Assembly: GCF_030064125.1 (NCBI RefSeq)
Contig: NZ_CP125957.1
Coordinates: 4,340,001-4,404,000, forward strand
Direction of reading: 5' to 3'
Length of the DNA: 64,000 nucleotides
Origin: Pseudomonas sp. G2-4
Lineage (GTDB): Bacteria; Pseudomonadota; Gammaproteobacteria; Pseudomonadales; Pseudomonadaceae
The position numbers and the translations under genes are program-made. Shown piece after piece: positions 1-64,000 of the stretch; position 1 is the first letter of the stretch; every line of letters starts with the position of its first letter. The notes beneath the pieces are model-generated. The model made no database searches. It saw only the letters and a program-made list of their open reading frames with translations, and was not told the origin of the DNA.

Positions 1-330
1 GCTTTCGTCGCCGTCGCTGTTTTTCAGGATGGTGCCCGCGCCGAGAAAACCAATGCCCGCGACAACGCCTTGAATGACCCTGCTCATGGCGTCAGCCTGG
101 GAGCCGGACATCTGCGGTACCAGCACGAACAGCGCAGCCCCCAGGGCCACCAGCATGTGGGTGCGTACGCCAGCAGCCTTGCCCTTGTGTTCCCGCTCAA
201 AACCGAGGATGCCGCCCAACAGCGCGGCCATCAGCAGGCGCACCGTGACCCGGGTCATCTGCTGGGCATCGGTGATGTCGGCGAATTCCGCTTGCAGGGT
301 CACCCAGACTTCATGCCACCAGGCATCCAT
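1..330 (-). CDS. MgtC/SapB family membrane protein (3' part outside window)
   Basis: The reverse strand reads 110 codons from an ATG at 330 to the window edge with no stop. After a short N-terminal stretch, the protein shows the features of MgtC/SapB proteins: RLLMAALLGGILGFERE, then KAAGVRTHMLVALGAALF, then GVVAGIGFLGAGTIL. The conserved Arg/Glu and GAG segments lie in predicted membrane helices. MgtC proteins are inner-membrane proteins linked to survival at low magnesium and to modulation of ATP synthase. The exact role of this copy cannot be read from the sequence. The C-terminal part is missing only because the window ends. Confidence 0.85.
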   Translation of the reverse strand, partial: MDAWWHEVWVTLQAEFADITDAQQMTRVTVRLLMAALLGGILGFEREHKGKAAGVRTHMLVALGAALFVLVPQMSGSQADAMSRVIQGVVAGIGFLGAGTILKNSDGDES

Positions 331-467
331 GAGTCGCTCCTTTTTTCAATCGATAAACGATGGACCGCACGCGGCGGCAGAGGTGCGCTTGACCGCTGAT
401 CAGCCGCGACGAACCCTGGCTTTGGGGTGACGCCTAACGTTCAGGACATCCAGAAGGAAGTGCAACC

Positions 468-704
468 ATGACTGTAAGTATCGACGAAGACAAAACCTGC
501 CATTTCGACACCCCCAACGGCACGGAACAACGCCCTGCCAGTGAACTGACCATCGTCACCGACCCGGATAAAGCCATGTCAGCCGTGGAGCTCAATGGCG
601 GACGGGTCTACATTACCGAAGCTGAAGCCGATGCCTTGACCGTGGCTGGGGCAGTCGATGGACGTCAGCACGTCAAGGCTACCGATGGTGATTCGGTGAT
701 CTGA
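468..704 (+). CDS. DUF3203 family small protein
   Basis: 78-residue acidic soluble protein starting MTVSIDEDKTCHF, with no signal peptide or membrane segment. An AGGAAG ribosome site lies 7 bases before the ATG. It matches my memory of the DUF3203 family, which is known mainly from Pseudomonas and has no assigned function. The central part (NGGRVYITEAEADALTVAGA) has the look of a small beta-rich fold. It stands alone between mgtC (divergent) and a REP pair, so context adds nothing. Confidence 0.75.
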   Translation: MTVSIDEDKTCHFDTPNGTEQRPASELTIVTDPDKAMSAVELNGGRVYITEAEADALTVAGAVDGRQHVKATDGDSVI

Positions 705-1021
705 CATTCCAATAAAGAGGGTGAAGGCTGTTGTGGCGAGGGAGCTTGCTCCCGCTGGGCTGCGAAGCAGACTGATCATTGCCGCGTCGGAGTGTCAGGT
801 TGATTGCATCTGCCAGTTTGGGGCGGCTTCGCCACCCAGCGGGAGCAAGCTCCCTCGCCACAGAGAGAGATGTTCACTCATCCCAGGCGTGCATCAAAGT
901 GTCGCAGGGCCGGCACTTGAGGCTATCTGATCCGGTTTTTATCGATTTACCTGAGTCTGTTATGCAAACAGTTCGCTGGTCATAGTGCATCGGCCAGATA
1001 GAGGCTGATGAGCGACCGACC
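705..1021. repeat. Intergenic region with a paired REP (GGGAGCTTGCTCCC family)
   Basis: Two inverted REP copies lie at about 732-770 and 822-862, each with the GTGGCGAGGGAGCTTGCTCC core and a GCTGGG-type tail. They face one another across about 50 bases, the usual Pseudomonas REP doublet. The remainder up to ccoG shows no gene. I looked for an Anr box (TTGAT-N4-ATCAA), which would be expected for a ccoG promoter, and did not see a clear one. Confidence 0.8.
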
Positions 1022-2434
1022 ATGAGCGATAGAATCCCCGTCCAGTTGATACAGACCTTCGAACCCGCGCCAGCGAAAATCAAGGCCAGGACCACCGATA
1101 ACCCGATCCACACCCGCAGCTTCACCGGCTTGTTCCGCACTTTGCGCATGAGCGGTGCGGGTGTTCTGTTCCTGCTGTTTTTCGGCACGGTGTGGTTGGA
1201 CTGGGGTGGTCGCCAGGCAGTGCTCTGGGATCTTTCCGAAAGCAAATTCCACATTTTTGGCGCGACTTTCTGGCCCCAGGATTTCATCCTGCTGTCGGCG
1301 CTGTTGATCATCGCCGCGTTCGGCCTGTTTGCGATCACCGTGTTCGCCGGGCGCGTGTGGTGCGGCTACACCTGCCCACAGAGTTCCTGGACCTGGATTT
1401 TCATGTGGTGCGAGAAAATCACCGAGGGTGAACGCAACCAGCGGATCAAACTGCAAGCAGCGCCGTGGGGCCTGAACAAACTGCTGCGCCGCTCGGCCAA
1501 GCACACGCTGTGGCTGGCCATCAGCCTGCTCACCGGCCTGACCTTCGTCGGTTACTTCACACCGATCCGTCCACTGGCCGAAGAGCTGCTGACCCTGCAA
1601 ATGGCCGGCGTCAGTCTGTTCTGGGTGCTGTTTTTCACCGCCGCCACCTACCTCAACGCTGGCTGGTTGCGTGAAGCGGTGTGCATGCATATGTGCCCCT
1701 ACGCACGGTTCCAGAGCGTGATGTTCGACAAGGACACGCTGACCATTTCCTACGACACGGCCCGTGGCGAAATCCGTGGTCCGCGCAAACGCGAAGTGAA
1801 CCCGGCCAATGTCGGCCTCGGCGATTGCATCGACTGCCAGATGTGCGTGCAGGTCTGCCCCACTGGCATCGACATACGCGACGGCCTGCAAATGGAATGC
1901 ATTGGCTGCGCAGCGTGCATCGACGCCTGCGATTCGATCATGGACAAGATGGGCTATGCCCGCGGGCTGATCAAATACACGTCCGAGCATCAGCTGCAAG
2001 GTGGCAGGACACACCTGCTGCGGCCCAGACTGATCGGCTATACCGCCGTGCTGCTGGTGATGATCGGCGCACTGGCCCTGGCGCTGGTGGAGCGGCCCAT
2101 GGTGTCCCTGGACGTGAGCAAGGACCGTGGCCTGTTCCGCGAAAACAGCGAAGGCCAGATCGAGAACATCTACAGCCTGAAAATCATCAACAAGACCCAG
2201 CAGCGCCAGGATTACCAGCTGTCCCTGGTGGACGGTGACGGCTTCGTCCTGCAAGGCAAGACACACCTGAGCCTGGCGCCGGGGGAAATCGTCGATGTGC
2301 CGGTGTCGGTGGCGATGCTCAGCGAACGGCCCCGCAGTGGCTCCCAGGAAATGACTTTCAAGGTGACCGACAGCGATGAGCCCGACATCTACAGCCTGGG
2401 CAAGAGTCGTTTTGTCGCGCCGATGAATCGTTGA
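1022..2434 (+). CDS. ccoG: Cytochrome c oxidase accessory protein CcoG (FixG/RdxA)
   Basis: 470-residue membrane ferredoxin of the CcoG/FixG/RdxA family. These proteins are needed to mature the cbb3-type oxidase and reduce copper for delivery to it. Several membrane helices lie before residue 220 and one near 335-360. The cysteine motifs CGYTCP (114-119) and CMHMCPY (221-227) are present. Two 4Fe-4S clusters are ligated by C269/C272/C275/C279 and C293/C296/C299/C303. The periplasmic C-terminal domain is immunoglobulin-like. Usually ccoG lies behind ccoNOQP; here the upstream genes are unrelated, so the oxidase operon must be elsewhere or upstream of the window. Confidence 0.95.
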   Translation: MSDRIPVQLIQTFEPAPAKIKARTTDNPIHTRSFTGLFRTLRMSGAGVLFLLFFGTVWLDWGGRQAVLWDLSESKFHIFGATFWPQDFILLSALLIIAAFGLFAITVFAGRVWCGYTCPQSSWTWIFMWCEKITEGERNQRIKLQAAPWGLNKLLRRSAKHTLWLAISLLTGLTFVGYFTPIRPLAEELLTLQMAGVSLFWVLFFTAATYLNAGWLREAVCMHMCPYARFQSVMFDKDTLTISYDTARGEIRGPRKREVNPANVGLGDCIDCQMCVQVCPTGIDIRDGLQMECIGCAACIDACDSIMDKMGYARGLIKYTSEHQLQGGRTHLLRPRLIGYTAVLLVMIGALALALVERPMVSLDVSKDRGLFRENSEGQIENIYSLKIINKTQQRQDYQLSLVDGDGFVLQGKTHLSLAPGEIVDVPVSVAMLSERPRSGSQEMTFKVTDSDEPDIYSLGKSRFVAPMNR

Positions 2435-2455
2435 AGCTTTAAGATGCCGGGCACC

Positions 2456-2481
2456 CTGTGGAAGCGAGCTTGCTCCCACAG
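2456..2481. repeat. Imperfect palindrome, degenerate REP / possible ccoG terminator
   Basis: A short inverted repeat, CTGTGGaAGCgAGCTTGCTCCCACAG-like, lies 20 bases after the ccoG stop. It has the arms of the second REP family but no tail. It may fold in the mRNA and end ccoG transcription. Confidence 0.5.
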
Positions 2482-2517
2482 TTAAGTCCACACATGCCAC
2501 CCAAGACTGGGCACGCC

Positions 2518-3927
2518 ATGAAACGCTACGAGAAATTCGCCGACGACATCGCTGAACTGATCCGCTCCGGCATGCTGGGACCGGGCCAACGCGTGCCGTC
2601 GGTGCGTTACGCCAGCCAGACCTACGGCGTCAGCCCATCTACGGTGTTCCAGGCTTATTACCTGCTGGAGCGACGCGGCCTGATCCGCGCCCGGCCGCGT
2701 TCGGGCTACTTCGTCAACACACATGCGCCGAGCCCGTTCTCCGAGCCGGCAATCAGCAGCCAGGTGCACGAATCCACCGAGGTCGATGTCAGCGAACTGG
2801 TGTTTTCAGTGTTGGACTCGATCAAGGACCCGACCACCGTACCGTTCGGCTCGGCGTTCCCCAGCCCGATGCTGTTTCCGCTGCAGCGGTTGTCCCGTTC
2901 GCTGTCCAGCGCCACACGGGACATGGATCCGCGCATGGTCGTCACTGACATGTCGCCGGGCAACCCTCAATTGCGCCGGCAAATCGCCCTGCGCTACATG
3001 GTTGGCGGGCTAATGCTGCCCATGGAGGAACTGCTGGTCACCAACGGTGCCCTGGAAGCCTTGAACCTGTGCCTGCAGGCCGTGACCGAACCCGGCGACC
3101 TGGTGGCGATCGAAGCGCCGGCGTTCTACGCCAGCCTGCAGGTGTTGGAACGGCTCAAGCTCAAGGCCGTGGAAATTCCCGTCCACCCGCGCGACGGCAT
3201 CGACCTGGACGTATTGGCGCAGACGCTGGAACGTCATCCGATCAAGGCCTGCTGGTGCATGACCAGTTTTCAGAACCCCATGGGCGCAACAATGCCCGAG
3301 GAGCGGAAACAAGCGTTGGTGGAACTGCTGCGCCGCCACCAAGTACCGCTGATCGAAGACGACGTGTACGCCGAGCTCTATTACGGCCAGCAGGCCCCCA
3401 AACCAGCCAAGGCATTCGACACCGAAGGGCTGGTGATGCATTGCGGTTCGTTCGCCAAGAGCCTGGCACCGGGTTATCGCATCGGCTGGGTCGCCGCCGG
3501 GCGCTATGCGCAGAAGATCGAACGGCTCAAGCTCATGACGTCGCTGTGCGCCTCGATGCCGGCTCAGGCCGCCATTGCCGACTACTTGCAACACGGCGGC
3601 TACGACCGTCACCTGCGCAAACTGCGCTATGCCCTGGAAGAGCAGCAAAGCGCCATGCTTGCCGCCATCGCTCGCTATTTCCCGGCCCAGACTCGCGTCA
3701 GCCAGCCAGCGGGCGGGTATTTCCTGTGGCTGGAGTTGCCCGAACAGATCGACTCGTTGAAATTGTTCCAGATGGCGTTGGCCCAGGGCATCAGCATCGC
3801 GCCAGGGCCGATCTTTTCACCGACCCAGCGGTTCCGGAACTGCATCCGCCTGAACTACGGCAGCCCGTGGACCGAAGCGTCGGAGAAAGCCATGGAGACG
3901 TTGGGGCGGATTATTCGATCGTTTTGA
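2518..3927 (+). CDS. MocR-type regulator: GntR DNA-binding domain fused to a PLP-dependent aminotransferase fold
   Basis: 469 residues from the ATG at 2518 (MKRYEKFADDIAELI). In-frame starts at 2494 and 2458 exist but give no family-like sequence. Residues 1-70 are a GntR winged helix (PGQRVPSVRYASQTYGVSPSTVFQAYYLLERRGLI). The rest is an aminotransferase class I fold: CWCMTSFQNPMGATM, then IEDDVYAELYYG, then the PLP lysine in GSFAKSLAPGYRIGW. MocR proteins use PLP as a co-sensor and usually regulate a neighbouring amino-acid or vitamin gene. Neither neighbour suggests a target, so the regulated gene is unknown. Confidence 0.9.
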   Translation: MKRYEKFADDIAELIRSGMLGPGQRVPSVRYASQTYGVSPSTVFQAYYLLERRGLIRARPRSGYFVNTHAPSPFSEPAISSQVHESTEVDVSELVFSVLDSIKDPTTVPFGSAFPSPMLFPLQRLSRSLSSATRDMDPRMVVTDMSPGNPQLRRQIALRYMVGGLMLPMEELLVTNGALEALNLCLQAVTEPGDLVAIEAPAFYASLQVLERLKLKAVEIPVHPRDGIDLDVLAQTLERHPIKACWCMTSFQNPMGATMPEERKQALVELLRRHQVPLIEDDVYAELYYGQQAPKPAKAFDTEGLVMHCGSFAKSLAPGYRIGWVAAGRYAQKIERLKLMTSLCASMPAQAAIADYLQHGGYDRHLRKLRYALEEQQSAMLAAIARYFPAQTRVSQPAGGYFLWLELPEQIDSLKLFQMALAQGISIAPGPIFSPTQRFRNCIRLNYGSPWTEASEKAMETLGRIIRSF

Positions 3928-3947
3928 TAGGGGTTGTCGGTGAGAAC

Positions 3948-4048
3948 GCCATCGCGAGCAAGCTCGCTCCCACACTGGCTCTGCTGTGTATGGGAGAGAT
4001 ACGACTCACCGCCGATCAAACTGTGGGAGCGAGCTTGCTCGCGATGGG
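3948..4048. repeat. REP doublet (GGGAGCGAGCTTGCTCGCGAT family)
   Basis: Inverted copies at 3948-3974 and 4021-4048 flank about 45 bases of unique sequence. The doublet sits between the convergent MocR and SDR genes, a typical place for REP elements and possibly a transcription end for both. Confidence 0.8.
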
Positions 4049-4070
4049 TCCAGTCCCGACAACCCAAGGC

Positions 4071-4817
4071 TCAGCGCCCGCCCCCCAGGTCCACAAACGT
4101 CCCGGTCGCATACGAAGCCTTGTCCGACAGCAACCAGATAATAGCTTCGGCCACTTCGTCCGGACGCCCGCCCCGGGCCATGGGGATCGCCGATTCCAAC
4201 TTGCTGACCCGGTCCGGGTCGCCACTGAGGGCATGGAAATCGGTGTAGATGTAACCCGGGCGAACCGCGTTGACGCGAATGCCTTCGCCGGCCACTTCTT
4301 TGGACAGGCCGATGGTGAAGGTGTCCAATGCGCCCTTTGAAGCGGCGTAGTCGACATATTCGTTTGGCGAGCCCAGGCGGGCCGCCACCGATGAGACATT
4401 CACGATGCTGCCGCCCTGCCCGCCATGCCGGGGTGACATGCGCAGCACCGCGTGCTTGGCGCAGAGAATCGGCCCCAGCACGTTGGTCTTCAAGATCTTG
4501 AGAATACGGAATTCGGACATTTCATCGAGCCGGGACTTGTGCGCCACCGTACCGGCGTTGTTCACCAGTGCCGTGACACGACCCAGTTCGGCGTCCACAC
4601 GATTGAACAGGCCAACCACTTCGTCTTCGATACTGACGTCGGCCCGCACGGCAATCGCCTGCGCGCCCTTGGCCCGGACTTGCCCAAGGACATCCTGCGC
4701 GGCGCTTTCATCGGACTGGTAATTGATGCAGATCCGATAACCCAGCTCGGCAGCCAACAGCGCCGTGGCCGCCCCGATTCCGCGGCCGCCACCGGTGATG
4801 ACGATGACTTTATCCAC
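4071..4817 (-). CDS. SDR family oxidoreductase
   Basis: 248-residue short-chain dehydrogenase from a GTG at 4817 (VDKVIVITGGGRGIGAA). An earlier in-frame ATG adds a tail that does not look like the family. The NAD(P)-binding TGGGRGIG lies near residue 10, NNAG near 90, the catalytic Ser in VNVSSVAARLGSP, and the YxxxK motif in YVDYAASKGALD. The C-terminal half (GEGIRVNAVRPGYIYTDFH) resembles FabG-type enzymes. The substrate cannot be inferred. The gene lies just downstream of, and in the same direction as, the Dyp-type peroxidase, so co-transcription is possible. Confidence 0.88.
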   Translation of the reverse strand: MDKVIVITGGGRGIGAATALLAAELGYRICINYQSDESAAQDVLGQVRAKGAQAIAVRADVSIEDEVVGLFNRVDAELGRVTALVNNAGTVAHKSRLDEMSEFRILKILKTNVLGPILCAKHAVLRMSPRHGGQGGSIVNVSSVAARLGSPNEYVDYAASKGALDTFTIGLSKEVAGEGIRVNAVRPGYIYTDFHALSGDPDRVSKLESAIPMARGGRPDEVAEAIIWLLSDKASYATGTFVDLGGGR

Positions 4818-4894
4818 GCTTGCTTCTCCCGTTCCGCGGATGACGTGCGCACCAAGAATAGCGTTCACGTCACGCTTTGCACAAACCGTTGCGC

Positions 4895-5773
4895 TTACCG
4901 GGCCAGGGCCCGCAAATCCAGGCGTCCGTCCAACAGCGGCGGGCACCAGTAGTAGCCACCGGTGATCGGCCGGCTCATTCGATACAGTCCATCGGTAATG
5001 CCGTCCTCCAAGCCACTCATGCGACGCAACTGTGCCTCGAAGGCGTCGAGGGAGAAACCAAACGCCAGGAACATCAGGCCCGCGCGATCGCCCTCGATCC
5101 AGGGCATGGAACGACGCACGACGAAGGCTTCCGGTGCGAAGCTTTCCTGGGCCGTGCGCTTGACGTGGGCCGATTCCGGCGCGTCGTCGATTTCTTCGTT
5201 GTCACTCAGGCGTCGGCCCATGATGTTGTCGCGTTCATGGGGCTGCATTGCCGCGAAACCGTCCAGATCGTGTTGCCACTGCTGGATCGCCGCGAAACTG
5301 CCACCGCGCACCCCATCGACGCCTTGGGCCAGGGCCGCGGCGACGGCGGCTTCATCGTGAGGATTTTCGGTGCCGTCTTCGTAACCCGTGAGGTCATGGC
5401 CGGTCATGTGGCGGAAGGTTTCGTTCATCTGCACCAGGCGCAACGCCGGGGCCAACGCCGCCTCGATGGCGCGACCGCGGTGCATGAGCTCGCCCCGGTC
5501 TTCGCCGTGCAGCCAGCACCACAGCGCATGCTGGGTCGAGGGATTGTCCACGCCGACGCCGGCCAATGCCGGAAATGCCCGCAGGCCTTCGACCTGGGCC
5601 CCCAGCGCCTGGACCAGCGATTCACCAAAGCCGATCACGGCCCGGCCATCGAGCTGCAACAGGAGTTTGTCTATCGCAGCCGGCAGCGCCTCGACCGATT
5701 CCAGGGCAAAAAACAAATGGCGGGCCTGAGGCGGAACTGGGGTGGCGAGAATGCCGGACTGGTAGTAACTCAT
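4895..5773 (-). CDS. Dyp-type heme peroxidase
   Basis: 292 residues, length typical of bacterial YfeX-like enzymes. The family signature GYEDGTENP, which contains the distal Asp, is near residue 155. The proximal heme His is probably that in SAHVKRTA. The C-terminal half carries GLMFLAFGFSLDAFEAQLRRM and a late GGYYWCPP. No signal peptide is seen, so it is cytoplasmic. A strong AAGGAG site lies 6 bases before the ATG. Dyp peroxidases oxidise dyes, porphyrins or phenolics with peroxide. No encapsulin gene or cargo tail is visible. Confidence 0.92.
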   Translation of the reverse strand: MSYYQSGILATPVPPQARHLFFALESVEALPAAIDKLLLQLDGRAVIGFGESLVQALGAQVEGLRAFPALAGVGVDNPSTQHALWCWLHGEDRGELMHRGRAIEAALAPALRLVQMNETFRHMTGHDLTGYEDGTENPHDEAAVAAALAQGVDGVRGGSFAAIQQWQHDLDGFAAMQPHERDNIMGRRLSDNEEIDDAPESAHVKRTAQESFAPEAFVVRRSMPWIEGDRAGLMFLAFGFSLDAFEAQLRRMSGLEDGITDGLYRMSRPITGGYYWCPPLLDGRLDLRALAR

Positions 5774-6045
5774 GTGGGCTCCTTTAGAAAGAGCGCAAGT
5801 TTACCCGGCAGCCGTAGGTTTGTGTGATTTGCCATGCGCGGCCCAAACCTGGACGGCCAAAGATTTTCGTAGGAGCGTTCCTGCGACCCAGTCGGACAAC
5901 TCGGAACCTGGCCTGGGCCGGTTGACGTCCGATTGCCGAACAATCAAAAACCTCCTAGATTGGCCTCCCCCTCAGGTGAACCCAGGCACTCAAAGCTGCT
6001 GGACGCAGGCGGCTTGACCATCGCAATCCAAGGAGACGGTCCGAC

Positions 6046-7194
6046 ATGCACATTGCCAAATCACTACTCGCAGGTACTTTTTTGCTGGCCTGCGGGACGA
6101 CTCCCGGCTTTGCCCAGGACCGCATTGAAGAGACGGTCAATGCCACCATCGAGCCCCTGATGAAACAGCAGGGCATCGCGGGCATGGCCGTGGCGATCAC
6201 ACACAAGGGCCAGCGCCATTTCTTCAACTATGGCGTGGCCTCCAAGGACACAAAAAAACCGGTCACCGACCAGACCCTCTTCGAGATCGGCTCGGTCAGC
6301 AAGACTTTTACCGCGACCCTGGGTGCCTATGCCCAGGCCCGGGGCAAACTGTCGCTGTCGGACCCGGCCAGTCGCTTCGCCCCCGAGCTGCGTGGCAGCG
6401 CCTTCGACAGTATCAGCCTGCTCAACCTCGCCACCTACACCCCAGGTGGCCTGCCGTTGCAGTTCCCCGACGAGGCGGACCATCCAGATCGGATGCTCAA
6501 TTACTACAAGACCTGGAAACAGCTCTATCCGACCGGCACCCAGCGGGTCTATTCAAACCCGAGCATCGGCCTGTTCGGCTTCCTGGCGGCCCGCAGCCTG
6601 GGACAGCCATTTGACGAGCTGATGGAGCACACACTGATGCCAGGGCTGGGGCTCAAGCACAGTTATGTGCGGGTGCCCCAGGACCAGTTGGGGCGATATG
6701 CCCAAGGCTACGCAAAGGACGGTAAGCCCGTCCGGGTCGGGCCTGGTGCGCTGGATTCCGAGGCTTACGGGGTGAAAACCAGTTCATCGGACCTGATCCG
6801 CTTCGTCGAGGCCAACCTGCAGCCTGAGAAACTTGAAGCCGATCTGCGCAAAGCCATCGCCACCACCCATACGGGGTTCTATTCGGTTGGCGGGATGACC
6901 CAGGGGTTGGGTTGGGAGTTCTACCCTTACCCGGTCAGCCTGGAAGAATTGCTGGCCGGCAATGCCCCCCAGATGGCCATGACGCCGAACACGGTAGAAC
7001 CTCTCGACCCGCCCCGCCCTGCACCGGACAATGCCTGGATCAACAAGACCGGCTCGACCGGCGGGTTTGGCGCCTATGCGGCTTTCGTGCCCGGTAAAAA
7101 CATGGGCATCGTGCTGCTGGCAAACAAGAACTATCCGATCGAGGAGCGGGTGAAAGCAGCGCACCGGATCCTGACGGCGCTGGAAGCGCAGTAA
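6046..7194 (+). CDS. ampC: Class C beta-lactamase (AmpC-like)
   Basis: 382 residues, the normal AmpC length. A signal peptide occupies about residues 1-23 (cut after PGFA), so the enzyme is periplasmic. The three active-site motifs are intact: S83-V-S-K86 (nucleophile and Lys), Y169-S-N171, and K334-T-G336. The motif spacing and the NKTGSTGGFGAY segment fit AmpC better than the general serine-hydrolase relatives. An AAGGAG ribosome site precedes the ATG. No ampR gene is divergent from it; the upstream neighbour is the Dyp-type peroxidase, so the classic AmpR-operator arrangement is absent. Confidence 0.93.
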   Translation: MHIAKSLLAGTFLLACGTTPGFAQDRIEETVNATIEPLMKQQGIAGMAVAITHKGQRHFFNYGVASKDTKKPVTDQTLFEIGSVSKTFTATLGAYAQARGKLSLSDPASRFAPELRGSAFDSISLLNLATYTPGGLPLQFPDEADHPDRMLNYYKTWKQLYPTGTQRVYSNPSIGLFGFLAARSLGQPFDELMEHTLMPGLGLKHSYVRVPQDQLGRYAQGYAKDGKPVRVGPGALDSEAYGVKTSSSDLIRFVEANLQPEKLEADLRKAIATTHTGFYSVGGMTQGLGWEFYPYPVSLEELLAGNAPQMAMTPNTVEPLDPPRPAPDNAWINKTGSTGGFGAYAAFVPGKNMGIVLLANKNYPIEERVKAAHRILTALEAQ

Positions 7195-7214
7195 ACCAAG
7201 GTTGAGCGAGTCAC

Positions 7215-7342
7215 TGTGGCGAGGGAGCTTACTCCCGCTGGGTCGCGAAGCGGCCCCTGATTGTTGGCATTCGCCCAATATACCGAGATGGCTGGCTTTG
7301 GGGCCGCTTCGCAGCCCAGCGGGAGCAAGCTCCCTCGCCACA
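7215..7342. repeat. REP doublet (GGGAGCTTGCTCCC family)
   Basis: Inverted REP copies at both ends, the left with one base change in the core (GAGCTTACTCCC). It lies between the convergent ampC and DUF4174 genes. Confidence 0.8.
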
Positions 7343-7350
7343 GGGGCCAG

Positions 7351-7899
7351 TCAATCGTCCAGCGGCTTCGGTGCAGCCGGCGGCTTGCCTGCCTTACCAG
7401 GCTTGGCGCCCTTCGCATCCTTGGTCGGTGCGGGTTCCGGCGCAGCAGGAGGGGGTGGAGGTACCGCTTCCTTTTCTGCCGCAGGCAGTTTATCGACGGT
7501 GTCGAAGAGGTCTTTCAGTTCGATCGCCCCGGAATGCTCAAGCTTCTTTTCCCCGTCCTTGCCCACCAGGATGATCTTGGTCTGGGCACCGGCTCCCAAC
7601 TTGAGTGAACGGATCAACGCCATGGTGCTTTGCGGGTCCAGGTCTTTACCGTCACGCTGCCCTATGGTGTTAAGCACGGTATAGAGCACCAGGTTGCGCT
7701 CGGAAAAGCCCTGCTTGCCGGCGGGTTCCTCCAAGGCTTTTTTCAAGCTGACCCACGCAGGGTCGACAGTGCTGGGGGCGATGACGATCAGGGGGCGGGC
7801 CTTGCCCACCTCCGCCACCAAGGGTGAATCGCCATCAGCGGCGAACAGGGGACCGGCGACAGCCAGCAAGGTAGCGAAGGTCAATGACCGAATGAGCAT
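7351..7899 (-). CDS. DUF4174 domain exported protein
   Basis: 182 residues from the ATG at 7899, which has an AGGAG site just upstream. A signal peptide spans about 1-20 (MLIRSLTFATLLAVAGPLFA). The middle (PLIVIAPSTVDPAWVSLKKAL to TKIILVGKDGEKKLEHSG) is the thioredoxin-like DUF4174 core, without a CXXC pair. The C-terminal 45 residues are low-complexity, Pro/Ala/Lys-rich, and probably disordered. The function is unknown. The periplasm is the likely location. Confidence 0.75.
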   Translation of the reverse strand: MLIRSLTFATLLAVAGPLFAADGDSPLVAEVGKARPLIVIAPSTVDPAWVSLKKALEEPAGKQGFSERNLVLYTVLNTIGQRDGKDLDPQSTMALIRSLKLGAGAQTKIILVGKDGEKKLEHSGAIELKDLFDTVDKLPAAEKEAVPPPPPAAPEPAPTKDAKGAKPGKAGKPPAAPKPLDD

Positions 7900-8050
7900 G
7901 CGCCTCTCCTTTTGATATCTACGCTGTACTGATTGCCCATGGCGGCGATTGTTCCGCGAGTCGCTCAATACTGCGCCTGTCTGCCCTGAAGCTTAGGCCA
8001 GAGGGTTCATTGCGCAACCGTGAGGGTAGCGAGCGCTGGAGGGGTGGGAC

Positions 8051-8836
8051 TCAGAACGCCAACTTGAACCCGATCATCGCCAGCATCACCGCCAGGCATG
8101 GGCGCAGCACCTCGTCGGAGATGCGCCCCGACAAATGGCTGCCCAGGTAGATACCCGGCAACGAACCGATCAGCAGGAAACCCAGGATGTGCCAGTCCAT
8201 GTTGCCCATGCTCGCGTGGCCCAGGCCTGCGACCAGGGTCAACGGCACCGCGTGGGCGATTTCGGTGCCCACCAGGCGCTTGGTGACCAGGAATGGGTAG
8301 AGGATGAACAACGCAACGGTGCCCAGGGCCCCGGCGCCGATGGAGGTCAACGCGACCATGGTGCCCAGCACGAGACCGGTGATGACTGTAAGCACATTGA
8401 GTCGCGTGCCAGTAGGGTTGTAGTGCCCGCCGGCGCGGTCATGGGCGAATTGCAGCAGGCGTTTCTTGAACAGGATCGCCAGGGCGGTGGCGAACAACAC
8501 AAAGCCCAGGGCCTGCTTGATCACTGCGTTCATGGCATCGGGCGAGCTGTGCAGGCTGCTGAGGAACCACAGCGTCAATCCGACCGCCGGCACGCTGCCC
8601 AGGGTCAGCCAGCCGGTAATGGCCCAGTCGATGTTGCGATTCTTGGCGTGAACCAGGACACCGCCCGATTTGGTAATGGCTGCGTACAGCAAGTCCGTAC
8701 CCACCGCAGTGGCAGGGTTGATACCGAACCACAACAGAATGGGGGTCATCAGCGAACCACCGCCCACGCCGGTCATCCCGACGATGAAACCGACCACCAG
8801 GCCTGCTACGACTAAACCGACATTACCGAAATCCAT
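8051..8836 (-). CDS. Sulfite exporter TauE/SafE family permease
   Basis: 261-residue inner-membrane protein with about eight helices. The N-terminal GFIVGMTGVGGGSLMTPILLWFGINP is the TauE/SafE hallmark (glycine-rich first repeat, then the P-x-x-A-V-G-T-D segment). The second half repeats the pattern around ALTSIGAGALGTVALFILYP. These proteins export sulfite, sulfoacetate or related anions. No sulfur gene is adjacent, so the substrate is open. Confidence 0.9.
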   Translation of the reverse strand: MDFGNVGLVVAGLVVGFIVGMTGVGGGSLMTPILLWFGINPATAVGTDLLYAAITKSGGVLVHAKNRNIDWAITGWLTLGSVPAVGLTLWFLSSLHSSPDAMNAVIKQALGFVLFATALAILFKKRLLQFAHDRAGGHYNPTGTRLNVLTVITGLVLGTMVALTSIGAGALGTVALFILYPFLVTKRLVGTEIAHAVPLTLVAGLGHASMGNMDWHILGFLLIGSLPGIYLGSHLSGRISDEVLRPCLAVMLAMIGFKLAF

Positions 8837-8946
8837 TAAACCCGTCTCAGCGCTACCGCGTGAAAAATCTGGCCGCGAGCATAGCGATTTTTCTTATAAC
8901 TCCCTATATCGATGTGATCTATCTTTATTCCTTTTCAGACAGTACT

Positions 8947-9696
8947 TCATTGAACCGGCAGGAAGTTAAGGAATAACAGACTCTGGGCATAGTTCAGGCC
9001 GATCCGCCGATAGCGCTCATCCAACATCTGGGTCAAAAGGTCCAGTCGCGCGACGATCTTCCCGAACTCCACGGCGAAACTCAGGTTGCTGCCCTCCTCC
9101 GAGATCTCGTTGGAAAACAGCAGCAGCTTGCCGTCCTTGTTCTGTCGCTGGCTCAGCAACCAGGTGGCTTTTTCAATATTGCGTGCCGCGTTGCTGACAA
9201 AGCGTGGGTCGATGGCGTCGGTCATGTAGAACTCAAGACGATTGCCGTGGGCCGTGACCAGCATGCTGCCGATCGCATAGATGAACGCACCGACCCGATC
9301 ACCGAGGAACTCCGGACTCATGGCATAGCTCAGGGCGGCCAGGTCCTTCTTGCCACCCAGGGTCGGCAGCGGTTGTTGCTGCTCAATGGCCATGCGCACC
9401 TGCTTCTCGGCGGCACGGGCATCAAGAAAGCCTGACTTGCGCAGTTCCTCAGGGTTGCGCAGGTAAAGCTTGCTCATCAGCAAGTAAAGGCTTTGCAGGT
9501 TGTCGCGCATCGACAGCGTGGCCATGCGGTCGACGCTGGTCTGCAGGAACTCCTGAGGCCTGGCATTACTGAACTGAGTGACCATGTCCTGCCCCTGCTG
9601 ATGGCTGCAGCCACCGCTGAGCAGCATCAACGCGCCGAGCCACAACGTGGAACAACGACGTCGCAACCTCATCACAGAATAAAAAGCACCGGCCAT
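8947..9696 (-). CDS. Putative lipoprotein of unknown function
   Basis: About 249 residues from the ATG at 9696; a later ATG at 9672 is also possible. The N-terminus has basic residues, a hydrophobic core (LWLGALMLLSGGC), and a Cys fitting a lipobox of the LLSGGC type. The mature part is helical (many Leu/Gln/Arg, YLLMSKLYLRNPEELRKSG). I do not recognise the family with certainty. A similar layout is known for conserved Pseudomonas lipoproteins of unknown role. It stands alone. Confidence 0.6.
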   Translation of the reverse strand: MAGAFYSVMRLRRRCSTLWLGALMLLSGGCSHQQGQDMVTQFSNARPQEFLQTSVDRMATLSMRDNLQSLYLLMSKLYLRNPEELRKSGFLDARAAEKQVRMAIEQQQPLPTLGGKKDLAALSYAMSPEFLGDRVGAFIYAIGSMLVTAHGNRLEFYMTDAIDPRFVSNAARNIEKATWLLSQRQNKDGKLLLFSNEISEEGSNLSFAVEFGKIVARLDLLTQMLDERYRRIGLNYAQSLLFLNFLPVQ

Positions 9697-9954
9697 CGAG
9701 TCTCGGTCTGGATAGGGGAAGCGATGGGGGTCGCCGCTTCCAGGCCATGGATAGAGCGGCAAAAACCGCAAAAGTGCAGTGCCTGGCAAAAATCCTCACC
9801 CTCGGGCTACGCTTGCCACACTCAATTAGTCTTACTTTTTAATTGATTAATCTCTATTTATGGCTATAAATCCCTTCTTACCACTCAAATAGAAAGACTA
9901 CTAAACAGAAAAACCTTCAAAGCTGTCCGACCAGTAACGACTCGACCCGCGTTC

Positions 9955-9972
9955 AAAACAACAACAAAACAA
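9955..9972 (+). promoter_or_regulatory. Probable Hfq/Crc catabolite-repression target in the epimerase leader
   Basis: An A-rich run in which AACAACAA occurs twice (9957-9964 and 9960-9967) lies just before the GAAGGAAGG ribosome site of the gene at 9991. AANAANAA next to a start codon is the known recognition element for Hfq with Crc in Pseudomonas. The CrcY-like RNA at 53383 is the matching antagonist. The function here is inference. Confidence 0.6.
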
Positions 9973-9990
9973 TAGAAGGAAGGTCATACC

Positions 9991-11142
9991 ATGCTTGAAT
10001 CCAGACATCTGCTCACGGCCCTCGGAGTGTCTCTGATGATCGCCACCTCGGCTTCCCAGGCTGCCGGCCTGACCAATGAACACGGTGCGTTCGGCAAGAC
10101 CGATGACGGTACCCCGGTGGAAAAATTCGTGCTGCGCAACAGCCACGGCATGGAGGCCACTGTCATCACTTACGGTGGCATCCTCCAGTCGTTGAGCGTG
10201 CCGGACAAAAACGGCAAGGCCGCCGATATCGTGCTCGGATTTGACGACGTACAGGGTTACCAGAAGAACGGCAGCGTGTATTTCGGTGCAACCATCGGCC
10301 GCTTTGGCAATCGCCTGGCCGACGGGGCATTCGAGCTGGATGGCAAGCGTTACCAGGTACCGCAGAACGACCATGGCAACTCCCTGCATGGCGGGCCACA
10401 AGGGTTCGACAAGCGTGTGTGGAAAGCCCAACCCCATGATGGCAAGGATTCAGTGGGCGTCACCCTGACCTACCTGTCGGCGGATGGAGAAATGGGCTTT
10501 CCCGGAGCGCTGAAGACCGACGTTACCTACAGCCTCAACGAACAGAACGAATTGCGCATCGAGTACAAGGCCACCACCGACAAACCCACGGTGCTGAACC
10601 TGACCAACCACAGCTATTTCAACCTGGCTGGGGCGGGTAACGGCGACATACTCGAGCAGGTCGCGACCCTGCATGCAGCCCACTACACGCCGGTCACTGG
10701 CAAACTCATTCCCACCGGCGAACTGGCCCCCGTGGCCGGCACACCGATGGATTTCACCCAACCCACCGCCATCGGCACCCATATCAAGGCTGATCACCCA
10801 CAACTCAAATTCGCCGAACCAAAACAGGGCGGCTTCGATTTCAACTGGGCGCTGGACGCCAAGGGCGACGTGAACAAACTGGCCGCCGAGGTGTATGACA
10901 CAGAGTCCGGACGACGCCTGCAGCTCTACACCACCGAGCCTGGCGTGCAGTTCTACACCAGCAACTTCCTCGACGGCACCGTCAAAGGCAAGCAAGGCAA
11001 GGTCTACCCGCATTGGGGCGCATTCACCCTGGAAACCCAGCACTTCCCCGACTCGCCCAACCAGCCGAACTTCCCCTCGACGCGGCTTGATCCAGGCCAG
11101 ACCTACACCCAGACCATGGTGTTGAGGTTCTCGGCAAAATAA
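9991..11142 (+). CDS. Exported aldose 1-epimerase (galactose mutarotase family)
   Basis: 383 residues. A signal peptide lies at 1-24 (cut after SASQA), so this is a periplasmic form. The GalM fold is evident: ATVITYGGILQSL near 55, GATIGRFGNRLADG near 100 with the substrate-binding Arg, HGGPQGFDKRVW near 130, LTNHSYFNLAG with the catalytic His near 210, and late GVQFYTSNFLDG and FTLETQHFPDSPN with the catalytic Glu. It interconverts alpha and beta sugar anomers. An A-rich Hfq/Crc-type motif precedes the ribosome site, which suggests carbon catabolite control. Confidence 0.92.
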   Translation: MLESRHLLTALGVSLMIATSASQAAGLTNEHGAFGKTDDGTPVEKFVLRNSHGMEATVITYGGILQSLSVPDKNGKAADIVLGFDDVQGYQKNGSVYFGATIGRFGNRLADGAFELDGKRYQVPQNDHGNSLHGGPQGFDKRVWKAQPHDGKDSVGVTLTYLSADGEMGFPGALKTDVTYSLNEQNELRIEYKATTDKPTVLNLTNHSYFNLAGAGNGDILEQVATLHAAHYTPVTGKLIPTGELAPVAGTPMDFTQPTAIGTHIKADHPQLKFAEPKQGGFDFNWALDAKGDVNKLAAEVYDTESGRRLQLYTTEPGVQFYTSNFLDGTVKGKQGKVYPHWGAFTLETQHFPDSPNQPNFPSTRLDPGQTYTQTMVLRFSAK

Positions 11143-11155
11143 CGTTCCCGCCGAC

Positions 11156-11188
11156 TGATCATCCCCACACTCCACGTGGGGACGATCA
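11156..11188 (+). terminator. Strong hairpin after the epimerase gene
   Basis: A 13-base stem with one mismatch (TGATCATCCCCAC and its partner) and a 7-base loop starts 13 bases after the stop. Only a short T run follows on either strand, so it is an imperfect rho-independent terminator. Confidence 0.65.
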
Positions 11189-11252
11189 TTTGTGAACACC
11201 TGGTCTATCCTGCTGCCACAGCACTATCTGGTCTGAAAAACAGGAGGTTGGC

Positions 11253-12074
11253 ATGAAGACTCTGGAATTGGCCGGCGTACCCGTGCCCGTGATCGGCCAA
11301 GGCACTTGGCGCATGGGGGAGGAGCCGTCCCATCACAAGAAAGAAGTCGCGGCCCTGCGGTTGGGCATCGAGTTGGGCATGACCCTGATCGACACGGCGG
11401 AGATGTATGCCGAAGGCGGTGCCGAGGCCGTCGTGGGCGAAGCGATCACCGGTCTGCGGGACCAGGTTTTCCTGGTGAGCAAGGTCTATCCCCACAACGC
11501 CAGCCGCAAAGGCATTCCCCAGGCTTGCGAACGCAGTTTGCGCCGGCTCGACACCGATTACATTGATCTTTATCTGCTGCATTGGCGCGGACAGTACCCG
11601 CTGGAGGAAACTGTCGAAGCCTTCGAACGGTTGCGCGAAGAAGGCAAGATCGGTCGTTGGGGCGTGTCGAACTTTGATGTCGCCGACCTTGAAGAACTGG
11701 CCTCGCCGACCTGCGCGACCAACCAGGTGCTGTACAACTTGCAGGAGCGCGGTATCGAATTCGACCTGCTGCCCTGGTGCCAGGAACAGCGCATGCCGGT
11801 CATGGCTTACTGCCCGGTCGGCCAGGGCGGGCATCTGCTCAAGGACCATACCCTGGGACAGATCGCCGAACGCCATGGCGCGACACCGGCGCAGATCGCA
11901 CTGGCCTGGCTGTTGCGCCAGGACAATGTCATTGCCATTCCCAAGGCCGTACAGCCTGAGCACGTGCGTCTGAATGCCGAGGCGGCGAACCTGAAGCTTG
12001 AACCGCAGGACCTGGCGGCCCTTGACCTGATGTTTCCCCAGCCTCAGGGCAAGCAGCGGTTGGCAATGGTCTAA
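11253..12074 (+). CDS. Aldo/keto reductase
   Basis: 273 residues with the complete AKR pattern: GQGTWRMGE, then MTLIDTAEMYAEGGAE (catalytic Asp and Tyr), VFLVSKVYP (Lys), YIDLYLLHWRG (His), and the late NADPH-binding segment VIAIPKAVQPEHVRLNAEA. It resembles the YeaE/2,5-diketo-gluconate reductase side of the family. An ACAGGAGG ribosome site lies 6 bases before the ATG. It is a soluble cytoplasmic enzyme; the natural carbonyl substrate is not predictable. Confidence 0.9.
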   Translation: MKTLELAGVPVPVIGQGTWRMGEEPSHHKKEVAALRLGIELGMTLIDTAEMYAEGGAEAVVGEAITGLRDQVFLVSKVYPHNASRKGIPQACERSLRRLDTDYIDLYLLHWRGQYPLEETVEAFERLREEGKIGRWGVSNFDVADLEELASPTCATNQVLYNLQERGIEFDLLPWCQEQRMPVMAYCPVGQGGHLLKDHTLGQIAERHGATPAQIALAWLLRQDNVIAIPKAVQPEHVRLNAEAANLKLEPQDLAALDLMFPQPQGKQRLAMV

Positions 12075-12089
12075 AGCAAATGAGTTTTA

Positions 12090-12222
12090 TGTGGCGAGGG
12101 AGCTTGCTCCCGCTGGGTCGCGCAGCGGCCCCATTTTTCCTGCGATCGCTGCGCGATCGAGCGGGAGCAAGCTCCCTCGCCACAACAGCAAAAAAACAAG
12201 AGCAACAGCAACAGCAACAAGC
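12090..12222. repeat. REP doublet followed by a CAACAG microsatellite
   Basis: Inverted REP copies run from 12090 to 12184. They are followed at about 12186-12220 by A-rich sequence with AACAGC/CAACAG repeated three to four times. The stretch lies between two convergent genes (aldo/keto reductase and polB). Confidence 0.75.
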
Positions 12223-12230
12223 CGCAGTCT

Positions 12231-14594
12231 TTAGAACAACCCCATCTGCCCCCCCACCAACGTCGAGAAATCGTCATCCACAAACGGCAGGATCGCATCC
12301 GCTACCGGTTGCAGCTGTTTGCTCACGTAGTGGTCGTAATCAATCGGCGCGCTACGAATTTCCAGGGGTTCGGGGCCAGCGACGGTGATGACGTAGCTGA
12401 TCCAGCCGCCATTCTGATATTGCCGTGGCCGGCCCTGGCGCTGGTTGAACTCGTCGGCCAGCCGCGCGGCCCGGACATGGGGCGGCACGTTGCGTTCGTA
12501 GTCCTCCAGGGGCCGGCGCAGGCGCTTGCGATAGACCAGCCGATCATCGAACGCGCCGGACAGGGTCTGTTGCACATAATCGCGCACATAATCCTGATAA
12601 GGCTGGCGGTGGAAGATTCGCCCGTACAGCTCTTGCTGGAACTGTCGGGCCAGCGGCGACCAGTCGGTGCGCACGGTTTCCAGGCCCTTGTAGACGATTT
12701 CATCGCGGCCATCGGCGCGGGTCACCAGCCCGGCGTAACGTTTCTTGCTGCCCTCCTCGGCGCCACGAATGGTCGGCATCAGGAAGCGTTTGAAATGGGT
12801 TTCGAACTGCAACTCCAGCGCACTCTCCAAACCGAACTCCTCTCGCACCTGCTCGCGCCACCATTGGTTGACGTGCGTCACCAGCTCATGGCCGATTTTC
12901 GCCGCCTCTTCCTGACCGTGGGCACGGCGCAGCCAGACGAACGTGGAGTCGGTATCACCGTAGATCACCACATGCCCCTGGGCTTCGATCAACTGCCGGG
13001 TGCGCTGCATGATCTGGTGGCCGCGCAAGGTGATGGACGACGCCAGCCGTGGATCGAAGAAGCGACAGCCACTGGAGCCGAGCACACCATAAAAAGCGTT
13101 CATGATGATTTTCAACGCTTGGGACAGCGGTGCGTTGTGTTCGCGCTTGGCAGTTTCCCGGCCTTCGGCGACCCTCGCGACGATGGCCGGCAGGCAATGC
13201 CGGGTACGTGAGAAGCGTGCGCCGCGAAAGCCGGGGATCGACTCGCGGTCATCCGGATGCCGTAGCCCCTCGATCAGGCCCACCGGGTCGATGAGGAAGG
13301 TGCGGATGATCGACGGATACAGGCTCTTGTAATCCAGTACCAGCACCGACTCGTAGAGCCCTGGCTGGGAATCCATGACAAACCCACCCGGGCTCGCTTC
13401 GGGCGGGCGCTGGCCGAGATTCGGCGCCACGAAACCCTGGCGATGCATCAGCGGCATGTACAGGTGGGTGAAAGCCGCCACGGAACCACCGCTGCGGTCC
13501 GCCGGCAAGCCGGTGACGCTGGCCCGTTCCAAGAGGAACTTGAGCAGCTCGGTCTTGGCGAAGATTCGCGTCACCAGCTCACAGTCCTTGAGGTTGTAGC
13601 GGGCCAGGGCCGGTTTGTCCTCGGCGAACATGCGGTTGATCTCGTCCATGCGCTGGTAGGGATTGTCGATGGACTTGCCCTCCCCGAGCAGCGTCTGGGC
13701 GACGTTTTCCAGGCTGAACGAGGGGAAACTCCAGGTCGCCGAACGCAGGGATTCAATGCCGTCGATGATCAGCCGACCGGCTGCCGAGGCGAAGAAGTGG
13801 TTGTTGCGCGCGCCGTGCTCGCGCCATTGCATTTCTTCCCCGCCACGGCCCAGGCGCAACGGCACGGCCAGGCGCCGGGCGTGTTCATGCAGCACTCGCA
13901 GATCGAACTGCACCAGGTTCCAGCCGATGATCGCGTCAGGGTCAAAGCGGGCGAACCAGTCATTGAGCTTTTTCAACAGCGCGGTGCGCGATTCGCAGTA
14001 TTCAAGCTGGAAATCCACGCCGGTGTCGTCGCCATTGGGCGGCCCGAGCATGTAGACCTGGCGCTCGCCGCAACCTTCCAGGGCAATGGAATACAAATCG
14101 CCCTGGGCGGTGGTTTCGATGTCCAGGGACACCAGGCGCAACGGTGGACGGTACTCGGGCGCCGGTTTCATCTGGGCGTCACGCAGCAGGCCGTCAGCAG
14201 TAACTGTGCCGCCAAACCAGACGGGGGCAGTGATGAAGCGCTCCATCAGGTAGCGTTCCGGCGGTCGGATGTCAGCCTCGAACACCTCCACACCGGCACG
14301 GCGCAAGGTGGTGTCCAGGCGCATCAGTTGGCCGTGCTGCTGGCAATACAGCCCCAGCACCGGGCGATGCTCGAAATCCAGCAGGTCAAGGGGACGCAAC
14401 TCGACGTCCTTCTCCCCTTGCAACAACGCTTCGACCTGACCGCGCTGAACCTGGGGCACGAACGCCACCGACGGCTGCACCGGCAGGCGCACGCGCCGGG
14501 GGCCGGCGTCGGTCGCCAGCCAGAACTCGACTTCGGTGCCGGCCGGGGTATCGCGCCAATGCCGGGTCAGGACGAAGCCCTGCTGTAAATCCAC
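12231..14594 (-). CDS. polB: DNA polymerase II (family B)
   Basis: 787 residues, the size of E. coli Pol II. The start is a GTG with GAGG 8 bases upstream. Proofreading exonuclease: [11 protein letters not shown] (Exo I) near 155 and [14 protein letters not shown] (Exo II) near 225. Polymerase: [13 protein letters not shown] (region II), [15 protein letters not shown] (region III), [10 protein letters not shown] (region I). Pol II restarts replication past damage and is SOS-induced in E. coli. No LexA box was clearly visible near the start. It is monocistronic. Confidence 0.96.
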
Positions 14595-14953
14595 CGCTGC
14601 AACCTCGAATTTTGCGTGAGCCCGGATTCTACCTGTGGAGAGGAGACTTCACCTGCTCAACTGACAGGCTCTTGCTGACAGGCTCTTGTGGCGAGGGAGC
14701 TTGCTCCCGCTGGGCTGCGAAGCAGACCCGGTGGTTGGCTTTCGCCTCCAGAGACCGAGATGGCTGGTTTTGGGGCTGCTGCGCAGCCCAGCGGGAGCAA
14801 GCTCCCTCGCCACAGACAGTGCATGGCTGCATATCGAGGTGAATTCAGCTGTAATGACGTTTTTGGATGACTGGCCGCCGCTTTCCCGCTTGCTCTGCGC
14901 CGTTGGGTCTACGATTCTTAAACCACCCGCAAAAACAACACCTGAGGCTTCCC
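14595..14953. repeat. Intergenic region with a REP doublet
   Basis: The divergent polB and CBS-protein genes are separated by 359 bases. REP copies at 14687-14725 and 14780-14814 face each other. A short direct repeat (CTGACAGGCTCTTG, 14661-14686) lies just before. No further gene or clear operator was seen. Confidence 0.75.
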
Positions 14954-15394
14954 ATGAAAACCGTCGCGCAGTTGCTCCGGCTAAAAGATGAGAAAAACCA
15001 GCAAGTGCACACCATCTCACCGGACGACATGGTATTGCAGGCCCTGATGCGCATGGCCGAGAAAAACGTCGGCGCCTTGCTGGTGGTGAAAAACGATGAA
15101 GTGCTGGGGATCATCAGTGAGCGCGACTATGCGCGCAAAATGGTCTTGCACGGCCGCTCGTCGGTGGGCACGAAGGTGAGTGACATCATGGTATCCCCGG
15201 TGATCACCATAGACCCGCAGCAGAATGTCGAAACCTGCCTGAGCATCATGACCGAAAAGCACCTGCGGCATTTACCGGTGGTCGAGAACGGCAAACTCGT
15301 CGGCCTGTTGTCCATCGGCGACCTGGTCAAGGAGGCCATTGCCGAACAGGCGGACCTGATCCGACAACTGGAGCAATACATTCGCGGCGAATGA
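14954..15394 (+). CDS. CBS domain-containing protein
   Basis: 146 residues consisting of two CBS motifs (a Bateman module) and nothing else. The first covers about residues 15-70 (VLQALMRMAEKNVGALLVV to GIISERDYARKM). The second covers about 80-135 (VSPVITIDPQQNVETCLSIM to KLVGLLSIGDLVKEAI). Stand-alone CBS pairs bind adenine nucleotides and sense energy state. The ATG at 14954 follows a GAGG site; upstream in-frame codons lie in non-coding sequence. Confidence 0.9.
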   Translation: MKTVAQLLRLKDEKNQQVHTISPDDMVLQALMRMAEKNVGALLVVKNDEVLGIISERDYARKMVLHGRSSVGTKVSDIMVSPVITIDPQQNVETCLSIMTEKHLRHLPVVENGKLVGLLSIGDLVKEAIAEQADLIRQLEQYIRGE

Positions 15395-15464
15395 TCCGTC
15401 CGGGCGGGTTGCTCATTCTCAACGCACTTCTATATTGAAGGATGGTTCCTGCCCGAGCGCCCCG

Positions 15465-16061
15465 ATGGCCGATACCGAGCGACTGATCATCTGTGAACAT
15501 TGCGATGCGGTGTACGAGCCGGTGGTGCTCGTCCCGCATCAGAAAGCCTCGTGCGTGCGATGCCACGCGGTCATCCAGCGCTACGACGGCCTGAGCATCG
15601 AACAGCGCCTGGCCTTGAGCGTGACGGCCGCGGTGCTGTGGGCTTTTGCCAACGTCTATCCGGTGATGAGCATCCGGCTCCAGGGCCTGAGCAACAGCGC
15701 CACGCTGTGGGATTCCATCGTGGCCCTGAGCCAGGGGCCTATCACCTTTATCGCCCTGGTGGCCGCGGTGGCGATCATCGTTGCGCCGGCCTTGCAACTG
15801 GCACTGCTGATCTGGGTACTGGCCTATGCCTATGCCAACCAGCGGGCGCCAGGGTTCAACCTGTGCATGCGCAGCCTGGAAACCTTGCGGCCGTGGAGCA
15901 TGCTGGAGGTGTGCCTGCTGGGCGCGCTGGTGGCCGTGATCAAGCTCGCCGGGCTGCTGGACGTGCTGCCGGGCATCGGCCTGTTCGCCCTGGCAGCCTT
16001 GAGCCTGCTGATGATCCGCATTGCCGGGCGTGATGTCCGCGACCTGTGGGAGCGCCTGTGA
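15465..16061 (+). CDS. pqiA: PqiA-type membrane protein (first of two)
   Basis: 198 residues. The N-terminus has a zinc-ribbon-like CXXC pair (ICEHCDAVYE and SCVRCHAVIQRY), followed by four membrane helices. This is one half of the classical E. coli PqiA, which contains two such modules in a single chain. PqiA anchors the PqiB tunnel in the inner membrane for lipid movement across the periplasm. The stop overlaps the next start by four bases (GTGA), so the two halves are translationally coupled. Confidence 0.88.
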   Translation: MADTERLIICEHCDAVYEPVVLVPHQKASCVRCHAVIQRYDGLSIEQRLALSVTAAVLWAFANVYPVMSIRLQGLSNSATLWDSIVALSQGPITFIALVAAVAIIVAPALQLALLIWVLAYAYANQRAPGFNLCMRSLETLRPWSMLEVCLLGALVAVIKLAGLLDVLPGIGLFALAALSLLMIRIAGRDVRDLWERL

Positions 16062-16717
16062 ACGGCACACCGCTGGACACCCCGCCCCAGGCCAGTGACC
16101 TGAACCTGTGCCTTTGCCACAGCTGCGGCCTGGCCTGCGACATGACCGACGAGCCCGAGACTTGCCCGCGCTGCGATGCCGCCCTGCATCGACGCAAATC
16201 CGACTCCATTACCCGCACCTGGGCCTACATGCTGGCGGCGCTAGTGTTCTATATTCCGGCCAACCTGCTGCCGGTCATGAACACCGAGATGCTCGGAGAA
16301 GGTGCCGACAGCACCATCATCAGTGGCGTCATCGAGTTCTGGCAAGGCGGTGCCTGGGACATCGCCCTGATCATCTTCATCGCCAGTATCGCGGTGCCGG
16401 GCATCAAGTTCGTGGTGTTGACCCTGCTGCTGGTCACCGTGCAACGACGCAGTACCTGGGCCCAGGTCCAGCGGGCGAAGCTGTACCGGCTGGTGGAAGT
16501 CATCGGCTACTGGTCGATGCTCGACGTGCTGGTGGTGGCCCTGGTGGCGGCGCTGGTGAAGTTCCAGGCTTTGAGCGATATCGAACCGCGACCAGGCATC
16601 CTGTTTTTCGGCCTCGTAGTGCTGTTCACCATGCTCTCGGCCATGAGTTTCGACCCCCGGTTGATCTGGGACACCCAGCCCTGCGAGGAGATCCTGGATG
16701 AAGTCGCAAGCCACTGA
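16058..16717 (+). CDS. pqiA: PqiA-type membrane protein (second of two)
   Basis: 219 residues from a GTG overlapping the upstream stop. It has the same architecture as the preceding gene: LCHSCGLACDMTDEPETCPRCDAAL (two CXXC pairs), then four helices with the conserved YIPANLLPVMNTEMLGE motif. With the previous gene it forms a split PqiA. Its last 20 bases overlap the start of pqiB, so expression of the operon is tightly coupled. Confidence 0.9.
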   Translation: MNGTPLDTPPQASDLNLCLCHSCGLACDMTDEPETCPRCDAALHRRKSDSITRTWAYMLAALVFYIPANLLPVMNTEMLGEGADSTIISGVIEFWQGGAWDIALIIFIASIAVPGIKFVVLTLLLVTVQRRSTWAQVQRAKLYRLVEVIGYWSMLDVLVVALVAALVKFQALSDIEPRPGILFFGLVVLFTMLSAMSFDPRLIWDTQPCEEILDEVASH

Positions 16718-18356
16718 CGGGCAACGACCCGCACCGGGTCGCGCCCATGTCACCTCTCGCCGCTGGACGGTGTCACTGGTGTGGATCGTGCCGATCATCG
16801 CGGTTCTGGTGGGGCTGTCCCTGGTGGTCCACAACTGGCTGCAGGAAGGCCCGACCATCACCATCACCTTCAAGACCGGCCAGGGCCTGACTGCCAACAA
16901 GACCCAGGTGAAGTATCGCAACGTGGTCATCGGCCAGGTCACCGACGTGCAACTGAGCGACGACCAGAAGAACGTCACCGCCACGGTCAAGCTCGCCAAG
17001 ACGGCCGACACCTTCACTCACGAGGACTCGGTGTTCTGGGTGGTACGGCCGCGCATCGGAGCCGGCGGTATCTCGGGGATCGACACCTTGCTGTCCGGCG
17101 ATTTCATCGGGGCCGACGCCGGCCAGTCGAAAGTGCGTGCCAAGTCCTTCACTGGCTTGGAGAACCCGCCACCCATCACCTACGGCGAACCGGGCAAGCG
17201 CTTCACGCTGCATTCCCAGGATCTCGGTTCCCTGGACATTGGCTCGCCGGTGTACCTGCGCAAGATCCCGGTGGGCCAAGTGGTGTCCTACGCGTTGGAC
17301 GCCGACGGCAAGGGCGTCAATATCGACGTGTTCGTCAATGCCCCCAATGATGTGTACGTCACCGAAAACACCCGGTTCTGGAATGTCAGCGGCGTGGACG
17401 TAAACGTCGGTGCCAACGGTTTCGCAGTCAAGACCGAATCACTCTCGGCGCTGCTGCTGGGGGGCATCGCGTTCCGCGCGCCGGAGTACAGTCCCAACGA
17501 CAGCCCCGCCACCGAGGACAAGACGTTCGAGCTGTTTGCCGACCAGCAAAGCGCCCTCGCCCCGCCCAATGGCAAGGCACAGTACCTGGCCTTGCGTTTC
17601 GATCAGGCGCTGCGCGGGTTGCGGGTTGACGCACCCGTCGAGTTCCTGGGGGTAGAAGTGGGCAAGGTTGTCGCCATCAACCTGGACTTCGACGAGAAGC
17701 AGCGCAGCTTTCCGGTCAACGTCGGCGTCGTGATCTACCCTCAGCGCCTGGGCAGGGCCCATGAAAAACTGCTCAAGGCACTCAATCACAATCCAGACGA
17801 CGAAGCCGCCGGTGCCCGCCTGATTGGCAGTTTCGTCGAGCGCGGCCTGCGTGCCCAGGCGCGCAGCGGCAACCTGCTGACCGGACAGTTGTACATTTCG
17901 CTGGATTTCTACCCCAAGGCGGAAAAAGTCGTCTTCGACCCTGCCGCCCGACCTGTCCGTATACCGACCATTCCAGGCAGCCTCCAGCAATTGCAGGAAC
18001 AACTGCAGGCGATGGTCGAGCGGATCAATAAACTGCCGCTGGAAAGCGTCGCCAGCAATCTGAACGGCAACTTGGTGGAGCTGCGCAAAGGCCTGGCCCA
18101 ATTCAACAGCAAAACCCTGCCAAGCGTACAAAACACCCTGCAAGATGTGAGCAAGACCCTGCAATCGGCCAACTCCACCCTGGCCGAAGACTCACCACAA
18201 CGCGAACAACTGACCCAGACCCTGGACGACCTGGGCCGAATGTCGCGCTCGCTGCGCGAACTGTCCGACTACCTGAGCCGCCACCCTGAATCGCTGCTTC
18301 GCGGCCGTCCCAAGGACGCACCAGCGCAGAACCTCACATTCCCGGTGAAAGAATGA
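16698..18356 (+). CDS. pqiB: Intermembrane lipid transport protein PqiB (MCE family)
   Basis: 552 residues. One N-terminal membrane anchor spans about 25-47 (VSLVWIVPIIAVLVGLSLVV). It is followed by three MCE domains starting near ITITFKTGQGLTANKTQVKYRNVVIGQV, RFTLHSQDLGSLDIGSPVYLRKIPVGQV and YLALRFDQALRGLRVDAPVEFLGVEVGKV. A C-terminal helical needle region is rich in Leu/Gln (460-540). PqiB hexamers form a syringe-like periplasmic tunnel. It lies directly behind the two pqiA genes and overlaps pqiC by four bases. Confidence 0.95.
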   Translation: MKSQATDGQRPAPGRAHVTSRRWTVSLVWIVPIIAVLVGLSLVVHNWLQEGPTITITFKTGQGLTANKTQVKYRNVVIGQVTDVQLSDDQKNVTATVKLAKTADTFTHEDSVFWVVRPRIGAGGISGIDTLLSGDFIGADAGQSKVRAKSFTGLENPPPITYGEPGKRFTLHSQDLGSLDIGSPVYLRKIPVGQVVSYALDADGKGVNIDVFVNAPNDVYVTENTRFWNVSGVDVNVGANGFAVKTESLSALLLGGIAFRAPEYSPNDSPATEDKTFELFADQQSALAPPNGKAQYLALRFDQALRGLRVDAPVEFLGVEVGKVVAINLDFDEKQRSFPVNVGVVIYPQRLGRAHEKLLKALNHNPDDEAAGARLIGSFVERGLRAQARSGNLLTGQLYISLDFYPKAEKVVFDPAARPVRIPTIPGSLQQLQEQLQAMVERINKLPLESVASNLNGNLVELRKGLAQFNSKTLPSVQNTLQDVSKTLQSANSTLAEDSPQREQLTQTLDDLGRMSRSLRELSDYLSRHPESLLRGRPKDAPAQNLTFPVKE

Positions 18357-18373
18357 TCACAGGAGCACGCCTT

Positions 18374-18910
18374 ATGCCGCGGATGCTGAAATGCTCACTG
18401 ATTGCCCTGGCACTGCTGCTCGGCGCCTGTCGCAGCGATCCCATCCACTATCACACCCTGAGCCCGGTCCAACCGGCCGACCGGACGCGCTCCAGCGTGG
18501 ACATCCAGGTCGAGCAAGTCAGTGTCCCGCCTCAAGTGGATCGCACCCAGATGGTCATTCGCCAAGGCGACAGCGGGCTGGCGCTCCTGGAAACCGAATG
18601 GTGGGGGGCCAGCCTGGCGGATGAGCTGCACAGCAGCCTGGACGAACAACTGAACAACCCCGGCGCACCGAAGCTGTTGCTGCGGGTGGATGTGCAGCGT
18701 TTCGACTCGGTCCCTGGCCGTTATGCCCGCATGGACGTGCAATGGCGCCTGCGTAACCAGGGCAACGAAGCCCGCCCCCTCACCTGTCGCAGCAGCCTGC
18801 AAACGCCAGCAGGGGGCAGCATCGACGAACTGGTGACGGCGCATCAAAACAATGTCCGGCAATTTGTCGGCTTGGTACAGCAAGCCGCTTCACGCATGGC
18901 GTGTCCCTGA
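18374..18910 (+). CDS. pqiC: PqiC-type outer-membrane lipoprotein (ABC-type transport auxiliary)
   Basis: 178 residues from the ATG at 18374, which has AGGAG nine bases upstream. An ATG at 18353 overlaps the pqiB stop (ATGA) but lacks a good ribosome site. Lipoprotein signal: SLIALALLLGAC, with Cys near residue 20. The mature part (VDIQVEQVSVPPQVDRTQMVIR to WWGASLADELHSSL) is the PqiC/YmbA domain that docks the PqiB tunnel to the outer membrane. It is the last gene of the operon and ends one base before a convergent GST gene. Confidence 0.9.
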   Translation: MPRMLKCSLIALALLLGACRSDPIHYHTLSPVQPADRTRSSVDIQVEQVSVPPQVDRTQMVIRQGDSGLALLETEWWGASLADELHSSLDEQLNNPGAPKLLLRVDVQRFDSVPGRYARMDVQWRLRNQGNEARPLTCRSSLQTPAGGSIDELVTAHQNNVRQFVGLVQQAASRMACP

Positions 18911-18911
18911 T

Positions 18912-19541
18912 TCATTCCGGCCAATGCTGCGACAGGATCGGCGCAACGCGCGGATGGCGATCGATGCGCTCCAGCAGCCCATGAAACGCCGGACGGGCAC
19001 TTAACATCGCTTCGCGCGTGCCTTGCCACTGAGTGATCACGGCGGCCAGGATGTCCAGCGCGCCCGGCTCGGCGCCGCTGAGAAACGGCCGGGCCGGGAA
19101 TTGGTCGGCAAACAGCGCCCAGTTGCGATACAGCCGTTGCCGGGTACCGCAGACCAATTGCTGCCGAGTCGCTTCGTCCGCATCCTCCAGCCAGCGTTCC
19201 GGAAAGTCGATGATGCCGATGGGCGTATAGCAATGGGCGACGATATAGACCAGGCCCCGTATGGCTTGCGCGCGATGCCCAGGATCTTCCGGTAGCAACT
19301 TCGACTGTGGAAAGGACAGCCCCAGGTGAATCAAAATGGCTGCGGTTTCCGTCAGCACCGAGCCGTCCGGCAATTGCAGAGTCGGGACCAGCTTCTGAGG
19401 GTTCAGCGCCTCGAGTTCCTTCGCCGCAGCACTGTCCTCGGTCGAATACGCGTCGACCCGGCGGTACGCCACGTCGCACAGGCTCAGGGCAATCTCCACC
19501 GCCGAAGAGCCGGACTGGCTGTGGCCGAATAACTGATACAT
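18912..19541 (-). CDS. Glutathione S-transferase family protein
   Basis: 209 residues from the ATG at 19541 with GGAGG upstream. The N-terminal thioredoxin-like domain reads MYQLFGHSQSGSSAVEIALSL, with KLVPTLQLPDGSVLTETAAILIHL providing the cis-Pro and the Ser/Glu glutathione contacts. The C-terminal helical domain includes PFLSGAEPGALDILAAVITQW. It is a cytoplasmic enzyme of unknown substrate. It converges on pqiC with a single base between the stops. Confidence 0.88.
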   Translation of the reverse strand: MYQLFGHSQSGSSAVEIALSLCDVAYRRVDAYSTEDSAAAKELEALNPQKLVPTLQLPDGSVLTETAAILIHLGLSFPQSKLLPEDPGHRAQAIRGLVYIVAHCYTPIGIIDFPERWLEDADEATRQQLVCGTRQRLYRNWALFADQFPARPFLSGAEPGALDILAAVITQWQGTREAMLSARPAFHGLLERIDRHPRVAPILSQHWPE

Positions 19542-19764
19542 GAGCTTGCCTCCTGCTGGGTATTGAGCCCGGTAGAACCCGCGAATCCATCGGTGTTCCA
19601 CTGGGCGGACGACACGCACCTTTCGCTATCACGCTAACCGAAGGTCAGTGAACGAGCTATCACTGCCGTCGATGTTCACCATCATGCCAATGAAGTTCTC
19701 TTGATGATTGCCCGGCGCAACAATGGCCCCACACCAACCCACTGCACCCCCGGAGCACACCATC

Positions 19765-20199
19765 ATGAAACGCCAAATCATCCTCAGCTTCGCTTTCTCT
19801 GTACTGGCCGCCAACGTATTCGCCGCCTCCTCCCAACCGGTCGTTGCCGAGGGTGGCTCTGATCGACTGATTGAAAATCGCGTTGCCGAAGGCGGTGCTG
19901 ATCGTCTGCTGGATCGTCGTGTCGCCGAAGGTGGCTCTGATCGCCTGATCGAAAACCGCGTTGCCGAAGGCGGTGCTGAACGTCTGCTGGAACGTCGCGT
20001 TGCTGAAGGTGGTTCCGATCGACTGATTGAAAATCGCGTTGCCGAAGGCGGTGCTGATCGTCTGCTTGAACGTCGTGTAGCCGAAGGCGGCTCTGATCGC
20101 CTGATCGAAAACCGCGTCGCTGAAGGCGGTGCTGAGCGTCTGCTGGATCGTCGCGTTGCTGAGGGCGGCTCTGATCGCCTGATCGAAAACCGCGCATGA
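19765..20199 (+). CDS. Secreted protein made of nine tandem 13-residue repeats
   Basis: 144 residues. A signal peptide spans 1-20 (MKRQIILSFAFSVLAANVFA). From residue 27 to 143 the protein is nothing but nine 13-residue units. Units of type VAEGGSDRLIENR (odd) and VAEGGA(D/E)RLL(D/E)RR (even) alternate strictly, so the real period is 26 residues (78 bp). Every unit carries about three acidic and two or three basic residues around a Leu-Leu/Ile pair. The units differ at many silent codon positions, so the protein pattern looks conserved rather than freshly duplicated. I have a vague memory of similar Pseudomonas proteins annotated 'phage infection protein', which I would not rely on. Function unknown. 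Confidence 0.85.
   Translation: MKRQIILSFAFSVLAANVFAASSQPVVAEGGSDRLIENRVAEGGADRLLDRRVAEGGSDRLIENRVAEGGAERLLERRVAEGGSDRLIENRVAEGGADRLLERRVAEGGSDRLIENRVAEGGAERLLDRRVAEGGSDRLIENRA
19843..20193 (+). repeat. 39-bp tandem repeat, nine units (78-bp superperiod)
   Basis: Coding tandem array inside the gene at 19765. Each unit is 39 bases, and adjacent units fall into two classes that alternate. The third codon positions vary from unit to unit. Confidence 0.9.
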
Positions 20200-20235
20200 G
20201 TTGCTTGACCGCAACAAATGATCGGCAATACACCC

Positions 20236-20367
20236 TGTGGCGAGGGAGCTTGCTCCCGCTCGGCTGCGAAGCAGTCGAAAACCGGCGGGTGCGGTGTGTC
20301 TGATGCTCCGCATTTGGCAGGTTTTGGGGCCGCTTCGCAGCCCAGCGGGAGCAAGCTCCCTCGCCAC
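20236..20367. repeat. REP doublet (GGGAGCTTGCTCCC family)
   Basis: Inverted REP copies at 20236-20275 and 20328-20367 lie between the convergent repeat-protein gene and the DUF1615 gene. Confidence 0.8.
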
Positions 20368-20439
20368 GGGTTTGTCGATTGCCTTAAGTGAACAGCATTA
20401 GGCCTCATCCGCCGGTTTTTCTCATGCCCCAACGTCTGG

Positions 20440-21534
20440 CTATCGCCCCGACGCCCGCGTCATGCATCGCTGATAACGCTCATCCACCCGCTTGGCAAAC
20501 CACGCTGTGGTCAACTTGCGCGTGATTTTCGGACTCTTGAGCACGATTCCCGGCAATACGGCCCGCGGCAACGGCTTGCCCTCGGCCTGTTCAGCCAATT
20601 CGAACACACGCTTGTAGAGCTTGCTGTCTTCAAACGCCAGGCTATCGCCCTGCTCCAACTGATTGCGAATGGTCGGATTGCGCATGCCCATCGATTTGCC
20701 CAGCGTGCGCACTGCCAGCTCCGTACTGCCCGGCATGATTGAATCATGCATGATCAAATCCCCGTCCAGCGCCAGGGGAATACCCGACGCCCGACTCACC
20801 GCATGCTGGAAAGCCGCGTTGCGACTGGCGTACCACCCGGCATTGAAATCGGCGAAACGATACAGCGGCTCGGTGTAGCTCACCGGATAGCCCAGCAAAT
20901 GCGCGATACCGAAGTACATCCCCCCGCGACGACTGAACACTTCCCGACGAATAGAGCCGTCCACCGCGTAGGGGTAATCCCGGGCAGTGGCTTGGGCAAA
21001 GGCGATGCTGACCTGCATCGGTCCACCCGTGTGCACCGGATTGAAACCGCCAAACAGGGTCTTGCCCAGCGGCACCATGTCGATGAAGTCATCGAAAATC
21101 TCACTCAACTCCTTCTCGCTACGCGCCCCGTTGAGCCGAGCGCTGTAGCTCTTGCCGTTGGGTGAGCGCACCTGCAGCGCGCCGGTGACCAATAGCTCCG
21201 GAATGTGCACTTTCGCCGCACGGCGGTTGATTTCCTGCCGAGCGATCTTGCCCAGCCCCGGCACCGCCGGATCAGCCTGGAACGTCGACTCCTGTTCGGT
21301 CACCGCCAGGACAGCACAGATGTTCTGCGTCGTGGGTGAGATCTGCTGAGCCGCAAAGGCCACATAGATGTCCGTGGCCCAGCCTTCGCGATCCGCAGTC
21401 TTGGCCGGCAACAACCGCACGATCTGCGCCTTGACCTCGGCAGGTTGGCGTTCAGGCTCCTGCGCCTGGCGACTGCCGCAACCGGCCAGAACCAGCAACG
21501 CGGCGAGGCTGATCATCAATCGATTGAGTTGCAT
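20440..21534 (-). CDS. DUF1615 family lipoprotein
   Basis: 364 residues. Lipoprotein signal: LAALLVLAGC, with Cys at 19. The mature protein contains ICAVLAVTEQESTFQADPAVPGLGKIA, which resembles the catalytic Glu region of lysozyme-like transglycosylases, then GPMQVSIAFAQATARDYPY and GGMYFGIAHLLGYP. These are features I associate with the DUF1615 family. A role at the cell wall is plausible but not established. GGAGC precedes the ATG. It is monocistronic. Confidence 0.75.
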   Translation of the reverse strand: MQLNRLMISLAALLVLAGCGSRQAQEPERQPAEVKAQIVRLLPAKTADREGWATDIYVAFAAQQISPTTQNICAVLAVTEQESTFQADPAVPGLGKIARQEINRRAAKVHIPELLVTGALQVRSPNGKSYSARLNGARSEKELSEIFDDFIDMVPLGKTLFGGFNPVHTGGPMQVSIAFAQATARDYPYAVDGSIRREVFSRRGGMYFGIAHLLGYPVSYTEPLYRFADFNAGWYASRNAAFQHAVSRASGIPLALDGDLIMHDSIMPGSTELAVRTLGKSMGMRNPTIRNQLEQGDSLAFEDSKLYKRVFELAEQAEGKPLPRAVLPGIVLKSPKITRKLTTAWFAKRVDERYQRCMTRASGR

Positions 21535-21640
21535 GGTGCTCCATCAGGTTGGTTATTCCCGAGCAACCATACGATCAAAAGCGAGCACGGGCTATGTTCC
21601 GTCGCGCAGAGCAACAAAATGATGCGGGGAGGAAACCCAT

Positions 21641-22424
21641 GTGGGAGCGAGCCTGCTCGCGAAGGCGTCGGCATATTCGACATCAGTGCAAGCTGACACA
21701 CCGATTTCGCGAGCAAGCTCGCTCCCACAGGGGATTGGGGTGGATGTACGTTCTATGGACACCCTCGAAATCCATGTGGGAGCGAGCTTGCTCGCGATGA
21801 CGTCGGCACATTTGACATCAGTGCAAGCTGACACACCGATTTCGCGAGCAAGCTCGCTCCCACAGGGGATTGGGGTGGATGTACGTTCTATGGACACCCT
21901 CGAAACCCATGTGGGAGCGAGCTTGCTCGCGATGACGTCGGCACATTTGACATCAGTGCAAGCTGACACACCGCTATCGCGAGCAAGCTCGCTCCCACAG
22001 GGGATTGGGGTGGATGTACGTTCTATGGACACCCTCGAAATCCATTGTGGGAGCGAGCCTGCTCGCGAAGGCGTCGGCATATTCGACATCAGTGCAAGCT
22101 GACACACCGATTTCGCGAGCAAGCTCGCTCCCACAGGGGATTGGGGTGGATGTACGTTCTATGGACACCCTCGAAATCCATGTGGGAGCGAGCTTGCTCG
22201 CGATGACGTCGGCACATTTGACATCAGTGCAAGCTGACACACCGCTATCGCGAGCAAGCTCGCTCCCACAGGGGATTGGGGTGGATGTACGTTCTATGGA
22301 CACCCTCGAAATCCATGTGGGAGCGAGCCTGCTCGCGAAGGCGTCGGCATATTCGACATCAGTGCAAGCTGACATACCGCTTTCGCGAGCAAGCTCGCTC
22401 CCACAGGGGATTGGGGGTGGATAT
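21641..22424. repeat. Tandem array of REP doublets, 135-bp period, nearly six units
   Basis: Units start at 21641, 21776, 21911, 22047, 22182 and 22317. The first five are 135-136 bases and the sixth is truncated. Each unit holds two inverted REPs (GTGGGAGCGAGC..GCTCGCGA and its partner) plus a spacer with GACATCAGTGCAAGCTGACA and a tail with GGATGTACGTTCTATGGACA. Two classes of left half occur (GCGAAGGCGTCGGCATATTC in units 1, 4, 6; GCGATGACGTCGGCACATTT in 2, 3, 5). The region encodes no credible protein on either strand. Confidence 0.95.
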
Positions 22425-22459
22425 GGATCTTGCGTCAGACCGCATTCCCTGACGCTGGA

Positions 22460-23434
22460 TCAGATCCCACTCAACGCCAAATCCATCGCAAAGTAAGTAA
22501 AGATCAGGTCCGCACCCGCCCGCTTGATCGCACCAAGACTTTCGCGCACCACGCGGGCTTCGTCGATGGCGCCGGCCTGGGCGGCGAATTTGATCATCGC
22601 GTATTCGCCGCTGACCTGATAGGCCGACAGCGGCAGGTTCGAAGCCTGGCGAATGTCGCGGATGATATCGAGGTAGGCACCGGCCGGTTTGACCATCAGC
22701 GCATCGGCGCCTTCCTGCTCATCAAGCAAGGACTCGCGCAGGGCTTCGCGACGGTTCATCGGGTTCATCTGATAGCTTTTGCGGTCGCCTTTCAAGGCAC
22801 TGCCGCCAGCCTCGCGAAACGGACCATAAAGCGCCGAGGCGAACTTGGTGGAATAGGCCATGATTGCCGTCTGGCTGAAGCCCGCTTCGTCCAGGGCCCT
22901 GCGAATCGCCTGGACCTGACCGTCCATGGCCGCGGACGGCGCGATCACATCGGCACCGGCACGGGCCGCTGCCACGGCTTGCTTGCCCAGGTTGAGCAAG
23001 GTCCGGTCATTGTCCACTTCATGCCCGTGGAGTACGCCGCAATGACCATGATCGGTGTACTCGCAGAAGCACGTGTCGGACATCACGATCATTTCCGGCA
23101 CCGCGTCCTTGCAGATCCCGGCCATGCGCGACACCAGGCCGCGCTCGCTCCAGGTGTCGCTACCGTCGCTGTTCAGATGATGGGACACACCAAAGGTCAT
23201 GACGGACTTGATGCCGGCTCGGGCATAGCGCTCGATCTCGCCAGCCAGTTTCGATTCAGGGATGCGCGCCACGCCTGGCATGCTCTTGATCGGCACGAAA
23301 TCATCGATCTCTTCTTCGACGAAAATCGGCAGAACCAGGTCGTTCAAGGTGAACTCGGTTTCCTGGAACAGGCTGCGCAGGCTCGCATTGCGACGCAGAC
23401 GGCGTGGACGTGCTTCGGGGAACTGGCTGGACAT
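22460..23434 (-). CDS. hemB: Delta-aminolevulinic acid dehydratase (porphobilinogen synthase), zinc-type
   Basis: 324 residues. It joins two 5-aminolevulinate molecules into porphobilinogen, the second common step of heme, siroheme and cobalamin synthesis. The Schiff-base lysines are K197 (AYSTKFAS) and K249 ([12 protein letters not shown]). The metal loop [14 protein letters not shown] has three cysteines (122, 124, 132), the zinc-binding form. The well-known P. aeruginosa enzyme instead has the Asp/Ala magnesium-type loop, as I recall it. This suggests a second hemB elsewhere in this genome. AGGAG precedes the ATG. The upstream neighbour in the same direction is the PhzF-like gene, about 115 bases away. 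Confidence 0.95.
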
Positions 23435-23549
23435 GGGACTCCTGAGGTAAACGGGTGCTCGATCACAGGGGGCAAAGCTTATGCCCTGGTCGGCCAGGGC
23501 ACAAACGCGGGCTTGAAAACAGAGTGTTACCCGCCGGGCAATAATCCCC

Positions 23550-24407
23550 TCACAAGGTCAGCGAGCCATTGATGCAAGTCACCACTGCGCCGCCAATCCA
23601 GACCTCCTCCCCCAACTGCTCGACATGAATGCGCCCGGCCCGGCCCATCGTCAGCCCCTGGCTGACCACATAGGACGTCGGCGCCAAACCCTTGGCCAGC
23701 ATCCACTGGGCGAGCCCGGCGTTCAGGCTGCCGGTGGCGGGATCCTCCGGCATGCCGTCACCGGCAATGAAACCGCGCACCTCAAATTGCGCCTCATCGC
23801 CATCCACCGCCGGATCCCACGGTGCAATCACGCCCACGGCCAGATCCAGCAACTGATGATAATCGGGCTTGAGTGCCAACACTTGCTGGCGATCCTTGAG
23901 CATCAAGGCCAGCCAACCGGCACCGTTATCAACCCATTGCGCCGCGACAATCGCCTCGGCCGCCAACCCAAGCCCCCGGCGCACCCGCTCCAGCAGGTCG
24001 GATTCCAGCGCACCGGACTTGAGCAAGGGCGGTGCCAGGAACGCCAATCCATAATCGCTGCGGCGGATCCTGACCAGGCCGACGCCACACTCCTGCACGA
24101 TCTCCAGCCCTTTCGGCACACCGCCGGCTTCGAGCCAGGCGTGACAACTGCCCAACGTCGGATGACCGGCAAACGGCAACTCGGTCGACGTGGTGAAAAT
24201 TCGCACCCGGTAATCGGCCTCCGGATACCGAGGCTCCAGCAGAAACGCGGTTTCGCTGAGGTTGGTCCAGTTGGCGAACGCGACCATGCGCTCATCACTG
24301 ATCTCATCCGCGCCGAGCACCACCGCCAGTGGATTGCCCTTGAGCGGCACGGCGCTGAACACATCCAGTTGCTTGAATTCGAATCGGCTGGCCATCGGGT
24401 CAGTCAT
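23550..24407 (-). CDS. PhzF family isomerase
   Basis: 285 residues. Two-lobed diaminopimelate-epimerase-like fold: [21 protein letters not shown] at the N-terminus, the catalytic Glu in NLSETAFLL, the motif [11 protein letters not shown] near residue 80, and [16 protein letters not shown] near 230. PhzF itself isomerises a phenazine precursor. Most homologues outside phz operons, like this one, have unknown substrates. The start ATG overlaps the stop of the upstream GST gene by four bases, so the two are translationally coupled. Confidence 0.9.
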
Positions 24408-25102
24408 TCCGGGATCTTCAGCCCGCGCGCCACGGCCGGTCGCGCCAGGAAGCGCTCCAATACCCGTGTTACATTGGGGAAGTTCTGGATGCCCACCAAA
24501 TCACCGGCCTCATAAAAACCAATCAAGTTGCGCACCCAGGGAAAGGTGGCGATATCGGCGATGGTGTAGCGTTCGCCCATGATCCAGTCCCGCCCTTGCA
24601 GACGACCGTCGAGCACCTTGAGCAGGCGTTTGCTTTCCTCGACATAACGATCGCGAGGCCGCTTGTCCTCATAGTCCTTGCCGGCGAACTTGTTGAAGAA
24701 TCCCAACTGCCCGAACATCGGCCCGATACCGCCCATCTGAAACATCAGCCACTGAATCGTCTCATAGCGCGCCGCCGACTCCTGGGCCAACAACTGGCCG
24801 CTCTTGTCCGCCAGATAAATCAGAATCGCCCCCGACTCGAACAACGCCAACGGCTTATCACCCGGCCCATGAGGGTCGAGAATCGCCGGGATCTTGTTGT
24901 TGGGGTTCAGGGAAAGGAACTCGGGGGACAACTGGTCGTTGCTGGCGAAATCCACTTTGTGGGGTTCATAGGGCAGGCCGATCTCCTCCAGCATGATCGA
25001 GACCTTGACGCCGTTGGGGGTTGGCAGGGAATAGAGCTGGAGCCACTCCGGGAATTGGGCGGGCCATTTTTGGGTGATGGGAAATGAGGTTATATCGGGC
25101 AT
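24404..25102 (-). CDS. Glutathione S-transferase (YfcG-like)
   Basis: 232 residues. LYSLPTPNGVKVSIMLEEIGLPYEPHKVDF is the thioredoxin-like start with the Thr/Asn active-site pair of the nu-class YfcG enzymes. NPNNKIPAILDPHG and LFESGAILIYLADKSG give the glutathione site. The C-terminal domain includes WLMFQMGGIGPMFGQLGFF and TIADIATFPWV. YfcG homologues act as disulfide reductases or peroxide reductases. Coupled to the PhzF-like gene downstream. Confidence 0.9.
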   Translation of the reverse strand: MPDITSFPITQKWPAQFPEWLQLYSLPTPNGVKVSIMLEEIGLPYEPHKVDFASNDQLSPEFLSLNPNNKIPAILDPHGPGDKPLALFESGAILIYLADKSGQLLAQESAARYETIQWLMFQMGGIGPMFGQLGFFNKFAGKDYEDKRPRDRYVEESKRLLKVLDGRLQGRDWIMGERYTIADIATFPWVRNLIGFYEAGDLVGIQNFPNVTRVLERFLARPAVARGLKIPE

Positions 25103-25420
25103 GGGGGCAAGCTCGGAAATTAAGGAAAGACCTGAGAATAATCCAAGACGGTGGGCAGCATCACAAGCGCGTCATGGAATTCACGGCGGCCATTCTTAAT
25201 TCCGCAACATCCTGTCGCTAACATTCGACCAGCCTCCAAGGAAGAGGCCTTACAGTGCACCGGATCAGCCGAGATCGAACCAAAGGGCTTCAGGAGACTC
25301 TGAGCAGTGCCCCTGAAAGAATCGGCGCGGTATCACGACAAGGAAAACACCCGAGGCCAGGCGCTTCGCGGTGCCAAGGTTTGTCAGCCTGACTCAAGAT
25401 TGCTGAAGAATATTTATTCG
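25103..25420. other. Intergenic region with no recognised feature
   Basis: 318 bases between the divergent GST and histidine-phosphatase genes. An open frame extends upstream of the phosphatase start to about 25307, but it adds a hydrophilic tail before the signal anchor and is unlikely to be used. No REP, operator or RNA fold stood out. Confidence 0.5.
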
Positions 25421-26095
25421 ATGATGAACCCACTGAATTTCGCCAGACGCTTCAACCACCGCTCGTGGCTGATGCTACCGACGCTGCTTGTGGTCTGTGG
25501 ACTGGGCCTATTGCTGGAATCCAGCATCAGCCGCGCCCAGCCAGCCGACGGCACCCAGACCCTGGTGTTCCTGCGTCATGCCGAGAAACCCGTCGGCGGC
25601 CTGGGCCAGCTCAATTGCCAAGGCCTCAACCGCGCCATCGACCTGGCCACCCTGCTGCCGGAAAAATTCGGCAAGGCCGACTACGTCTTCGCGGCCAACC
25701 CTACCCGCAACGTCGAAGAGGGTGAGCTGGACAACTCCTATAGCTATATTCGCCCGCTGGTGACCATCAGCCCCAGTGCCATCAAGCTTGGGCTGCCGGT
25801 GAACATCAATTATTCGGCCAACGACACCAGCGACCTGGCTGACGAATTGCTCCACGACAAGTACCACGACTCCACCATCTATACCGCCTGGTCCAATGGC
25901 TATTTGCCGGAGCTGATCAACAAGGTCGCCGAAGAGGCGGTGGGCGAGGAGCAGGCCATTACCGATGAGTGGGCATCCAACGACTATGATTCGCTGTTCG
26001 TACTGACCCTGACCTGGCATAACGGCAAGGCCAGCCTCACCAGCCAGAGCTACAAGCAAGGTTTGGACAACGGCGAGGTAGCCTGTCCGACATAA
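25421..26095 (+). CDS. Exported histidine phosphatase family protein
   Basis: About 224 residues from the paired ATGs at 25421/25424. A hydrophobic segment (LMLPTLLVVCGLGLLLESSISRAQ, about 15-38) is a signal peptide or anchor. The phosphohistidine motif is VFLRHAEKP, followed by the GLNRAIDLATLLPEKF helix and a late TLTWHNGK that may supply the second His. The usual RHGE is RHAE here, as in several periplasmic relatives. Substrate unknown. Confidence 0.75.
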   Translation: MMNPLNFARRFNHRSWLMLPTLLVVCGLGLLLESSISRAQPADGTQTLVFLRHAEKPVGGLGQLNCQGLNRAIDLATLLPEKFGKADYVFAANPTRNVEEGELDNSYSYIRPLVTISPSAIKLGLPVNINYSANDTSDLADELLHDKYHDSTIYTAWSNGYLPELINKVAEEAVGEEQAITDEWASNDYDSLFVLTLTWHNGKASLTSQSYKQGLDNGEVACPT

Positions 26096-26113
26096 CCATT
26101 CGGTACTTTCCAC

Positions 26114-26137
26114 TGTGGGAGCAAGCTTGCTCCCACA
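26114..26137. terminator. 24-base perfect palindrome between convergent genes
   Basis: A perfectly self-complementary block of the form TGTGGGAGCAAG and its complement lies between the phosphatase gene and selU. Its arms are REP-like, but there is no loop or tail. It can form a cruciform or a strong RNA hairpin on either strand. A bidirectional terminator role is inference. Confidence 0.5.
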
Positions 26138-26154
26138 TCAATTTTTCTCCCGCA

Positions 26155-27258
26155 TTACCCGCCCCGCAGCGCTCGCTCCCGCAGATACTCCAACACCGCC
26201 GCCTGCTCCCCCGAGAACTCGATCCGCAAGCCCTTCTTTTCCCGTTGGAACACATACATCGGGTCGTAGTATTCACGCAGCAAGCCTTCGATCCAGGCGC
26301 GATGCAAGTCGACAGCACCGCTATCGGCCTGCTCGACAAGGGCAGCTTCCATGATCTCCATCAAACGCCGATGACGATCCCCGCCCAGGCGCTTGTGAAT
26401 GTTGTTCAGGCTCGCCAGCAATCTTTCGGAAAACAGCGAGAACCCTTCGTCGCCATGGACGGCTATAAATTCGGCGCACAGGTTGATGACGTAATCGCGC
26501 AAAATCCGCTCGACCCGCCGCTCCAGGCTGTCTTCAAGCCAGACCATCGGAACCTGCTGCATGCGCTGGAACAAGGGCAACGGCAAGGCGCAACTGCCGA
26601 CCATGCGGCTTTCATCCTCCAGCACGAATTGTTCGATACCGGCGGCGCGTTTTTTCAGCACATCCACCGCCAGGCGGTTCTCGAAATCGATGTTGGAAGG
26701 CTGCCCGGTGGCGCGTTTGCCAAAGCTTGAGCCGCGATGGTTGGCATAGCCCTCGAGGTCCAGGCTATTGCCCAACTGGGTCAGTACTTCGGTCTTGCCG
26801 GTGCCGGTCATGCCGCCCAACAACACCAGGTCACATTCGCTAACCGCGTGCTCGACGGTGTCCAAGAGGAAGGTGCGCATGGCCTTGTAGCCGCCACCCA
26901 CCCTGGGGTATTCGATCCCCGCTTCGTCCTTGAGCCACTGCTGGACGATCTGCGAACGCAAGCCACCGCGAAAGCAATACAACACACCGTCGGGATGGGT
27001 TTTGGCGAACTCGGCCCAGGCCTGGATACGTTGCGCCTTGATTTCACCGGACACCAGTTGATGGCCCAGGACAATGGCGGCTTGCTGCCCTTGCTGTTTG
27101 TAGCAGGTACCGACGCGTTCCCGCTCGAGGTCGGTCATCAGCGGCAAATTGACCACGCCGGGAAATGCACCCTTGAGAAATTCGACTGGCGCGCGAGTGT
27201 CCATCATCGGCCGGTCGTTGAGGAAGATATCGCGGTAATCGGTGATGTCCTGGGTCAT
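26155..27258 (-). CDS. selU: tRNA 2-selenouridine synthase
   Basis: 367 residues from the ATG at 27258. The N-terminal rhodanese domain carries the catalytic Cys95 in [13 protein letters not shown]-loop follows at GMTGTGKT (149-156). SelU (MnmH/YbbB) replaces sulfur by selenium at the wobble uridine of certain tRNAs through a geranylated intermediate, using selenophosphate from SelD. The start overlaps the selD stop by one base (TGATG), so the two are coupled. Confidence 0.95.
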
Positions 27259-28292
27259 CAAGACACCTCGACCGCGTAGGTCTGTCGCTCAACCAGCTCG
27301 CCAATCGGCTCCAGCGCCAGGCCCAGTTCAACGGCCACCCGCAGAAACTCACTTTCGCCCTCGGGGGTGACGGCGACCAGCAGGCCGCCGCTGGTCTGCG
27401 GGTCGCACAGCACGCGCTTGTGCAGTTCCTGGACGCGACCGACCTTGCTGGCGTAGCTGTCGTAGTTGCGCAACGTACCGCCCGGCACACAGCCCAGGTC
27501 GAGGTAATACTCGACGCCCGGCAGACGCGGCACCGCGTCGTAGCGGATCCGCGCCGTCACTTGGCTACCATCGGCCATCTCCACCAGGTGCCCGAGCAGG
27601 CCGAAACCGGTGACGTCGGTCATCGCGGTCACACCTTCGAGCTTGCCAAAGCGGCTGCCAGGTTTGTTGAGGGTGCACATCCAGTCGCGAGCCAGGCCAA
27701 CGTCGGCGGCGCGCAGCTTGCCTTTCTTTTCCGCGGTGGTGAGGATGCCGATGCCCAGAGGCTTGGTCAGGTACAGACGGCAACCGGCGGTGGCGGTGTC
27801 GTTGCGTTTCATGTGGCGCTTTTGCACCAGACCCGTGACTGCCAGGCCGAAAATCGGCTCAGGGGCGTCAATCGAATGCCCACCGGCCAGGGGGATGCCC
27901 GCCTCGTCGCATATTGAACGGCCACCGCGAATCACTTCCCGGGCAATTTCCGGGGCCAGCACGTTGACTGGCCAGCCGAGAATCGCAATGGCCATCAGCG
28001 GATCGCCACCCATGGCGTAGATGTCGCTGATGGCATTGGTGGCGGCGATGCGGCCGAAATCGAACGGATCGTCGACAATCGGCATGAAGAAGTCAGTGGT
28101 CGAGACCACCCCGCGCTCCTCGTCGATGGCGTATACCGCCGCATCGTCCCGGGAGGCATTGCCGACCCACAACTTGGGGTCAAGGTTCTGCGCACCGCTG
28201 CCGGCCAGGATCACTTCCAGCACTTGTGGCGAAATCTTGCAGCCGCAACCGGCGCCGTGGCTGTACTGGGTCAGGCGAATCGGCTCGCTCAT
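27258..28292 (-). CDS. selD: Selenide, water dikinase
   Basis: 344 residues from the ATG at 28292, chosen over one six bases upstream because GAGAGG is eight bases before it. It makes selenophosphate from selenide and ATP. The N-terminal [10 protein letters not shown] contains the catalytic Cys16 (cysteine rather than selenocysteine) and Lys19. The PurM-like core shows [33 protein letters not shown] and [18 protein letters not shown]. It is followed by selU, so selenium here at least supports tRNA modification; selenoprotein genes are not visible in the window. Confidence 0.96.
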
Positions 28293-28456
28293 GGGCATAC
28301 CTCTCGTAAGTCAAGGTGGCCGATTCTACCAGCATCGCCAACGGCTCAGTGTTGCATCGCGATGGGGCTGAGTTGTACAGCTCACCCGATGGAATTTTCA
28401 GCCCCAGGCGGGATCATTTGAACATCAACCGCACGCAACCCATCAGGAGACCGTCG

Positions 28457-28738
28457 ATGCCCCTCGCCCCCGCCGCCGACAGCACCCACCTTGACTACGG
28501 CCTCGACACGATGTTTGGTCGCGAGACTAAAAGCGTCGATTGCCAATTCGATGTCGAACGCCTCGACGCCGACGAACCGCCATGGTTCGCGCTGCACGTG
28601 CTCCCCCCGATCCCAGAGGATCTGGATAAGGCCCAGATCGTGGTGTTCAGCGCCGAAGGCCGGCGTATCAGCGGCATTGTCCGGCGAGCCAAGCGCTTGG
28701 CTGATGACAGCCTGCAATTGGAGGTGGAGCCCGACTGA
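28457..28738 (+). CDS. Small conserved-looking protein of unknown function
   Basis: 93 residues from the ATG at 28457, with CAGGAGA upstream. It is soluble and acidic with no signal. The C-terminal half (DKAQIVVFSAEGRRISGIVRRAKRLADDSLQLEVEP) looks like a small beta barrel. I do not recognise the family. It is divergent from selD and convergent with the DMT pair. Confidence 0.6.
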   Translation: MPLAPAADSTHLDYGLDTMFGRETKSVDCQFDVERLDADEPPWFALHVLPPIPEDLDKAQIVVFSAEGRRISGIVRRAKRLADDSLQLEVEPD

Positions 28739-28743
28739 ACCGT

Positions 28744-29196
28744 TCAAGCCTGGCGCGCACTGCTGCGATACATGAACACCAGGGCCAATGCCAGGCAGGC
28801 CATGGCCAGGATCCGGCTACCGGACAATTCGATGGCCGGATTGCCCAGCCAGCCGAAGTTGTCGATCAGCATGCCCATGCCCAATTGCCCGACGATCACC
28901 GCCACTGTCGCCACCGCCGTGCCAACCCTTGGCACAGCGCCTACCATCACCATCATGTACACGACGCCGAACAAAGCCCCGCTGAGCTGCCATTTCGGCA
29001 CATCCAGGAGGGTCAATGCATGGGCGGGTTCAAAAAACACGATCAGCAGCCCGGTGGTCACCGTGCCCACCGCGAACGTCAGCAGACTGCTGCGCAGCAC
29101 TCCAACCGTCTGGCCCAAACGGCCGTTGATGGCCGCCTGCACGCTCAACACCGCACCGGCCGCGACGACCACTAGCAACAAAACAAACAGGTTCAT
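28744..29196 (-). CDS. Small DMT-superfamily transporter subunit (DUF606/YdcZ type)
   Basis: 150 residues, about five helices. It is the half-size five-helix form of drug/metabolite transporters (VQAAINGRLGQTVGVLRSSLLTFAVGT is typical). The ATG at 29196 lies three bases after the upstream gene's stop codon, and its AGG site lies within that upstream gene. With its partner upstream it probably forms a heterodimer. Substrate unknown. Confidence 0.85.
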   Translation of the reverse strand: MNLFVLLLVVVAAGAVLSVQAAINGRLGQTVGVLRSSLLTFAVGTVTTGLLIVFFEPAHALTLLDVPKWQLSGALFGVVYMMVMVGAVPRVGTAVATVAVIVGQLGMGMLIDNFGWLGNPAIELSGSRILAMACLALALVFMYRSSARQA

Positions 29197-29198
29197 GT

Positions 29199-29696
29199 TC
29201 AACCTCGGGCAATCAGGACAAGGGCAACGACAATCAGGGCCAACGCCAGCCAGCGCTCCCCATTGACTCGCTTGCGGGTCGCACCGAACCAGCCGAAATG
29301 ATCGATCAGGACACTTTTGCCAACCTGGCCGGAGAGGATCGCGATCATGGTCATGGCAATGCCGATGTGGGGCGTGGCGAGCGTCAGTACAACCACGTAG
29401 ATCGGACCGAGCAAACCGCCGATCAACTGCCAGCGCGGCAACTCATGCAAGGCCGGGCCGTGCTGTCGGCCACTGAGCAGCAACAGCAGGAAAAGAATCG
29501 CCGAACCGACACCGAAGATGCTCAGGGTGGCCCACAGATGACCAACCTGGGCCCCGAGTGGCCCGAGCACGCCAGCTTCCACCGACAAGCCCATGCCGGC
29601 CAGGATCACCAAGGGCAACAATAGCCAGCGCAAGAATGGTCGGGTTTGGGAAGCAGCCGCTACCGGCGCGGCCTCGTTGAGTGAAGACGCCTGCAT
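29199..29696 (-). CDS. Small DMT-superfamily transporter subunit (partner)
   Basis: 165 residues from the ATG at 29696 (MQASSLNEAAPV). A soluble N-terminal stretch is followed by about five helices. The IAILSGQVGKSVLIDHFGWFG segment parallels VAVIVGQLGMGMLIDNFGWLG in the downstream partner, showing the two genes are paralogues. Longer in-frame starts run into the promoter region. Divergent from a LysR gene, 111 bases apart, which is the likely regulator. Confidence 0.83.
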   Translation of the reverse strand: MQASSLNEAAPVAAASQTRPFLRWLLLPLVILAGMGLSVEAGVLGPLGAQVGHLWATLSIFGVGSAILFLLLLLSGRQHGPALHELPRWQLIGGLLGPIYVVVLTLATPHIGIAMTMIAILSGQVGKSVLIDHFGWFGATRKRVNGERWLALALIVVALVLIARG

Positions 29697-29807
29697 GTTC
29701 AGAACCTGTGCCAGAGAAAGATGGCCGGCATTATCGGTTGGCGTCGCTGTGCGATAAACGGGAGTATCCTGACAACAGTTTTGCGAATTACGCACAGGAA
29801 AGCTTTC

Positions 29808-30740
29808 ATGCAAGGTCTCAATGAACTGGGTTTCAAGGCGCTGCGACTGTTTGTGGCGGTGCTTGATCACGGCAGTTTTTCAGAGGTGGCGCGGCGCGAA
29901 AGCCTTGCCCCGTCATCGATCTCCCGGCAGATCCAACTGATGGAACAGGCCTTGAACCAGCAGTTGCTCTATCGCCATACCCGTGCTGTGTCCCCCACCG
30001 AAGCCGGCCGCCTGCTGGGGCATCACGCGCGCCTGCTGCTGGTGCAATTGGAAGAAGCCGAACAAGCCTTGCAGGAACAACACAGCGAACCGTCCGGACT
30101 GGTACGGATCAACGCCCCGGTGGTATTCGGCCAACGTCACCTGACTCCGTGGCTGGGACAGCTGTGCGAGCGCTACCCGAAGCTGCAACTGGAGATCCAG
30201 CAGACCGACAGCTACGTCGACCCGCTGCAGGAAGGCGCCGACCTGCTGTTTCGCATCGGCCCGTTGCACGACTCAGGCATGCAGGCGCGGATTCTGGCCC
30301 CCCACCATTTCCAGATCGCGGCCAGCCCGACCTACCTGGCCCGCCACGGCGCACCGAGCAAACCCCAGGACTTGGCGGCCCATCAGTGCTTGGCCTACAA
30401 AGGCGTGACCGGCCAGCAACGCTGGTTCTTCCGCCGCCCGGGCCAGACCTGGACGCCTTACAGTGTCAGGGGGCCGATCACTGGCAACCACGCTGATACC
30501 CTGACCCAGGCCGCTGAACAGGGCCTGGGGCTGGTGATGTTTCCGTCGTGGTTGATCGGCGAAGCCGTGCGCAAGGGCACGCTGGTACCTGTGTTGCAGG
30601 ATTACGAGGCCTCCAACAGTCTTGAACCCCAGCAGATCGCTATCCTCTGGCCGGGCAGTCGTCGCCTGTCGGTGAAGGTCCGCACGGTGATCGATTTCTT
30701 TCTGGAGTGTTTTGGCGAAGTGCCCTACTGGGATCGCTGA
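29808..30740 (+). CDS. LysR family transcriptional regulator
   Basis: 310 residues from the ATG at 29808 (MQGLNELGFKALRLFVAVLDHGSF). The N-terminal winged helix is clear: FSEVARRESLAPSSISRQIQLMEQAL. The effector domain (SGLVRINAPVVFGQRHLTPWL onwards) belongs to the broad LysR group with PBP2-like folds. It is divergent from the DMT pair and, by the usual LysR arrangement, probably controls it from the 29697-29807 intergenic region. Confidence 0.9.
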   Translation: MQGLNELGFKALRLFVAVLDHGSFSEVARRESLAPSSISRQIQLMEQALNQQLLYRHTRAVSPTEAGRLLGHHARLLLVQLEEAEQALQEQHSEPSGLVRINAPVVFGQRHLTPWLGQLCERYPKLQLEIQQTDSYVDPLQEGADLLFRIGPLHDSGMQARILAPHHFQIAASPTYLARHGAPSKPQDLAAHQCLAYKGVTGQQRWFFRRPGQTWTPYSVRGPITGNHADTLTQAAEQGLGLVMFPSWLIGEAVRKGTLVPVLQDYEASNSLEPQQIAILWPGSRRLSVKVRTVIDFFLECFGEVPYWDR

Positions 30741-30844
30741 GTAGCGATTTCTCAACATTGGATAATGCAGACCTTGCGCTGGAGTCTGATGTGATGCCCA
30801 TGGGATGATCGACCTCCAAGCGCGACCATCCGTGGAGAGTTTCA

Positions 30845-31432
30845 ATGTCATTGCTGAGTAAACATGCCGCCGCCCTGTTGCTGACGGCCATCGCCGCTCT
30901 GGTAGCGGTGCCTGCCCAGGCAGCTCCGTCCAAAGCCACCGGCGATGCAGCGGCACAGAAGGTTTCGATGTTGGGCGGCAAGTTCGTCTTCACCTTGCCC
31001 AAGGGGTTCATCGCAACGCCATTGCCCGCCGGTGATGCCGCCCAGGGCACCGCTGGGGCGACAGGCACGATGTACAGCAATGCCACCAGCCGGACCGTGG
31101 TGATCGCGGCGGAGAACACCATCATTAACGGCGCGAAGGTGAAGGACGATGATGGTGCATTCCTCGACACCACCATGGGGGACTTCGCTGTCCAGCGCAC
31201 CACAGCACTGCCGGATGCCAAGATCCTGAGCGCAAAGAGCCTGACCCAGAAAGGCACCGGCCTGGGTCTGCGTCAGCTCGACACCAGCGCCACCCAGGGT
31301 GGCGGGCCGACCCTCGACACCACGTTGCTGGCCGCCTCAGGCACGCGCATGGCAGTGGTGCAGGTCATCTCCCGGGCCAAAGACAAGGCCGGTCATGAGG
31401 CGTTGGTGAAGCAGATCGCCAGCGGTCAATAA
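30845..31432 (+). CDS. Exported protein of unknown function
   Basis: 195 residues. Signal peptide at 1-26 (cut after VPAQA). The mature part is a mixed alpha/beta domain (GGKFVFTLPKGFIATPLPAGDA, TMYSNATSRTVVIAAEN, TRMAVVQVISRAKDKAGHEALVKQI). It recalls small conserved Pseudomonas periplasmic proteins without a named fold. GAGAG precedes the ATG. It stands alone. Confidence 0.7.
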   Translation: MSLLSKHAAALLLTAIAALVAVPAQAAPSKATGDAAAQKVSMLGGKFVFTLPKGFIATPLPAGDAAQGTAGATGTMYSNATSRTVVIAAENTIINGAKVKDDDGAFLDTTMGDFAVQRTTALPDAKILSAKSLTQKGTGLGLRQLDTSATQGGGPTLDTTLLAASGTRMAVVQVISRAKDKAGHEALVKQIASGQ

Positions 31433-31447
31433 GCGCCCCAGAACAGC

Positions 31448-31530
31448 TGGGAGCCGAGCTTGCTCGCGATGGCTTCGGCACACCCAACTTTGATGCAAGC
31501 TGACCCACTGCTATCGCGAGCAAGCTCCCA
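31448..31530. repeat. Degenerate REP doublet
   Basis: The left copy reads TGGGAGCCGAGCTTGCTCGC and the right copy has lost the GCTCGC part of its arm. It lies between convergent genes. Confidence 0.65.
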
Positions 31531-31546
31531 AAGGGATTTACAGTGA

Positions 31547-32263
31547 TCAGGGATTAAGCCGCTCCAGCCAGGCCCGCAGGTCTTGTACTTCCAGGGCGCT
31601 GATGCTGTGACCCACGCCCGGGTACGCATGGAATTCGGGCTCCAGGGCCAGGGTCTTGAGGAAGGTGTTGGCCTCGGTACCGTCGTGGTAAGGGATGATC
31701 GGGTCCGCCGTGCCATGGCCGATGAACACAGCCAGGGTTCGTCGCGACTCGTCGGGGGTCAGTTCGGCCCGCAGCACCGGCAGGACCCTCCCGCCCATCG
31801 CGGCAATCCCGCCAACAGCCTCGGGGTGTCGCAGGGCAACCTCATAGGACATCATCGCGCCCTGGCTGAAGCCCACCAGGTACACATTGCTCGCGTCAGT
31901 CGGGTACTTGGCCCGGGCCTTCTCGATGAACTCCAGCAGCAGTTGGCCGCTGGCCTTCAGGTCTGACGTGTCGCCGTCATAGGCGCCCTCGCCCTTCTTG
32001 GCAAACCATTGGTAATGATCCGGCTCCATGGTTTTAGGGGCCCGCACCGAGAGGTAATTGTAGTGCCCGGGCAGTTCGTCCCTGAGCTCGAACAGGTCCT
32101 GTTCGTTGCTGCCGGAGCCATGCAGGAAGATCACCAGCGGTCGGTTCCTGGCCTGTTCATCGGCGTCGGCGAGGTAGTTGAGCGGCAAGTCCGTGTGCAG
32201 CGAGGGTTGGGCCTGCAACCCGGACGAAACCAGCAACAGCAACAGGGCGAGCATTTTAAACAT
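31547..32263 (-). CDS. Exported alpha/beta hydrolase (carboxylesterase/phospholipase type)
   Basis: 238 residues from the ATG at 32263. Signal peptide at about 1-18 (MFKMLALLLLLVSSGLQA). VIFLHGSGSNEQDLFEL gives the oxyanion region. The nucleophile Ser is in VGFSQGAMMSYEVAL. The Asp is in FIGHGTADPIIPY, and the His is in YPGVGHSISALEV. The pattern fits the YpfH/EstB carboxylesterase group, here in a periplasmic form. Substrate unknown. Confidence 0.88.
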   Translation of the reverse strand: MFKMLALLLLLVSSGLQAQPSLHTDLPLNYLADADEQARNRPLVIFLHGSGSNEQDLFELRDELPGHYNYLSVRAPKTMEPDHYQWFAKKGEGAYDGDTSDLKASGQLLLEFIEKARAKYPTDASNVYLVGFSQGAMMSYEVALRHPEAVGGIAAMGGRVLPVLRAELTPDESRRTLAVFIGHGTADPIIPYHDGTEANTFLKTLALEPEFHAYPGVGHSISALEVQDLRAWLERLNP

Positions 32264-32327
32264 CGATCTTCCTCCATCATTCGATAGCCGCACGGCAGAC
32301 ACCGTGCGGTGAGGTAGACAGCACTTA

Positions 32328-33440
32328 TCAGTCGTTGATCAATTTCCCCGTACGAATAGGCTCACGTCCGGCGACTTTCGCCTGCCAGATTCCCGGCTGG
32401 GTGTAGCGTCCGCGGTCCAGGGCGAACAGCACGCCGCTGGTGCCCGCCCGTACGATGGAGACACGATCGCTCAACGGATCGACCACTTCGAACAACGGAT
32501 CGCCCTGCTCCACCCACTCCCCGGCTTCACGCAGGAAACTCACGACGCCATGGTGCGGCGCGAACAGGTATTGCGTGCCTTCGAAGGGAAAGCCTTCGCA
32601 ACATTCGCTGGGCGCGGATGGCCAGTCCCCGGCGATAAGGCCCTGCTCGGCCAGGAACCCGAGGATGGCCTCGCAATTGGCCCGGGCCTGCTCCACCCGG
32701 GTATCACCCATGCTCCCCAGTTCCAGCGTAGTCGCCAGGTTGGCTGGCGGAATCGCCGCTTCGGGAAAGGCCTTGGCCAGGCGCAACCAGGGCGAGGAAC
32801 AGGATTCGTCGAACGAACTGCCGCCGGAATCCTCGCACAGCAACGCTACTCCGGCGTTCAACCGTGCAGCCAGGGAGCGCCACTGCGGCCATTGCTGTGG
32901 TAAAGCGTACAAGTGGATCGCCGCCTCGAAGTCGCAATGCAAATCCAGGGTGACATCAGCGTCGCAAGCATGGCGCAGCAACAGGCGATGCAGCGCTTCG
33001 AGTTGTGAAGGTGGCGCTGGAAGGTCATCGAGGACCTGGGCCATGGTCTGGCGGATCAGCGTGATATTGGCAGCGGGGTCGTCCCCCAGGCGATCACCGA
33101 TGCGTTGCGCCACCGGGCCGCTGAGTTCGACAAAGGCACGGTTGAAGTTCTTGCCGCTGCCCAACTCGAAACGCCCCATGTGAGCGCTTTGCACATGCTG
33201 ATCCAGCCCAATGGGATTGGCCACCGGCACCAGCTCGATCACCCCTTTGAGCAGGCCCTGGGCCTCAAGATCGTTAAGCCGCTGCTTAAGCTCCCAGGCG
33301 GTGCGCATGCCCGGCAATTCATCGGCGTGCAGGCTGGCCTGGATGTAGGCCTTGCGCGGGCCATGGCCGTAACGAAACACACTGAGCCGGCGTTCGGTGC
33401 CCAAGTGGCTCCATGGCAGGGTATGGTCGATGCGTTGCAT
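32328..33440 (-). CDS. Succinylglutamate desuccinylase/aspartoacylase family protein (AotO-like)
   Basis: 370 residues from the ATG at 33440 with GGAG upstream. It is a zinc carboxypeptidase-like fold: ASLHADELPG (His/Glu ligands), NPIGLDQHVQ, KNFNRAF and DLHCDFEAAIHLY (third His). The C-terminal part from about 280 (FAPHHGVVSFLREAGEWVEQGDPLFEVVDP) is a lipoyl/biotinyl-like barrel. In P. aeruginosa a protein of this kind, AotO, is encoded within the arginine/ornithine uptake operon. Here it lies directly downstream of an AotJ-like binding protein, but the permease and ATPase genes are missing. Confidence 0.85.
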   Translation of the reverse strand: MQRIDHTLPWSHLGTERRLSVFRYGHGPRKAYIQASLHADELPGMRTAWELKQRLNDLEAQGLLKGVIELVPVANPIGLDQHVQSAHMGRFELGSGKNFNRAFVELSGPVAQRIGDRLGDDPAANITLIRQTMAQVLDDLPAPPSQLEALHRLLLRHACDADVTLDLHCDFEAAIHLYALPQQWPQWRSLAARLNAGVALLCEDSGGSSFDESCSSPWLRLAKAFPEAAIPPANLATTLELGSMGDTRVEQARANCEAILGFLAEQGLIAGDWPSAPSECCEGFPFEGTQYLFAPHHGVVSFLREAGEWVEQGDPLFEVVDPLSDRVSIVRAGTSGVLFALDRGRYTQPGIWQAKVAGREPIRTGKLIND

Positions 33441-33543
33441 GAGGAACTCCGGATGACGGTATCTCGATAGGCGCAGGGTAAAACAATCGCCCATGAAAAA
33501 GGCGGCCGGCCGGGTCAACGGCGGGCCACCTTGGATTCAGCGA

Positions 33544-34323
33544 TTAATGCCCGTAGACGTCAAACGCGAAGTATTTGTCCTGCACCTTCTTGTAGGTGCC
33601 GTTGGCGCGGATTTCAGTGATGGCGGCGTTGAATTTCTCGGCCAGGGCCTTGTCACCCTTGCGCACCGCAATGCCGGCGCCGCCGCCGAAGTACTTCGCG
33701 TCTTCATAGGTCGGGCCCACGAAGGCGAAACCTTTACCAGCGTCGGTTTTCAGGAAGCCGTCGTCGAGGTTGACTGAGTCGGCCAGCATGGCGTCGAGGC
33801 GTCCGGCGACCATGTCCAGGTTGGCTTCCTGCTGGGAGCTGTAGCGCACCAGGTTGATGCCTGCTGGTACCAGTACCTCGGTGGCGAAACGGTCATGGGT
33901 ACTGGCGCGCAGCACACCGACTTTCTTGCCCTTGAGTTCAGTCAGCGGGTCTTTGACCTCGGAGCCTTCCTTCATCACGAAGCGCGCCGGGGTGTGGTAG
34001 TACTTGATGGTGAAGTCGACGTTCTTCTTGCGGTCGTCAGTGATGGTCATGGACGACAGGATCGCGTCGATTTTCTTCACTTTCAGCGCCGGGATCAGGC
34101 CATCGAACTCTTGCTCGACCCAGGTGCACTTGATCTTCATCTGCTCACAGAGCGCGTCACCGATATCGACATCGAAGCCGGCCAGCTTGCCGTCAGGGGT
34201 TTTCATCGAAAACGGTGGATAACCGGCTTCGATCCCGAGGCGGATCGGCTTGGCCTCTTCGGCCACGGCCGACAGGGACAACACGGACAGTGCCAGGGCA
34301 CCGAACATTGCTAGCTTCTTCAT
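33544..34323 (-). CDS. Periplasmic basic amino-acid binding protein (AotJ/ArgT-like)
   Basis: 259 residues. Signal peptide at 1-21 (cut after LSAVA). The family-3 solute-binding fold is complete: [36 protein letters not shown], the hinge [32 protein letters not shown], then [15 protein letters not shown] and [13 protein letters not shown]. The ligand is likely Arg/Lys/Orn by family. An in-frame complete ABC system is not next to it: only an AotO-like gene follows about 100 bases downstream, so it must use transporter subunits encoded elsewhere. Confidence 0.9.
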
Positions 34324-34518
34324 TTTTGCTCCTGAGTGCGCAGGGGTTTTTATTGGTCATTATTGGCAGATTCGTAGGCAGCGTTCGGTCGGTGAGGACC
34401 GAAGTGGCCGGGAGTCTAGAGGGGTGCTCAGGTGGGGAATTGCGTGGAGGCGACAAATAGTTATGAAAATAATCAGGGTTGCTTGGTGAGCATGAGGTTT
34501 GAGAAAAACCTGACAGGC

Positions 34519-34841
34519 TTGTAGTTCGGGTGTATATCCGTTTCTTCGGTAACGGCCACTTAGGGTTACGCCCTTACGGCGTCTCACTTTTGAGAAGCGC
34601 AAAAGTAAGCAAAACGCTCTTGCCCCACCACTCGGTGCCTCGCCTAGGCTCGGCATGCCCTCTCTCCGGCATTGCTCCGTGGGCCCGCTGCGAAGGGCCA
34701 TCCATGGCCCAGCGCAGCTATCCCGGCATCCATGCCGGGATGCCCACTACGCAATGCCTGCGTTCGGCCAGCGTGGTTTAACGGGGCGCCTAAGATCAAA
34801 AGCCGAAGCGAGGCGGCCTTATAGCCGACCTGTCTCTTTGT
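34519..34841. repeat. Large extragenic repeat, intact copy
   Basis: A block of about 320 bases that recurs in inverted orientation at 35839-36046 plus 37348-37453. It includes GGCGTCTCACTTTTGAGAAG, GCGCAAAAGTAAGCAAAACG, CACTCGGTGCCTCGCCTAGG, and an internal hairpin around CCGGCATCCATGCCGG. No reading frame in it is credible. I recall such blocks as common non-coding repeats in Pseudomonas genomes, without an agreed function. Confidence 0.8.
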
Positions 34842-34857
34842 CGTACTCCGATCCAAC

Positions 34858-35147
34858 TGTGGGAGCGAGCTTGCTCGCGAAAGCGGAGGGCCAGTTTGCG
34901 GTGATGTTGGCTGTGCCTACGTCATCGCGAGCAAGCTCGCTCCCACAGGTTTTCGACGCTCCGCGTTCCGTTTCTGAAATCAATTGCTCCCCTGGCCTTC
35001 TGAAAATCTCGTGGGAATTTACTCACCGTGGCGAGGGAGCTTGCTCCCGCTGGGCTGCGAAGCAGCCCCCTCTTTTCGTCAGACCAACCCCATGCCCAGG
35101 ATTTACGGCGGCTGCGCCACCGAGCGGGAGCAAGCTCCCTCGCCACG
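34858..35147. repeat. Two REP doublets of different families side by side
   Basis: A doublet of the GGGAGCGAGCTTGCTC family lies at 34858-34947. A doublet of the GGGAGCTTGCTCCC family lies at 35027-35147. They occupy most of the space between the intact large repeat and the leader of the small gene at 35451. Confidence 0.8.
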
Positions 35148-35314
35148 GGGTTTGTGGGCGTCCTACAGGTCGGTTGTTGCTTCAAAAATCCCCTCCTATA
35201 GTTCGGTTCACCTGCTGGCGTTGGTCAGTGGGGAGGGTTTCGCAGCCCTAACAACGGATGAGACTTTGCACCGTCGAATGAAAACTCAGGCAAACTTGCC
35301 CGCGTTCGTTTTAT

Positions 35315-35392
35315 GGCGGTTGCGCGTGGGAGACCTTCGGGTCTGCCGGGTTTGGTCTCTTCCTCGGTCTGCGAACCCGCGCGCAACTGCCA
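35315..35392 (+). ncRNA. Predicted three-way-junction RNA leader or small RNA
   Basis: An outer stem pairs 35315-35326 (GGCGGTTGCGCG) with 35380-35391, one mismatch, and extends by a T-A pair. Inside it are two hairpins: 35331-35335 with 35340-35344 (AGACC-TTCG-GGTCT, a UUCG-type tetraloop) and 35347-35352 with 35374-35379 (CGGGTT/AACCCG). The structure ends about 60 bases before the ATG of the small gene at 35451. It looks like a cis-regulatory leader, though an independent RNA is possible. Confidence 0.55.
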
Positions 35393-35450
35393 CCCGCTTG
35401 ATTCGCAGCAAAAAGGTGGCAATTCATTTTCCTTGATAGAGCCCAACCTT

Positions 35451-35732
35451 ATGACGACAAATCAATCATCTAACCGCTTTACCCCGCTAACCCCAATCGC
35501 CACCACCCAACCCATCCTGTTCATCGACCGCACCGCCCCATTGCCCGAACTCCACGCCTGCGTCAGCGAACGCCTGCACGCCACCCTCGACTACCTGACG
35601 CTCATGGCCTGCACGACTCTGCGCGACTCAGCCGAGACCGACATCAATACCCTCGCCAACATCGCCCGGATCATGGTCCAGGATGTGGCGGATGTTTTTG
35701 GGGTGGTTGAACAGCGGGGGCTTGAAGGGTAA
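35451..35732 (+). CDS. Small protein, DUF3077/DUF6124-like
   Basis: 93 residues starting MTTNQSSNRFTPLTP. The C-terminal 60 residues form two predicted helices (LHACVSERLHATLDYLTLMACTTL and INTLANIARIMVQDVADVFGVVEQRG). This resembles the small helical Pseudomonas families DUF3077 and DUF6124, which occur in many paralogues per genome; the match is from memory and loose. It is preceded by an elaborate structured leader and is enclosed between inverted copies of a large extragenic repeat. Confidence 0.6.
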   Translation: MTTNQSSNRFTPLTPIATTQPILFIDRTAPLPELHACVSERLHATLDYLTLMACTTLRDSAETDINTLANIARIMVQDVADVFGVVEQRGLEG

Positions 35733-35742
35733 TAGAGCTTCC

Positions 35743-35812
35743 CTGAGAAGCGAGCTTGCTCAATATCTTCATCGAGAGTGACATCGCCTTCGCGAGCAGG
35801 CTCGCTCCCACA
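35743..35812. repeat. Degenerate REP doublet
   Basis: The left copy at 35743-35765 is decayed (GAGAAGCGAGCTTGCTCAAT). The right copy at 35781-35812 is normal. Confidence 0.6.
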
Positions 35813-35838
35813 GGGGAAACGCGCTCCCCCAGAACCAG

Positions 35839-36046
35839 GTCGGCTATAAGGCCGCCTCGCTTTGGTTTTTGATCTGGGGCGCCCCGTGAACCACGATGGC
35901 CGAACGTAGGTATTGCGCAGTGGGCACCTCGGCATGGATGCCGAGGTAGCCGCGCTGGACCATGGATGGTCCTTCGCGGCGGCCCACGGAGCAATGCCTA
36001 CGTTCGGGCATGCCGAGCCTAGGCGAGGCACCGAGTGGTGGGGCAT
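35839..36046. repeat. Large extragenic repeat, inverted copy, left part (split by the IS)
   Basis: Inverted relative to 34519-34841: it begins with GGCTATAAGGCCGCCTCGCT and reaches CACCGAGTGGTGGGGC just before the IS. The rest of this copy continues at 37348 on the far side of the insertion. Confidence 0.8.
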
Positions 36047-36057
36047 GTACGGGACAA

Positions 36058-37336
36058 CCACATGGGTTACAAAAAAGAGCATTCACATAGGTGACACTTT
36101 TATTGAAACATAACCGTTCTTCGCGTCCCTGGCATTGACGTGACCTAGGATCACCGGACCGAAGATCACATTCCATACCCCGTCTTTGATCATCTCCATT
36201 CCAATGTTCTGATGCCTGAGCAGATTCCCCACGTATATCCGCAGGCCAGCTCGATTAATGATGCCGCTACCATCTGCCAGGTAACACTCAATATGGCTCG
36301 CATATCCCATTTCCGGTAGCTTCTCCGGATAAGATCGAGTTGAGGGCATATAGCAGGTCGCCGGGGTTTTCTGGCCGAGCGCCTCGTGTCCTCGCTCATA
36401 ATTGTAGTGCTGCATAAATCGATCAAAGTGTTTTTGCTGAGCCTCCCAAGCAATTGCCGGCGGTTGGGGAAAGGTACTTTTCAAAGTCCGATGCATGCGC
36501 TCATGTCGTCCATTTTGGTCTGGCCGACCGGGCTCAATTCGCTCAGGAATAATCCCAAGCCGCAGCCACCAGATCGACAACTGCGACAGCCCCGCACGCC
36601 CTGTACTGGCAAACGGCACGCCGTTATCGGTGCGGATGCGCTCAGGCATCCCATACTCACGAAAAACGCGCTCGAAGGTTTGCTGGGTCTCCTTGAGATT
36701 GGTATTGGCCATACTCTCGCAGGCCAGCAGGAAGCGACTGGCATGATCCATGATCGTCAGCGGATAGCACCAAACGCCCGCCCCGGTAAGGAACTGGCCC
36801 TTGTAATCTGCACTGAAGATCTGATTAGGCGTTTCTGCCTTACGCAAAGGCTTGGGATAGACAGCGACACGCTGACGCGACGGTCGAGGCGTGATCAGGT
36901 CAGCTGCCTTAAGTATGTTGTAAATGGTCGTTTTCGACGGAGGATCCTGGCCGGGGAAACGCGTCATCAAGTCGTTCTGAATCTTTTTAGGTCCCGGAAC
37001 CGTTTCGCCAACAGAACGAAGCTCAATGATCGCCTGCCTCACGGCCAGCGGCACCACATAGGTTTGGTTGATCCGTCGGCGGCTACGTTCGTCAAGCCCG
37101 CTGGGGCCCTCCCGCTCATAGCGTTCAACCCATTTGTAGCCAGTCTTTCGGCTGATCTGATAGTCCTGGCACAGCCGGCTAAAGCTGTGCTTTTCAGACA
37201 GATACTCAGCGATGAACATCACTTTAAGGTCCATAGGTTTCAGCTCTTTCCAGGGCATGGTCAGATCCTCGCGAAATCGACCCTGCCAGTTAAAAACTGT
37301 TACCTATGTGCGTGAACTGATTTGTAACCCATGTGG
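36058..37336. mobile_element. IS481-family insertion sequence
   Basis: About 1.28 kb bounded by inverted ends CCACATGGGTTACAAA (36058-36073) and its complement (37321-37336). The true tips may lie a few bases further out. Each end holds two copies of CACATRGGTNACA spaced exactly 25 bases apart (left 36059 and 36084; right 37335 and 37310 on the other strand), probably transposase-binding sites. A single transposase fills the element. I could not define a target-site duplication with confidence. The IS interrupts the inverted copy of the large extragenic repeat. Confidence 0.88.
36083..37258 (-). CDS. IS481-family transposase
   Basis: 391 residues, apparently intact. A helix-turn-helix lies near residues 20-50 (HSFSRLCQDYQISRKTGYKWVERY). 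The DDE catalytic residues are D151 (FSADYKGQF), D211 (RIRTDNGVPF) and E253 (NGRHERMHRTLK). The C-terminal part has the family's GHEALGQKTPATCY motif. The stop codon lies inside the second copy of the terminal 13-base motif. Length and reading frame suggest it could be active. Confidence 0.93.
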   Translation of the reverse strand: MPWKELKPMDLKVMFIAEYLSEKHSFSRLCQDYQISRKTGYKWVERYEREGPSGLDERSRRRINQTYVVPLAVRQAIIELRSVGETVPGPKKIQNDLMTRFPGQDPPSKTTIYNILKAADLITPRPSRQRVAVYPKPLRKAETPNQIFSADYKGQFLTGAGVWCYPLTIMDHASRFLLACESMANTNLKETQQTFERVFREYGMPERIRTDNGVPFASTGRAGLSQLSIWWLRLGIIPERIEPGRPDQNGRHERMHRTLKSTFPQPPAIAWEAQQKHFDRFMQHYNYERGHEALGQKTPATCYMPSTRSYPEKLPEMGYASHIECYLADGSGIINRAGLRIYVGNLLRHQNIGMEMIKDGVWNVIFGPVILGHVNARDAKNGYVSIKVSPM

Positions 37337-37347
37337 GTGAGTCATAC

Positions 37348-37453
37348 CGGCAAAAGCGTTTTGCTTACTTTTGCGCTTCTCAAAAGTGAGACGCCGTAAG
37401 GGCGGAACCCTAAGCAGCCGTTACCGCAGCAACGGATATACACACGAACTATA
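37348..37453. repeat. Large extragenic repeat, inverted copy, right part
   Basis: Resumes the split copy with AGCGTTTTGCTTACTTTTGC and ends at GGATATACACACGAACTATA, matching the first third of the intact copy at 34519 read backwards. Confidence 0.8.
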
Positions 37454-37461
37454 AAACCAAG

Positions 37462-37896
37462 TCAGCAGTCACAACGAATAGCCTGGTCCGCCACCCGCTC
37501 CACCAAACCGTTCAGGCGAAAGCCCTCATCAAGCCAACCCATGACCCCGCCAATCATCTCCTTCACCGGATACCCCAAGGTCGCCAAACGCACCGCCGCC
37601 TTGTTCGCCCCATTGCAATGCGGGCCAGCGCAATACACCACGAACAGAGTGGTCTTGGGGTAGGCAGCCAGAGCCTCGGCGGTGAGCGTGCGGGTGGGCA
37701 GGTTGATCGCCCCAGGCACGTGCCCACGCTCATAAGCCAGCGGCCCACGCACATCCACCAACACAAAATCGACATCGCCGGCCTGTTGGCTGGCGTGAAC
37801 GTCGGAACAATCGGTTTCGAACGTCAGACGACTGCTGAAATGCTGCAGGGCTATCTCGGGCGAGGCGGCAGGCACTTCACGAACCAGGCTGGTCAT
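37462..37896 (-). CDS. Rhodanese-like domain protein
   Basis: 144 residues from the ATG at 37896. One rhodanese domain: DFVLVDVRGPLAYERGHVPGAINLP (CH2A motif) and the active-site loop VVYCAGPHCNGANKAA with catalytic Cys. It moves sulfane sulfur or senses it. Divergent from the ftrA-like regulator about 100 bases away, a pairing I have seen in other Pseudomonas and which suggests that FtrA controls it. Confidence 0.88.
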   Translation of the reverse strand: MTSLVREVPAASPEIALQHFSSRLTFETDCSDVHASQQAGDVDFVLVDVRGPLAYERGHVPGAINLPTRTLTAEALAAYPKTTLFVVYCAGPHCNGANKAAVRLATLGYPVKEMIGGVMGWLDEGFRLNGLVERVADQAIRCDC

Positions 37897-37997
37897 CGGC
37901 GGGTACTCCAAGGGGATGAGGGCGTAAGAAGACTTTATCCGTCTGAGGCTTAAGGCTACAGTGGCGTACAAGACACTCTGTGGGAATTTTCCGCCAA

Positions 37998-38957
37998 ATG
38001 CAGCCTACCCCAGGTCTGGTCGCGATCCTCGCCTACGACGGCCTATGCACGTTTGAATTCGGCGTTGCCGTCGAGATCTTCGGATTGGAGCGACCCGAGT
38101 TCAATTTTCCCTGGTACGAACACCGGATCGTCGCGGTCGACAACGGCCCGATGCGCGCCATGGGCGGTTTCCAGGTATTGGCCGATGGCGGCATGGAACT
38201 GCTCGAAACGGCTCGAACCATTGTCATACCCGGTTGGCGCAACCGTAGCGAGCCACCGTCCGGAGCCTTGCTGGAGGCACTGCGCAGAGCCCACGCCCGA
38301 GGCGCACGCCTGCTATCGATATGCTCCGGGGCATTCGTACTGGCGGCCGCCGGGCTGCTCGACGGGCTGGGTGCCACCACTCACTGGCGCTACACCGACG
38401 AATTGGCCGAGAGTTATCCCGCCGTGCGGGTGGACCCGGATGTGCTGTACGTGGACTCAGGACAGGTCATCACCTCGGCGGGCAGCGCCGCTGGCATCGA
38501 TGCCTGCCTGCATCTGGTGGCCCGGGACTTCGGGGTCCAGATCGCCAACACCGTGGCGCGTCGGCTGGTGATGTCACCGCAACGTACGGGTGGGCAGGCG
38601 CAATTCATTCCGTCACCGGTCAGCCGCACGCCACGCAGCGATCTGTCGAGCGTCATGCAATGGGCCCGCGAGCGCCTGCATGAACCCCTCGGCGTGCGCG
38701 AACTGGCCAGCCAGGCGGCCATGAGCGAACGGACTTTTTTGCGCCACTTCACCCAAGCCTGCGGCCTGTCACCCAAGGCCTGGTTGCAACACGAACGCCT
38801 GGCCCGGGCCCGCGAGTTGCTGGAGAGCACCACAAACAACACCGACAACATCGCACAGTTGTGCGGCTACCGCTCGGTGGAAAGCTTTCGCGTGGCGTTT
38901 CGCAGCGTGGTGGGGTTGGCGCCGTCGGTGTATCGGGAGCGGTTTGGGCGGGGGTGA
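37998..38957 (+). CDS. ftrA: GlxA/FtrA-type AraC family regulator
   Basis: 319 residues from the ATG at 37998. The N-terminal DJ-1/PfpI-like domain has LAYDGLCTFEFGVAVEIFGL and the nucleophile-elbow Cys in LLSICSGAFVLAAAG. The C-terminal AraC domain is about 225-315 (LGVRELASQAAMSERTFLRHFTQACGLSPKAWL and IAQLCGYRSVESFRVAFRSVVG). It is a DNA-binding activator; the effector is not known. The symbol rests on resemblance to FtrA and on the divergent rhodanese gene. Confidence 0.85.
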   Translation: MQPTPGLVAILAYDGLCTFEFGVAVEIFGLERPEFNFPWYEHRIVAVDNGPMRAMGGFQVLADGGMELLETARTIVIPGWRNRSEPPSGALLEALRRAHARGARLLSICSGAFVLAAAGLLDGLGATTHWRYTDELAESYPAVRVDPDVLYVDSGQVITSAGSAAGIDACLHLVARDFGVQIANTVARRLVMSPQRTGGQAQFIPSPVSRTPRSDLSSVMQWARERLHEPLGVRELASQAAMSERTFLRHFTQACGLSPKAWLQHERLARARELLESTTNNTDNIAQLCGYRSVESFRVAFRSVVGLAPSVYRERFGRG

Positions 38958-38989
38958 AGCGACAACGCTGTCTCGCCAGTTAGCCCCTG

Positions 38990-39109
38990 TGTGGCAAGGG
39001 AGCTTGCTCCCGCTCGACTGCGAAGCAGGCGCAAGATGGAAGCGATGACACCCTATGAGGAACTTGGGGCTGCTGCGCAGCCCAGCGGGAGCAAGCTCCC
39101 TCGCCACAG
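38990..39109. repeat. REP doublet (GGGAGCTTGCTCCC family)
   Basis: Inverted copies at 38990-39026 and 39066-39109 lie between the convergent ftrA and cobF genes. The left copy has GTGGCAAGGG in place of GTGGCGAGGG. Confidence 0.8.
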
Positions 39110-39128
39110 TCCGGTTTGAGTCATCGGA

Positions 39129-39884
39129 TCAAGGTTTACGCAGCAAATAAGTATCCATGATCCACCCATTCGCCTGCCGCGCGGCCTTGCGGGTGGCTTC
39201 GATGTCATCGGCCACGTCCCCCAGCCGGCCAGCAATGAGGATTTCATCCGGCGTTCCCACATAGGCGCCCCAGTAGATGTGCGTATCAGGATCGCTCACC
39301 TGGTGGTACGCATTCTCGGCATCGAGCATCACCACCACGTTCGCCGCCTCACCCACCTGCCCGGCTATCAACCGGCGTCCGGTGGTGATTTCCAGCGAAC
39401 CGCCAATGCCGTTCAACGGCACTTTGTGGCGGGCCGCAAGGGCCTGGACGCTGGTAATGCCAGGGATCACCTCGAACTCGAAGACGCAGCGACCGGCATC
39501 AAGAATCGTCTGCACGATGCGCACGGTGCTGTCGTACAACGCCGGATCGCCCCACACCAGGAAACCACCGCACTGCCCGTCGGACAGTTCTTCATTGATC
39601 ATCCGCTCGAAGGTGGCCTGCTTTGCACCGTTCAACGCTTCGACACTGGCGGTGTAGTCCAAGTCGTCGCGTTGGCGCTCAGGGCTGTAGGCTTCGACGA
39701 AACGGTACGTACGATCGACGATGTAGCGCTGACAGATTTCCCGCCGCAGATCCAGCAGCTTGCTCTTGGCGGGCCCTTTGTCCATGAGGAAAAACACGTC
39801 CACCCGATTCAAGGCTTTCACCGCCTGTATCGTCAGGTAATCCGGATCGCCGGCGCCGATGCCGATGACTGATAATTTTTTCAT
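39129..39884 (-). CDS. cobF: Precorrin-6A synthase (deacetylating)
   Basis: 251 residues from the ATG at 39884, overlapping the upstream stop (ATGA). It is a SAM-dependent tetrapyrrole methylase: SVIGIGAGDPDYLTIQAVKAL, LVWGDPALYDST and VIPGITSVQALAARHKVPL. CobF methylates C-1 of precorrin-5 and releases acetate in the aerobic cobalamin pathway. The other cob genes are not in this window. It is coupled to a phosphatase-fold gene that may act in the same pathway. Confidence 0.93.
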   Translation of the reverse strand: MKKLSVIGIGAGDPDYLTIQAVKALNRVDVFFLMDKGPAKSKLLDLRREICQRYIVDRTYRFVEAYSPERQRDDLDYTASVEALNGAKQATFERMINEELSDGQCGGFLVWGDPALYDSTVRIVQTILDAGRCVFEFEVIPGITSVQALAARHKVPLNGIGGSLEITTGRRLIAGQVGEAANVVVMLDAENAYHQVSDPDTHIYWGAYVGTPDEILIAGRLGDVADDIEATRKAARQANGWIMDTYLLRKP

Positions 39885-40471
39885 TCCACTGACTCCTGGC
39901 CAGGCCCCTGGGCACGCAATCGCCACACGCCGTTGAAACGCAACTCGATGACGGACAGCGGTTCAATGTCGATTCGGTTGAACGCAGCTGCCGGGCAGTG
40001 CAAGACATTCACCAGGGCCGCGCGGATCACGAACGGATGGGTGACGGCCAACCAATGTCCCGGTTGGTCTTCCAGGCTTGCCAGCCAGTCCCCGACACGG
40101 CGACACAACCGGGCAATGGATTCGCCGCCATGGGGAGTGGCCTCGGGATCGTCGAGCCAGGTTTGCAGGTGGTGCGGCTCGGTCTTGAGCAAGTCGTCGA
40201 TGGACCAACCGCGCCAGCGTCCCAAATCGCAATCGGCCAAGGCCTCGACCACTTGGGGCTCATCACCGAACAACGCGGCGGTCTGGCGAGTACGCAGCTC
40301 CGGCCCACAGAGCAACCGCCTGACATTTCGATAACCCTGGCCAACGTCTGGCCGCTGCGCCAGCCAATCGGCATCCAGCGGTTCTTCCAGGGCAAAGCGC
40401 GCCCGTTTCTGGGCGACGGTGCGGGCGTGGCAGATCAGGGTCAGACGAGTAGCTTGCACGCGGGTTCTCAC
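39881..40471 (-). CDS. Histidine-phosphatase-fold protein linked to cobF
   Basis: 196 residues from a GTG at 40471. The fold is seen in LTLICHART, LLCGPELRTRQTAALFG, LADCDLGRWRGWSIDDL and LAVTHPFVIRAAL (second His). The first motif is C14-H15-A where the family has R-H-G, so the phosphate-binding Arg before the nucleophile His is missing. It resembles CobC, alpha-ribazole phosphatase, in size and context, which would place it in cobalamin synthesis. The altered motif leaves the activity uncertain. Confidence 0.75.
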   Translation of the reverse strand: MRTRVQATRLTLICHARTVAQKRARFALEEPLDADWLAQRPDVGQGYRNVRRLLCGPELRTRQTAALFGDEPQVVEALADCDLGRWRGWSIDDLLKTEPHHLQTWLDDPEATPHGGESIARLCRRVGDWLASLEDQPGHWLAVTHPFVIRAALVNVLHCPAAAFNRIDIEPLSVIELRFNGVWRLRAQGPGQESVE

Positions 40472-40671
40472 GTAATCAGTGGGCAGAATATTCAGCCTTT
40501 TTCTTGTACAGCACCTTATATGAAATCAAATAACTTGGACAAAAAGGCGCTATATCTGACACGAATTGAAGCGCCGACTGACATATTCATTCCAAGCAAC
40601 CAAGCCCAAGTCCTACAAGGGTTTCGCACCATCTTCGAGCATTTTAAACGGAACGTAAAAACCACTGGACA

Positions 40672-40688
40672 TGTAGTACCAGCTACAT
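40672..40688. promoter_or_regulatory. Candidate operator in front of the RpiR-type gene
   Basis: A perfect inverted repeat with six-base arms ATGTAG and CTACAT and a six-base spacer (TACCAG) spans about 40671-40688. It lies 60 bases before the regulator's ATG in an AT-rich stretch. Autoregulation is inference. The rest of the 277-base gap shows only a weak 56-codon frame at 40520-40690 without a ribosome site. Confidence 0.45.
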
Positions 40689-40748
40689 AAATACTATTTT
40701 CAGGAGTAATGAAAGAAATCCAACACACCATCCCAGCAAGGAGCACGG

Positions 40749-41603
40749 ATGCCGCCCCTCAGAGACCTGATCACCGATCCCGGCCTCGTTTTGACGCCGT
40801 CGGAACGCAAGGTCGTACGAGCCCTGCTCGATCACTATCCACGCAACGGCCTGGGGCCGATGTCGCGCCTTTCAGACCATGCCGGCGTCAGCGACCCGAC
40901 CATCGTGCGGCTGGTGAAAAAACTCGGGTTTGGCGGTTATGCCGAATTCCAGGATGCGCTGCTCAGTGACATGGACCATCGCCTGCGCTCTCCTCGCACG
41001 CTGTTGCAACCCCGGGCCAAATTGCCGCAAGGCGATACCTGGAGCCAATACCTGGCCGCCAGCCAACGCGCCCTCATCAACACCCAGGCCCTGACCCAGC
41101 CTGAAGACGTGCGCATTCTCGTCCAGTGGCTACTCGACAGCCGGCACCAGGTGCATTGCTTCGGTGGACGCTTCAGCAGCTTTCTTGCCCACTATCTGCT
41201 CAACCACTTGCGCCTGCTGCGCGCCGGCTGCTTTGCCCTGGAAGACAACGCCCAGCTGCCTGACCGGTTGTTCGACGTACAGCGCCAGGACGTGGTGTTG
41301 ATCTTCGATTATCGTCGCTACCAGGCCCAGGCCCTGCGTGTAGCCAGCGCAGCCAAGGAACGCCACGCCCGGGTCGTACTGTTCAGCGACGTCTACGCGT
41401 CACCATTGCGCGAGCTGGCCGACCTGATTATCAGCGCGCCGGTAGAATCGGTCTCGGCCTTCGACACCCTGGTACCGGCGCTGGCCCAGGTCGAGGCGCT
41501 GATCGCCTGCATGACCCTGCAATGTCCTGACCTGGCCGAACGCCTGGAAGGTATCGACGCCTTACGCACGGAATTCAACACGCACCTGTTGGAGGAAAAA
41601 TAA
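40749..41603 (+). CDS. MurR/RpiR family transcriptional regulator
   Basis: 284 residues, AAGGAG five bases before the ATG. The N-terminal RpiR helix-turn-helix is LTPSERKVVRALLDHYPRNGLGPMSRLSDHAGVSDPTIVRLVKKLGF. The C-terminal SIS domain, about 115-250, includes QVHCFGGRFSSFLAHYLLNHL and VVLFSDVYASPLRELADLII. SIS domains in this family bind phosphosugars or other small ligands. It starts the cluster that runs to 47984; the next gene follows after two bases, so it is in the operon it probably controls. Confidence 0.9.
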   Translation: MPPLRDLITDPGLVLTPSERKVVRALLDHYPRNGLGPMSRLSDHAGVSDPTIVRLVKKLGFGGYAEFQDALLSDMDHRLRSPRTLLQPRAKLPQGDTWSQYLAASQRALINTQALTQPEDVRILVQWLLDSRHQVHCFGGRFSSFLAHYLLNHLRLLRAGCFALEDNAQLPDRLFDVQRQDVVLIFDYRRYQAQALRVASAAKERHARVVLFSDVYASPLRELADLIISAPVESVSAFDTLVPALAQVEALIACMTLQCPDLAERLEGIDALRTEFNTHLLEEK

Positions 41604-41605
41604 GG

Positions 41606-42250
41606 ATGTTCTCGCTCCCCCACCGCTCCCCCCGGGACTTGCCGTTCACCCGTGATCACACGGCACTGCTCTTGGTGGACATGCAACGCGCCTGGCTGGA
41701 ACCACAATTCGACACCCATCTGGACGCTCCCGACGCTGCGTATTTCATTCGCCGTGCCCGCCATCAGGTTATTCCCAACCAACAGCGCTTGCTCAACGCG
41801 ATGCGAGCAGCGCAGCACAACGTGCTGCACACCCACATCGAAAGCCTCACTGCCGATGGCCGCGACCGCTCCCTGGATCACAAGCTGTCGGACATGCACC
41901 TGCCCAAGGGCAGCCCCGAAGCGCAGATCATTGCCGAGCTGACGCCGCTGGAAAACGAAATCGTGTTGCCCAAGACGTCCTCGGGCGTTTTCAACTCCAC
42001 CAATATCGACTACGTGCTGCGCAACCTGCAGACCCGCCACTTGATCGTTGCCGGCATCGTCACCGACCAGTGCGTCGACATGGCCGTGCGCGACGCCGCC
42101 GACCGCGGCTACCTGGTCACATTGGTAGAAGATGCCTGCGCCACTTACACCGAACAACGGCACCTGGCGTGCCTGAACGCGATCAAGGGCTATTGCTGGA
42201 TCACCGATACCGACACCGTACTCGGGCGCTTGCAGGAGATGCAGCCGTGA
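41606..42250 (+). CDS. Isochorismatase-fold cysteine hydrolase
   Basis: 214 residues. The catalytic triad of the family is present: Asp25 (LLLVDMQRAW), Lys123 (VLPKTSSGVFNST) and Cys156 (GIVTDQCVDMAVRDA), with a cis-peptide region before the Cys. Family members hydrolyse amides (nicotinamide, N-carbamoyl compounds) or isochorismate. An amide or carbamoyl substrate fits the nitrogen-metabolism neighbours. It begins two bases after the regulator stop and overlaps the next gene by four bases (GTGA). Confidence 0.88.
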   Translation: MFSLPHRSPRDLPFTRDHTALLLVDMQRAWLEPQFDTHLDAPDAAYFIRRARHQVIPNQQRLLNAMRAAQHNVLHTHIESLTADGRDRSLDHKLSDMHLPKGSPEAQIIAELTPLENEIVLPKTSSGVFNSTNIDYVLRNLQTRHLIVAGIVTDQCVDMAVRDAADRGYLVTLVEDACATYTEQRHLACLNAIKGYCWITDTDTVLGRLQEMQP

Positions 42251-43599
42251 ACCGCCTTGATACCGCAACGCCCCTGGCACCGTTGCCCGTCACGACACTG
42301 GTGAGCACCGACCTGATCGGCGTAACCCGCGGGCGCTCGTTCCCCAGCGATGAACTGCCCCACTACGTCACCGCCGGTTGCGGCTGGGTGCCGGCCAACA
42401 GCGCGCTGACGCCCCAAGACATCATCGCCTCGGCCAACCCCTGGGGCGCGTATGGCGACCTGCGGCTGATCCCGGACCTGTCCAGCCGCGTGACCGTCAA
42501 CAACGGCCCCGACGCCCAGGCCCCCGCCCTGGATTTCATTCATTGCGACGTGCGCGAGACCGACGGCCGACCCTGGAGCACCTGCCCGCGCACCCTGTTG
42601 CATGACGAAGTGGAGCGTTATCGGACTGAGCTGAACTTGCAGGTGTTCGCCGCGTTCGAGCATGAATTCAACCTCAGTGCCACACCGGCCCAACCTGATC
42701 GCCTGGCTTTCAGCCTCCAGGCCCAGCGCCAGCAGGCCGGGTTCGCCGGATGGCTGCTCAGCGCATTGCGCGCCGGTGGTGTCGAACCGGAAATGTTCCT
42801 GCCGGAATACGGCAAGCAGCAGTACGAGATCACCTGCCGCCCAGCCCTGGGCGTGGCCGCCGCCGACCGTGCCGTGAACGTGCGGGAAATCACCCGCGAA
42901 ATCGCCCGGCAAATGGGCCTGGCGCTCAGCTTCGCTCCCAAGACCGCGGAGAATGCCGTGTGCAACGGTGTGCACCTGCACCTGAGCCTGCAAGACCTGA
43001 GCGGTGATCCGGTGCTCCATGACACCGCCAGCAGCAACGGCTTGTCCAGCCTCGGCCAGCACTGGGCTGCCGGTGTGCTGCACTATCTACCTGCGCTGTG
43101 CGCGCTGACCGCACCGACGCCGGTGTCCTACGAGCGCCTGCAACCCCATCACTGGAGTGCATCCTATGCTTGCCTGGGACAGCGCAACCGCGAAGCGGCG
43201 TTGCGTATCTGCCCGACCGTGAGCCTGGGCGGAAAACCCGTGGCAAACCAGTACAACCTGGAATTCCGCGCCATGGACGCCACCGCTTCGCCGCACCTGG
43301 CGATGGCCGCGCTGTTGATCGCCGGGCGCCTGGGCATCGAGCAGCAACTGGCGCTGAATGCCGTGACCGATGAAATACCCGATGAACTGAATGAAGAACA
43401 ACGTCGCGCCCGTGGCATTATCGCCCTGCCGACGACCCTGGCCCAGGCACTGGATTGCCTGCGCCACAGCGGAGCGCTGCTCGAGGCCCTGCCCGGCCCC
43501 TTGGTCGAAACCTACTTTGCCTTGAAGGCCCAGGAGCTGGCCTTGACCCAGGCGCTGTCACCTGCCGAGCGTTGTGAGCACTATGCACGAATCTATTGA
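42247..43599 (+). CDS. Glutamine synthetase family protein (gamma-glutamyl-amine ligase-like)
   Basis: 450 residues from a GTG at 42247 overlapping the previous stop. The GS catalytic domain is recognisable: FAAFEHEFNLS (metal Glu), GGVEPEMFLPEYGKQQYEITCRPA, NAVCNGVHLHLSLQD (ATP/metal His), HHWSASYACLGQRNREAALRICP (substrate Arg) and NLEFRAMDATASPHLAMAAL. The beta-grasp N-terminus is short. It resembles the PuuA/PauA-type and other GS-like ligases rather than GlnA (no adenylylation Tyr loop seen). It probably ligates glutamate to an amine or amino acid. The 3' end overlaps the next gene. Confidence 0.88.
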   Translation: MNRLDTATPLAPLPVTTLVSTDLIGVTRGRSFPSDELPHYVTAGCGWVPANSALTPQDIIASANPWGAYGDLRLIPDLSSRVTVNNGPDAQAPALDFIHCDVRETDGRPWSTCPRTLLHDEVERYRTELNLQVFAAFEHEFNLSATPAQPDRLAFSLQAQRQQAGFAGWLLSALRAGGVEPEMFLPEYGKQQYEITCRPALGVAAADRAVNVREITREIARQMGLALSFAPKTAENAVCNGVHLHLSLQDLSGDPVLHDTASSNGLSSLGQHWAAGVLHYLPALCALTAPTPVSYERLQPHHWSASYACLGQRNREAALRICPTVSLGGKPVANQYNLEFRAMDATASPHLAMAALLIAGRLGIEQQLALNAVTDEIPDELNEEQRRARGIIALPTTLAQALDCLRHSGALLEALPGPLVETYFALKAQELALTQALSPAERCEHYARIY

Positions 43600-44335
43600 A
43601 TGTGCTGAGTCGGGCCTCTACACCAGGCCGGCTTACCGACTGATCCGGGAAGACGCCGAGCATCCGTTGGTGCTGGTGTGCGAGCACGCCAGCCGCTTCA
43701 TTCCCGCTGCGCTGAACGATCTGGGCTTGGATGAAACCGCCTCCCAGGAGCACATTGCCTGGGACATCGGTGCCTTTGCCCTGGCCGAACGCTTGTCCGA
43801 AACCCTCGGTGCGACCTTGTTGGCGGCCAATTATTCACGACTGTTGATCGATCTGAACCGCCCGCTGCATGTACCGGACAGCATTCCGCCCCAGAGCGAG
43901 ATCTACCAGGTCCCAGGCAACCAGGCCCTGGACGAGGCCACGCGCGAGTATCGCCGCCAGTGCCTGTTCCATCCCTTCCATGATCGGTTGCGGACGTTGA
44001 TCGACCAGCGCCTGGCCGCCAACCGGCCAGTGCGGGTGGTGGGCATCCACAGTTTCACCCCGGTGTTCTATGGCCAACCGCGCGCGCTGGAAGCCGGCGT
44101 GCTGTTCGGCGAGGCCAAGGACTACGCCCAGCACATCGTCGACGGGCTGAGCCGGCATTCGCTGCGCGCGGCGGGCAACCAGCCCTACAAGATCAACCCC
44201 TTGACCGACATGACAGTCCCGGAGCACGGCGATGCCCGCGGCCTGGATTCAGTGTTGATCGAAGTGCGCAACGACCTGCTGCGCAGCCCCGAGTCGGTAA
44301 GGGCCTGGAGCGCTTACCTGGCCCCATTGTTGTAG
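43583..44335 (+). CDS. N-formylglutamate amidohydrolase family protein
   Basis: 250 residues from the ATG at 43583; a GTG at 43574 is possible. Family (FGase/HutG) features: LVLVCEHASRFIPAALNDLGL with zinc-binding Glu/His, HIAWDIGAFALAERLSETLGA, LLIDLNRPLH, VVGIHSFTPVFYGQPRALEAGVLFG (third ligand) and the C-terminal SVLIEVRNDLLRSPESVRAW. FGase removes a formyl group from N-formylglutamate in histidine breakdown. No hut gene is near, and the coupling to a GS-like ligase suggests a different N-acyl or glutamyl substrate. It overlaps the upstream gene by 17 bases. Confidence 0.87.
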   Translation: MHESIECAESGLYTRPAYRLIREDAEHPLVLVCEHASRFIPAALNDLGLDETASQEHIAWDIGAFALAERLSETLGATLLAANYSRLLIDLNRPLHVPDSIPPQSEIYQVPGNQALDEATREYRRQCLFHPFHDRLRTLIDQRLAANRPVRVVGIHSFTPVFYGQPRALEAGVLFGEAKDYAQHIVDGLSRHSLRAAGNQPYKINPLTDMTVPEHGDARGLDSVLIEVRNDLLRSPESVRAWSAYLAPLL

Positions 44336-44411
44336 GAAAGCAGTGGCGAGGTTTGAACGGCAAGCGACAAGCAAGAGCACACCCACACACAGCTGAGAAG
44401 GAGAACGGCTT

Positions 44412-45761
44412 ATGAGTATCGAGGCATTTGGCTACAAACAGGAATTGAAACGCAGCCTGTCGCTGACAGACCTGGTGGTGTACGGGATGATTTTCATGAT
44501 CCCCATCGCACCGTTTGGCGTGTATGGCTACGTGAACGCCGAGGCGCCGGGAATGGTGCCGCTGGCGTATATCATCGGCATGGTGGCGATGCTGTTCACC
44601 GCGTTGAGCTATGGCAGCATGGCCCGGGCCTTCCCGGTGGCCGGCTCCGTCTACTCCTACGCGCAACGGGGACTTAACCCACACGTCGGCTTCATCGCCG
44701 GCTGGCTGATGTTGCTGGACTACCTGCTGATCCCGCCGCTGCTCTATGTCTATGCCGCCATGGCGTTGAACCACTTGTACCCGGACATTCCCAAGGTCGG
44801 TTTCATCCTGGCGTTCCTGGTCAGCGCCACCTTCGTCAACCTGCGGGGCATCACGTTCACCGCGCGGATGAACATCATTTTTCTGCTGGCGCAGTTGGTG
44901 GTGCTGGGGATTTTCCTGTTCTATGCCTGGAATGCCCTGCACGGTGGCGCCGGTAACGGCCAACTGACCCTGGCGCCGCTGTACAGCCCGGAACACTTCA
45001 ACTTCGCGCTGCTGATGCAAGCCGTGTCCATCGCTGTATTGTCGTTCCTGGGGTTTGATGCCATCTCCACCCTGGCCGAAGAGATCAAGGACGACCCGGG
45101 CCGCAGCGTCGGCAAGGCAGCGCTGGTGACCTTGCTGGTGATGGGGGCGATTTTCGTGGTGCAGACCTGGATCGCCACTGACCTGGCGGCCGGCATGGGC
45201 TTCAAGTCCGCCGACACCGCGTTCTATGAGATCGCCGAACTGGCGGCCGGCAGCTGGCTGGCAACCTTGACCGCGGTCGCCACGGCGCTGGCCTGGGGCG
45301 TCGCGGTGGCGATCACCTCGCAAGCAGCGGTGTCGCGCCTGTTGTTCGGCATGGCCCGGGACGGCAAGTTGCCCAAGGTCCTGGCCAAGGTCCATCCGAA
45401 ACACAACACCCCGTACGTGAGCATTTACCTGGTCGCGGTGCTGTCGCTGCTGATCTGCTACCTGTTCATCAACGCGGTGGACACCCTGACCTCCCTGGTC
45501 AACTTCGGCGCCCTGAGCGGCTTCATGCTGTTGCACATCACGGTGATCAACCATTACTGGCGCCGTCAGCGGTCCGGCCAGGTGATTCGCCATCTGCTCT
45601 GCCCGCTGGTGGGCTTCGTGATCGTCGCGGCCATCATGTACAACATGGGCGTGGATGCGCAGAAACTCGGCCTGATCTGGGTGGCCGCAGGCGTGGTCTA
45701 TCTGTGTGTGCTGAATAAATTCGGCAGCCCCACGGCGCTGCCGGATCCGGCCGCTCCTTGA
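44412..45761 (+). CDS. APC family amino acid/amine permease
   Basis: 449 residues, about 12 membrane helices. It starts LKRSLSLTDLVVYGMIFMIPIAPFGVYGYV, with the unwound GXG-type helix 1 of APC transporters. FPVAGSVYSYAQRGLNPHVGFIAGWLMLLDY is helix 3, and SFLGFDAISTLAEEIKDDP is the helix 6 signature. It is closest in style to PuuP and other amine/amino-acid importers. AGAAGGAGAA precedes the ATG. It lies 76 bases downstream of the FGase-like gene and probably brings in the cluster's substrate. Confidence 0.92.
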   Translation: MSIEAFGYKQELKRSLSLTDLVVYGMIFMIPIAPFGVYGYVNAEAPGMVPLAYIIGMVAMLFTALSYGSMARAFPVAGSVYSYAQRGLNPHVGFIAGWLMLLDYLLIPPLLYVYAAMALNHLYPDIPKVGFILAFLVSATFVNLRGITFTARMNIIFLLAQLVVLGIFLFYAWNALHGGAGNGQLTLAPLYSPEHFNFALLMQAVSIAVLSFLGFDAISTLAEEIKDDPGRSVGKAALVTLLVMGAIFVVQTWIATDLAAGMGFKSADTAFYEIAELAAGSWLATLTAVATALAWGVAVAITSQAAVSRLLFGMARDGKLPKVLAKVHPKHNTPYVSIYLVAVLSLLICYLFINAVDTLTSLVNFGALSGFMLLHITVINHYWRRQRSGQVIRHLLCPLVGFVIVAAIMYNMGVDAQKLGLIWVAAGVVYLCVLNKFGSPTALPDPAAP

Positions 45762-45766
45762 GGTCC

Positions 45767-45790
45767 GGCGGTCGAAGGGTTCGACCCGCC
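45767..45790 (+). promoter_or_regulatory. Hairpin between the permease and succinyltransferase genes
   Basis: GGCGGTCGAA pairs with TTCGACCCGCC across a three-base loop with one bulged C. No T run follows, so it may be a partial terminator or an mRNA-processing/stability element within the operon. Confidence 0.5.
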
Positions 45791-45871
45791 GTGGTTATTA
45801 CGCGTGGACATCGACAGTGATCGTCAAGCCCGGTGCCTGTCACCGGGCCTTCTGGAACAGGAGTGCAATCC

Positions 45872-46888
45872 ATGCTGGCTTTACGTCCAGTGCAATTAAC
45901 CGATCTGCCCCAACTGCAGCAACTGGCCAGGGACAGCCTGGTGGGCGTCACCTCGCTTCCAGACGATACCGAGCGCCTGCAGGAGAAAATCCTCGACTCG
46001 TGCGCCTCGTTCGAGGCCGATGTACGAAGCCCTGGCGGGGAGAGCTATTTTTTCGTCCTGCAGGATCTGGTATCCGGGCGCCTGGCAGGCTGCTCGGAGA
46101 TTCTCGCCAGCACCGGTTGCAACGAACCGTTCTACAGTTTGCGCAACCGGCCGTTCTCCAGCGAGTCCCGGGAATTGAACATCCACCATGGCGTGCCGGC
46201 GCTGTCGCTGTGCCAGGACCTCAACGGCCAGACATTGCTGCGCGGTTTTCACATCGACGCCGAGCGGGTGCGCACGCCGGAGTCGGAGCTGCTGTCCCGG
46301 GCCCGGTTGATGTTTATCGCCGCCCACCCCCACCGCTTTGCCGAATCGGTGATCACTGAAATCGTCGGCTTCAGCAGCGAGGACGGCCAATCGCCCTTCT
46401 GGGACGCCATCGGCCAACATTTCTTCGACCTGCCCTACGTCGAGGCTGAACGCTTGTGTGGCCTGCAAAGTCGTACCTTCCTCGCCGAACTGATGCCGCA
46501 ATACCCGATCTACGTGCCCATGCTCCCTCCGGCGGCCCAGGCCTGCATCGGCCGGGTGCATCCCGACGGCCAGGAAGCCTTCGACATCCTGGAGCGCGAG
46601 GGTTTTGAAACCAACAGCTACGTGGACATCTTCGACGGCGGGCCGACGTTGCATGCCCGTATCGCGAACATCCACTCCATCACCCAAAGCCATGTCGCCA
46701 TGGCCCGGCAAAGCGCGCAGATCGACGCCCGGGGGCGTTATCTGGTGAGCAACGACAGCCTCGGGAACTACCGGGCCATCGTGGCCGAACTGGATCTCGA
46801 CGCCGACGGTACCGTGGCGCTGTCGCCAGACATGCTGGCAGCCTTGGGCGTCATGGATGGCGAGCAGGTCCGGGTGGTTGCCTTATGA
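45872..46888 (+). CDS. aruF: Arginine N-succinyltransferase-like protein, first subunit (AruF/AstA)
   Basis: 338 residues from the ATG at 45872 with CAGGAG upstream. AstA/AruF hallmarks: LALRPVQLTDLPQLQQLARDSLVGVTSLP, SRARLMFIAAHPHRFAESVITEIVGF, SPFWDAIGQHFFDLPY, AELMPQYPIYVPMLPPAAQACIG and ETNSYVDIFDGGPTLHA. AstA joins succinyl-CoA to Arg (or Orn) at the start of the AST pathway. In a canonical aru operon aruC precedes and aruD, aruB, aruE follow; none is here. It is therefore either a paralogue with another amino-acid substrate or a displaced pair. Residues at the acceptor site cannot be judged by eye. Confidence 0.85.
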   Translation: MLALRPVQLTDLPQLQQLARDSLVGVTSLPDDTERLQEKILDSCASFEADVRSPGGESYFFVLQDLVSGRLAGCSEILASTGCNEPFYSLRNRPFSSESRELNIHHGVPALSLCQDLNGQTLLRGFHIDAERVRTPESELLSRARLMFIAAHPHRFAESVITEIVGFSSEDGQSPFWDAIGQHFFDLPYVEAERLCGLQSRTFLAELMPQYPIYVPMLPPAAQACIGRVHPDGQEAFDILEREGFETNSYVDIFDGGPTLHARIANIHSITQSHVAMARQSAQIDARGRYLVSNDSLGNYRAIVAELDLDADGTVALSPDMLAALGVMDGEQVRVVAL

Positions 46889-46949
46889 ATCGCATTCAAT
46901 CCCGTGCCGTGCATCGACGCTTCGACCGACACGAAGAAGGAGCCGCATC

Positions 46950-47984
46950 ATGATTGTCCGCCCGGTCGCCATCACCGACCTGCCCGCGCTACTGGACCTC
47001 GCCCGCTGCGCGGGCCCTGGGTTTACCAGTCTGCCGGCCAATGAAGAGCGCCTGGCCCATCGCGTGCGCTGGGCCCAACGCACCTTTGCCGGGCAAGTCG
47101 AACGTGCCGACGCCGATTACCTGTTCGTACTCGAGGATGATGACCGGCAAGTGGTGGGCATTAGCGCCCTGACCGGCGCGGTCGGCCTGCGCGAGCCTTG
47201 GTACAACTACCGGGTCGGGGTCACCGTCAGCTCGGCGCCTGAGCTGGGTATCCAGCGGCAGATCCCGACGCTGTTTCTCAACAACGAGATGACCGGGCAA
47301 TCGGAAGTCTGCTCGTTGTTCCTGCATCCCGAGCAGCGTCGCGGTCACAATGGGCGCCTGTTGTCCCTGGCGCGCCTGCTGTTCGTCGCTGAGTTTTCCC
47401 AGCTATTTGGTGAAAAGCTGATTGCCGAATTGCGCGGCCATGCCGATGAACAAGGCTGCTCGCCGTTCTGGGACAGCCTGGGACGGCATTTCTTCAAGAA
47501 GGATTTCAGCTACGCCGATCAGTTGTCCGGCATGGGCAACAAATCGTTCATTGCCGAGTTGATGCCGCGCCAGCCGCTGTACACCTGCCTGCTCACTGAA
47601 CAGGCCCAGGCCGTGATCGGCAAGGCTCATGCGAACACCGAGCCGGCCATGAAGATTCTCGGCGCCGAGGGCTTTGCCCATAAGGGCTATATCGACATTT
47701 TCGACGCCGGCCCGGTGATCGAGGCACCGGTTTCGAAGATCCGCACGGTGCGCGACAGCCAGTCGCTGACCCTGGCCGTCGGCACGCTGGACGAACAGGC
47801 ACCGGTCTGGTTGATCCATAATCGGCGCCTGGAGAACTGCCGCGTGACCAGCGCCCGGGCACGCCTGCACGGCCACAGCCTGCTCGTCGACCGGCTCACC
47901 GCCAAGCGCCTGCAAGTACAACCGGGCGACACGGTGCGCGCCGTGGCGTTGCTCAAGCAAGGGAAGCAGGCGGTGGCGGCATAA
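46950..47984 (+). CDS. aruG: Arginine N-succinyltransferase-like protein, second subunit (AruG/AstA)
   Basis: 344 residues from the ATG at 46950 (GAAGGAG upstream). It has the same architecture as the previous gene: MIVRPVAITDLPALLDLARCAGPGFTSLP, FLHPEQRRGHNGRLLSLARLLFVAEF, SPFWDSLGRHFFKKDFSYAD and GYIDIFDAGPVIEAPVSKIRTVRDS. P. aeruginosa uses a heteromer of AruF (AruAI) and AruG (AruAII), and this pair mirrors that order. It ends at a short hairpin and may be the last gene of the RpiR-led cluster. Confidence 0.87.
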   Translation: MIVRPVAITDLPALLDLARCAGPGFTSLPANEERLAHRVRWAQRTFAGQVERADADYLFVLEDDDRQVVGISALTGAVGLREPWYNYRVGVTVSSAPELGIQRQIPTLFLNNEMTGQSEVCSLFLHPEQRRGHNGRLLSLARLLFVAEFSQLFGEKLIAELRGHADEQGCSPFWDSLGRHFFKKDFSYADQLSGMGNKSFIAELMPRQPLYTCLLTEQAQAVIGKAHANTEPAMKILGAEGFAHKGYIDIFDAGPVIEAPVSKIRTVRDSQSLTLAVGTLDEQAPVWLIHNRRLENCRVTSARARLHGHSLLVDRLTAKRLQVQPGDTVRAVALLKQGKQAVAA

Positions 47985-48003
47985 GCCTCAAGCGCGAGGC
48001 TTA
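47982..48003 (+). terminator. Weak hairpin at the end of the succinyltransferase pair
   Basis: TAAGCCTC pairs with GAGGCTTA across AAGCGC, starting in the stop codon itself. No clear T run follows, so termination here is uncertain. Confidence 0.4.
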
Positions 48004-48157
48004 CTGCTTGCCGCTGTTTCCAGGCTTCGCGGGATCGACTTCGGCCAGTCCGTCCCTGTAAATTCGTCATCATCCCCGGCCGTCCCACGTGGTAGCTTTC
48101 CATCCTTCGGCGTTGACACTTTTGCTCAAGCCTTTCCATTCCATTGGTGGAACTCAT

Positions 48158-49027
48158 ATGTCCAGGCTTTCTCATCAAGATTTGCGTCGTAACTTTCGCC
48201 AACTGCTGGCTTCCGGCACCTGCTATCACACCGCGTCGGTGTTTGACCCGATGTCGGCGCGCATTGCCGCCGACCTGGGTTTCGAAGTGGGCATCCTGGG
48301 CGGCTCGGTCGCGTCGTTGCAAGTATTGGGCGCTCCGGACTTTGCCCTCATCACTCTCAGCGAATTCGCCGAACAGGCCACCCGCATCGGCCGTGTGGCC
48401 CAACTGCCAGTGATTGCCGACGCCGACCACGGCTACGGCAACGCCCTGAACGTGATGCGCACCGTCATCGAGTTGGAACGCGCCGGCGTGGCCGCGCTGA
48501 CCATCGAGGACACCTTGTTGCCGGCCCAGTTTGGCCGCAAATCCACCGACCTGATTGGCGTAGCCGAAGGCGTCGGCAAGATTCGCGCGGCGCTGGAAGC
48601 GCGAGTCGATCCGGAAATGGCGATCATTGCCCGGACCAACGCCGGGATTTTGCCGGTCCAGGAAATCATCAGCCGCACCCAGCAGTATGAGCGTGCCGGT
48701 GCGGACGGGATTTGCATGGTGGGTGTGCAGGACTTCGAGCACCTGGAAAAAATCAGCGAAAACCTGACGCTGCCGTTGATGCTCGTCACCTATGGCAACC
48801 CGCTGCTGCGCGACGATAAACGCTTGGCCGAGCTGGGTGTGCGGATCACCATCGACGGCCACGGCGCCTATTTCGCCGCGATCAAGGCCACCTACGACAG
48901 CCTGCGGGAACAGCGGCAGATCTTCACCCAGGCATCGGACCTCAGCGCCACTGAACTGACCCACACCTACACCCAGCCCGAGGACTACATCCGTTGGGCC
49001 GAGGAGTACATGAGCGTCAAGGAGTAA
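48158..49027 (+). CDS. Isocitrate lyase/PEP mutase family protein (oxaloacetate decarboxylase-like)
   Basis: 289 residues from the ATG at 48158. It is close in size and motifs to the P. aeruginosa oxaloacetate decarboxylase PA4872: [86 protein letters not shown] (Mg-binding Asp cluster) and [10 protein letters not shown]. The usual catalytic Cys loop of isocitrate lyases is absent. It could produce pyruvate and CO2. It lies 173 bases beyond the succinyltransferases and may be a separate unit. Confidence 0.88.
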
Positions 49028-49049
49028 AAAGGCTCACTGTCCTAGAGGC

Positions 49050-49211
49050 CGCTATCGCGAGCAAGCTCGCTCCCACAGTGGGTTTGCGGTGCGACGTACA
49101 TCTCGGGCACACACCCCATTCCCTGTGGGAGCGAGCTTGCTCGCGATAGCGGTGGTTCAGCTTGCATGAGTGTTGGATGTGCCAACGCCATCGCGAGCAA
49201 GCTCCCACAGG
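49050..49211. repeat. Three REP elements (GGGAGCGAGCTTGCTC family)
   Basis: Copies at 49050-49078, 49123-49154 (inverted) and 49187-49211. The last has lost the GCTCGC arm. They lie between convergent genes. Confidence 0.8.
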
Positions 49212-49257
49212 CGGATTTGTGGTGAGCGCGATGGCGTTGCCTAGGTAAAACAGTCCT

Positions 49258-50487
49258 TCAGCGCCCGCTACGCAGCATTTCCTTGGGCACGTACTTGCCG
49301 ATCTCGAACTTGCCGATAGCGGCGCGGTGCACTTCGTCCGGGCCGTCGGCCAGGCGCAGGGTGCGTTGCATGGCGTACATGTAGGCCAACGGGAAATCGT
49401 TGGAAACCCCGGCCCCGCCGTGGATCTGGATCGCCCGGTCGATGACCTTCAGGGCCACGTTCGGCGCAACGACCTTGATCTGGGCGATTTCGCTCTTGGC
49501 CACTTTATTGCCAACGGTGTCCATCATGTACGCCGCTTTCAACGTCAGCAGGCGGGCCATGTCGATTTCCATCCGCGAGTCGGCAATCTTGTCGACGTTA
49601 CCGCCCAGGCGCGCCAGTGGCTGACCAAACGCGGTGCGGCTAATGGCACGCTTGCACATCAATTCCAGTGCGCGCTCGGCCATGCCGATGGAGCGCATGC
49701 AGTGGTGGATCCGGCCTGGACCGAGGCGGCCTTGGGCAATTTCAAAACCGCGTCCTTCACCCAGCAGAACGTTTTCGTACGGCACCCGCACGTTCTCGAA
49801 CAGCACTTCGGCGTGACCGTGGGGCGCATCGTCATAGCCGAACACCGGCAGTGGCCGGACGATTTTTACCCCGGGCGTGTCCACCGGTACCAGGATCATC
49901 GAATGCTGGGCATGGCGTGGCGCATCGGGGTTGCTCAGGCCCATGAAGATCAGGATCTTGCAGCGCGGGTCGCAGGCCCCTGAGGTCCACCACTTCTTGC
50001 CATTGATCACCCATTCGTCACCGTCACGCTCGGCACGGGCGGCCATGTTGGTGGCGTCCGAAGAGGCGACGTCCGGCTCGGTCATGGCGAAGGCCGAGCG
50101 GATCTCGCCCCGCAGCAGTGGCTCAAGCCAGCGTTGCTTTTGTTCTTCATTGGCGTAGCGCACCAGCACTTCCATGTTGCCGGTGTCCGGTGCCGAGCAG
50201 TTGAACGGTTCCGGCCCCAGCAGCGAACGGCCCATGATCTCTGCCAGCGGCGCGTACTCCAGGTTGGTCAGGCCAGCACCCAGCTCGGACTCAGGCAGAA
50301 ACAGATTCCACAGGCCTTCGGCCTTGGCCTTGGCCTTGAGCTCTTCCATGATGGCTGTGGGCTGCCAACGATCGCCTTCGGCCACTTGCCGCTCGAATAC
50401 CGCTTCAGCCGGGTAGACGTAGGCATCCATGAACGCCGTGACGCGTTCACGCAGTTCCTGAACCTTGGGGGAATAGGCAAAATCCAT
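49258..50487 (-). CDS. Acyl-CoA dehydrogenase family protein
   Basis: 409 residues from the ATG at 50487 ([16 protein letters not shown]). FAD-binding ACAD fold: [94 protein letters not shown] and [19 protein letters not shown]. It belongs to the ACAD10/11-like group of longer or branched acyl substrates, without the kinase domain. Divergent from a LysR gene (176 bases), which probably regulates it. Confidence 0.9.
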
Positions 50488-50663
50488 GAGCAGCACCTTC
50501 TTGGCAGAGGTTGTTTTAGGTCATGAAATCGATGCTAGTTCAGCTACGAAAATTTACCTAACCTATTCTCGGCGTGTATTAACATTCATCACCGATATAT
50601 GTTTCACTGATTCTCATCGCCATCCGGCACCTCACAACACGCCAAGAATAAGAGTGCAGCGCC

Positions 50664-51593
50664 ATGAATCTGAGCAAGGTCGATCTCAACCTTTTCATTG
50701 TCTTCGATGCGATCTACACCGAAGCCAACCTGACCCGCGCCGGGCAGATCGTCGGCATCACACAGCCGGCCGTGTCCAACGCCCTGGCCCGCCTTCGGGA
50801 GACTTTCAACGACCCGCTGTTCGTGCGCACCGCCCAGGGGATGGTGCCCACGCCCATGGCCCAGAACATCATTGGCCCAGTGCGCAATGCCTTGTCGCTG
50901 CTGCGGGTGTCGGTGCAGGAAAGCCGGATCTTCAACCCACTCCAGGCCGTCAAGACCTACCGCATCAGCATGACGGACCTGACCGAAGGGGTGATCCTGC
51001 CGCTGCTGTTCCAGCGTCTGCGGCGCCTGGCGCCGACCGTGGCCATCGAGAGTTTCCTGTCCAAACGTCGCGAAACCACCAAGGAGCTGGCCGCCGGTCG
51101 CCTCGACTTCGCCGTGGACGCGCCGCTCAACACCGATCCGCAGGTGCGTCACGTCAAGCTGATGGAAGACCGTTATGTGTGCGCCATGCGCAAGGGCCAT
51201 CCCCTGGCGGGCAAGGAAAAGATCAGCCTCGACGATTACCTGGCCCAGACCCACGTGCATATTTCCAGCCGTCGCAATGGGCTAGGGTATGTCGACCTGG
51301 CCTTGGGCAAGATGGGCATCCAGCGCAAGATCGCCCTGCGTTCCCAGCATTACCTGATGGCCTCCCAAGTGCTGCAACAGACCGACATGGTCATGACCGT
51401 CCCCGAACGCTTTGCCCGTCGGCACGATTTGCATGCGTTCCTGCTGCCGGTCAACGATGTGCCGCCGGTTGAAACTCATCTCTACTGGCATGAAAGTACA
51501 GACCAGGACCCGGCCAACCGCTGGATGCGCGAGCAGATGATCGAGTTGTGCCAGCAGGTGACGGCTCATGAGAAGAAGCTGGATAAGGTCTAG
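50664..51593 (+). CDS. LysR family transcriptional regulator
   Basis: 309 residues. The winged helix is MNLSKVDLNLFIVFDAIYTEANLTRAGQIVGITQPAVSNALARLRETFNDPLFVRT, the NodD/PA0477-like subgroup with 'LFVRT'. The effector domain follows with RRETTKELAAGRLDFAVDAPL. Divergent from the acyl-CoA dehydrogenase gene; the intergenic 50488-50663 likely holds its operator, but I could not pick a convincing T-N11-A site. Confidence 0.9.
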   Translation: MNLSKVDLNLFIVFDAIYTEANLTRAGQIVGITQPAVSNALARLRETFNDPLFVRTAQGMVPTPMAQNIIGPVRNALSLLRVSVQESRIFNPLQAVKTYRISMTDLTEGVILPLLFQRLRRLAPTVAIESFLSKRRETTKELAAGRLDFAVDAPLNTDPQVRHVKLMEDRYVCAMRKGHPLAGKEKISLDDYLAQTHVHISSRRNGLGYVDLALGKMGIQRKIALRSQHYLMASQVLQQTDMVMTVPERFARRHDLHAFLLPVNDVPPVETHLYWHESTDQDPANRWMREQMIELCQQVTAHEKKLDKV

Positions 51594-51604
51594 AAGATCA
51601 AAAC

Positions 51605-51694
51605 TGTGGGAGCGAGCTTGCTCGCGATAGCGGTAGACCGGCCAATATCAATGGCGACTGATCCGCCGCCATCGCGAGCAAGCTCGCTCCCACA
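51605..51694. repeat. REP doublet (GGGAGCGAGCTTGCTC family)
   Basis: Inverted copies at 51605-51636 and 51667-51694 lie between the LysR and liuR genes. Confidence 0.8.
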
Positions 51695-51718
51695 GGTTTT
51701 GTGTGCAAACCTCATTGC

Positions 51719-51734
51719 TTGACGCGAACGTCAA
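51719..51734. promoter_or_regulatory. Probable LiuR operator in the liuR promoter
   Basis: TTGACG-CGAA-CGTCAA, a perfect palindrome with six-base arms, 46 bases before the liuR ATG. It has the same arms and spacing as the two sites in front of liuA, which points to autoregulation. Confidence 0.7.
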
Positions 51735-51779
51735 CCTGCCATTAGCTTAGCGCCAGCCCCTTTTGTTTCGAGCGCTTCC

Positions 51780-52181
51780 ATGAGCAGCCAGACCTACAGC
51801 ATCTCCGACCTCGCCCGCGAATTGGATATCACCACCCGGGCCATCCGCTTCTATGAAGAGCAAGGCCTGCTGAGCCCGGAACGACGGGGCCAGGAACGTA
51901 TTTACTCGCCCCGGGACAAGGTCAGCCTGAAGCTGATCCTGCGGGGCAAGCGCATTGGTTTTTCCCTGGCCGAATGCCGCGAACTGATCGAACTCTACGA
52001 CCCCACCAGCGGCAATCAGAAACAGCTGCACAGCATGTTGGCGAAAATCGCCGAGCGTCGGGAACAACTCGAACAGCAATTGCTGGACATCGAACAGATG
52101 AAACTCGAACTCGACACCGCCGAAGAACGCTGCATCCAGGCGCTGGAGCAGACGATCGAGGGCCAGGAAGCCATTCAGTAA
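51780..52181 (+). CDS. liuR: MerR-type regulator of leucine/isovalerate degradation
   Basis: 133 residues. MerR helix-turn-helix at the N-terminus (YSISDLARELDITTRAIRFYEEQGLLSPERRG), then a dimerisation coiled coil (LHSMLAKIAERREQLEQQLLDIEQMKLELDTAEERC). No metal-binding Cys pattern. Its place before liuE and close to liuABCD identifies it as LiuR, which controls branched-chain acyl-CoA degradation. Three matching palindromes in the locus support this. Confidence 0.93.
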   Translation: MSSQTYSISDLARELDITTRAIRFYEEQGLLSPERRGQERIYSPRDKVSLKLILRGKRIGFSLAECRELIELYDPTSGNQKQLHSMLAKIAERREQLEQQLLDIEQMKLELDTAEERCIQALEQTIEGQEAIQ

Positions 52182-52190
52182 CACTTTCCC

Positions 52191-52277
52191 TGTGGGAGCG
52201 AGCTTGCTCGCGATGGCGGCACATTCAACATCAATGCAAGCTGATCCACCGCTATCGCGAGCAGGCTCGCTCCCACA
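52191..52277. repeat. REP doublet (GGGAGCGAGCTTGCTC family)
   Basis: Lies between liuR and liuE, two co-directional genes, so it may modulate read-through between them. Confidence 0.75.
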
Positions 52278-52331
52278 AGGGATACATCATCGCTCTCGAC
52301 ATCATTGGCAACTCACTACAGGTCAACCCTC

Positions 52332-53231
52332 ATGTCCCTCCCCTCCTTTGTACGCCTGATCGAAGTCGGCCCCCGCGACGGGCTGCAGAATGAAGCTCAA
52401 CCTATCAGTGTCGCCGACAAGGTGCGCCTGGTAGACGCCTTGAGTGCCGCCGGCCTGGGTTACATCGAGGTTGGCAGTTTTGTCTCGCCCAAGTGGGTAC
52501 CGCAAATGGCCGGTTCCGCCGAGGTGTTCGCGCAGATCCAGCGCAAGCCCGGCGTTACCTACGGTGCCCTGGCCCCGAACCTGCGTGGTTTTGAAGACGC
52601 GTTGGCGGCCGGCGTAAAAGAAGTCGCGGTGTTTGCCGCTGCGTCCGAAGCCTTCTCCCAGCGCAACATCAACTGCTCCATCAAGGAAAGCCTGGAGCGC
52701 TTTGCACCGATCATGGAAGCCGCAAAACAGCACGGTGTCAGCGTGCGCGGCTACGTGTCCTGCGTGCTGGGCTGTCCGTACGAGGGCGAGGTCAAGCCTG
52801 AGCAGGTGGCGTGGGTCGCGCGGGAGCTGTATGCAATGGGCTGTTACGAGGTGTCCCTGGGTGACACCATCGGCACGGGCACCGCCGGCGCCACGCGCAA
52901 GATGTTCGAAGTGGTTTCGGCTGACGTGCCTCGAGACAAGCTCGCCGGACACTTCCACGACACCTACGGCCAGGCCATGGCCAACGTCTACGCCAGCCTG
53001 CTGGAAGGCATCGGTGTATTCGACAGTTCCATCGCCGGCCTTGGCGGCTGCCCTTATGCCAAGGGCGCCAGCGGTAACGTTGCCACCGAAGATGTGCTGT
53101 ACCTGCTCAATGGCTTGGGCATTGAAACGGGCGTCGACCTGGACGCATTGATCGCCGCGGGGCGGCAGATCTGTGACGTGCTCGGCCGCCCGACCGGTTC
53201 GCGGGTTGCCAGGGCCCGCACCGCACAGTGA
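52332..53231 (+). CDS. liuE: Hydroxymethylglutaryl-CoA lyase
   Basis: 299 residues from the ATG at 52332. It cleaves HMG-CoA to acetoacetate and acetyl-CoA, the last step of leucine breakdown. TIM-barrel motifs: LIEVGPRDGLQNE (metal Asp and catalytic Arg), YVSCVLGCPYEG, GHFHDTYGQAMAN (metal His pair) and the signature GLGGCPYAKGASGNVATED with the catalytic Cys. The homologue in P. putida is called mvaB. Followed directly by a sigma-54 small-RNA gene. Confidence 0.95.
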   Translation: MSLPSFVRLIEVGPRDGLQNEAQPISVADKVRLVDALSAAGLGYIEVGSFVSPKWVPQMAGSAEVFAQIQRKPGVTYGALAPNLRGFEDALAAGVKEVAVFAAASEAFSQRNINCSIKESLERFAPIMEAAKQHGVSVRGYVSCVLGCPYEGEVKPEQVAWVARELYAMGCYEVSLGDTIGTGTAGATRKMFEVVSADVPRDKLAGHFHDTYGQAMANVYASLLEGIGVFDSSIAGLGGCPYAKGASGNVATEDVLYLLNGLGIETGVDLDALIAAGRQICDVLGRPTGSRVARARTAQ

Positions 53232-53233
53232 GG

Positions 53234-53274
53234 TGTTACCGCGTTCCTGTGTAACGGCGGCGAAACGAGTAACA
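53234..53274. promoter_or_regulatory. Possible CbrB enhancer site upstream of the CrcY-like RNA
   Basis: TGTTAC (53234), GTAACG (53251) and GTAACA (53269) lie 83-123 bases upstream of the sigma-54 promoter. They resemble half-sites of the inverted TGTTAC/GTAACA element I recall for CbrB. The spacing is not canonical, so this is tentative. Confidence 0.5.
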
Positions 53275-53356
53275 CGGAAACAATTTGTCAGGTTTGGTCA
53301 GGCATGTTTTTCGGCCATTAAAAGTAACTATTTGATTTATATGGATTTTTAAAAGT

Positions 53357-53372
53357 TGGCACGCCACCTGCT
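53357..53372 (+). promoter_or_regulatory. Sigma-54 (RpoN) promoter of the CrcY-like RNA
   Basis: TGGCACG-CCAC-CTGCT has the -24 GG and -12 GC at the correct spacing and differs from consensus by one base in the -12 box. The transcription start is expected near 53383. Confidence 0.85.
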
Positions 53373-53382
53373 ATATCTCTGA

Positions 53383-53765
53383 CATAACAAGAATAAAAAA
53401 ACGCAGCAAACCTAATAAAAACAAGACGAAACGACTCTGACATAACAAAAACAACACGGCAGAGACGCAGCTAACAGATTTTTTTGGAGAGGATGTGCTT
53501 TTCAGGGTGCTTTCAGGAGCAACCCGCAACCGGGCAGAGAACAATAAAACTACCTTCAGGTAGCTCCCGAATCGGTTGGATCGCCAGGCGAAAAAGCAGA
53601 TCAGCGCTCAAAAAAATACGTTTGCTCTTGATCCCGGATGGGGATCGCCAAAACAGCGGTAAGGGTCACGGCTACCAAAAACAACAACAGGCCGCCCCTC
53701 AATAATAAAAAAAGAGCACGCGACGACAAAATTAAAGGGGAGCTTCGGCTCCCCTTTGTGCTTTC
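53383..53765 (+). ncRNA. crcY: CrcY-type small RNA (Hfq/Crc sponge)
   Basis: About 380 bases, AT-rich, with no credible protein, between a sigma-54 promoter and a strong terminator. It contains six exact AANAANAA motifs (53386, 53414, 53444, 53540, 53680, 53701), the elements that bind Hfq in CrcZ/CrcY. These RNAs are made under CbrAB/RpoN control on poor carbon sources and relieve catabolite repression. The position next to the HMG-CoA lyase gene matches my memory of crcY in P. putida, whereas crcZ lies behind cbrB. It could in principle be the related CrcX. Confidence 0.88.
53734..53765 (+). terminator. Rho-independent terminator of the CrcY-like RNA
   Basis: AAAGGGGAGC-TTCG-GCTCCCCTTT followed by GTGCTTT: ten-base perfect stem with a TTCG tetraloop. 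Confidence 0.9.
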
Positions 53766-53783
53766 CGGATTTCACATTTCCCC

Positions 53784-53874
53784 TGTGGGAGCGAGCTTGC
53801 TCGCGATAGCGGAGTGTCAGACAACTTGGTTGTCGACAGATGTACCGCCATCGCGAGCAGGCTCGCTCCCACAA
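53784..53874. repeat. REP doublet (GGGAGCGAGCTTGCTC family)
   Basis: Inverted copies at 53784-53813 and 53847-53874 lie between the small-RNA terminator and the end of the acyl-CoA synthetase gene. Confidence 0.8.
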
Positions 53875-53883
53875 GTGCTGCCC

Positions 53884-55581
53884 CTAGCTTTCCTTCCCGC
53901 GCAGTTCTTCGATGCTGATTTCGCGCATGCGGAATTTCTGGATCTTGCCGGTCACGGTCATCGGAAACTCCTCGACGAACTTAAAATAACGCGGCGTCTT
54001 GAAGTGGGCGATACGTTCCTTGCACCAGGCCTGCAGCTCCTGCTCCGTGGCGCTGTGGCCGGGATGGAATTTGATCCAGGCGACAATTTCTTCGCCGTAA
54101 CGCGAGCACGGGATGCCGATCACCTGCACGTCCGCCACCGCCGGGTGGGTGAAGAAGAACTCTTCCAGCTCACGCGGGTAAACATTCTCACCGCCGCGAA
54201 TAATCATGTCCTTGTTGCGCCCGACAATGCGGACATAACCCTGCTCGTCCATGGTCGCCAGGTCGCCGGTGTGCATCCAGTTGTCCTGGTCTATGGCCTC
54301 GGCGGTGCCCTTGGGGTTGTTCCAGTAGCCGAGCATCACGCTGTAACCGCGGGTAAACAACTCGCCGATGGTGCCACGGGAAACGATCTCGCCAACCTCA
54401 TTGACGATCTTGCTTTCCAGTTGCGACTGGGTGCGGCCCACAGTGGTGACGCGCAACTCCAGTTCATCCGCAGGACCGGTCTGCAATGACACCGGGCTGG
54501 TTTCCGTCATGCCGTAGGCAATTTGCACCTCGGCCATGTGCATCTCATTGATGACCCGCCGCATCACTTCGATCGGGCACGTGGCCCCGGCCATGATCCC
54601 GGTGCGCAGGCTGGACAGGTCGAATTCTCCCCTTTGCGGCTGATCCAGCATGGCGATGAACATGGTGGGTACGCCATACAACGCCGTGGCTTTTTCCTCG
54701 GCGACGGTCTTGAGCGTCAATAACGGATCGAAGGCATCGTTGGGGTAGATCATGGTGCTGCCATGGGTCATGCAGCCCAGGTTACCCATGACCATGCCAA
54801 AGCAGTGGTAGAGCGGCACCGGAATCACCAGCCGGTCGGCGGCGGCCAGGCCCAGGCTTTCGCCGACCATGTAGCCATTATTGAGGATGTTGCGGTGGCT
54901 GAGGGTCGCGCCCTTGGGAAAACCGGTGGTACCGGAGGTGTACTGGATATTCACCGGCTGATCGAAATGCAGGCTGGCCTGGCGCTCGGCCAGTTGTTCA
55001 GATGTAGTCGCTGCGCCAAGGGCGGCCAATTGCGACCAGGGCAGAAAGCCTGGCGGCGGCTGAAGATCCAGGCTGATCACACCTCGCAGGTCCGGTAAGC
55101 GTTCACTCTGCAACTGGCCAATCGATTGTTCCGCCAACTCCGGGGCCAGCGATTGCAGCATGGCGTGATAATCCGACGTCTTGAACGCCCCGGCGCACAC
55201 CAGCCATTGGCAGCCGGATTGTTTGAGCACGTATTCCAGCTCCGAGGTGCGGTAGGCCGGGTTGATGTTGACTAGGATCACACCGATCTTCGCACTGGCG
55301 AACTGGCTGATGCACCACTGGGCGCAATTGGGCGCCCACACACCGAGGCGATCGCCGGTTTTCAAGCCCAGTGCCAACAAGGCTCGGGCATGCAGATCGA
55401 CGGCTTCGGCCAGTTGTCGCCAGGTGTAACGCAGCGATTGATGGCGAACCACCAGCGCCTCGCCCTCCGGATAGCGAGCCACAGTCTGGTCGAAAGCCTG
55501 ACCGATGGTCTGCGCCAACAAGGCCTTGGCCTGGGAGCCACGGGTGTAGCTGAGTTGCGAATGCGAACCGGGTTGATCCAT
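53884..55581 (-). CDS. Fatty-acid/acyl-CoA synthetase (AMP-binding), liu-linked
   Basis: 565 residues from the ATG at 55581. Adenylate-forming core: [22 protein letters not shown] (P-loop-like), [66 protein letters not shown] and the catalytic Lys in [12 protein letters not shown]. It probably activates isovalerate or another short acid to the CoA thioester. It is divergent from liuABCD across two LiuR-type palindromes, so it likely belongs to the regulon. Confidence 0.92.
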
Positions 55582-55653
55582 GACGCCCCCTCTTGTCTTT
55601 ATTAGTGGGTGTAGCGGTGAACCTGATGCAAAGCGCACTTACTCTGGCTCAAG

Positions 55654-55669
55654 TTGACGTTAACGTAAA
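55654..55669. promoter_or_regulatory. Probable LiuR operator 1 (acyl-CoA synthetase/liuA intergenic)
   Basis: TTGACG-TTAA-CGTAAA, a near-perfect palindrome, 73 bases before the synthetase start. Closest to that gene, it may serve its promoter. Confidence 0.75.
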
Positions 55670-55697
55670 GGTCGATTGACAGCCATTCGTCACAGGC

Positions 55698-55711
55698 TTA
55701 CGTTAACGTAA
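55698..55711. promoter_or_regulatory. Probable LiuR operator 2 (liuA promoter)
   Basis: TTACGTTAACGTAA is a perfect 14-base palindrome 56 bases before liuA. MerR regulators bind between -35 and -10, which fits this location. Confidence 0.8.
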
Positions 55712-55766
55712 AGGTGAGAGCCATTCCTCAGCTCTCCGCACCCGATAAAAAAGCCAAAGGTGTCCC

Positions 55767-56930
55767 ATGAGCTACCCATCCCTGAACTTTGCCCTCGGCG
55801 AAACCATCGACATGCTGCGCGACCAGGTTCAATCCTTTGTCGCCAAAGAGATCGCCCCTCGCGCCGCTCAGATCGACATCGACAACCTGTTTCCCGCTGA
55901 CCTGTGGCGCAAGTTCGGCGACATGGGCCTGCTGGGCATTACCGTCCCGGAAGAATATGGCGGCGCTGGCCTGGGCTACCTGGCCCACGTGGTGGCGATG
56001 GAAGAAATCAGCCGCGGTTCAGCCTCGGTCGCCCTCTCCTACGGCGCCCACTCCAACCTCTGCGTGAACCAGATCAACCGCAACGGCAACCATGAACAGA
56101 AAACCAAGTACCTGCCCAAGCTGATCAGCGGCGAACACATCGGCGCCCTCGCCATGAGCGAGCCAAATGCCGGTTCCGACGTCGTCTCGATGAAGCTGCG
56201 AGCCGACAAGCGTGGCGACCGTTACGTGCTCAACGGCAGCAAGACCTGGATCACCAACGGCCCCGATGCCAACACCTACGTGATCTACGCCAAGACCGAT
56301 CTGGAAAAAGGCGCCCACGGCATCACCGCCTTCATCGTCGAGCGCGACTGGAAAGGCTTCAGCCGCAGCAACAAATTCGACAAGCTCGGCATGCGCGGCT
56401 CGAACACCTGCGAGCTGTTTTTCGATGACGTCGAAGTGCCGGAAGAAAATATCCTCGGCGTGCTCAATGGCGGTGTGAAAGTGCTGATGAGCGGCCTCGA
56501 CTACGAGCGCGTGGTGCTCTCCGGCGGCCCGACAGGGATCATGCAGGCCTGCATGGACCTGATCGTGCCGTACATCCATGACCGCAAGCAATTTGGCCAG
56601 AGCATCGGCGAATTCCAGCTGATCCAGGGCAAGGTCGCCGACATGTACACCCAGCTCAACGCCAGCCGCGCCTACCTGTACGCGGTGGCCCAGGCTTGTG
56701 AGCGCGGCGAAACTACCCGCAAGGACGCCGCTGGGGTGATTCTGTACAGCGCCGAACGCGCCACGCAAATGGCCCTCGACGCTATCCAGATCCTCGGCGG
56801 CAACGGCTACATCAATGAATTCCCGGCTGGACGTCTGCTGCGTGACGCCAAGCTGTACGAAATCGGCGCTGGCACCAGTGAGATTCGTCGGATGTTGATC
56901 GGCCGCGAACTGTTTAACGAAACCCGCTAA
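55767..56930 (+). CDS. liuA: Isovaleryl-CoA dehydrogenase
   Basis: 387 residues, the family length. It oxidises isovaleryl-CoA to 3-methylcrotonyl-CoA with FAD. Signatures: [37 protein letters not shown], and the catalytic Glu247 in [17 protein letters not shown], the position typical of isovaleryl rather than short-chain dehydrogenases. [41 protein letters not shown] closes the protein. First gene of liuABCD. Confidence 0.96.
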
Positions 56931-56941
56931 CGGAGCTGACC

Positions 56942-58549
56942 ATGGCCACGCTGCACACTCAGCTCAATCCGCGCTCGCCAGAATTCATCGCCAATCGCGA
57001 TGCGATGCTCCACCAGGTCGAGGCCCTGCGCACCTTGCTCACGCAGGTCCAGCAAGGTGGCGGCCCGAAAGCACAAGAACGTCACACGTCACGGGGCAAG
57101 CTGCTGCCTCGTGAGCGAATCAATCGTCTGCTGGATCCCGGCTCGCCGTTTCTGGAAATCAGCCCACTGGCAGCCTACGAAGTTTATGGCGAAGACGTTC
57201 CAGCCGCCGGGGTGATTGCCGGCATCGGCCGCGTGGAAGGCGTCGAATGCATGATCGTCGCCAACGACGCCACGGTAAAAGGCGGATCGTATTACCCGCT
57301 GACGGTGAAAAAACACCTGCGTGCCCAGACCATCGCCCAGCAGAATCGCTTGCCTTGCATTTATCTAGTGGACTCCGGCGGCGCCAACCTGCCGCGCCAG
57401 GACGAAGTGTTCCCTGACCGCGAGCATTTCGGTCGGATCTTCTTCAACCAGGCCAACATGAGTGCCCAGGGCATCCCGCAGATCGCCGTGGTCATGGGCT
57501 CCTGCACCGCCGGGGGCGCCTACGTGCCAGCCATGGCCGACGAAGCGATCATGGTTCGCCAGCAGGCCACGATTTTCCTCGCCGGCCCGCCGCTGGTGAA
57601 AGCCGCCACCGGCGAGGTGGTCAGCGCCGAAGACCTCGGCGGTGCCGATGTGCATTGCAAGATCTCCGGCGTGGCCGATCATTACGCCGACAGCGACGAA
57701 CATGCCCTGGCCATCGCCCGCCGCAGCATCGCCAACCTCAACTGGCGCAAACTCGGCGATGTGCAGCAACGCATGCCCATTGCCCCGCTGTATTCGAGCG
57801 ACGAGCTGTACGGCGTGGTGTCGGCCGACGCCAAGCAACCGTTCGATGTCCGGGAAGTGATTGCGCGGCTGGTGGACGGTTCGGTGTTCGACGAGTTCAA
57901 GGCGCTGTTCGGGACGACGCTGGTGTGCGGCTTCGCCCACTTGCACGGCTATCCCATCGCGATCCTCGCCAACAACGGCATTCTGTTTGCCGAAGCCGCG
58001 CAGAAAGGCGCGCACTTCATCGAGCTGGCCTGTCAGCGCGGCATACCCTTGCTGTTCCTGCAGAACATCACCGGCTTCATGGTCGGCCAGAAGTACGAAG
58101 CCGGCGGCATCGCCAAACACGGTGCAAAACTGGTGACCGCCGTGGCGTGTGCCAAGGTGCCGAAATTCACCGTGATCATCGGTGGCAGTTTCGGCGCGGG
58201 TAACTATGGCATGTGCGGTCGCGCCTACGATCCACGCTTTCTGTGGATGTGGCCGAACGCGCGGATTGGCGTGATGGGGGCCGAACAGGCGGCCGGTGTG
58301 TTGGTGCAGGTCAAGCGCGAACAGGCCGAACGCAGCGGCCATCCTTTCAGCGCCGAGCAGGAAGCCGAGATCAAGCAACCGATTCTCGACCAATACGAAG
58401 AACAGGGTCACCCCTACTACTCCAGTGCGCGGCTGTGGGACGACGGTGTCATCGACCCGGCCCAGACCCGCGATGTGCTGGGCCTGGCCTTGTCCGCGTC
58501 GCTGAACGCACCCATCGAACCGAGCCGCTTCGGCGTGTTCCGGATGTAA
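56942..58549 (+). CDS. liuB: 3-Methylcrotonyl-CoA carboxylase, carboxyltransferase (beta) subunit
   Basis: 535 residues, 11 bases after liuA. Biotin-dependent carboxyltransferase with two crotonase-like halves: [44 protein letters not shown] in the N-domain and [66 protein letters not shown] in the C-domain. It transfers CO2 from LiuD biotin to 3-methylcrotonyl-CoA. Confidence 0.97.
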
Positions 58550-58562
58550 ACGGGAAATGCCC

Positions 58563-59378
58563 ATGGATAACTTCAACACCCTCGAACTGCTCACCGACTC
58601 GCGCGGCGTCGCCACCCTGTGGCTCAGCCGCGAATCGAAAAACAACGCGTTCAACGCCGAAATGATCCGTGAGCTGATCCTGGCCCTGGATCACGTCAGC
58701 AGCGATCCAAGCCTGCGATTCCTGCTGATCCGTGGCCGTGGCAAACACTTCAGCGCCGGCGCCGACCTGGCCTGGATGCAACAATCGGCCGAGCTCGACT
58801 ACCACACCAACCTTGATGACGCCCGGGAACTGGCGGAGCTGATGTACAACCTCGCCAAGCTGAAAATCCCTACGCTGGCGGTCGTCCAAGGCGCGGCATT
58901 TGGCGGTGCGCTAGGATTGATCAGCGCCTGCGACATGGCCATTGGCGCCGATGAAGCGCAATTCTGCCTGTCGGAAGTGCGCATTGGCCTGGCACCCGCC
59001 GTGATCAGCCCGTTCGTGGTGCAAGCCATCGGCGAGCGCGCGGCCCGGCGTTACGCCCTGACCGCGGAACGCTTCGGCGGGCAACGGGCGCGGGAAATCG
59101 GTTTGCTGTCGGAAAGCTACCCGGCCGAGACACTGGATCACCAGGTCGAACAATGGATCGACAACCTGTTGCTCAATAGCCCTGCAGCCATGCGCGCCAG
59201 CAAGGACCTGCTGCGTGAAGTCGGCAACGGCGCCCTCACCCCGGCGCTGCGGCGTTACACCGAGAACGCCATCGCCCGCATCCGCGTCAGCCCGGAGGGC
59301 CAGGAAGGTCTGCGGGCCTTCCTGCAAAAGCGCGCACCCAACTGGCAAGCCGAGTCGAAAAATAAGGAGCCCCGTTGA
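58563..59378 (+). CDS. liuC: 3-Methylglutaconyl-CoA hydratase
   Basis: 271 residues from the ATG at 58563, chosen over one six bases upstream because CGGGA is eight bases before it. Crotonase fold: ATLWLSRESKNNAFNAEMIREL, LLIRGRGKHFSAGADLAWM (oxyanion hole), VVQGAAFGGALGLISACDMAIG and EVRIGLAPAVISPFVV. It hydrates 3-methylglutaconyl-CoA to HMG-CoA, the substrate of LiuE. The stop shares one base with the liuD start. Confidence 0.93.
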   Translation: MDNFNTLELLTDSRGVATLWLSRESKNNAFNAEMIRELILALDHVSSDPSLRFLLIRGRGKHFSAGADLAWMQQSAELDYHTNLDDARELAELMYNLAKLKIPTLAVVQGAAFGGALGLISACDMAIGADEAQFCLSEVRIGLAPAVISPFVVQAIGERAARRYALTAERFGGQRAREIGLLSESYPAETLDHQVEQWIDNLLLNSPAAMRASKDLLREVGNGALTPALRRYTENAIARIRVSPEGQEGLRAFLQKRAPNWQAESKNKEPR

Positions 59379-61327
59379 TGAGCGCCCCTGTCCTCACCAC
59401 TTTGCTAGTGGCCAACCGTGGCGAAATCGCCTGCCGCGTGATGCGTACCGCCAAGGCCATGGGCCTGACCACCGTGGCCGTGCACAGCGCCACCGACCGC
59501 GATGCCCGCCACAGCCGCGAAGCCGACATTCGCGTCGACCTGGGCGGCAGCAAGGCGGCCGACAGTTACCTGCAAATCGACAAACTGATTGCCGCTGCCC
59601 TGGCCAGCGGCGCCCAGGCCATTCACCCCGGTTATGGCTTTCTGTCCGAGAACGCCGGGTTCGCCCGGGCGATTGAACAAGCCGGCCTGATTTTCCTCGG
59701 CCCGCCCGCCTCGGCCATCGACGCCATGGGCAGCAAATCCGCCGCCAAGGCCCTGATGGAAACCGCCGGTGTGCCGCTGGTGCCCGGTTATCACGGCGAA
59801 GCCCAGGACCTCGACACGTTCCGCGACGCCTGTGAACGCATCGGTTATCCGGTGCTGCTCAAGGCCACTGCCGGTGGTGGCGGCAAAGGCATGAAAGTGG
59901 TCGAGGACGTCAGCCAACTGGCCGAAGCCCTGGCCTCGGCCCAGCGAGAAGCGCAATCGTCGTTCGGCGATTCACGGATGCTGGTGGAGAAATACCTGCT
60001 CAAGCCGCGCCACGTTGAGATCCAGGTCTTTGCCGACCAACACGGTAACTGCCTGTACCTCAACGAGCGGGATTGCTCGATTCAACGCCGACATCAGAAG
60101 GTCGTCGAAGAAGCACCGGCGCCGGGCCTGAGTCCAGAGCTGCGGCGTGCCATGGGCGAGGCAGCGGTGCGTTCGGCGCAGGCCATCGGGTATGTCGGTG
60201 CCGGTACCGTGGAATTTTTGCTGGATGCGCGCGGCGAGTTCTTCTTCATGGAGATGAACACGCGTCTGCAAGTCGAACATCCGGTGACTGAAGCCATTAC
60301 CGGCCTCGACCTGGTGGCCTGGCAGATCCGTGTGGCACGTGGCGAGCGGCTGCCGATCACTCAGGAGCAAGTGCCGCTGCTGGGCCACGCCATCGAAGTG
60401 CGGCTGTACGCCGAAGACCCAGCCAACGATTTCCTGCCGGCCACCGGGCGCCTGGCGTTGTATCGCGAATCCGCCGAAGGGCCGGGGCGTCGTGTGGACA
60501 GCGGGGTTGAAGAAGGTGATGAGATTTCGCCATTCTACGACCCGATGCTCGGCAAGCTGATCGCCTGGGGCGAGGACCGTGAACAGGCACGCCTGCGGTT
60601 GTTGAGCATGCTCGATGAATTCGCGATCGGCGGGCTGAAAACCAATATCAGCTTTCTGCGACGGATCGTCGCCCACCCTGCCTTCGCGGCGGCGGAACTA
60701 GACACGGGATTTATCCCACGTTACCAAGCGCAATTACTGCCAGAACCTGGCGAATTGGATGACGACTTCTGGCTCGCAGCGGCCCATGGCTTCGCGTTGA
60801 GCCTGATGTCGCGTGTGCGCTCTGACGACGCCCACTCGCCCTGGGCCAATACCGACGGGTTGCGCCTGGGACTGCCGAGGGAAACCACCTTGCACCTCAG
60901 CTGCGAGGGCCAGGATCGGGCGATGACGCTGGACGTTGCAACCGGTAGTGCCCAACGCCAGGGCGATCAACTGATCATCGAGCACAACGGCCTGCGCCGC
61001 AGACATCGCGCCATTCGCGCGGGCGACAGCCTGTTTCTGCAATGGGAAGGCGACCTGCACCGAATCGATGTGCATGATCCGTTAGCCGCCGCTGAGTCCA
61101 GCCATGGCCATCAGGGCGGCCTGACCGCGCCTATGAACGGCAGCATCGTTCGCGTACTGGTCAATGTCGGCCAAACGGTGGAAACCGGGACGCAACTGGT
61201 GGTGCTGGAGGCGATGAAAATGGAGCACAGCATCCGCGCGCCCAAGACCGGTGTGATCAAGGCACTGTATTGCCAGGAAGGTGAAATGGTCAGCGAGGGC
61301 AGTGTGCTGGTTGCGTTCGAAGAATAG
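59378..61327 (+). CDS. liuD: 3-Methylcrotonyl-CoA carboxylase, biotin-containing (alpha) subunit
   Basis: 649 residues from the ATG at 59378 with AAGGAG upstream. Biotin carboxylase domain: TLLVANRGEIACRVMRTAKAMGL, HPGYGFLSENAGFARA, LLKATAGGGGKGMKVV (ATP Gly-rich loop), ERDCSIQRRHQKVVEEAPAP, FFFMEMNTRLQVEHPVTE. The C-terminal BCCP domain carries the biotinyl Lys in VLEAMKMEHS. Coupled to liuC by the TGATG overlap. Confidence 0.97.
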   Translation: MSAPVLTTLLVANRGEIACRVMRTAKAMGLTTVAVHSATDRDARHSREADIRVDLGGSKAADSYLQIDKLIAAALASGAQAIHPGYGFLSENAGFARAIEQAGLIFLGPPASAIDAMGSKSAAKALMETAGVPLVPGYHGEAQDLDTFRDACERIGYPVLLKATAGGGGKGMKVVEDVSQLAEALASAQREAQSSFGDSRMLVEKYLLKPRHVEIQVFADQHGNCLYLNERDCSIQRRHQKVVEEAPAPGLSPELRRAMGEAAVRSAQAIGYVGAGTVEFLLDARGEFFFMEMNTRLQVEHPVTEAITGLDLVAWQIRVARGERLPITQEQVPLLGHAIEVRLYAEDPANDFLPATGRLALYRESAEGPGRRVDSGVEEGDEISPFYDPMLGKLIAWGEDREQARLRLLSMLDEFAIGGLKTNISFLRRIVAHPAFAAAELDTGFIPRYQAQLLPEPGELDDDFWLAAAHGFALSLMSRVRSDDAHSPWANTDGLRLGLPRETTLHLSCEGQDRAMTLDVATGSAQRQGDQLIIEHNGLRRRHRAIRAGDSLFLQWEGDLHRIDVHDPLAAAESSHGHQGGLTAPMNGSIVRVLVNVGQTVETGTQLVVLEAMKMEHSIRAPKTGVIKALYCQEGEMVSEGSVLVAFEE

Positions 61328-61329
61328 GT

Positions 61330-61352
61330 ATCGGCCCTTTTTTCGGGCCGAT
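61330..61352. terminator. Hairpin at the end of liuABCD
   Basis: ATCGGCCC pairs with GGGCCGAT across a T-rich loop. It lies between convergent liuD and the S24-type repressor and may terminate both; the downstream T run is weak on the + strand. Confidence 0.55.
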
Positions 61353-61356
61353 CCAG

Positions 61357-62004
61357 TTAAAACCTGATGGTTGCCTGCACCACTACACCGATGATGCGGC
61401 ATTGTTCGGTATACAGGTTTTTCGGGTAAGTCGGATTGAGCGGAACCAGGTAACGCTGCCCGCTCTCTTCGATCAATTTACGAAAGGTCGCATCGCTGCT
61501 GCCAGGCAACTGAGCGACCACCAGTTTGCCCGGCACCGCCTCGATGGCCGGGTCTACCAGGATCGACATGCCCTCGGGGATGCTCAACCCGCTCGGCGCG
61601 GTCATCGCATCGCCGACCACTACCAGCCAGAACGCTCGCCCCTGGGCGTGGTAATCCGTCAGCTCATAGCGCGCCTGGCCGTAGGCAGCGAGATCACCTT
61701 CGCGGATCTCACCCACTTCGTTCCAATCGCTCACCGGGTAGCGGAAATACGGGTTGTACTTCTGCGCCAGGGCCATGCCTTCGTCGGTCGTGGTGTCCGG
61801 CTCACGAATCACCATCGCCACTTCCAGAAATTCCATGCCCAGCTCCTGCAGCACCCGATTCATGTCTTCGACACTCGGCTGCCGGCGCTTGGTCAGCCAA
61901 TGGCCGACACCGCCCTGGGACATGCCCAAACGCTCTGCGAGCACCACTTGCGTGACGCGCAGCTCCTTCATCTTGGCCTTGACCAACTCTATCCATTTAT
62001 CCAT
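61357..62004 (-). CDS. XRE/S24-type (LexA-like) regulator with altered catalytic serine
   Basis: 215 residues from the ATG at 62004. A phage-repressor-like helix-turn-helix covers 5-60 (LRVTQVVLAERLGMSQGGVGHWLTKRRQPSVEDMNRVL). The C-terminal half is a peptidase S24 fold (WLVVVGDAMTAPSGLSIPEGMSILVDPAIEAVPGKLVV, ATFRKLIEES). The canonical GDSM nucleophile Ser is Ala133 (codon 61606-61608, GCG), while the general-base Lys176 is kept. Such a protein should bind DNA and dimerise but not self-cleave after RecA activation. It is divergent from a DUF6124 gene. Confidence 0.88.
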   Translation of the reverse strand: MDKWIELVKAKMKELRVTQVVLAERLGMSQGGVGHWLTKRRQPSVEDMNRVLQELGMEFLEVAMVIREPDTTTDEGMALAQKYNPYFRYPVSDWNEVGEIREGDLAAYGQARYELTDYHAQGRAFWLVVVGDAMTAPSGLSIPEGMSILVDPAIEAVPGKLVVAQLPGSSDATFRKLIEESGQRYLVPLNPTYPKNLYTEQCRIIGVVVQATIRF

Positions 62005-62062
62005 GTGCGGCACGATACGTGGCTGGCTCCGACCATCAAAACACAAATTGTAGTATTTAAAT

Positions 62063-62081
62063 TATCGTCACAATTACGATA
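62063..62081. promoter_or_regulatory. Candidate operator between the S24-type regulator and the DUF6124 gene
   Basis: TATCGT-CACAATT-ACGATA, a perfect six-base inverted repeat in an AT-rich 129-base gap. It is a natural site for the adjacent repressor, by inference. Confidence 0.5.
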
Positions 62082-62133
62082 GGTACTATTCTGGACTCAG
62101 GATTTCAGCCCCCACACGGAGAATCTCGACAGC

Positions 62134-62475
62134 ATGGACATCCCCAGCAAAGATCAGCCCAACAGCCCGCTCAACAGCACGTTTCCTTCACTGCAAGATT
62201 GCCCGGCGGCCCAACGCGCCCTCGACTACTACTTGAAACCAAGTGTTTCGAATGCACAGCAAGAGCATCGTTTCTTCGACGTCAATCACAACATCAGCGC
62301 AGAGGAAGCCCTGGTTCACGCGTGTGACCTGCTGCGCTGCGCGGCGGCCACCGCCCACGAATCCGCCAACCAACTCAATGGTTCGAACCGTGACCTGGCA
62401 TTTTCAGTGGTGCATATGATTGATCTGGTCAAGGTGATGCTTGACCGGTCCCTGGATGGCTACCCTACTCGCTAG
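62134..62475 (+). CDS. DUF6124 family protein
   Basis: 113 residues. The N-terminus is Pro/Ser-rich. RALDYYLKP followed by FFDVNHNISAEEALVHACDLLRCAAATAHESANQLNG and VVHMIDLVKVMLDRSLDGYP matches the pattern I recall for DUF6124, a Pseudomonas family present in several copies per genome and without a known role. Two or three helices are predicted. Divergent from the S24-type regulator. Confidence 0.8.
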   Translation: MDIPSKDQPNSPLNSTFPSLQDCPAAQRALDYYLKPSVSNAQQEHRFFDVNHNISAEEALVHACDLLRCAAATAHESANQLNGSNRDLAFSVVHMIDLVKVMLDRSLDGYPTR

Positions 62476-62548
62476 GCGTAACACAGGGAAATGGCGTGGC
62501 GAATGCGCACGCGAGAAAAAATTTTTCCAATCGGTGCGATAAAACCAT

Positions 62549-62580
62549 TTGACTTGCAAATGATAATGATTATTATTGCA
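62549..62580 (+). promoter_or_regulatory. Fur-controlled promoter of PrrF
   Basis: TTGACT at 62549-62554 is a -35 box. TGATAATGATTATTATTGC (62561-62579) overlaps the -10 region and matches the Fur box (GATAATGATAATCATTATC) at most positions. Binding of Fe-Fur would block transcription. Confidence 0.88.
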
Positions 62581-62581
62581 T

Positions 62582-62695
62582 CAGCTGGTCGCGAGATCAG
62601 TCGATAGGCCAGAAGACCTTAGGTCGGACTTCTGGAATATCTCCTCATCAGGCTAATCACGGTTTTTGACCCGGCTTTTTGCCGGGTCTTTTTTT
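62582..62695 (+). ncRNA. prrF: PrrF small RNA
   Basis: About 114 bases. The core CAGCTGGTCGCGAGATCAG, followed by CTTCTGGAATATCTCCTCAT and CAGGCTAATCACGGTTTTTG, matches PrrF1/PrrF2 as I recall them. PrrF is made when iron is scarce and base-pairs with mRNAs of iron-using proteins (sodB, sdh, acnB and others) to spare iron. It ends with a GC-rich terminator. This is one of the two PrrF loci expected in a non-aeruginosa Pseudomonas. Confidence 0.93.
62668..62695 (+). terminator. Rho-independent terminator of PrrF
   Basis: GACCCGGC-TTTTT-GCCGGGTC followed by seven T residues. Confidence 0.95.
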
Positions 62696-62975
62696 GCCGA
62701 TTTTTCGGCTTATGGCTTCAGGCTAATGAAGTCTTTGGGTGTCGCGAATTCAGTGGCGGCGATGATAGCAAATGAATATCCATTTACAAGGGTTCCCCCG
62801 CGACACCCGTAAAAAACGATCGATAGGCAGCTACTTGAGAATCCAGTGTTGACTCTCTAAGCTGACTTGGCGTCCAGGGAGGGCGCCCCCTTCTTCACAT
62901 TGATGCAAATCGTCTGATTTTCCCTTTCTTGCGTGTAAAGTAACGGCCATAAGAATCCTTTCAGGAGCCGTGACC
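62696..62975. other. Intergenic region with no recognised feature
   Basis: 280 bases between PrrF and the carboxypeptidase gene. Nothing beyond short AT-rich patches is evident. Confidence 0.5.
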
Positions 62976-64000
62976 GTGGCTAAATCCTCTTTTGATATCA
63001 GCGCCAATTTTGACAGCGGCAACATTCAGGTCGTCGACATCAGCAATCCGTTGCAGTCGTTGCTGAAGATCAGGCCCGACACCCGCAGCGCCCACTTTCA
63101 ATGGTTCCACTTCAAGGCCAGCGGCCTGCACGTTGGCCAGGAATATTCCTTTCGCCTGCTCAATGCCAGCCAATCGTCCTACAACAAGGCGTGGACTGGT
63201 TACCAGACAGTCGCCTCTTACGATCACGTGAACTGGTTCCGTATTCCCACACAGTTCGAAGGCGACGCCCTGCGCTTTCACCTGGAAGCCGAACAACCTC
63301 ACGCCTGGTTTGCCTACTTCGAACCCTACAGCCGTGGTCGTCACGACTGGTTGATCGAGCAAGCGTTGCACAAGGCCGGCACCGAACTGTTGGCCACCGG
63401 TAAAAGCGTGGAAGGTCGTGACATTCAATTGCTGCGCAAAGGTAGCGGCGCCGAAGGTCGGCGCAAGGTCTGGATCATCGCCCAGCAGCATCCGGGCGAG
63501 CATATGGCCGAATGGTTCATGGAGGGCGTGATCGAACGCCTCCAACACCAGGATGACCCACAGCTGGAACAACTGCTTGCCAAGGCCGATTTGTATCTGG
63601 TGCCGAACATGAACCCGGACGGTGCGTTTCATGGCCATCTGCGTACCAACGCGGTGGGCCAGGACCTCAACCGAGCCTGGCAGAACGCCAGCCCCGAAGT
63701 CAGTCCCGAGGTATTTTTCGTACAACAGCAAATGGAAAAGTACGGCGTCGACCTGTTTCTCGACGCTCATGGTGATGAAGAAATCCCCCACGTCTTCACG
63801 GCCGGATGCGAAGGCAATCCAGGCTACACGCCGCGCATTGCCGAACTCGAAGAGCGCTTTCGCAATCACCTCAAACATCAGACCAAAGACTTCCAGACCA
63901 CTTACGGCTACACCCGCGACGAACCGGGCCGGGCCAACATGACGTTGGCCTGTAACGCGGTTGGTCAGAAATACGATTGCTTGTCCCTGACCCTGGAAAT
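62976..64000 (+). CDS. M14 family zinc carboxypeptidase (3' end outside window)
   Basis: 341 codons from a GTG at 62976 (AGGAG eight bases upstream) to the edge, still open. The N-terminal beta-sandwich (about 1-120, VDISNPLQSLLKIRPDTRSAHFQWFHFKASGL) is the type that precedes cytosolic carboxypeptidases. The metal site is H172/E175 in QQHPGEHMAEW, with H265 in LFLDAHGDEEIP. NPDGAFHGHLRTN and QDLNRAW give substrate contacts. No signal peptide. Bacterial relatives of the deglutamylase-like carboxypeptidases have largely unknown substrates. Confidence 0.88.
   Translation, partial: MAKSSFDISANFDSGNIQVVDISNPLQSLLKIRPDTRSAHFQWFHFKASGLHVGQEYSFRLLNASQSSYNKAWTGYQTVASYDHVNWFRIPTQFEGDALRFHLEAEQPHAWFAYFEPYSRGRHDWLIEQALHKAGTELLATGKSVEGRDIQLLRKGSGAEGRRKVWIIAQQHPGEHMAEWFMEGVIERLQHQDDPQLEQLLAKADLYLVPNMNPDGAFHGHLRTNAVGQDLNRAWQNASPEVSPEVFFVQQQMEKYGVDLFLDAHGDEEIPHVFTAGCEGNPGYTPRIAELEERFRNHLKHQTKDFQTTYGYTRDEPGRANMTLACNAVGQKYDCLSLTLE

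Follow-up and report, generated by a model that had tools for sequence, protein, structure and literature searches.

The seven-gene locus and its conservation

The 64,000-nucleotide stretch of Pseudomonas sp. G2-4 DNA analysed here (the window) carries seven genes, R, I, G, F, T, aruF2 and aruG2, with a palindrome upstream of R and a leader upstream of aruF2 (Table 1). An earlier sequence-only reading had described seven genes running in one direction in this order, the first four of them tightly packed, and both the coordinates and the Pfam assignments bear this out. From R to AruG2 the genes are spaced by +2 bases, overlaps of 4 and 17 bases, +76, +110 and +61 bases, and their domains are, gene by gene, HTH_6 with SIS, Isochorismatase, Gln-synt, FGase, AA_permease, AstA and AstA.

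Table 1. Genes and putative regulatory features of the locus (positions within the window)
Feature	Position	Strand	Description
RpiR operator palindrome (predicted)	40671..40688	.	ATGTAG-N6-CTACAT; perfect arms, 0 mismatches
R	40749..41603	+	RpiR/MurR-family regulator, HTH_6 + SIS; first gene wherever the full order occurs (70 of 80 loci)
I	41606..42250	+	isochorismatase-fold cysteine hydrolase, predicted carboxamide hydrolase (Pfam Isochorismatase)
G	42247..43599	+	GTG start; glutamine-synthetase-like, predicted gamma-glutamyl-amine ligase (Gln-synt)
F	43583..44335	+	ATG inside a longer listed ORF; FGase family (PF05013), predicted gamma-glutamyl-amino-acid amidohydrolase
T	44412..45761	+	APC-family permease (AA_permease), predicted substrate importer
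aruF2 leader	45766..45851	+	hairpin after T, 45766-45791; GCGTGG, 45802; CGACAGTGAT, 45812-45821; second hairpin, 45826-45851
AruF2	45872..46888	+	second arginine/ornithine succinyltransferase alpha-like subunit (AstA, PF04958)
AruG2	46950..47984	+	second AstA-type beta-like subunit (AstA, PF04958)

The suggestion that these genes form one conserved cluster of catabolic type held in a neighbourhood comparison across Pseudomonas. The complete order recurs in 70 of 80 related loci, fetched by similarity to F as the best 80 of 95 candidates passing. Among 119 genomes of the genus, F (E<=1e-100) was present in 35, AruF2 (told from AruF by at least 62% identity; G061, at 63% and thus near this limit, was assigned by its position beside the core) in 38, and both in 32, a co-occurrence with a hypergeometric probability of 1.5e-19 if kinship is ignored. 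The cluster is therefore more than a chance arrangement, and it consists of two modules, an R-I-G-F core accompanied by T and an accessory AruF2/AruG2 pair.

In 76 of 84 loci a gene that we take to be oxaloacetate-decarboxylase-like lies no more than 4 kb downstream of AruG2, and in 63 it follows directly (<400 bases); no tie to the pathway was found for it in these loci.

Regulator and putative operator

R scored 43.4 bits for HTH_6 and 59.5 bits for SIS, both above the gathering scores, as expected of an RpiR-type regulator. The palindrome upstream of R sits between a -35-like TGGACA (40666-40671) and a -10-like AATACT (40690-40695). Within the window, a promoter scan gave 3 sites versus 1.7 in shuffles, and the operator pattern with 2 mismatches allowed matched twice, which is not above chance. 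The weight of the operator derives instead from its conservation across loci. A relaxed pattern has 71 matches in 1.62 Mb of loci and was present in 68 of the 77 loci with R, no more than 140 bp ahead of that gene. The left half is altered beside an intact R in six loci (L092, L095, L096, L099, L100, L101). When another 26 loci were scanned for palindromes, only 8 had one beside R. The earlier proposal of an RpiR gene with a candidate operator at 40672 stands, and the protein would be the sensor of the pathway. By binding the palindrome, which lies within the promoter, R would repress the operon unless released by a compound of the pathway.

Core enzymes and their relation to known systems

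Three residues of I, D25, K123 and C156, presumably the catalytic triad, are invariant in 77 rows comprising Pseudomonas and three alphaproteobacteria. The nearest solved relatives include a cysteine hydrolase (6xix), biuret hydrolase and RutB, and the scores against the NCBIfam models of the latter two (91.3 bits versus a cut-off of 370, and 78.1 versus 377.95) lie so far below threshold that I is neither of these enzymes. G aligns with PA5508/PauA7 of P. aeruginosa (PDB 4hpp) at 625 bits over its full length (residues 10-450 of 450) and is its counterpart, while gamma-glutamylputrescine synthetase is excluded by 272.4 bits against a cut-off of 650 (PuuA, NF045547). Likewise, F belongs to the FGase family (142 bits for PF05013, cut-off 28.9) and is not the N-formylglutamate deformylase HutG (TIGR02017, 30.7 versus 278.75 bits). 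F is 43% identical over 235 residues to a Ruegeria F that adjoins GS-like, ALDH and Fe-ADH genes. In four Pseudomonas loci (L048-L051) F is retained under low dN/dS (four rows compared with five) without G and I, so F seems to have another use besides the core. T is also the fifth gene in P. aeruginosa PA7, L111, L113 and L173-L175, although in L175 it is cut by the contig end.

In P. aeruginosa PA7 (L109) the five genes R, I, G, F and T follow one another as they do here, with identities of 63-76%, but, unlike the window, the PA7 stretch is without AruF2/AruG2. The core genes besides G correspond to PA5506-PA5510 by gene order alone, the strain compared being PA7 and not PAO1. In the published accounts, as far as they cover these genes, PA5506-PA5509 were over-expressed together in plasmid-carrying strains (PMC6246594), and pauA7 and PA5510 appear in a table of a paper on the Crc regulon (PMC6235884). 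PA5508 is described as a gamma-glutamyl ligase that prefers bulky amines, e.g. catecholamines, over polyamines, and is reported there not to be induced by polyamines (PMC6478659); because of this reported lack of induction the usual name of the ligase, "polyamine synthetase homologue", fits poorly. Another source describes ATP-dependent glutamylation of an organic amine as the first step for the GoaS enzymes (NpaA1, AtdA1, IpuA as named there, and PuuA), a step predicted for G as well, and assigns PA5508 to a branch next to the main GoaS one (PMC11335346).

A close described system is the gamma-glutamyl-ethanolamine pathway, for which the literature reports a GS-like ligase and a PF05013 hydrolase, as here, in Chromohalobacter, Streptomyces (GlnA4) and Roseobacters. 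The PF05013 family was assigned there as gamma-glutamylglycine amidohydrolase (PMC9397018; PMC6529630), and according to PMC10132767 the corresponding gene adjoins an RpiR gene and encodes a protein that increases in abundance on phosphatidylethanolamine; the Roseobacter version thus also shares the regulator type found here. As reported, glutamylation comes first and deglutamylation last, an order common to the scheme proposed below. The ethanolamine pathway differs in having an Fe-ADH and an ALDH, neither of which is among the seven genes, where I is found in their place, and in the TRAP transporter of the Ruegeria locus, where the window has an APC permease. The initial assertion that no described pathway has this set is thus too strong, given that G, F and RpiR make up the frame of the ethanolamine pathway and that PA5508, the counterpart of G, already has a solved structure. 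Its suggestion of a gamma-glutamyl intermediate has gained ground from the match of G to PA5508 and from F being a PF05013 protein as in that pathway. The best reading of these family assignments is that the cluster represents a variant of gamma-glutamylation catabolism in which the hydrolase I would replace two dehydrogenases. A description of this cluster or of the proposed pathway was not found among the literature matches listed.

The core outside Pseudomonas and its racemase neighbour

The R-I-G-F core also occurs in Alphaproteobacteria and on a Klebsiella plasmid. At class level G (E<=1e-90) was confined to the window's own genome (1 of 274), and the G of Shinella was therefore used as the query for the phylum. 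Outside the genus, 18 loci were picked by G alone and their gene content was determined by tblastn. The retrieved stretch contains all four of R, I, G and F in 14 of them; the other four are without one or more of R, I and F nearby.

The Shinella gene after F matches the alpha-amino-epsilon-caprolactam (ACL) racemase of A. obae (PDB 2zuk) at 813 bits across 433 of 434 residues, with 816 bits to entries named only 'Aminotransferase class-III' and 470 to the amino acid amide racemase 6gio. Among 398 genomes of the phylum, this racemase (E<=1e-105) was found in 7 and G (E<=1e-80) in 18. All seven racemase genomes have G within 11 kb (hypergeometric 1.1e-10, ignoring kinship), six of them belong to one family and hence are not independent, and only 7 of the 18 G genomes carry the racemase. 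Orthologues near R-I-G-F were also seen on rhizobial plasmids, and the Klebsiella plasmid has I-F-R facing G, an APC permease and a racemase 48% identical to that of Shinella.

According to PMC7431475, amino acid amides are substrates of ACL racemases, and such neighbours (relatives of 2zuk, 3dxv and 6gio) point to alpha-amino acid amides or amino-lactams as the likely substrate of the core. No ACL racemase orthologue was found in the window's genome, where class III PLP enzymes are common (18 matches) and the best match is 37% identical, and none was present among the genes compared in the other Pseudomonas loci. The substrate may therefore differ in the window's genome from that of its racemase-bearing relatives.

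AruF2/AruG2 as an accessory module

AruF2 and AruG2 share PF04958 with the arginine succinyltransferase (AST) pathway aruCFGDBE, of which aruC, D, B and E are missing from the seven genes. The genome has a complete canonical aruC-F-G-D-B-E operon at ~5.01 Mb, away from this locus, so the pair is, in agreement with the earlier reading, not the only one of the genome and does not serve as its ordinary AST pair. AruF2 is 59% identical to the canonical AruF of the same genome and falls below the AruF equivalog cut-off (TIGR03245, 415.5 versus 458.8 bits), compared with 551.2 bits for canonical AruF. Both subunits exceed the AOST subfamily cut-off of 284.35 bits (TIGR03243; 383.4 for AruF2, 427.8 for AruG2), AruG2 also exceeds that of AstA/AruG (TIGR03244, 447.6 versus 391), and its H227 is conserved with canonical AruG.

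The leader of aruF2 shows conserved elements, with CGACAGTGAT present no more than 140 bp ahead of the gene in 84 of 85 aruF2 rows and GCGTGG in 83. In an alignment of 26 of these 85 rows the leader hairpins were seen, and pairing changes in them were noted by eye; the second hairpin is absent in L045 and different in L102, L104, L107 and L151. No Rfam match was found for the leader. The hairpin between T and aruF2, where a terminator scan gave none, could separate transcripts.

The two modules also occur apart. Six of the 38 genomes with AruF2 have lost the core, the pair now sitting behind the promoter of the regulator. Conversely, the core is without AruF2/AruG2 in L109 (PA7), L111 and L113 and in 3 of 35 surveyed genomes (G048, G059, G073). 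Where the deletions occurred, the scars leave the promoter of R ahead of aruF2. On the tree a single change suffices for the six genomes with the pair only, as it does for the four that keep F, although the scars differ between L048, L049-L051 and L142-L147. Median dN/dS without and with the core was 0.138 and 0.127 for AruF2 and 0.140 and 0.119 for AruG2, as simple Nei-Gojobori pair values of chosen rows (six versus six) that, like those for F, include the time before the losses. The pair is thus accessory and not integral to the core, contrary to the idea of one shared pathway; the scars record a duplicated succinyltransferase that outlived the operon to which it had been attached.

A possible explanation, of somewhat less than even probability, is that AruF2/AruG2 is a plain second arginine/ornithine succinyltransferase placed behind the promoter, sharing transcription and not chemistry with the core. 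Its persistence in the six genomes with a deleted core and the similar dN/dS in both settings are consistent with this, as are 129 AruF and 145 AruG columns (all-gap columns excluded) in which one and the same residue is shared by 95% or more of the second-type rows and of the canonical rows. However, 24 AruF columns (14 strict) and 17 AruG columns (7 strict) differ between the types at the 95% level, which together with the sub-cut-off score of AruF2 suggests a changed specificity, and F is kept with the pair in four loci without I, G and T. This explanation of the pair is compatible with an amide substrate for the core.

Proposed pathway and alternatives

For R-I-G-F-T we propose, with about even confidence, an operon that would use alpha-amino acid amides (or related compounds such as alpha-amino lactams) as nitrogen and carbon sources. 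T would import the compound, and G, with ATP, would couple the amine of the compound to the gamma-carboxyl group of glutamate. I would then hydrolyse the carboxamide of the gamma-glutamyl compound, freeing ammonia, and F would cleave the gamma-glutamyl bond to yield glutamate and the free amino acid. The duplicated AruF2/AruG2 pair appears to have been added at the operon end in the P. fluorescens supergroup, so that one promoter would drive two modules; its probable role is the succinylation of a basic amino acid, and it could work without the other five genes. The proposal offers a testable substrate class for an operon of P. aeruginosa, many fluorescent pseudomonads, rhizobia and a Klebsiella plasmid, and a physiological setting for the ACL racemase, an enzyme used in biocatalysis.

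A wider scheme, which we consider rather improbable, sees gamma-glutamylation catabolism of amides or lactams (lysine or ornithine lactam) as the natural role of the ACL racemase, with an N-succinyl branch in the P. fluorescens group. AruF2/AruG2 would acylate the released basic amino acid or the lactam, and F would serve both branches, which would explain the joint survival of F and AruF2/AruG2 where I, G and T were lost. Cyclised hydroxyornithine terminates many pyoverdines of fluorescent pseudomonads and could be one natural source.

It is unlikely, though in line with the reported preference of PA5508 for bulky amines such as catecholamines over polyamines (PMC6478659) and with the oxidation of the glutamylated amine described for the sister ethanolamine pathway, that the operon degrades a bulky, catecholamine-like biogenic monoamine, with G glutamylating it, other cell enzymes oxidising the side chain, and I and F finishing the process. 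No oxidase or dehydrogenase was found among the seven genes, the regular partner is an amide-type hydrolase, and the racemase linkage would be left without a role.

The sequence-only reading had guessed at a single pathway that proceeds via N-glutamyl and N-succinyl intermediates, has AruF2/AruG2 as an integral part and degrades an arginine-like, basic or guanidino compound. We regard this as quite unlikely, and its strict form with an obligatory AruF2/AruG2 step is ruled out by the core-only genomes (PA7, L111, L113 and 3 of 35) and the pair-only ones (6 of 38). It would account for the common order in 70 of the best 80 of 95 loci and for F staying with the pair in four loci lacking I, G and T, and it agrees with AruFG acting on arginine and ornithine, as PMC9007349 reports. 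The same source describes aruG as often lying beside a putative citrullinase gene, both being required by a P. fluorescens strain to use citrulline, where aruG may or may not belong to a second-type pair. A PF02274 search following this citrullinase idea gave matches in 93 of 119 genomes, and almost all of these scored like arginine deiminases. None of the family matches obtained for the seven genes suggests a guanidine-handling enzyme, and nothing directly favours a guanidino or basic substrate of the core, for which the racemase neighbours point to amides or amino-lactams.

Finally, that I is a ureidohydrolase, the substrate bearing a carbamoyl-amine (ureido) group instead of a carboxamide, with G serving to protect the other amine and F to take off the glutamate, is very doubtful: the characterised proteins closest to I have ureido compounds (biuret, ureidoacrylate) as substrates, but the scores are low (91 of 370 bits for biuret hydrolase, 78 of 378 for RutB) and the substrates reported for the racemase are amides and lactams.

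Conservation and layout of the cluster

All seven genes that the sequence-only reading had placed on one strand were confirmed, coordinates included. Pfam and NCBIfam families identify an RpiR regulator (R; HTH_6 plus SIS), an isochorismatase-fold hydrolase (I), a GS-like ligase (G), an FGase-family hydrolase (F), an APC permease (T) and two AstA-family proteins (AruF2 and AruG2, together AruFG2). AruG2 passes the NCBIfam AstA equivalog cut-off and AruF2 that of the wider AOST subfamily only; among the matches listed, none of R, I, G, F and T passes an NCBIfam cut-off. R, I, G and F are tightly packed (+2, -4, -17 bases), and T, aruF2 and aruG2 follow at looser spacing (+76, +110, +61 bases).

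The cluster is real and conserved. The proposed co-occurrence of its genes was borne out in the best 80 of 95 loci encoding F relatives, each examined for the whole set of seven: the complete order on one strand is present in 70, all of which keep the 17-base G/F overlap. The others end at a contig end (L043), carry deletions (L048-L051), have I/T or G incomplete (L087, L097) or consist of R-I-G-F-T only (L109, L111, L113). This set was selected by F and is blind to its loss, which a second survey of 119 genomes of the genus could show (genus as defined by the database; P. aeruginosa may fall outside). F was present in 35 genomes (E<=1e-100; next matches at 5e-5) and AruF2 in 38, both together in 32, with F alone in G048, G059 and G073 and AruF2 alone in G002, G021, G038, G087, G088 and G107.

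Operator and regulator

The candidate operator suspected 5' of R has also held up. In the window, the palindrome ATGTAG-N6-CTACAT sits between the -35 and -10 boxes, and in 68 of the 77 R-bearing loci a relaxed form (71 occurrences in 1.62 Mb) lies no more than 140 bp 5' of that gene, a conservation that R as an autorepressor at this predicted site would fit. Nine loci lack the relaxed form: six with intact R, in which the left half is changed alike (L092, L095, L096, L099-L101), and the diverged L109, L111 and L113, of which L111 has TGTAGTGAACACTACA. A scan of 26 further loci with three palindrome patterns found a match directly 5' of R in eight (L111, L149, L150, L169, L173-L176), 5' of F in one (L166) and no match in 17.

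AruFG2 as a separable accessory

In the six AruF2-only genomes, the sequence 5' of aruF2 aligns with the region of the R promoter together with 10-80 bases from the start of R, after which the match moves to the sequence surrounding, or directly behind, the end of T; everything else from R to T was therefore deleted, leaving the pair behind R's promoter. The CTAGACA and AATACT boxes are kept in all six, both operator halves together in none. In L049-L051, R, I/G and T survive just as remnants and the operator is altered in both halves; L048 retains R with its operator and is missing most of I, G and T. F, AruF2 and AruG2 are intact in all four. Across the scars in L142-L147 and L048-L051, most of the core is lost, aruFG2 (with F in four) lies behind R's promoter, and the operator is decayed except in L048.

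For F, the six pairs within L048-L051 give dN/dS values of 0.055-0.078 and the ten pairs among five intact loci 0.068-0.121. The medians for AruF2 and AruG2, each over 15 pairs, are 0.138 and 0.140 where the core is absent, 0.127 and 0.119 where it is present. Judging from the intact genes and these values, F and AruFG2 look to be under selection without G and I, which is left unexplained by any simple form of the model discussed below. AruFG2 is read as an accessory that is of selective value in its own right. The idea of one pathway shared by all seven genes is favoured by the conserved order; for AruFG2 it is weakened by separability, the pair being kept without the core in six genomes.

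A search for the complete arginine operon elsewhere in the genome found aruC-F-G-D-B-E, with all six proteins passing one or more of the NCBIfam cut-offs for their respective steps, so AruF2/AruG2 are not the only such pair. At the 95% level, 85 AruF2 and 84 AruG2 rows have 129 and 145 columns in common with 21 canonical pairs, but differ in 24 and 17 (strictly 14 and 7). AruG2 retains H227, which presumably corresponds to the active-site histidine of AstA. AruFG2 likely succinylates a basic amino acid.

Upstream of aruF2, GCGTGG is found in 83 and CGACAGTGAT in 84 of 85 rows, followed 3' by a hairpin in most of 26 aligned rows; its stem, judged by eye, varies on both sides between lineages. 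This leader, without an Rfam match, may serve the AruFG2 pair separately, possibly as a leader RNA or regulator site.

Coordinates of features in the window and in plasmid loci
Feature	Locus	Coordinates	Position	Basis
Conserved element + hairpin	window (counterparts in other loci)	45802-45851	just upstream of aruF2	alignment
I-F-R facing G-permease-racemase	L208, Klebsiella quasipneumoniae plasmid	5421-12123		
Second isochorismatase-family gene	L167, plasmid	1091-1759	beside racemase	
FGase-family gene and eutB/eutC	L168, Ri plasmid pRi1724	8929-12125	adjoining	

The core outside the genus and its possible substrate

P0003 and P0004 bring up neighbouring G and F genes on plasmids, among them those of Shinella, Ensifer and Roseomonas. 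With Shinella G as query (E<=1e-80), 18 of 398 phylum genomes had G, and two of these 18 belong to the genus of the window. All 18 G loci of the other 16 genomes (two of the window's family) were fetched: R, I, G and F lie together within the stretch in 14, one or more of R, I and F is missing in L180, L184, L186 and L187, and T follows in three (L173-L175).

The best reading of the core, to which we give an even chance, is gamma-glutamylation-dependent catabolism of amino amides. The ethanolamine pathway begins with glutamylation of the amine by a GS-like enzyme; two dehydrogenases then produce a carboxylate and a PF05013 enzyme frees glutamate and glycine, the later steps being predictions with proteomic support. 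In the core, by contrast, the carboxylate would be made by I hydrolysing an amide. Amide hydrolysis would account for the regular presence of I, for the racemase described below and for the preference for bulky amines reported for the G counterpart PA5508 (PMC6478659). The model gives no reason against I acting before G, and leaves AruFG2 unexplained.

The Shinella gene 3' of F matches the A. obae alpha-amino-epsilon-caprolactam (ACL) racemase (2zuk; 813 bits, 433/434 residues); a pair of entries with no more specific name than class III aminotransferase score 816 bits. Amino acid amides are among the compounds that ACL racemases racemise (PMC7431475). Orthologues (at least 54%) occur in six of the 18 stretches as well as in L163, L165 and L167, which are plasmid loci. 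The racemase was found in seven of the 398 genomes. Each of the seven belongs to the 18 that have G, and in each the racemase lies within 11 kb of G; six of the seven are of one family. On the Klebsiella quasipneumoniae plasmid, I (48%), F (38%) and the permease (only 26%) are identical to the window proteins to the extent given, and the racemase is 48% identical to that of Shinella. Klebsiella makes up 44 of the 110 plasmid records matched by G, of which this one was examined. Other neighbours are ArgE/DapE-type M20 deacylases (L164, L181, L187) and more distant class III enzymes (L164, L182, L183, L186). The second isochorismatase-family gene beside the racemase in L167 recurs in L177 and L185 (85-92% identical to that of L167), and on pRi1724 an FGase-family gene adjoins genes annotated eutB/eutC.
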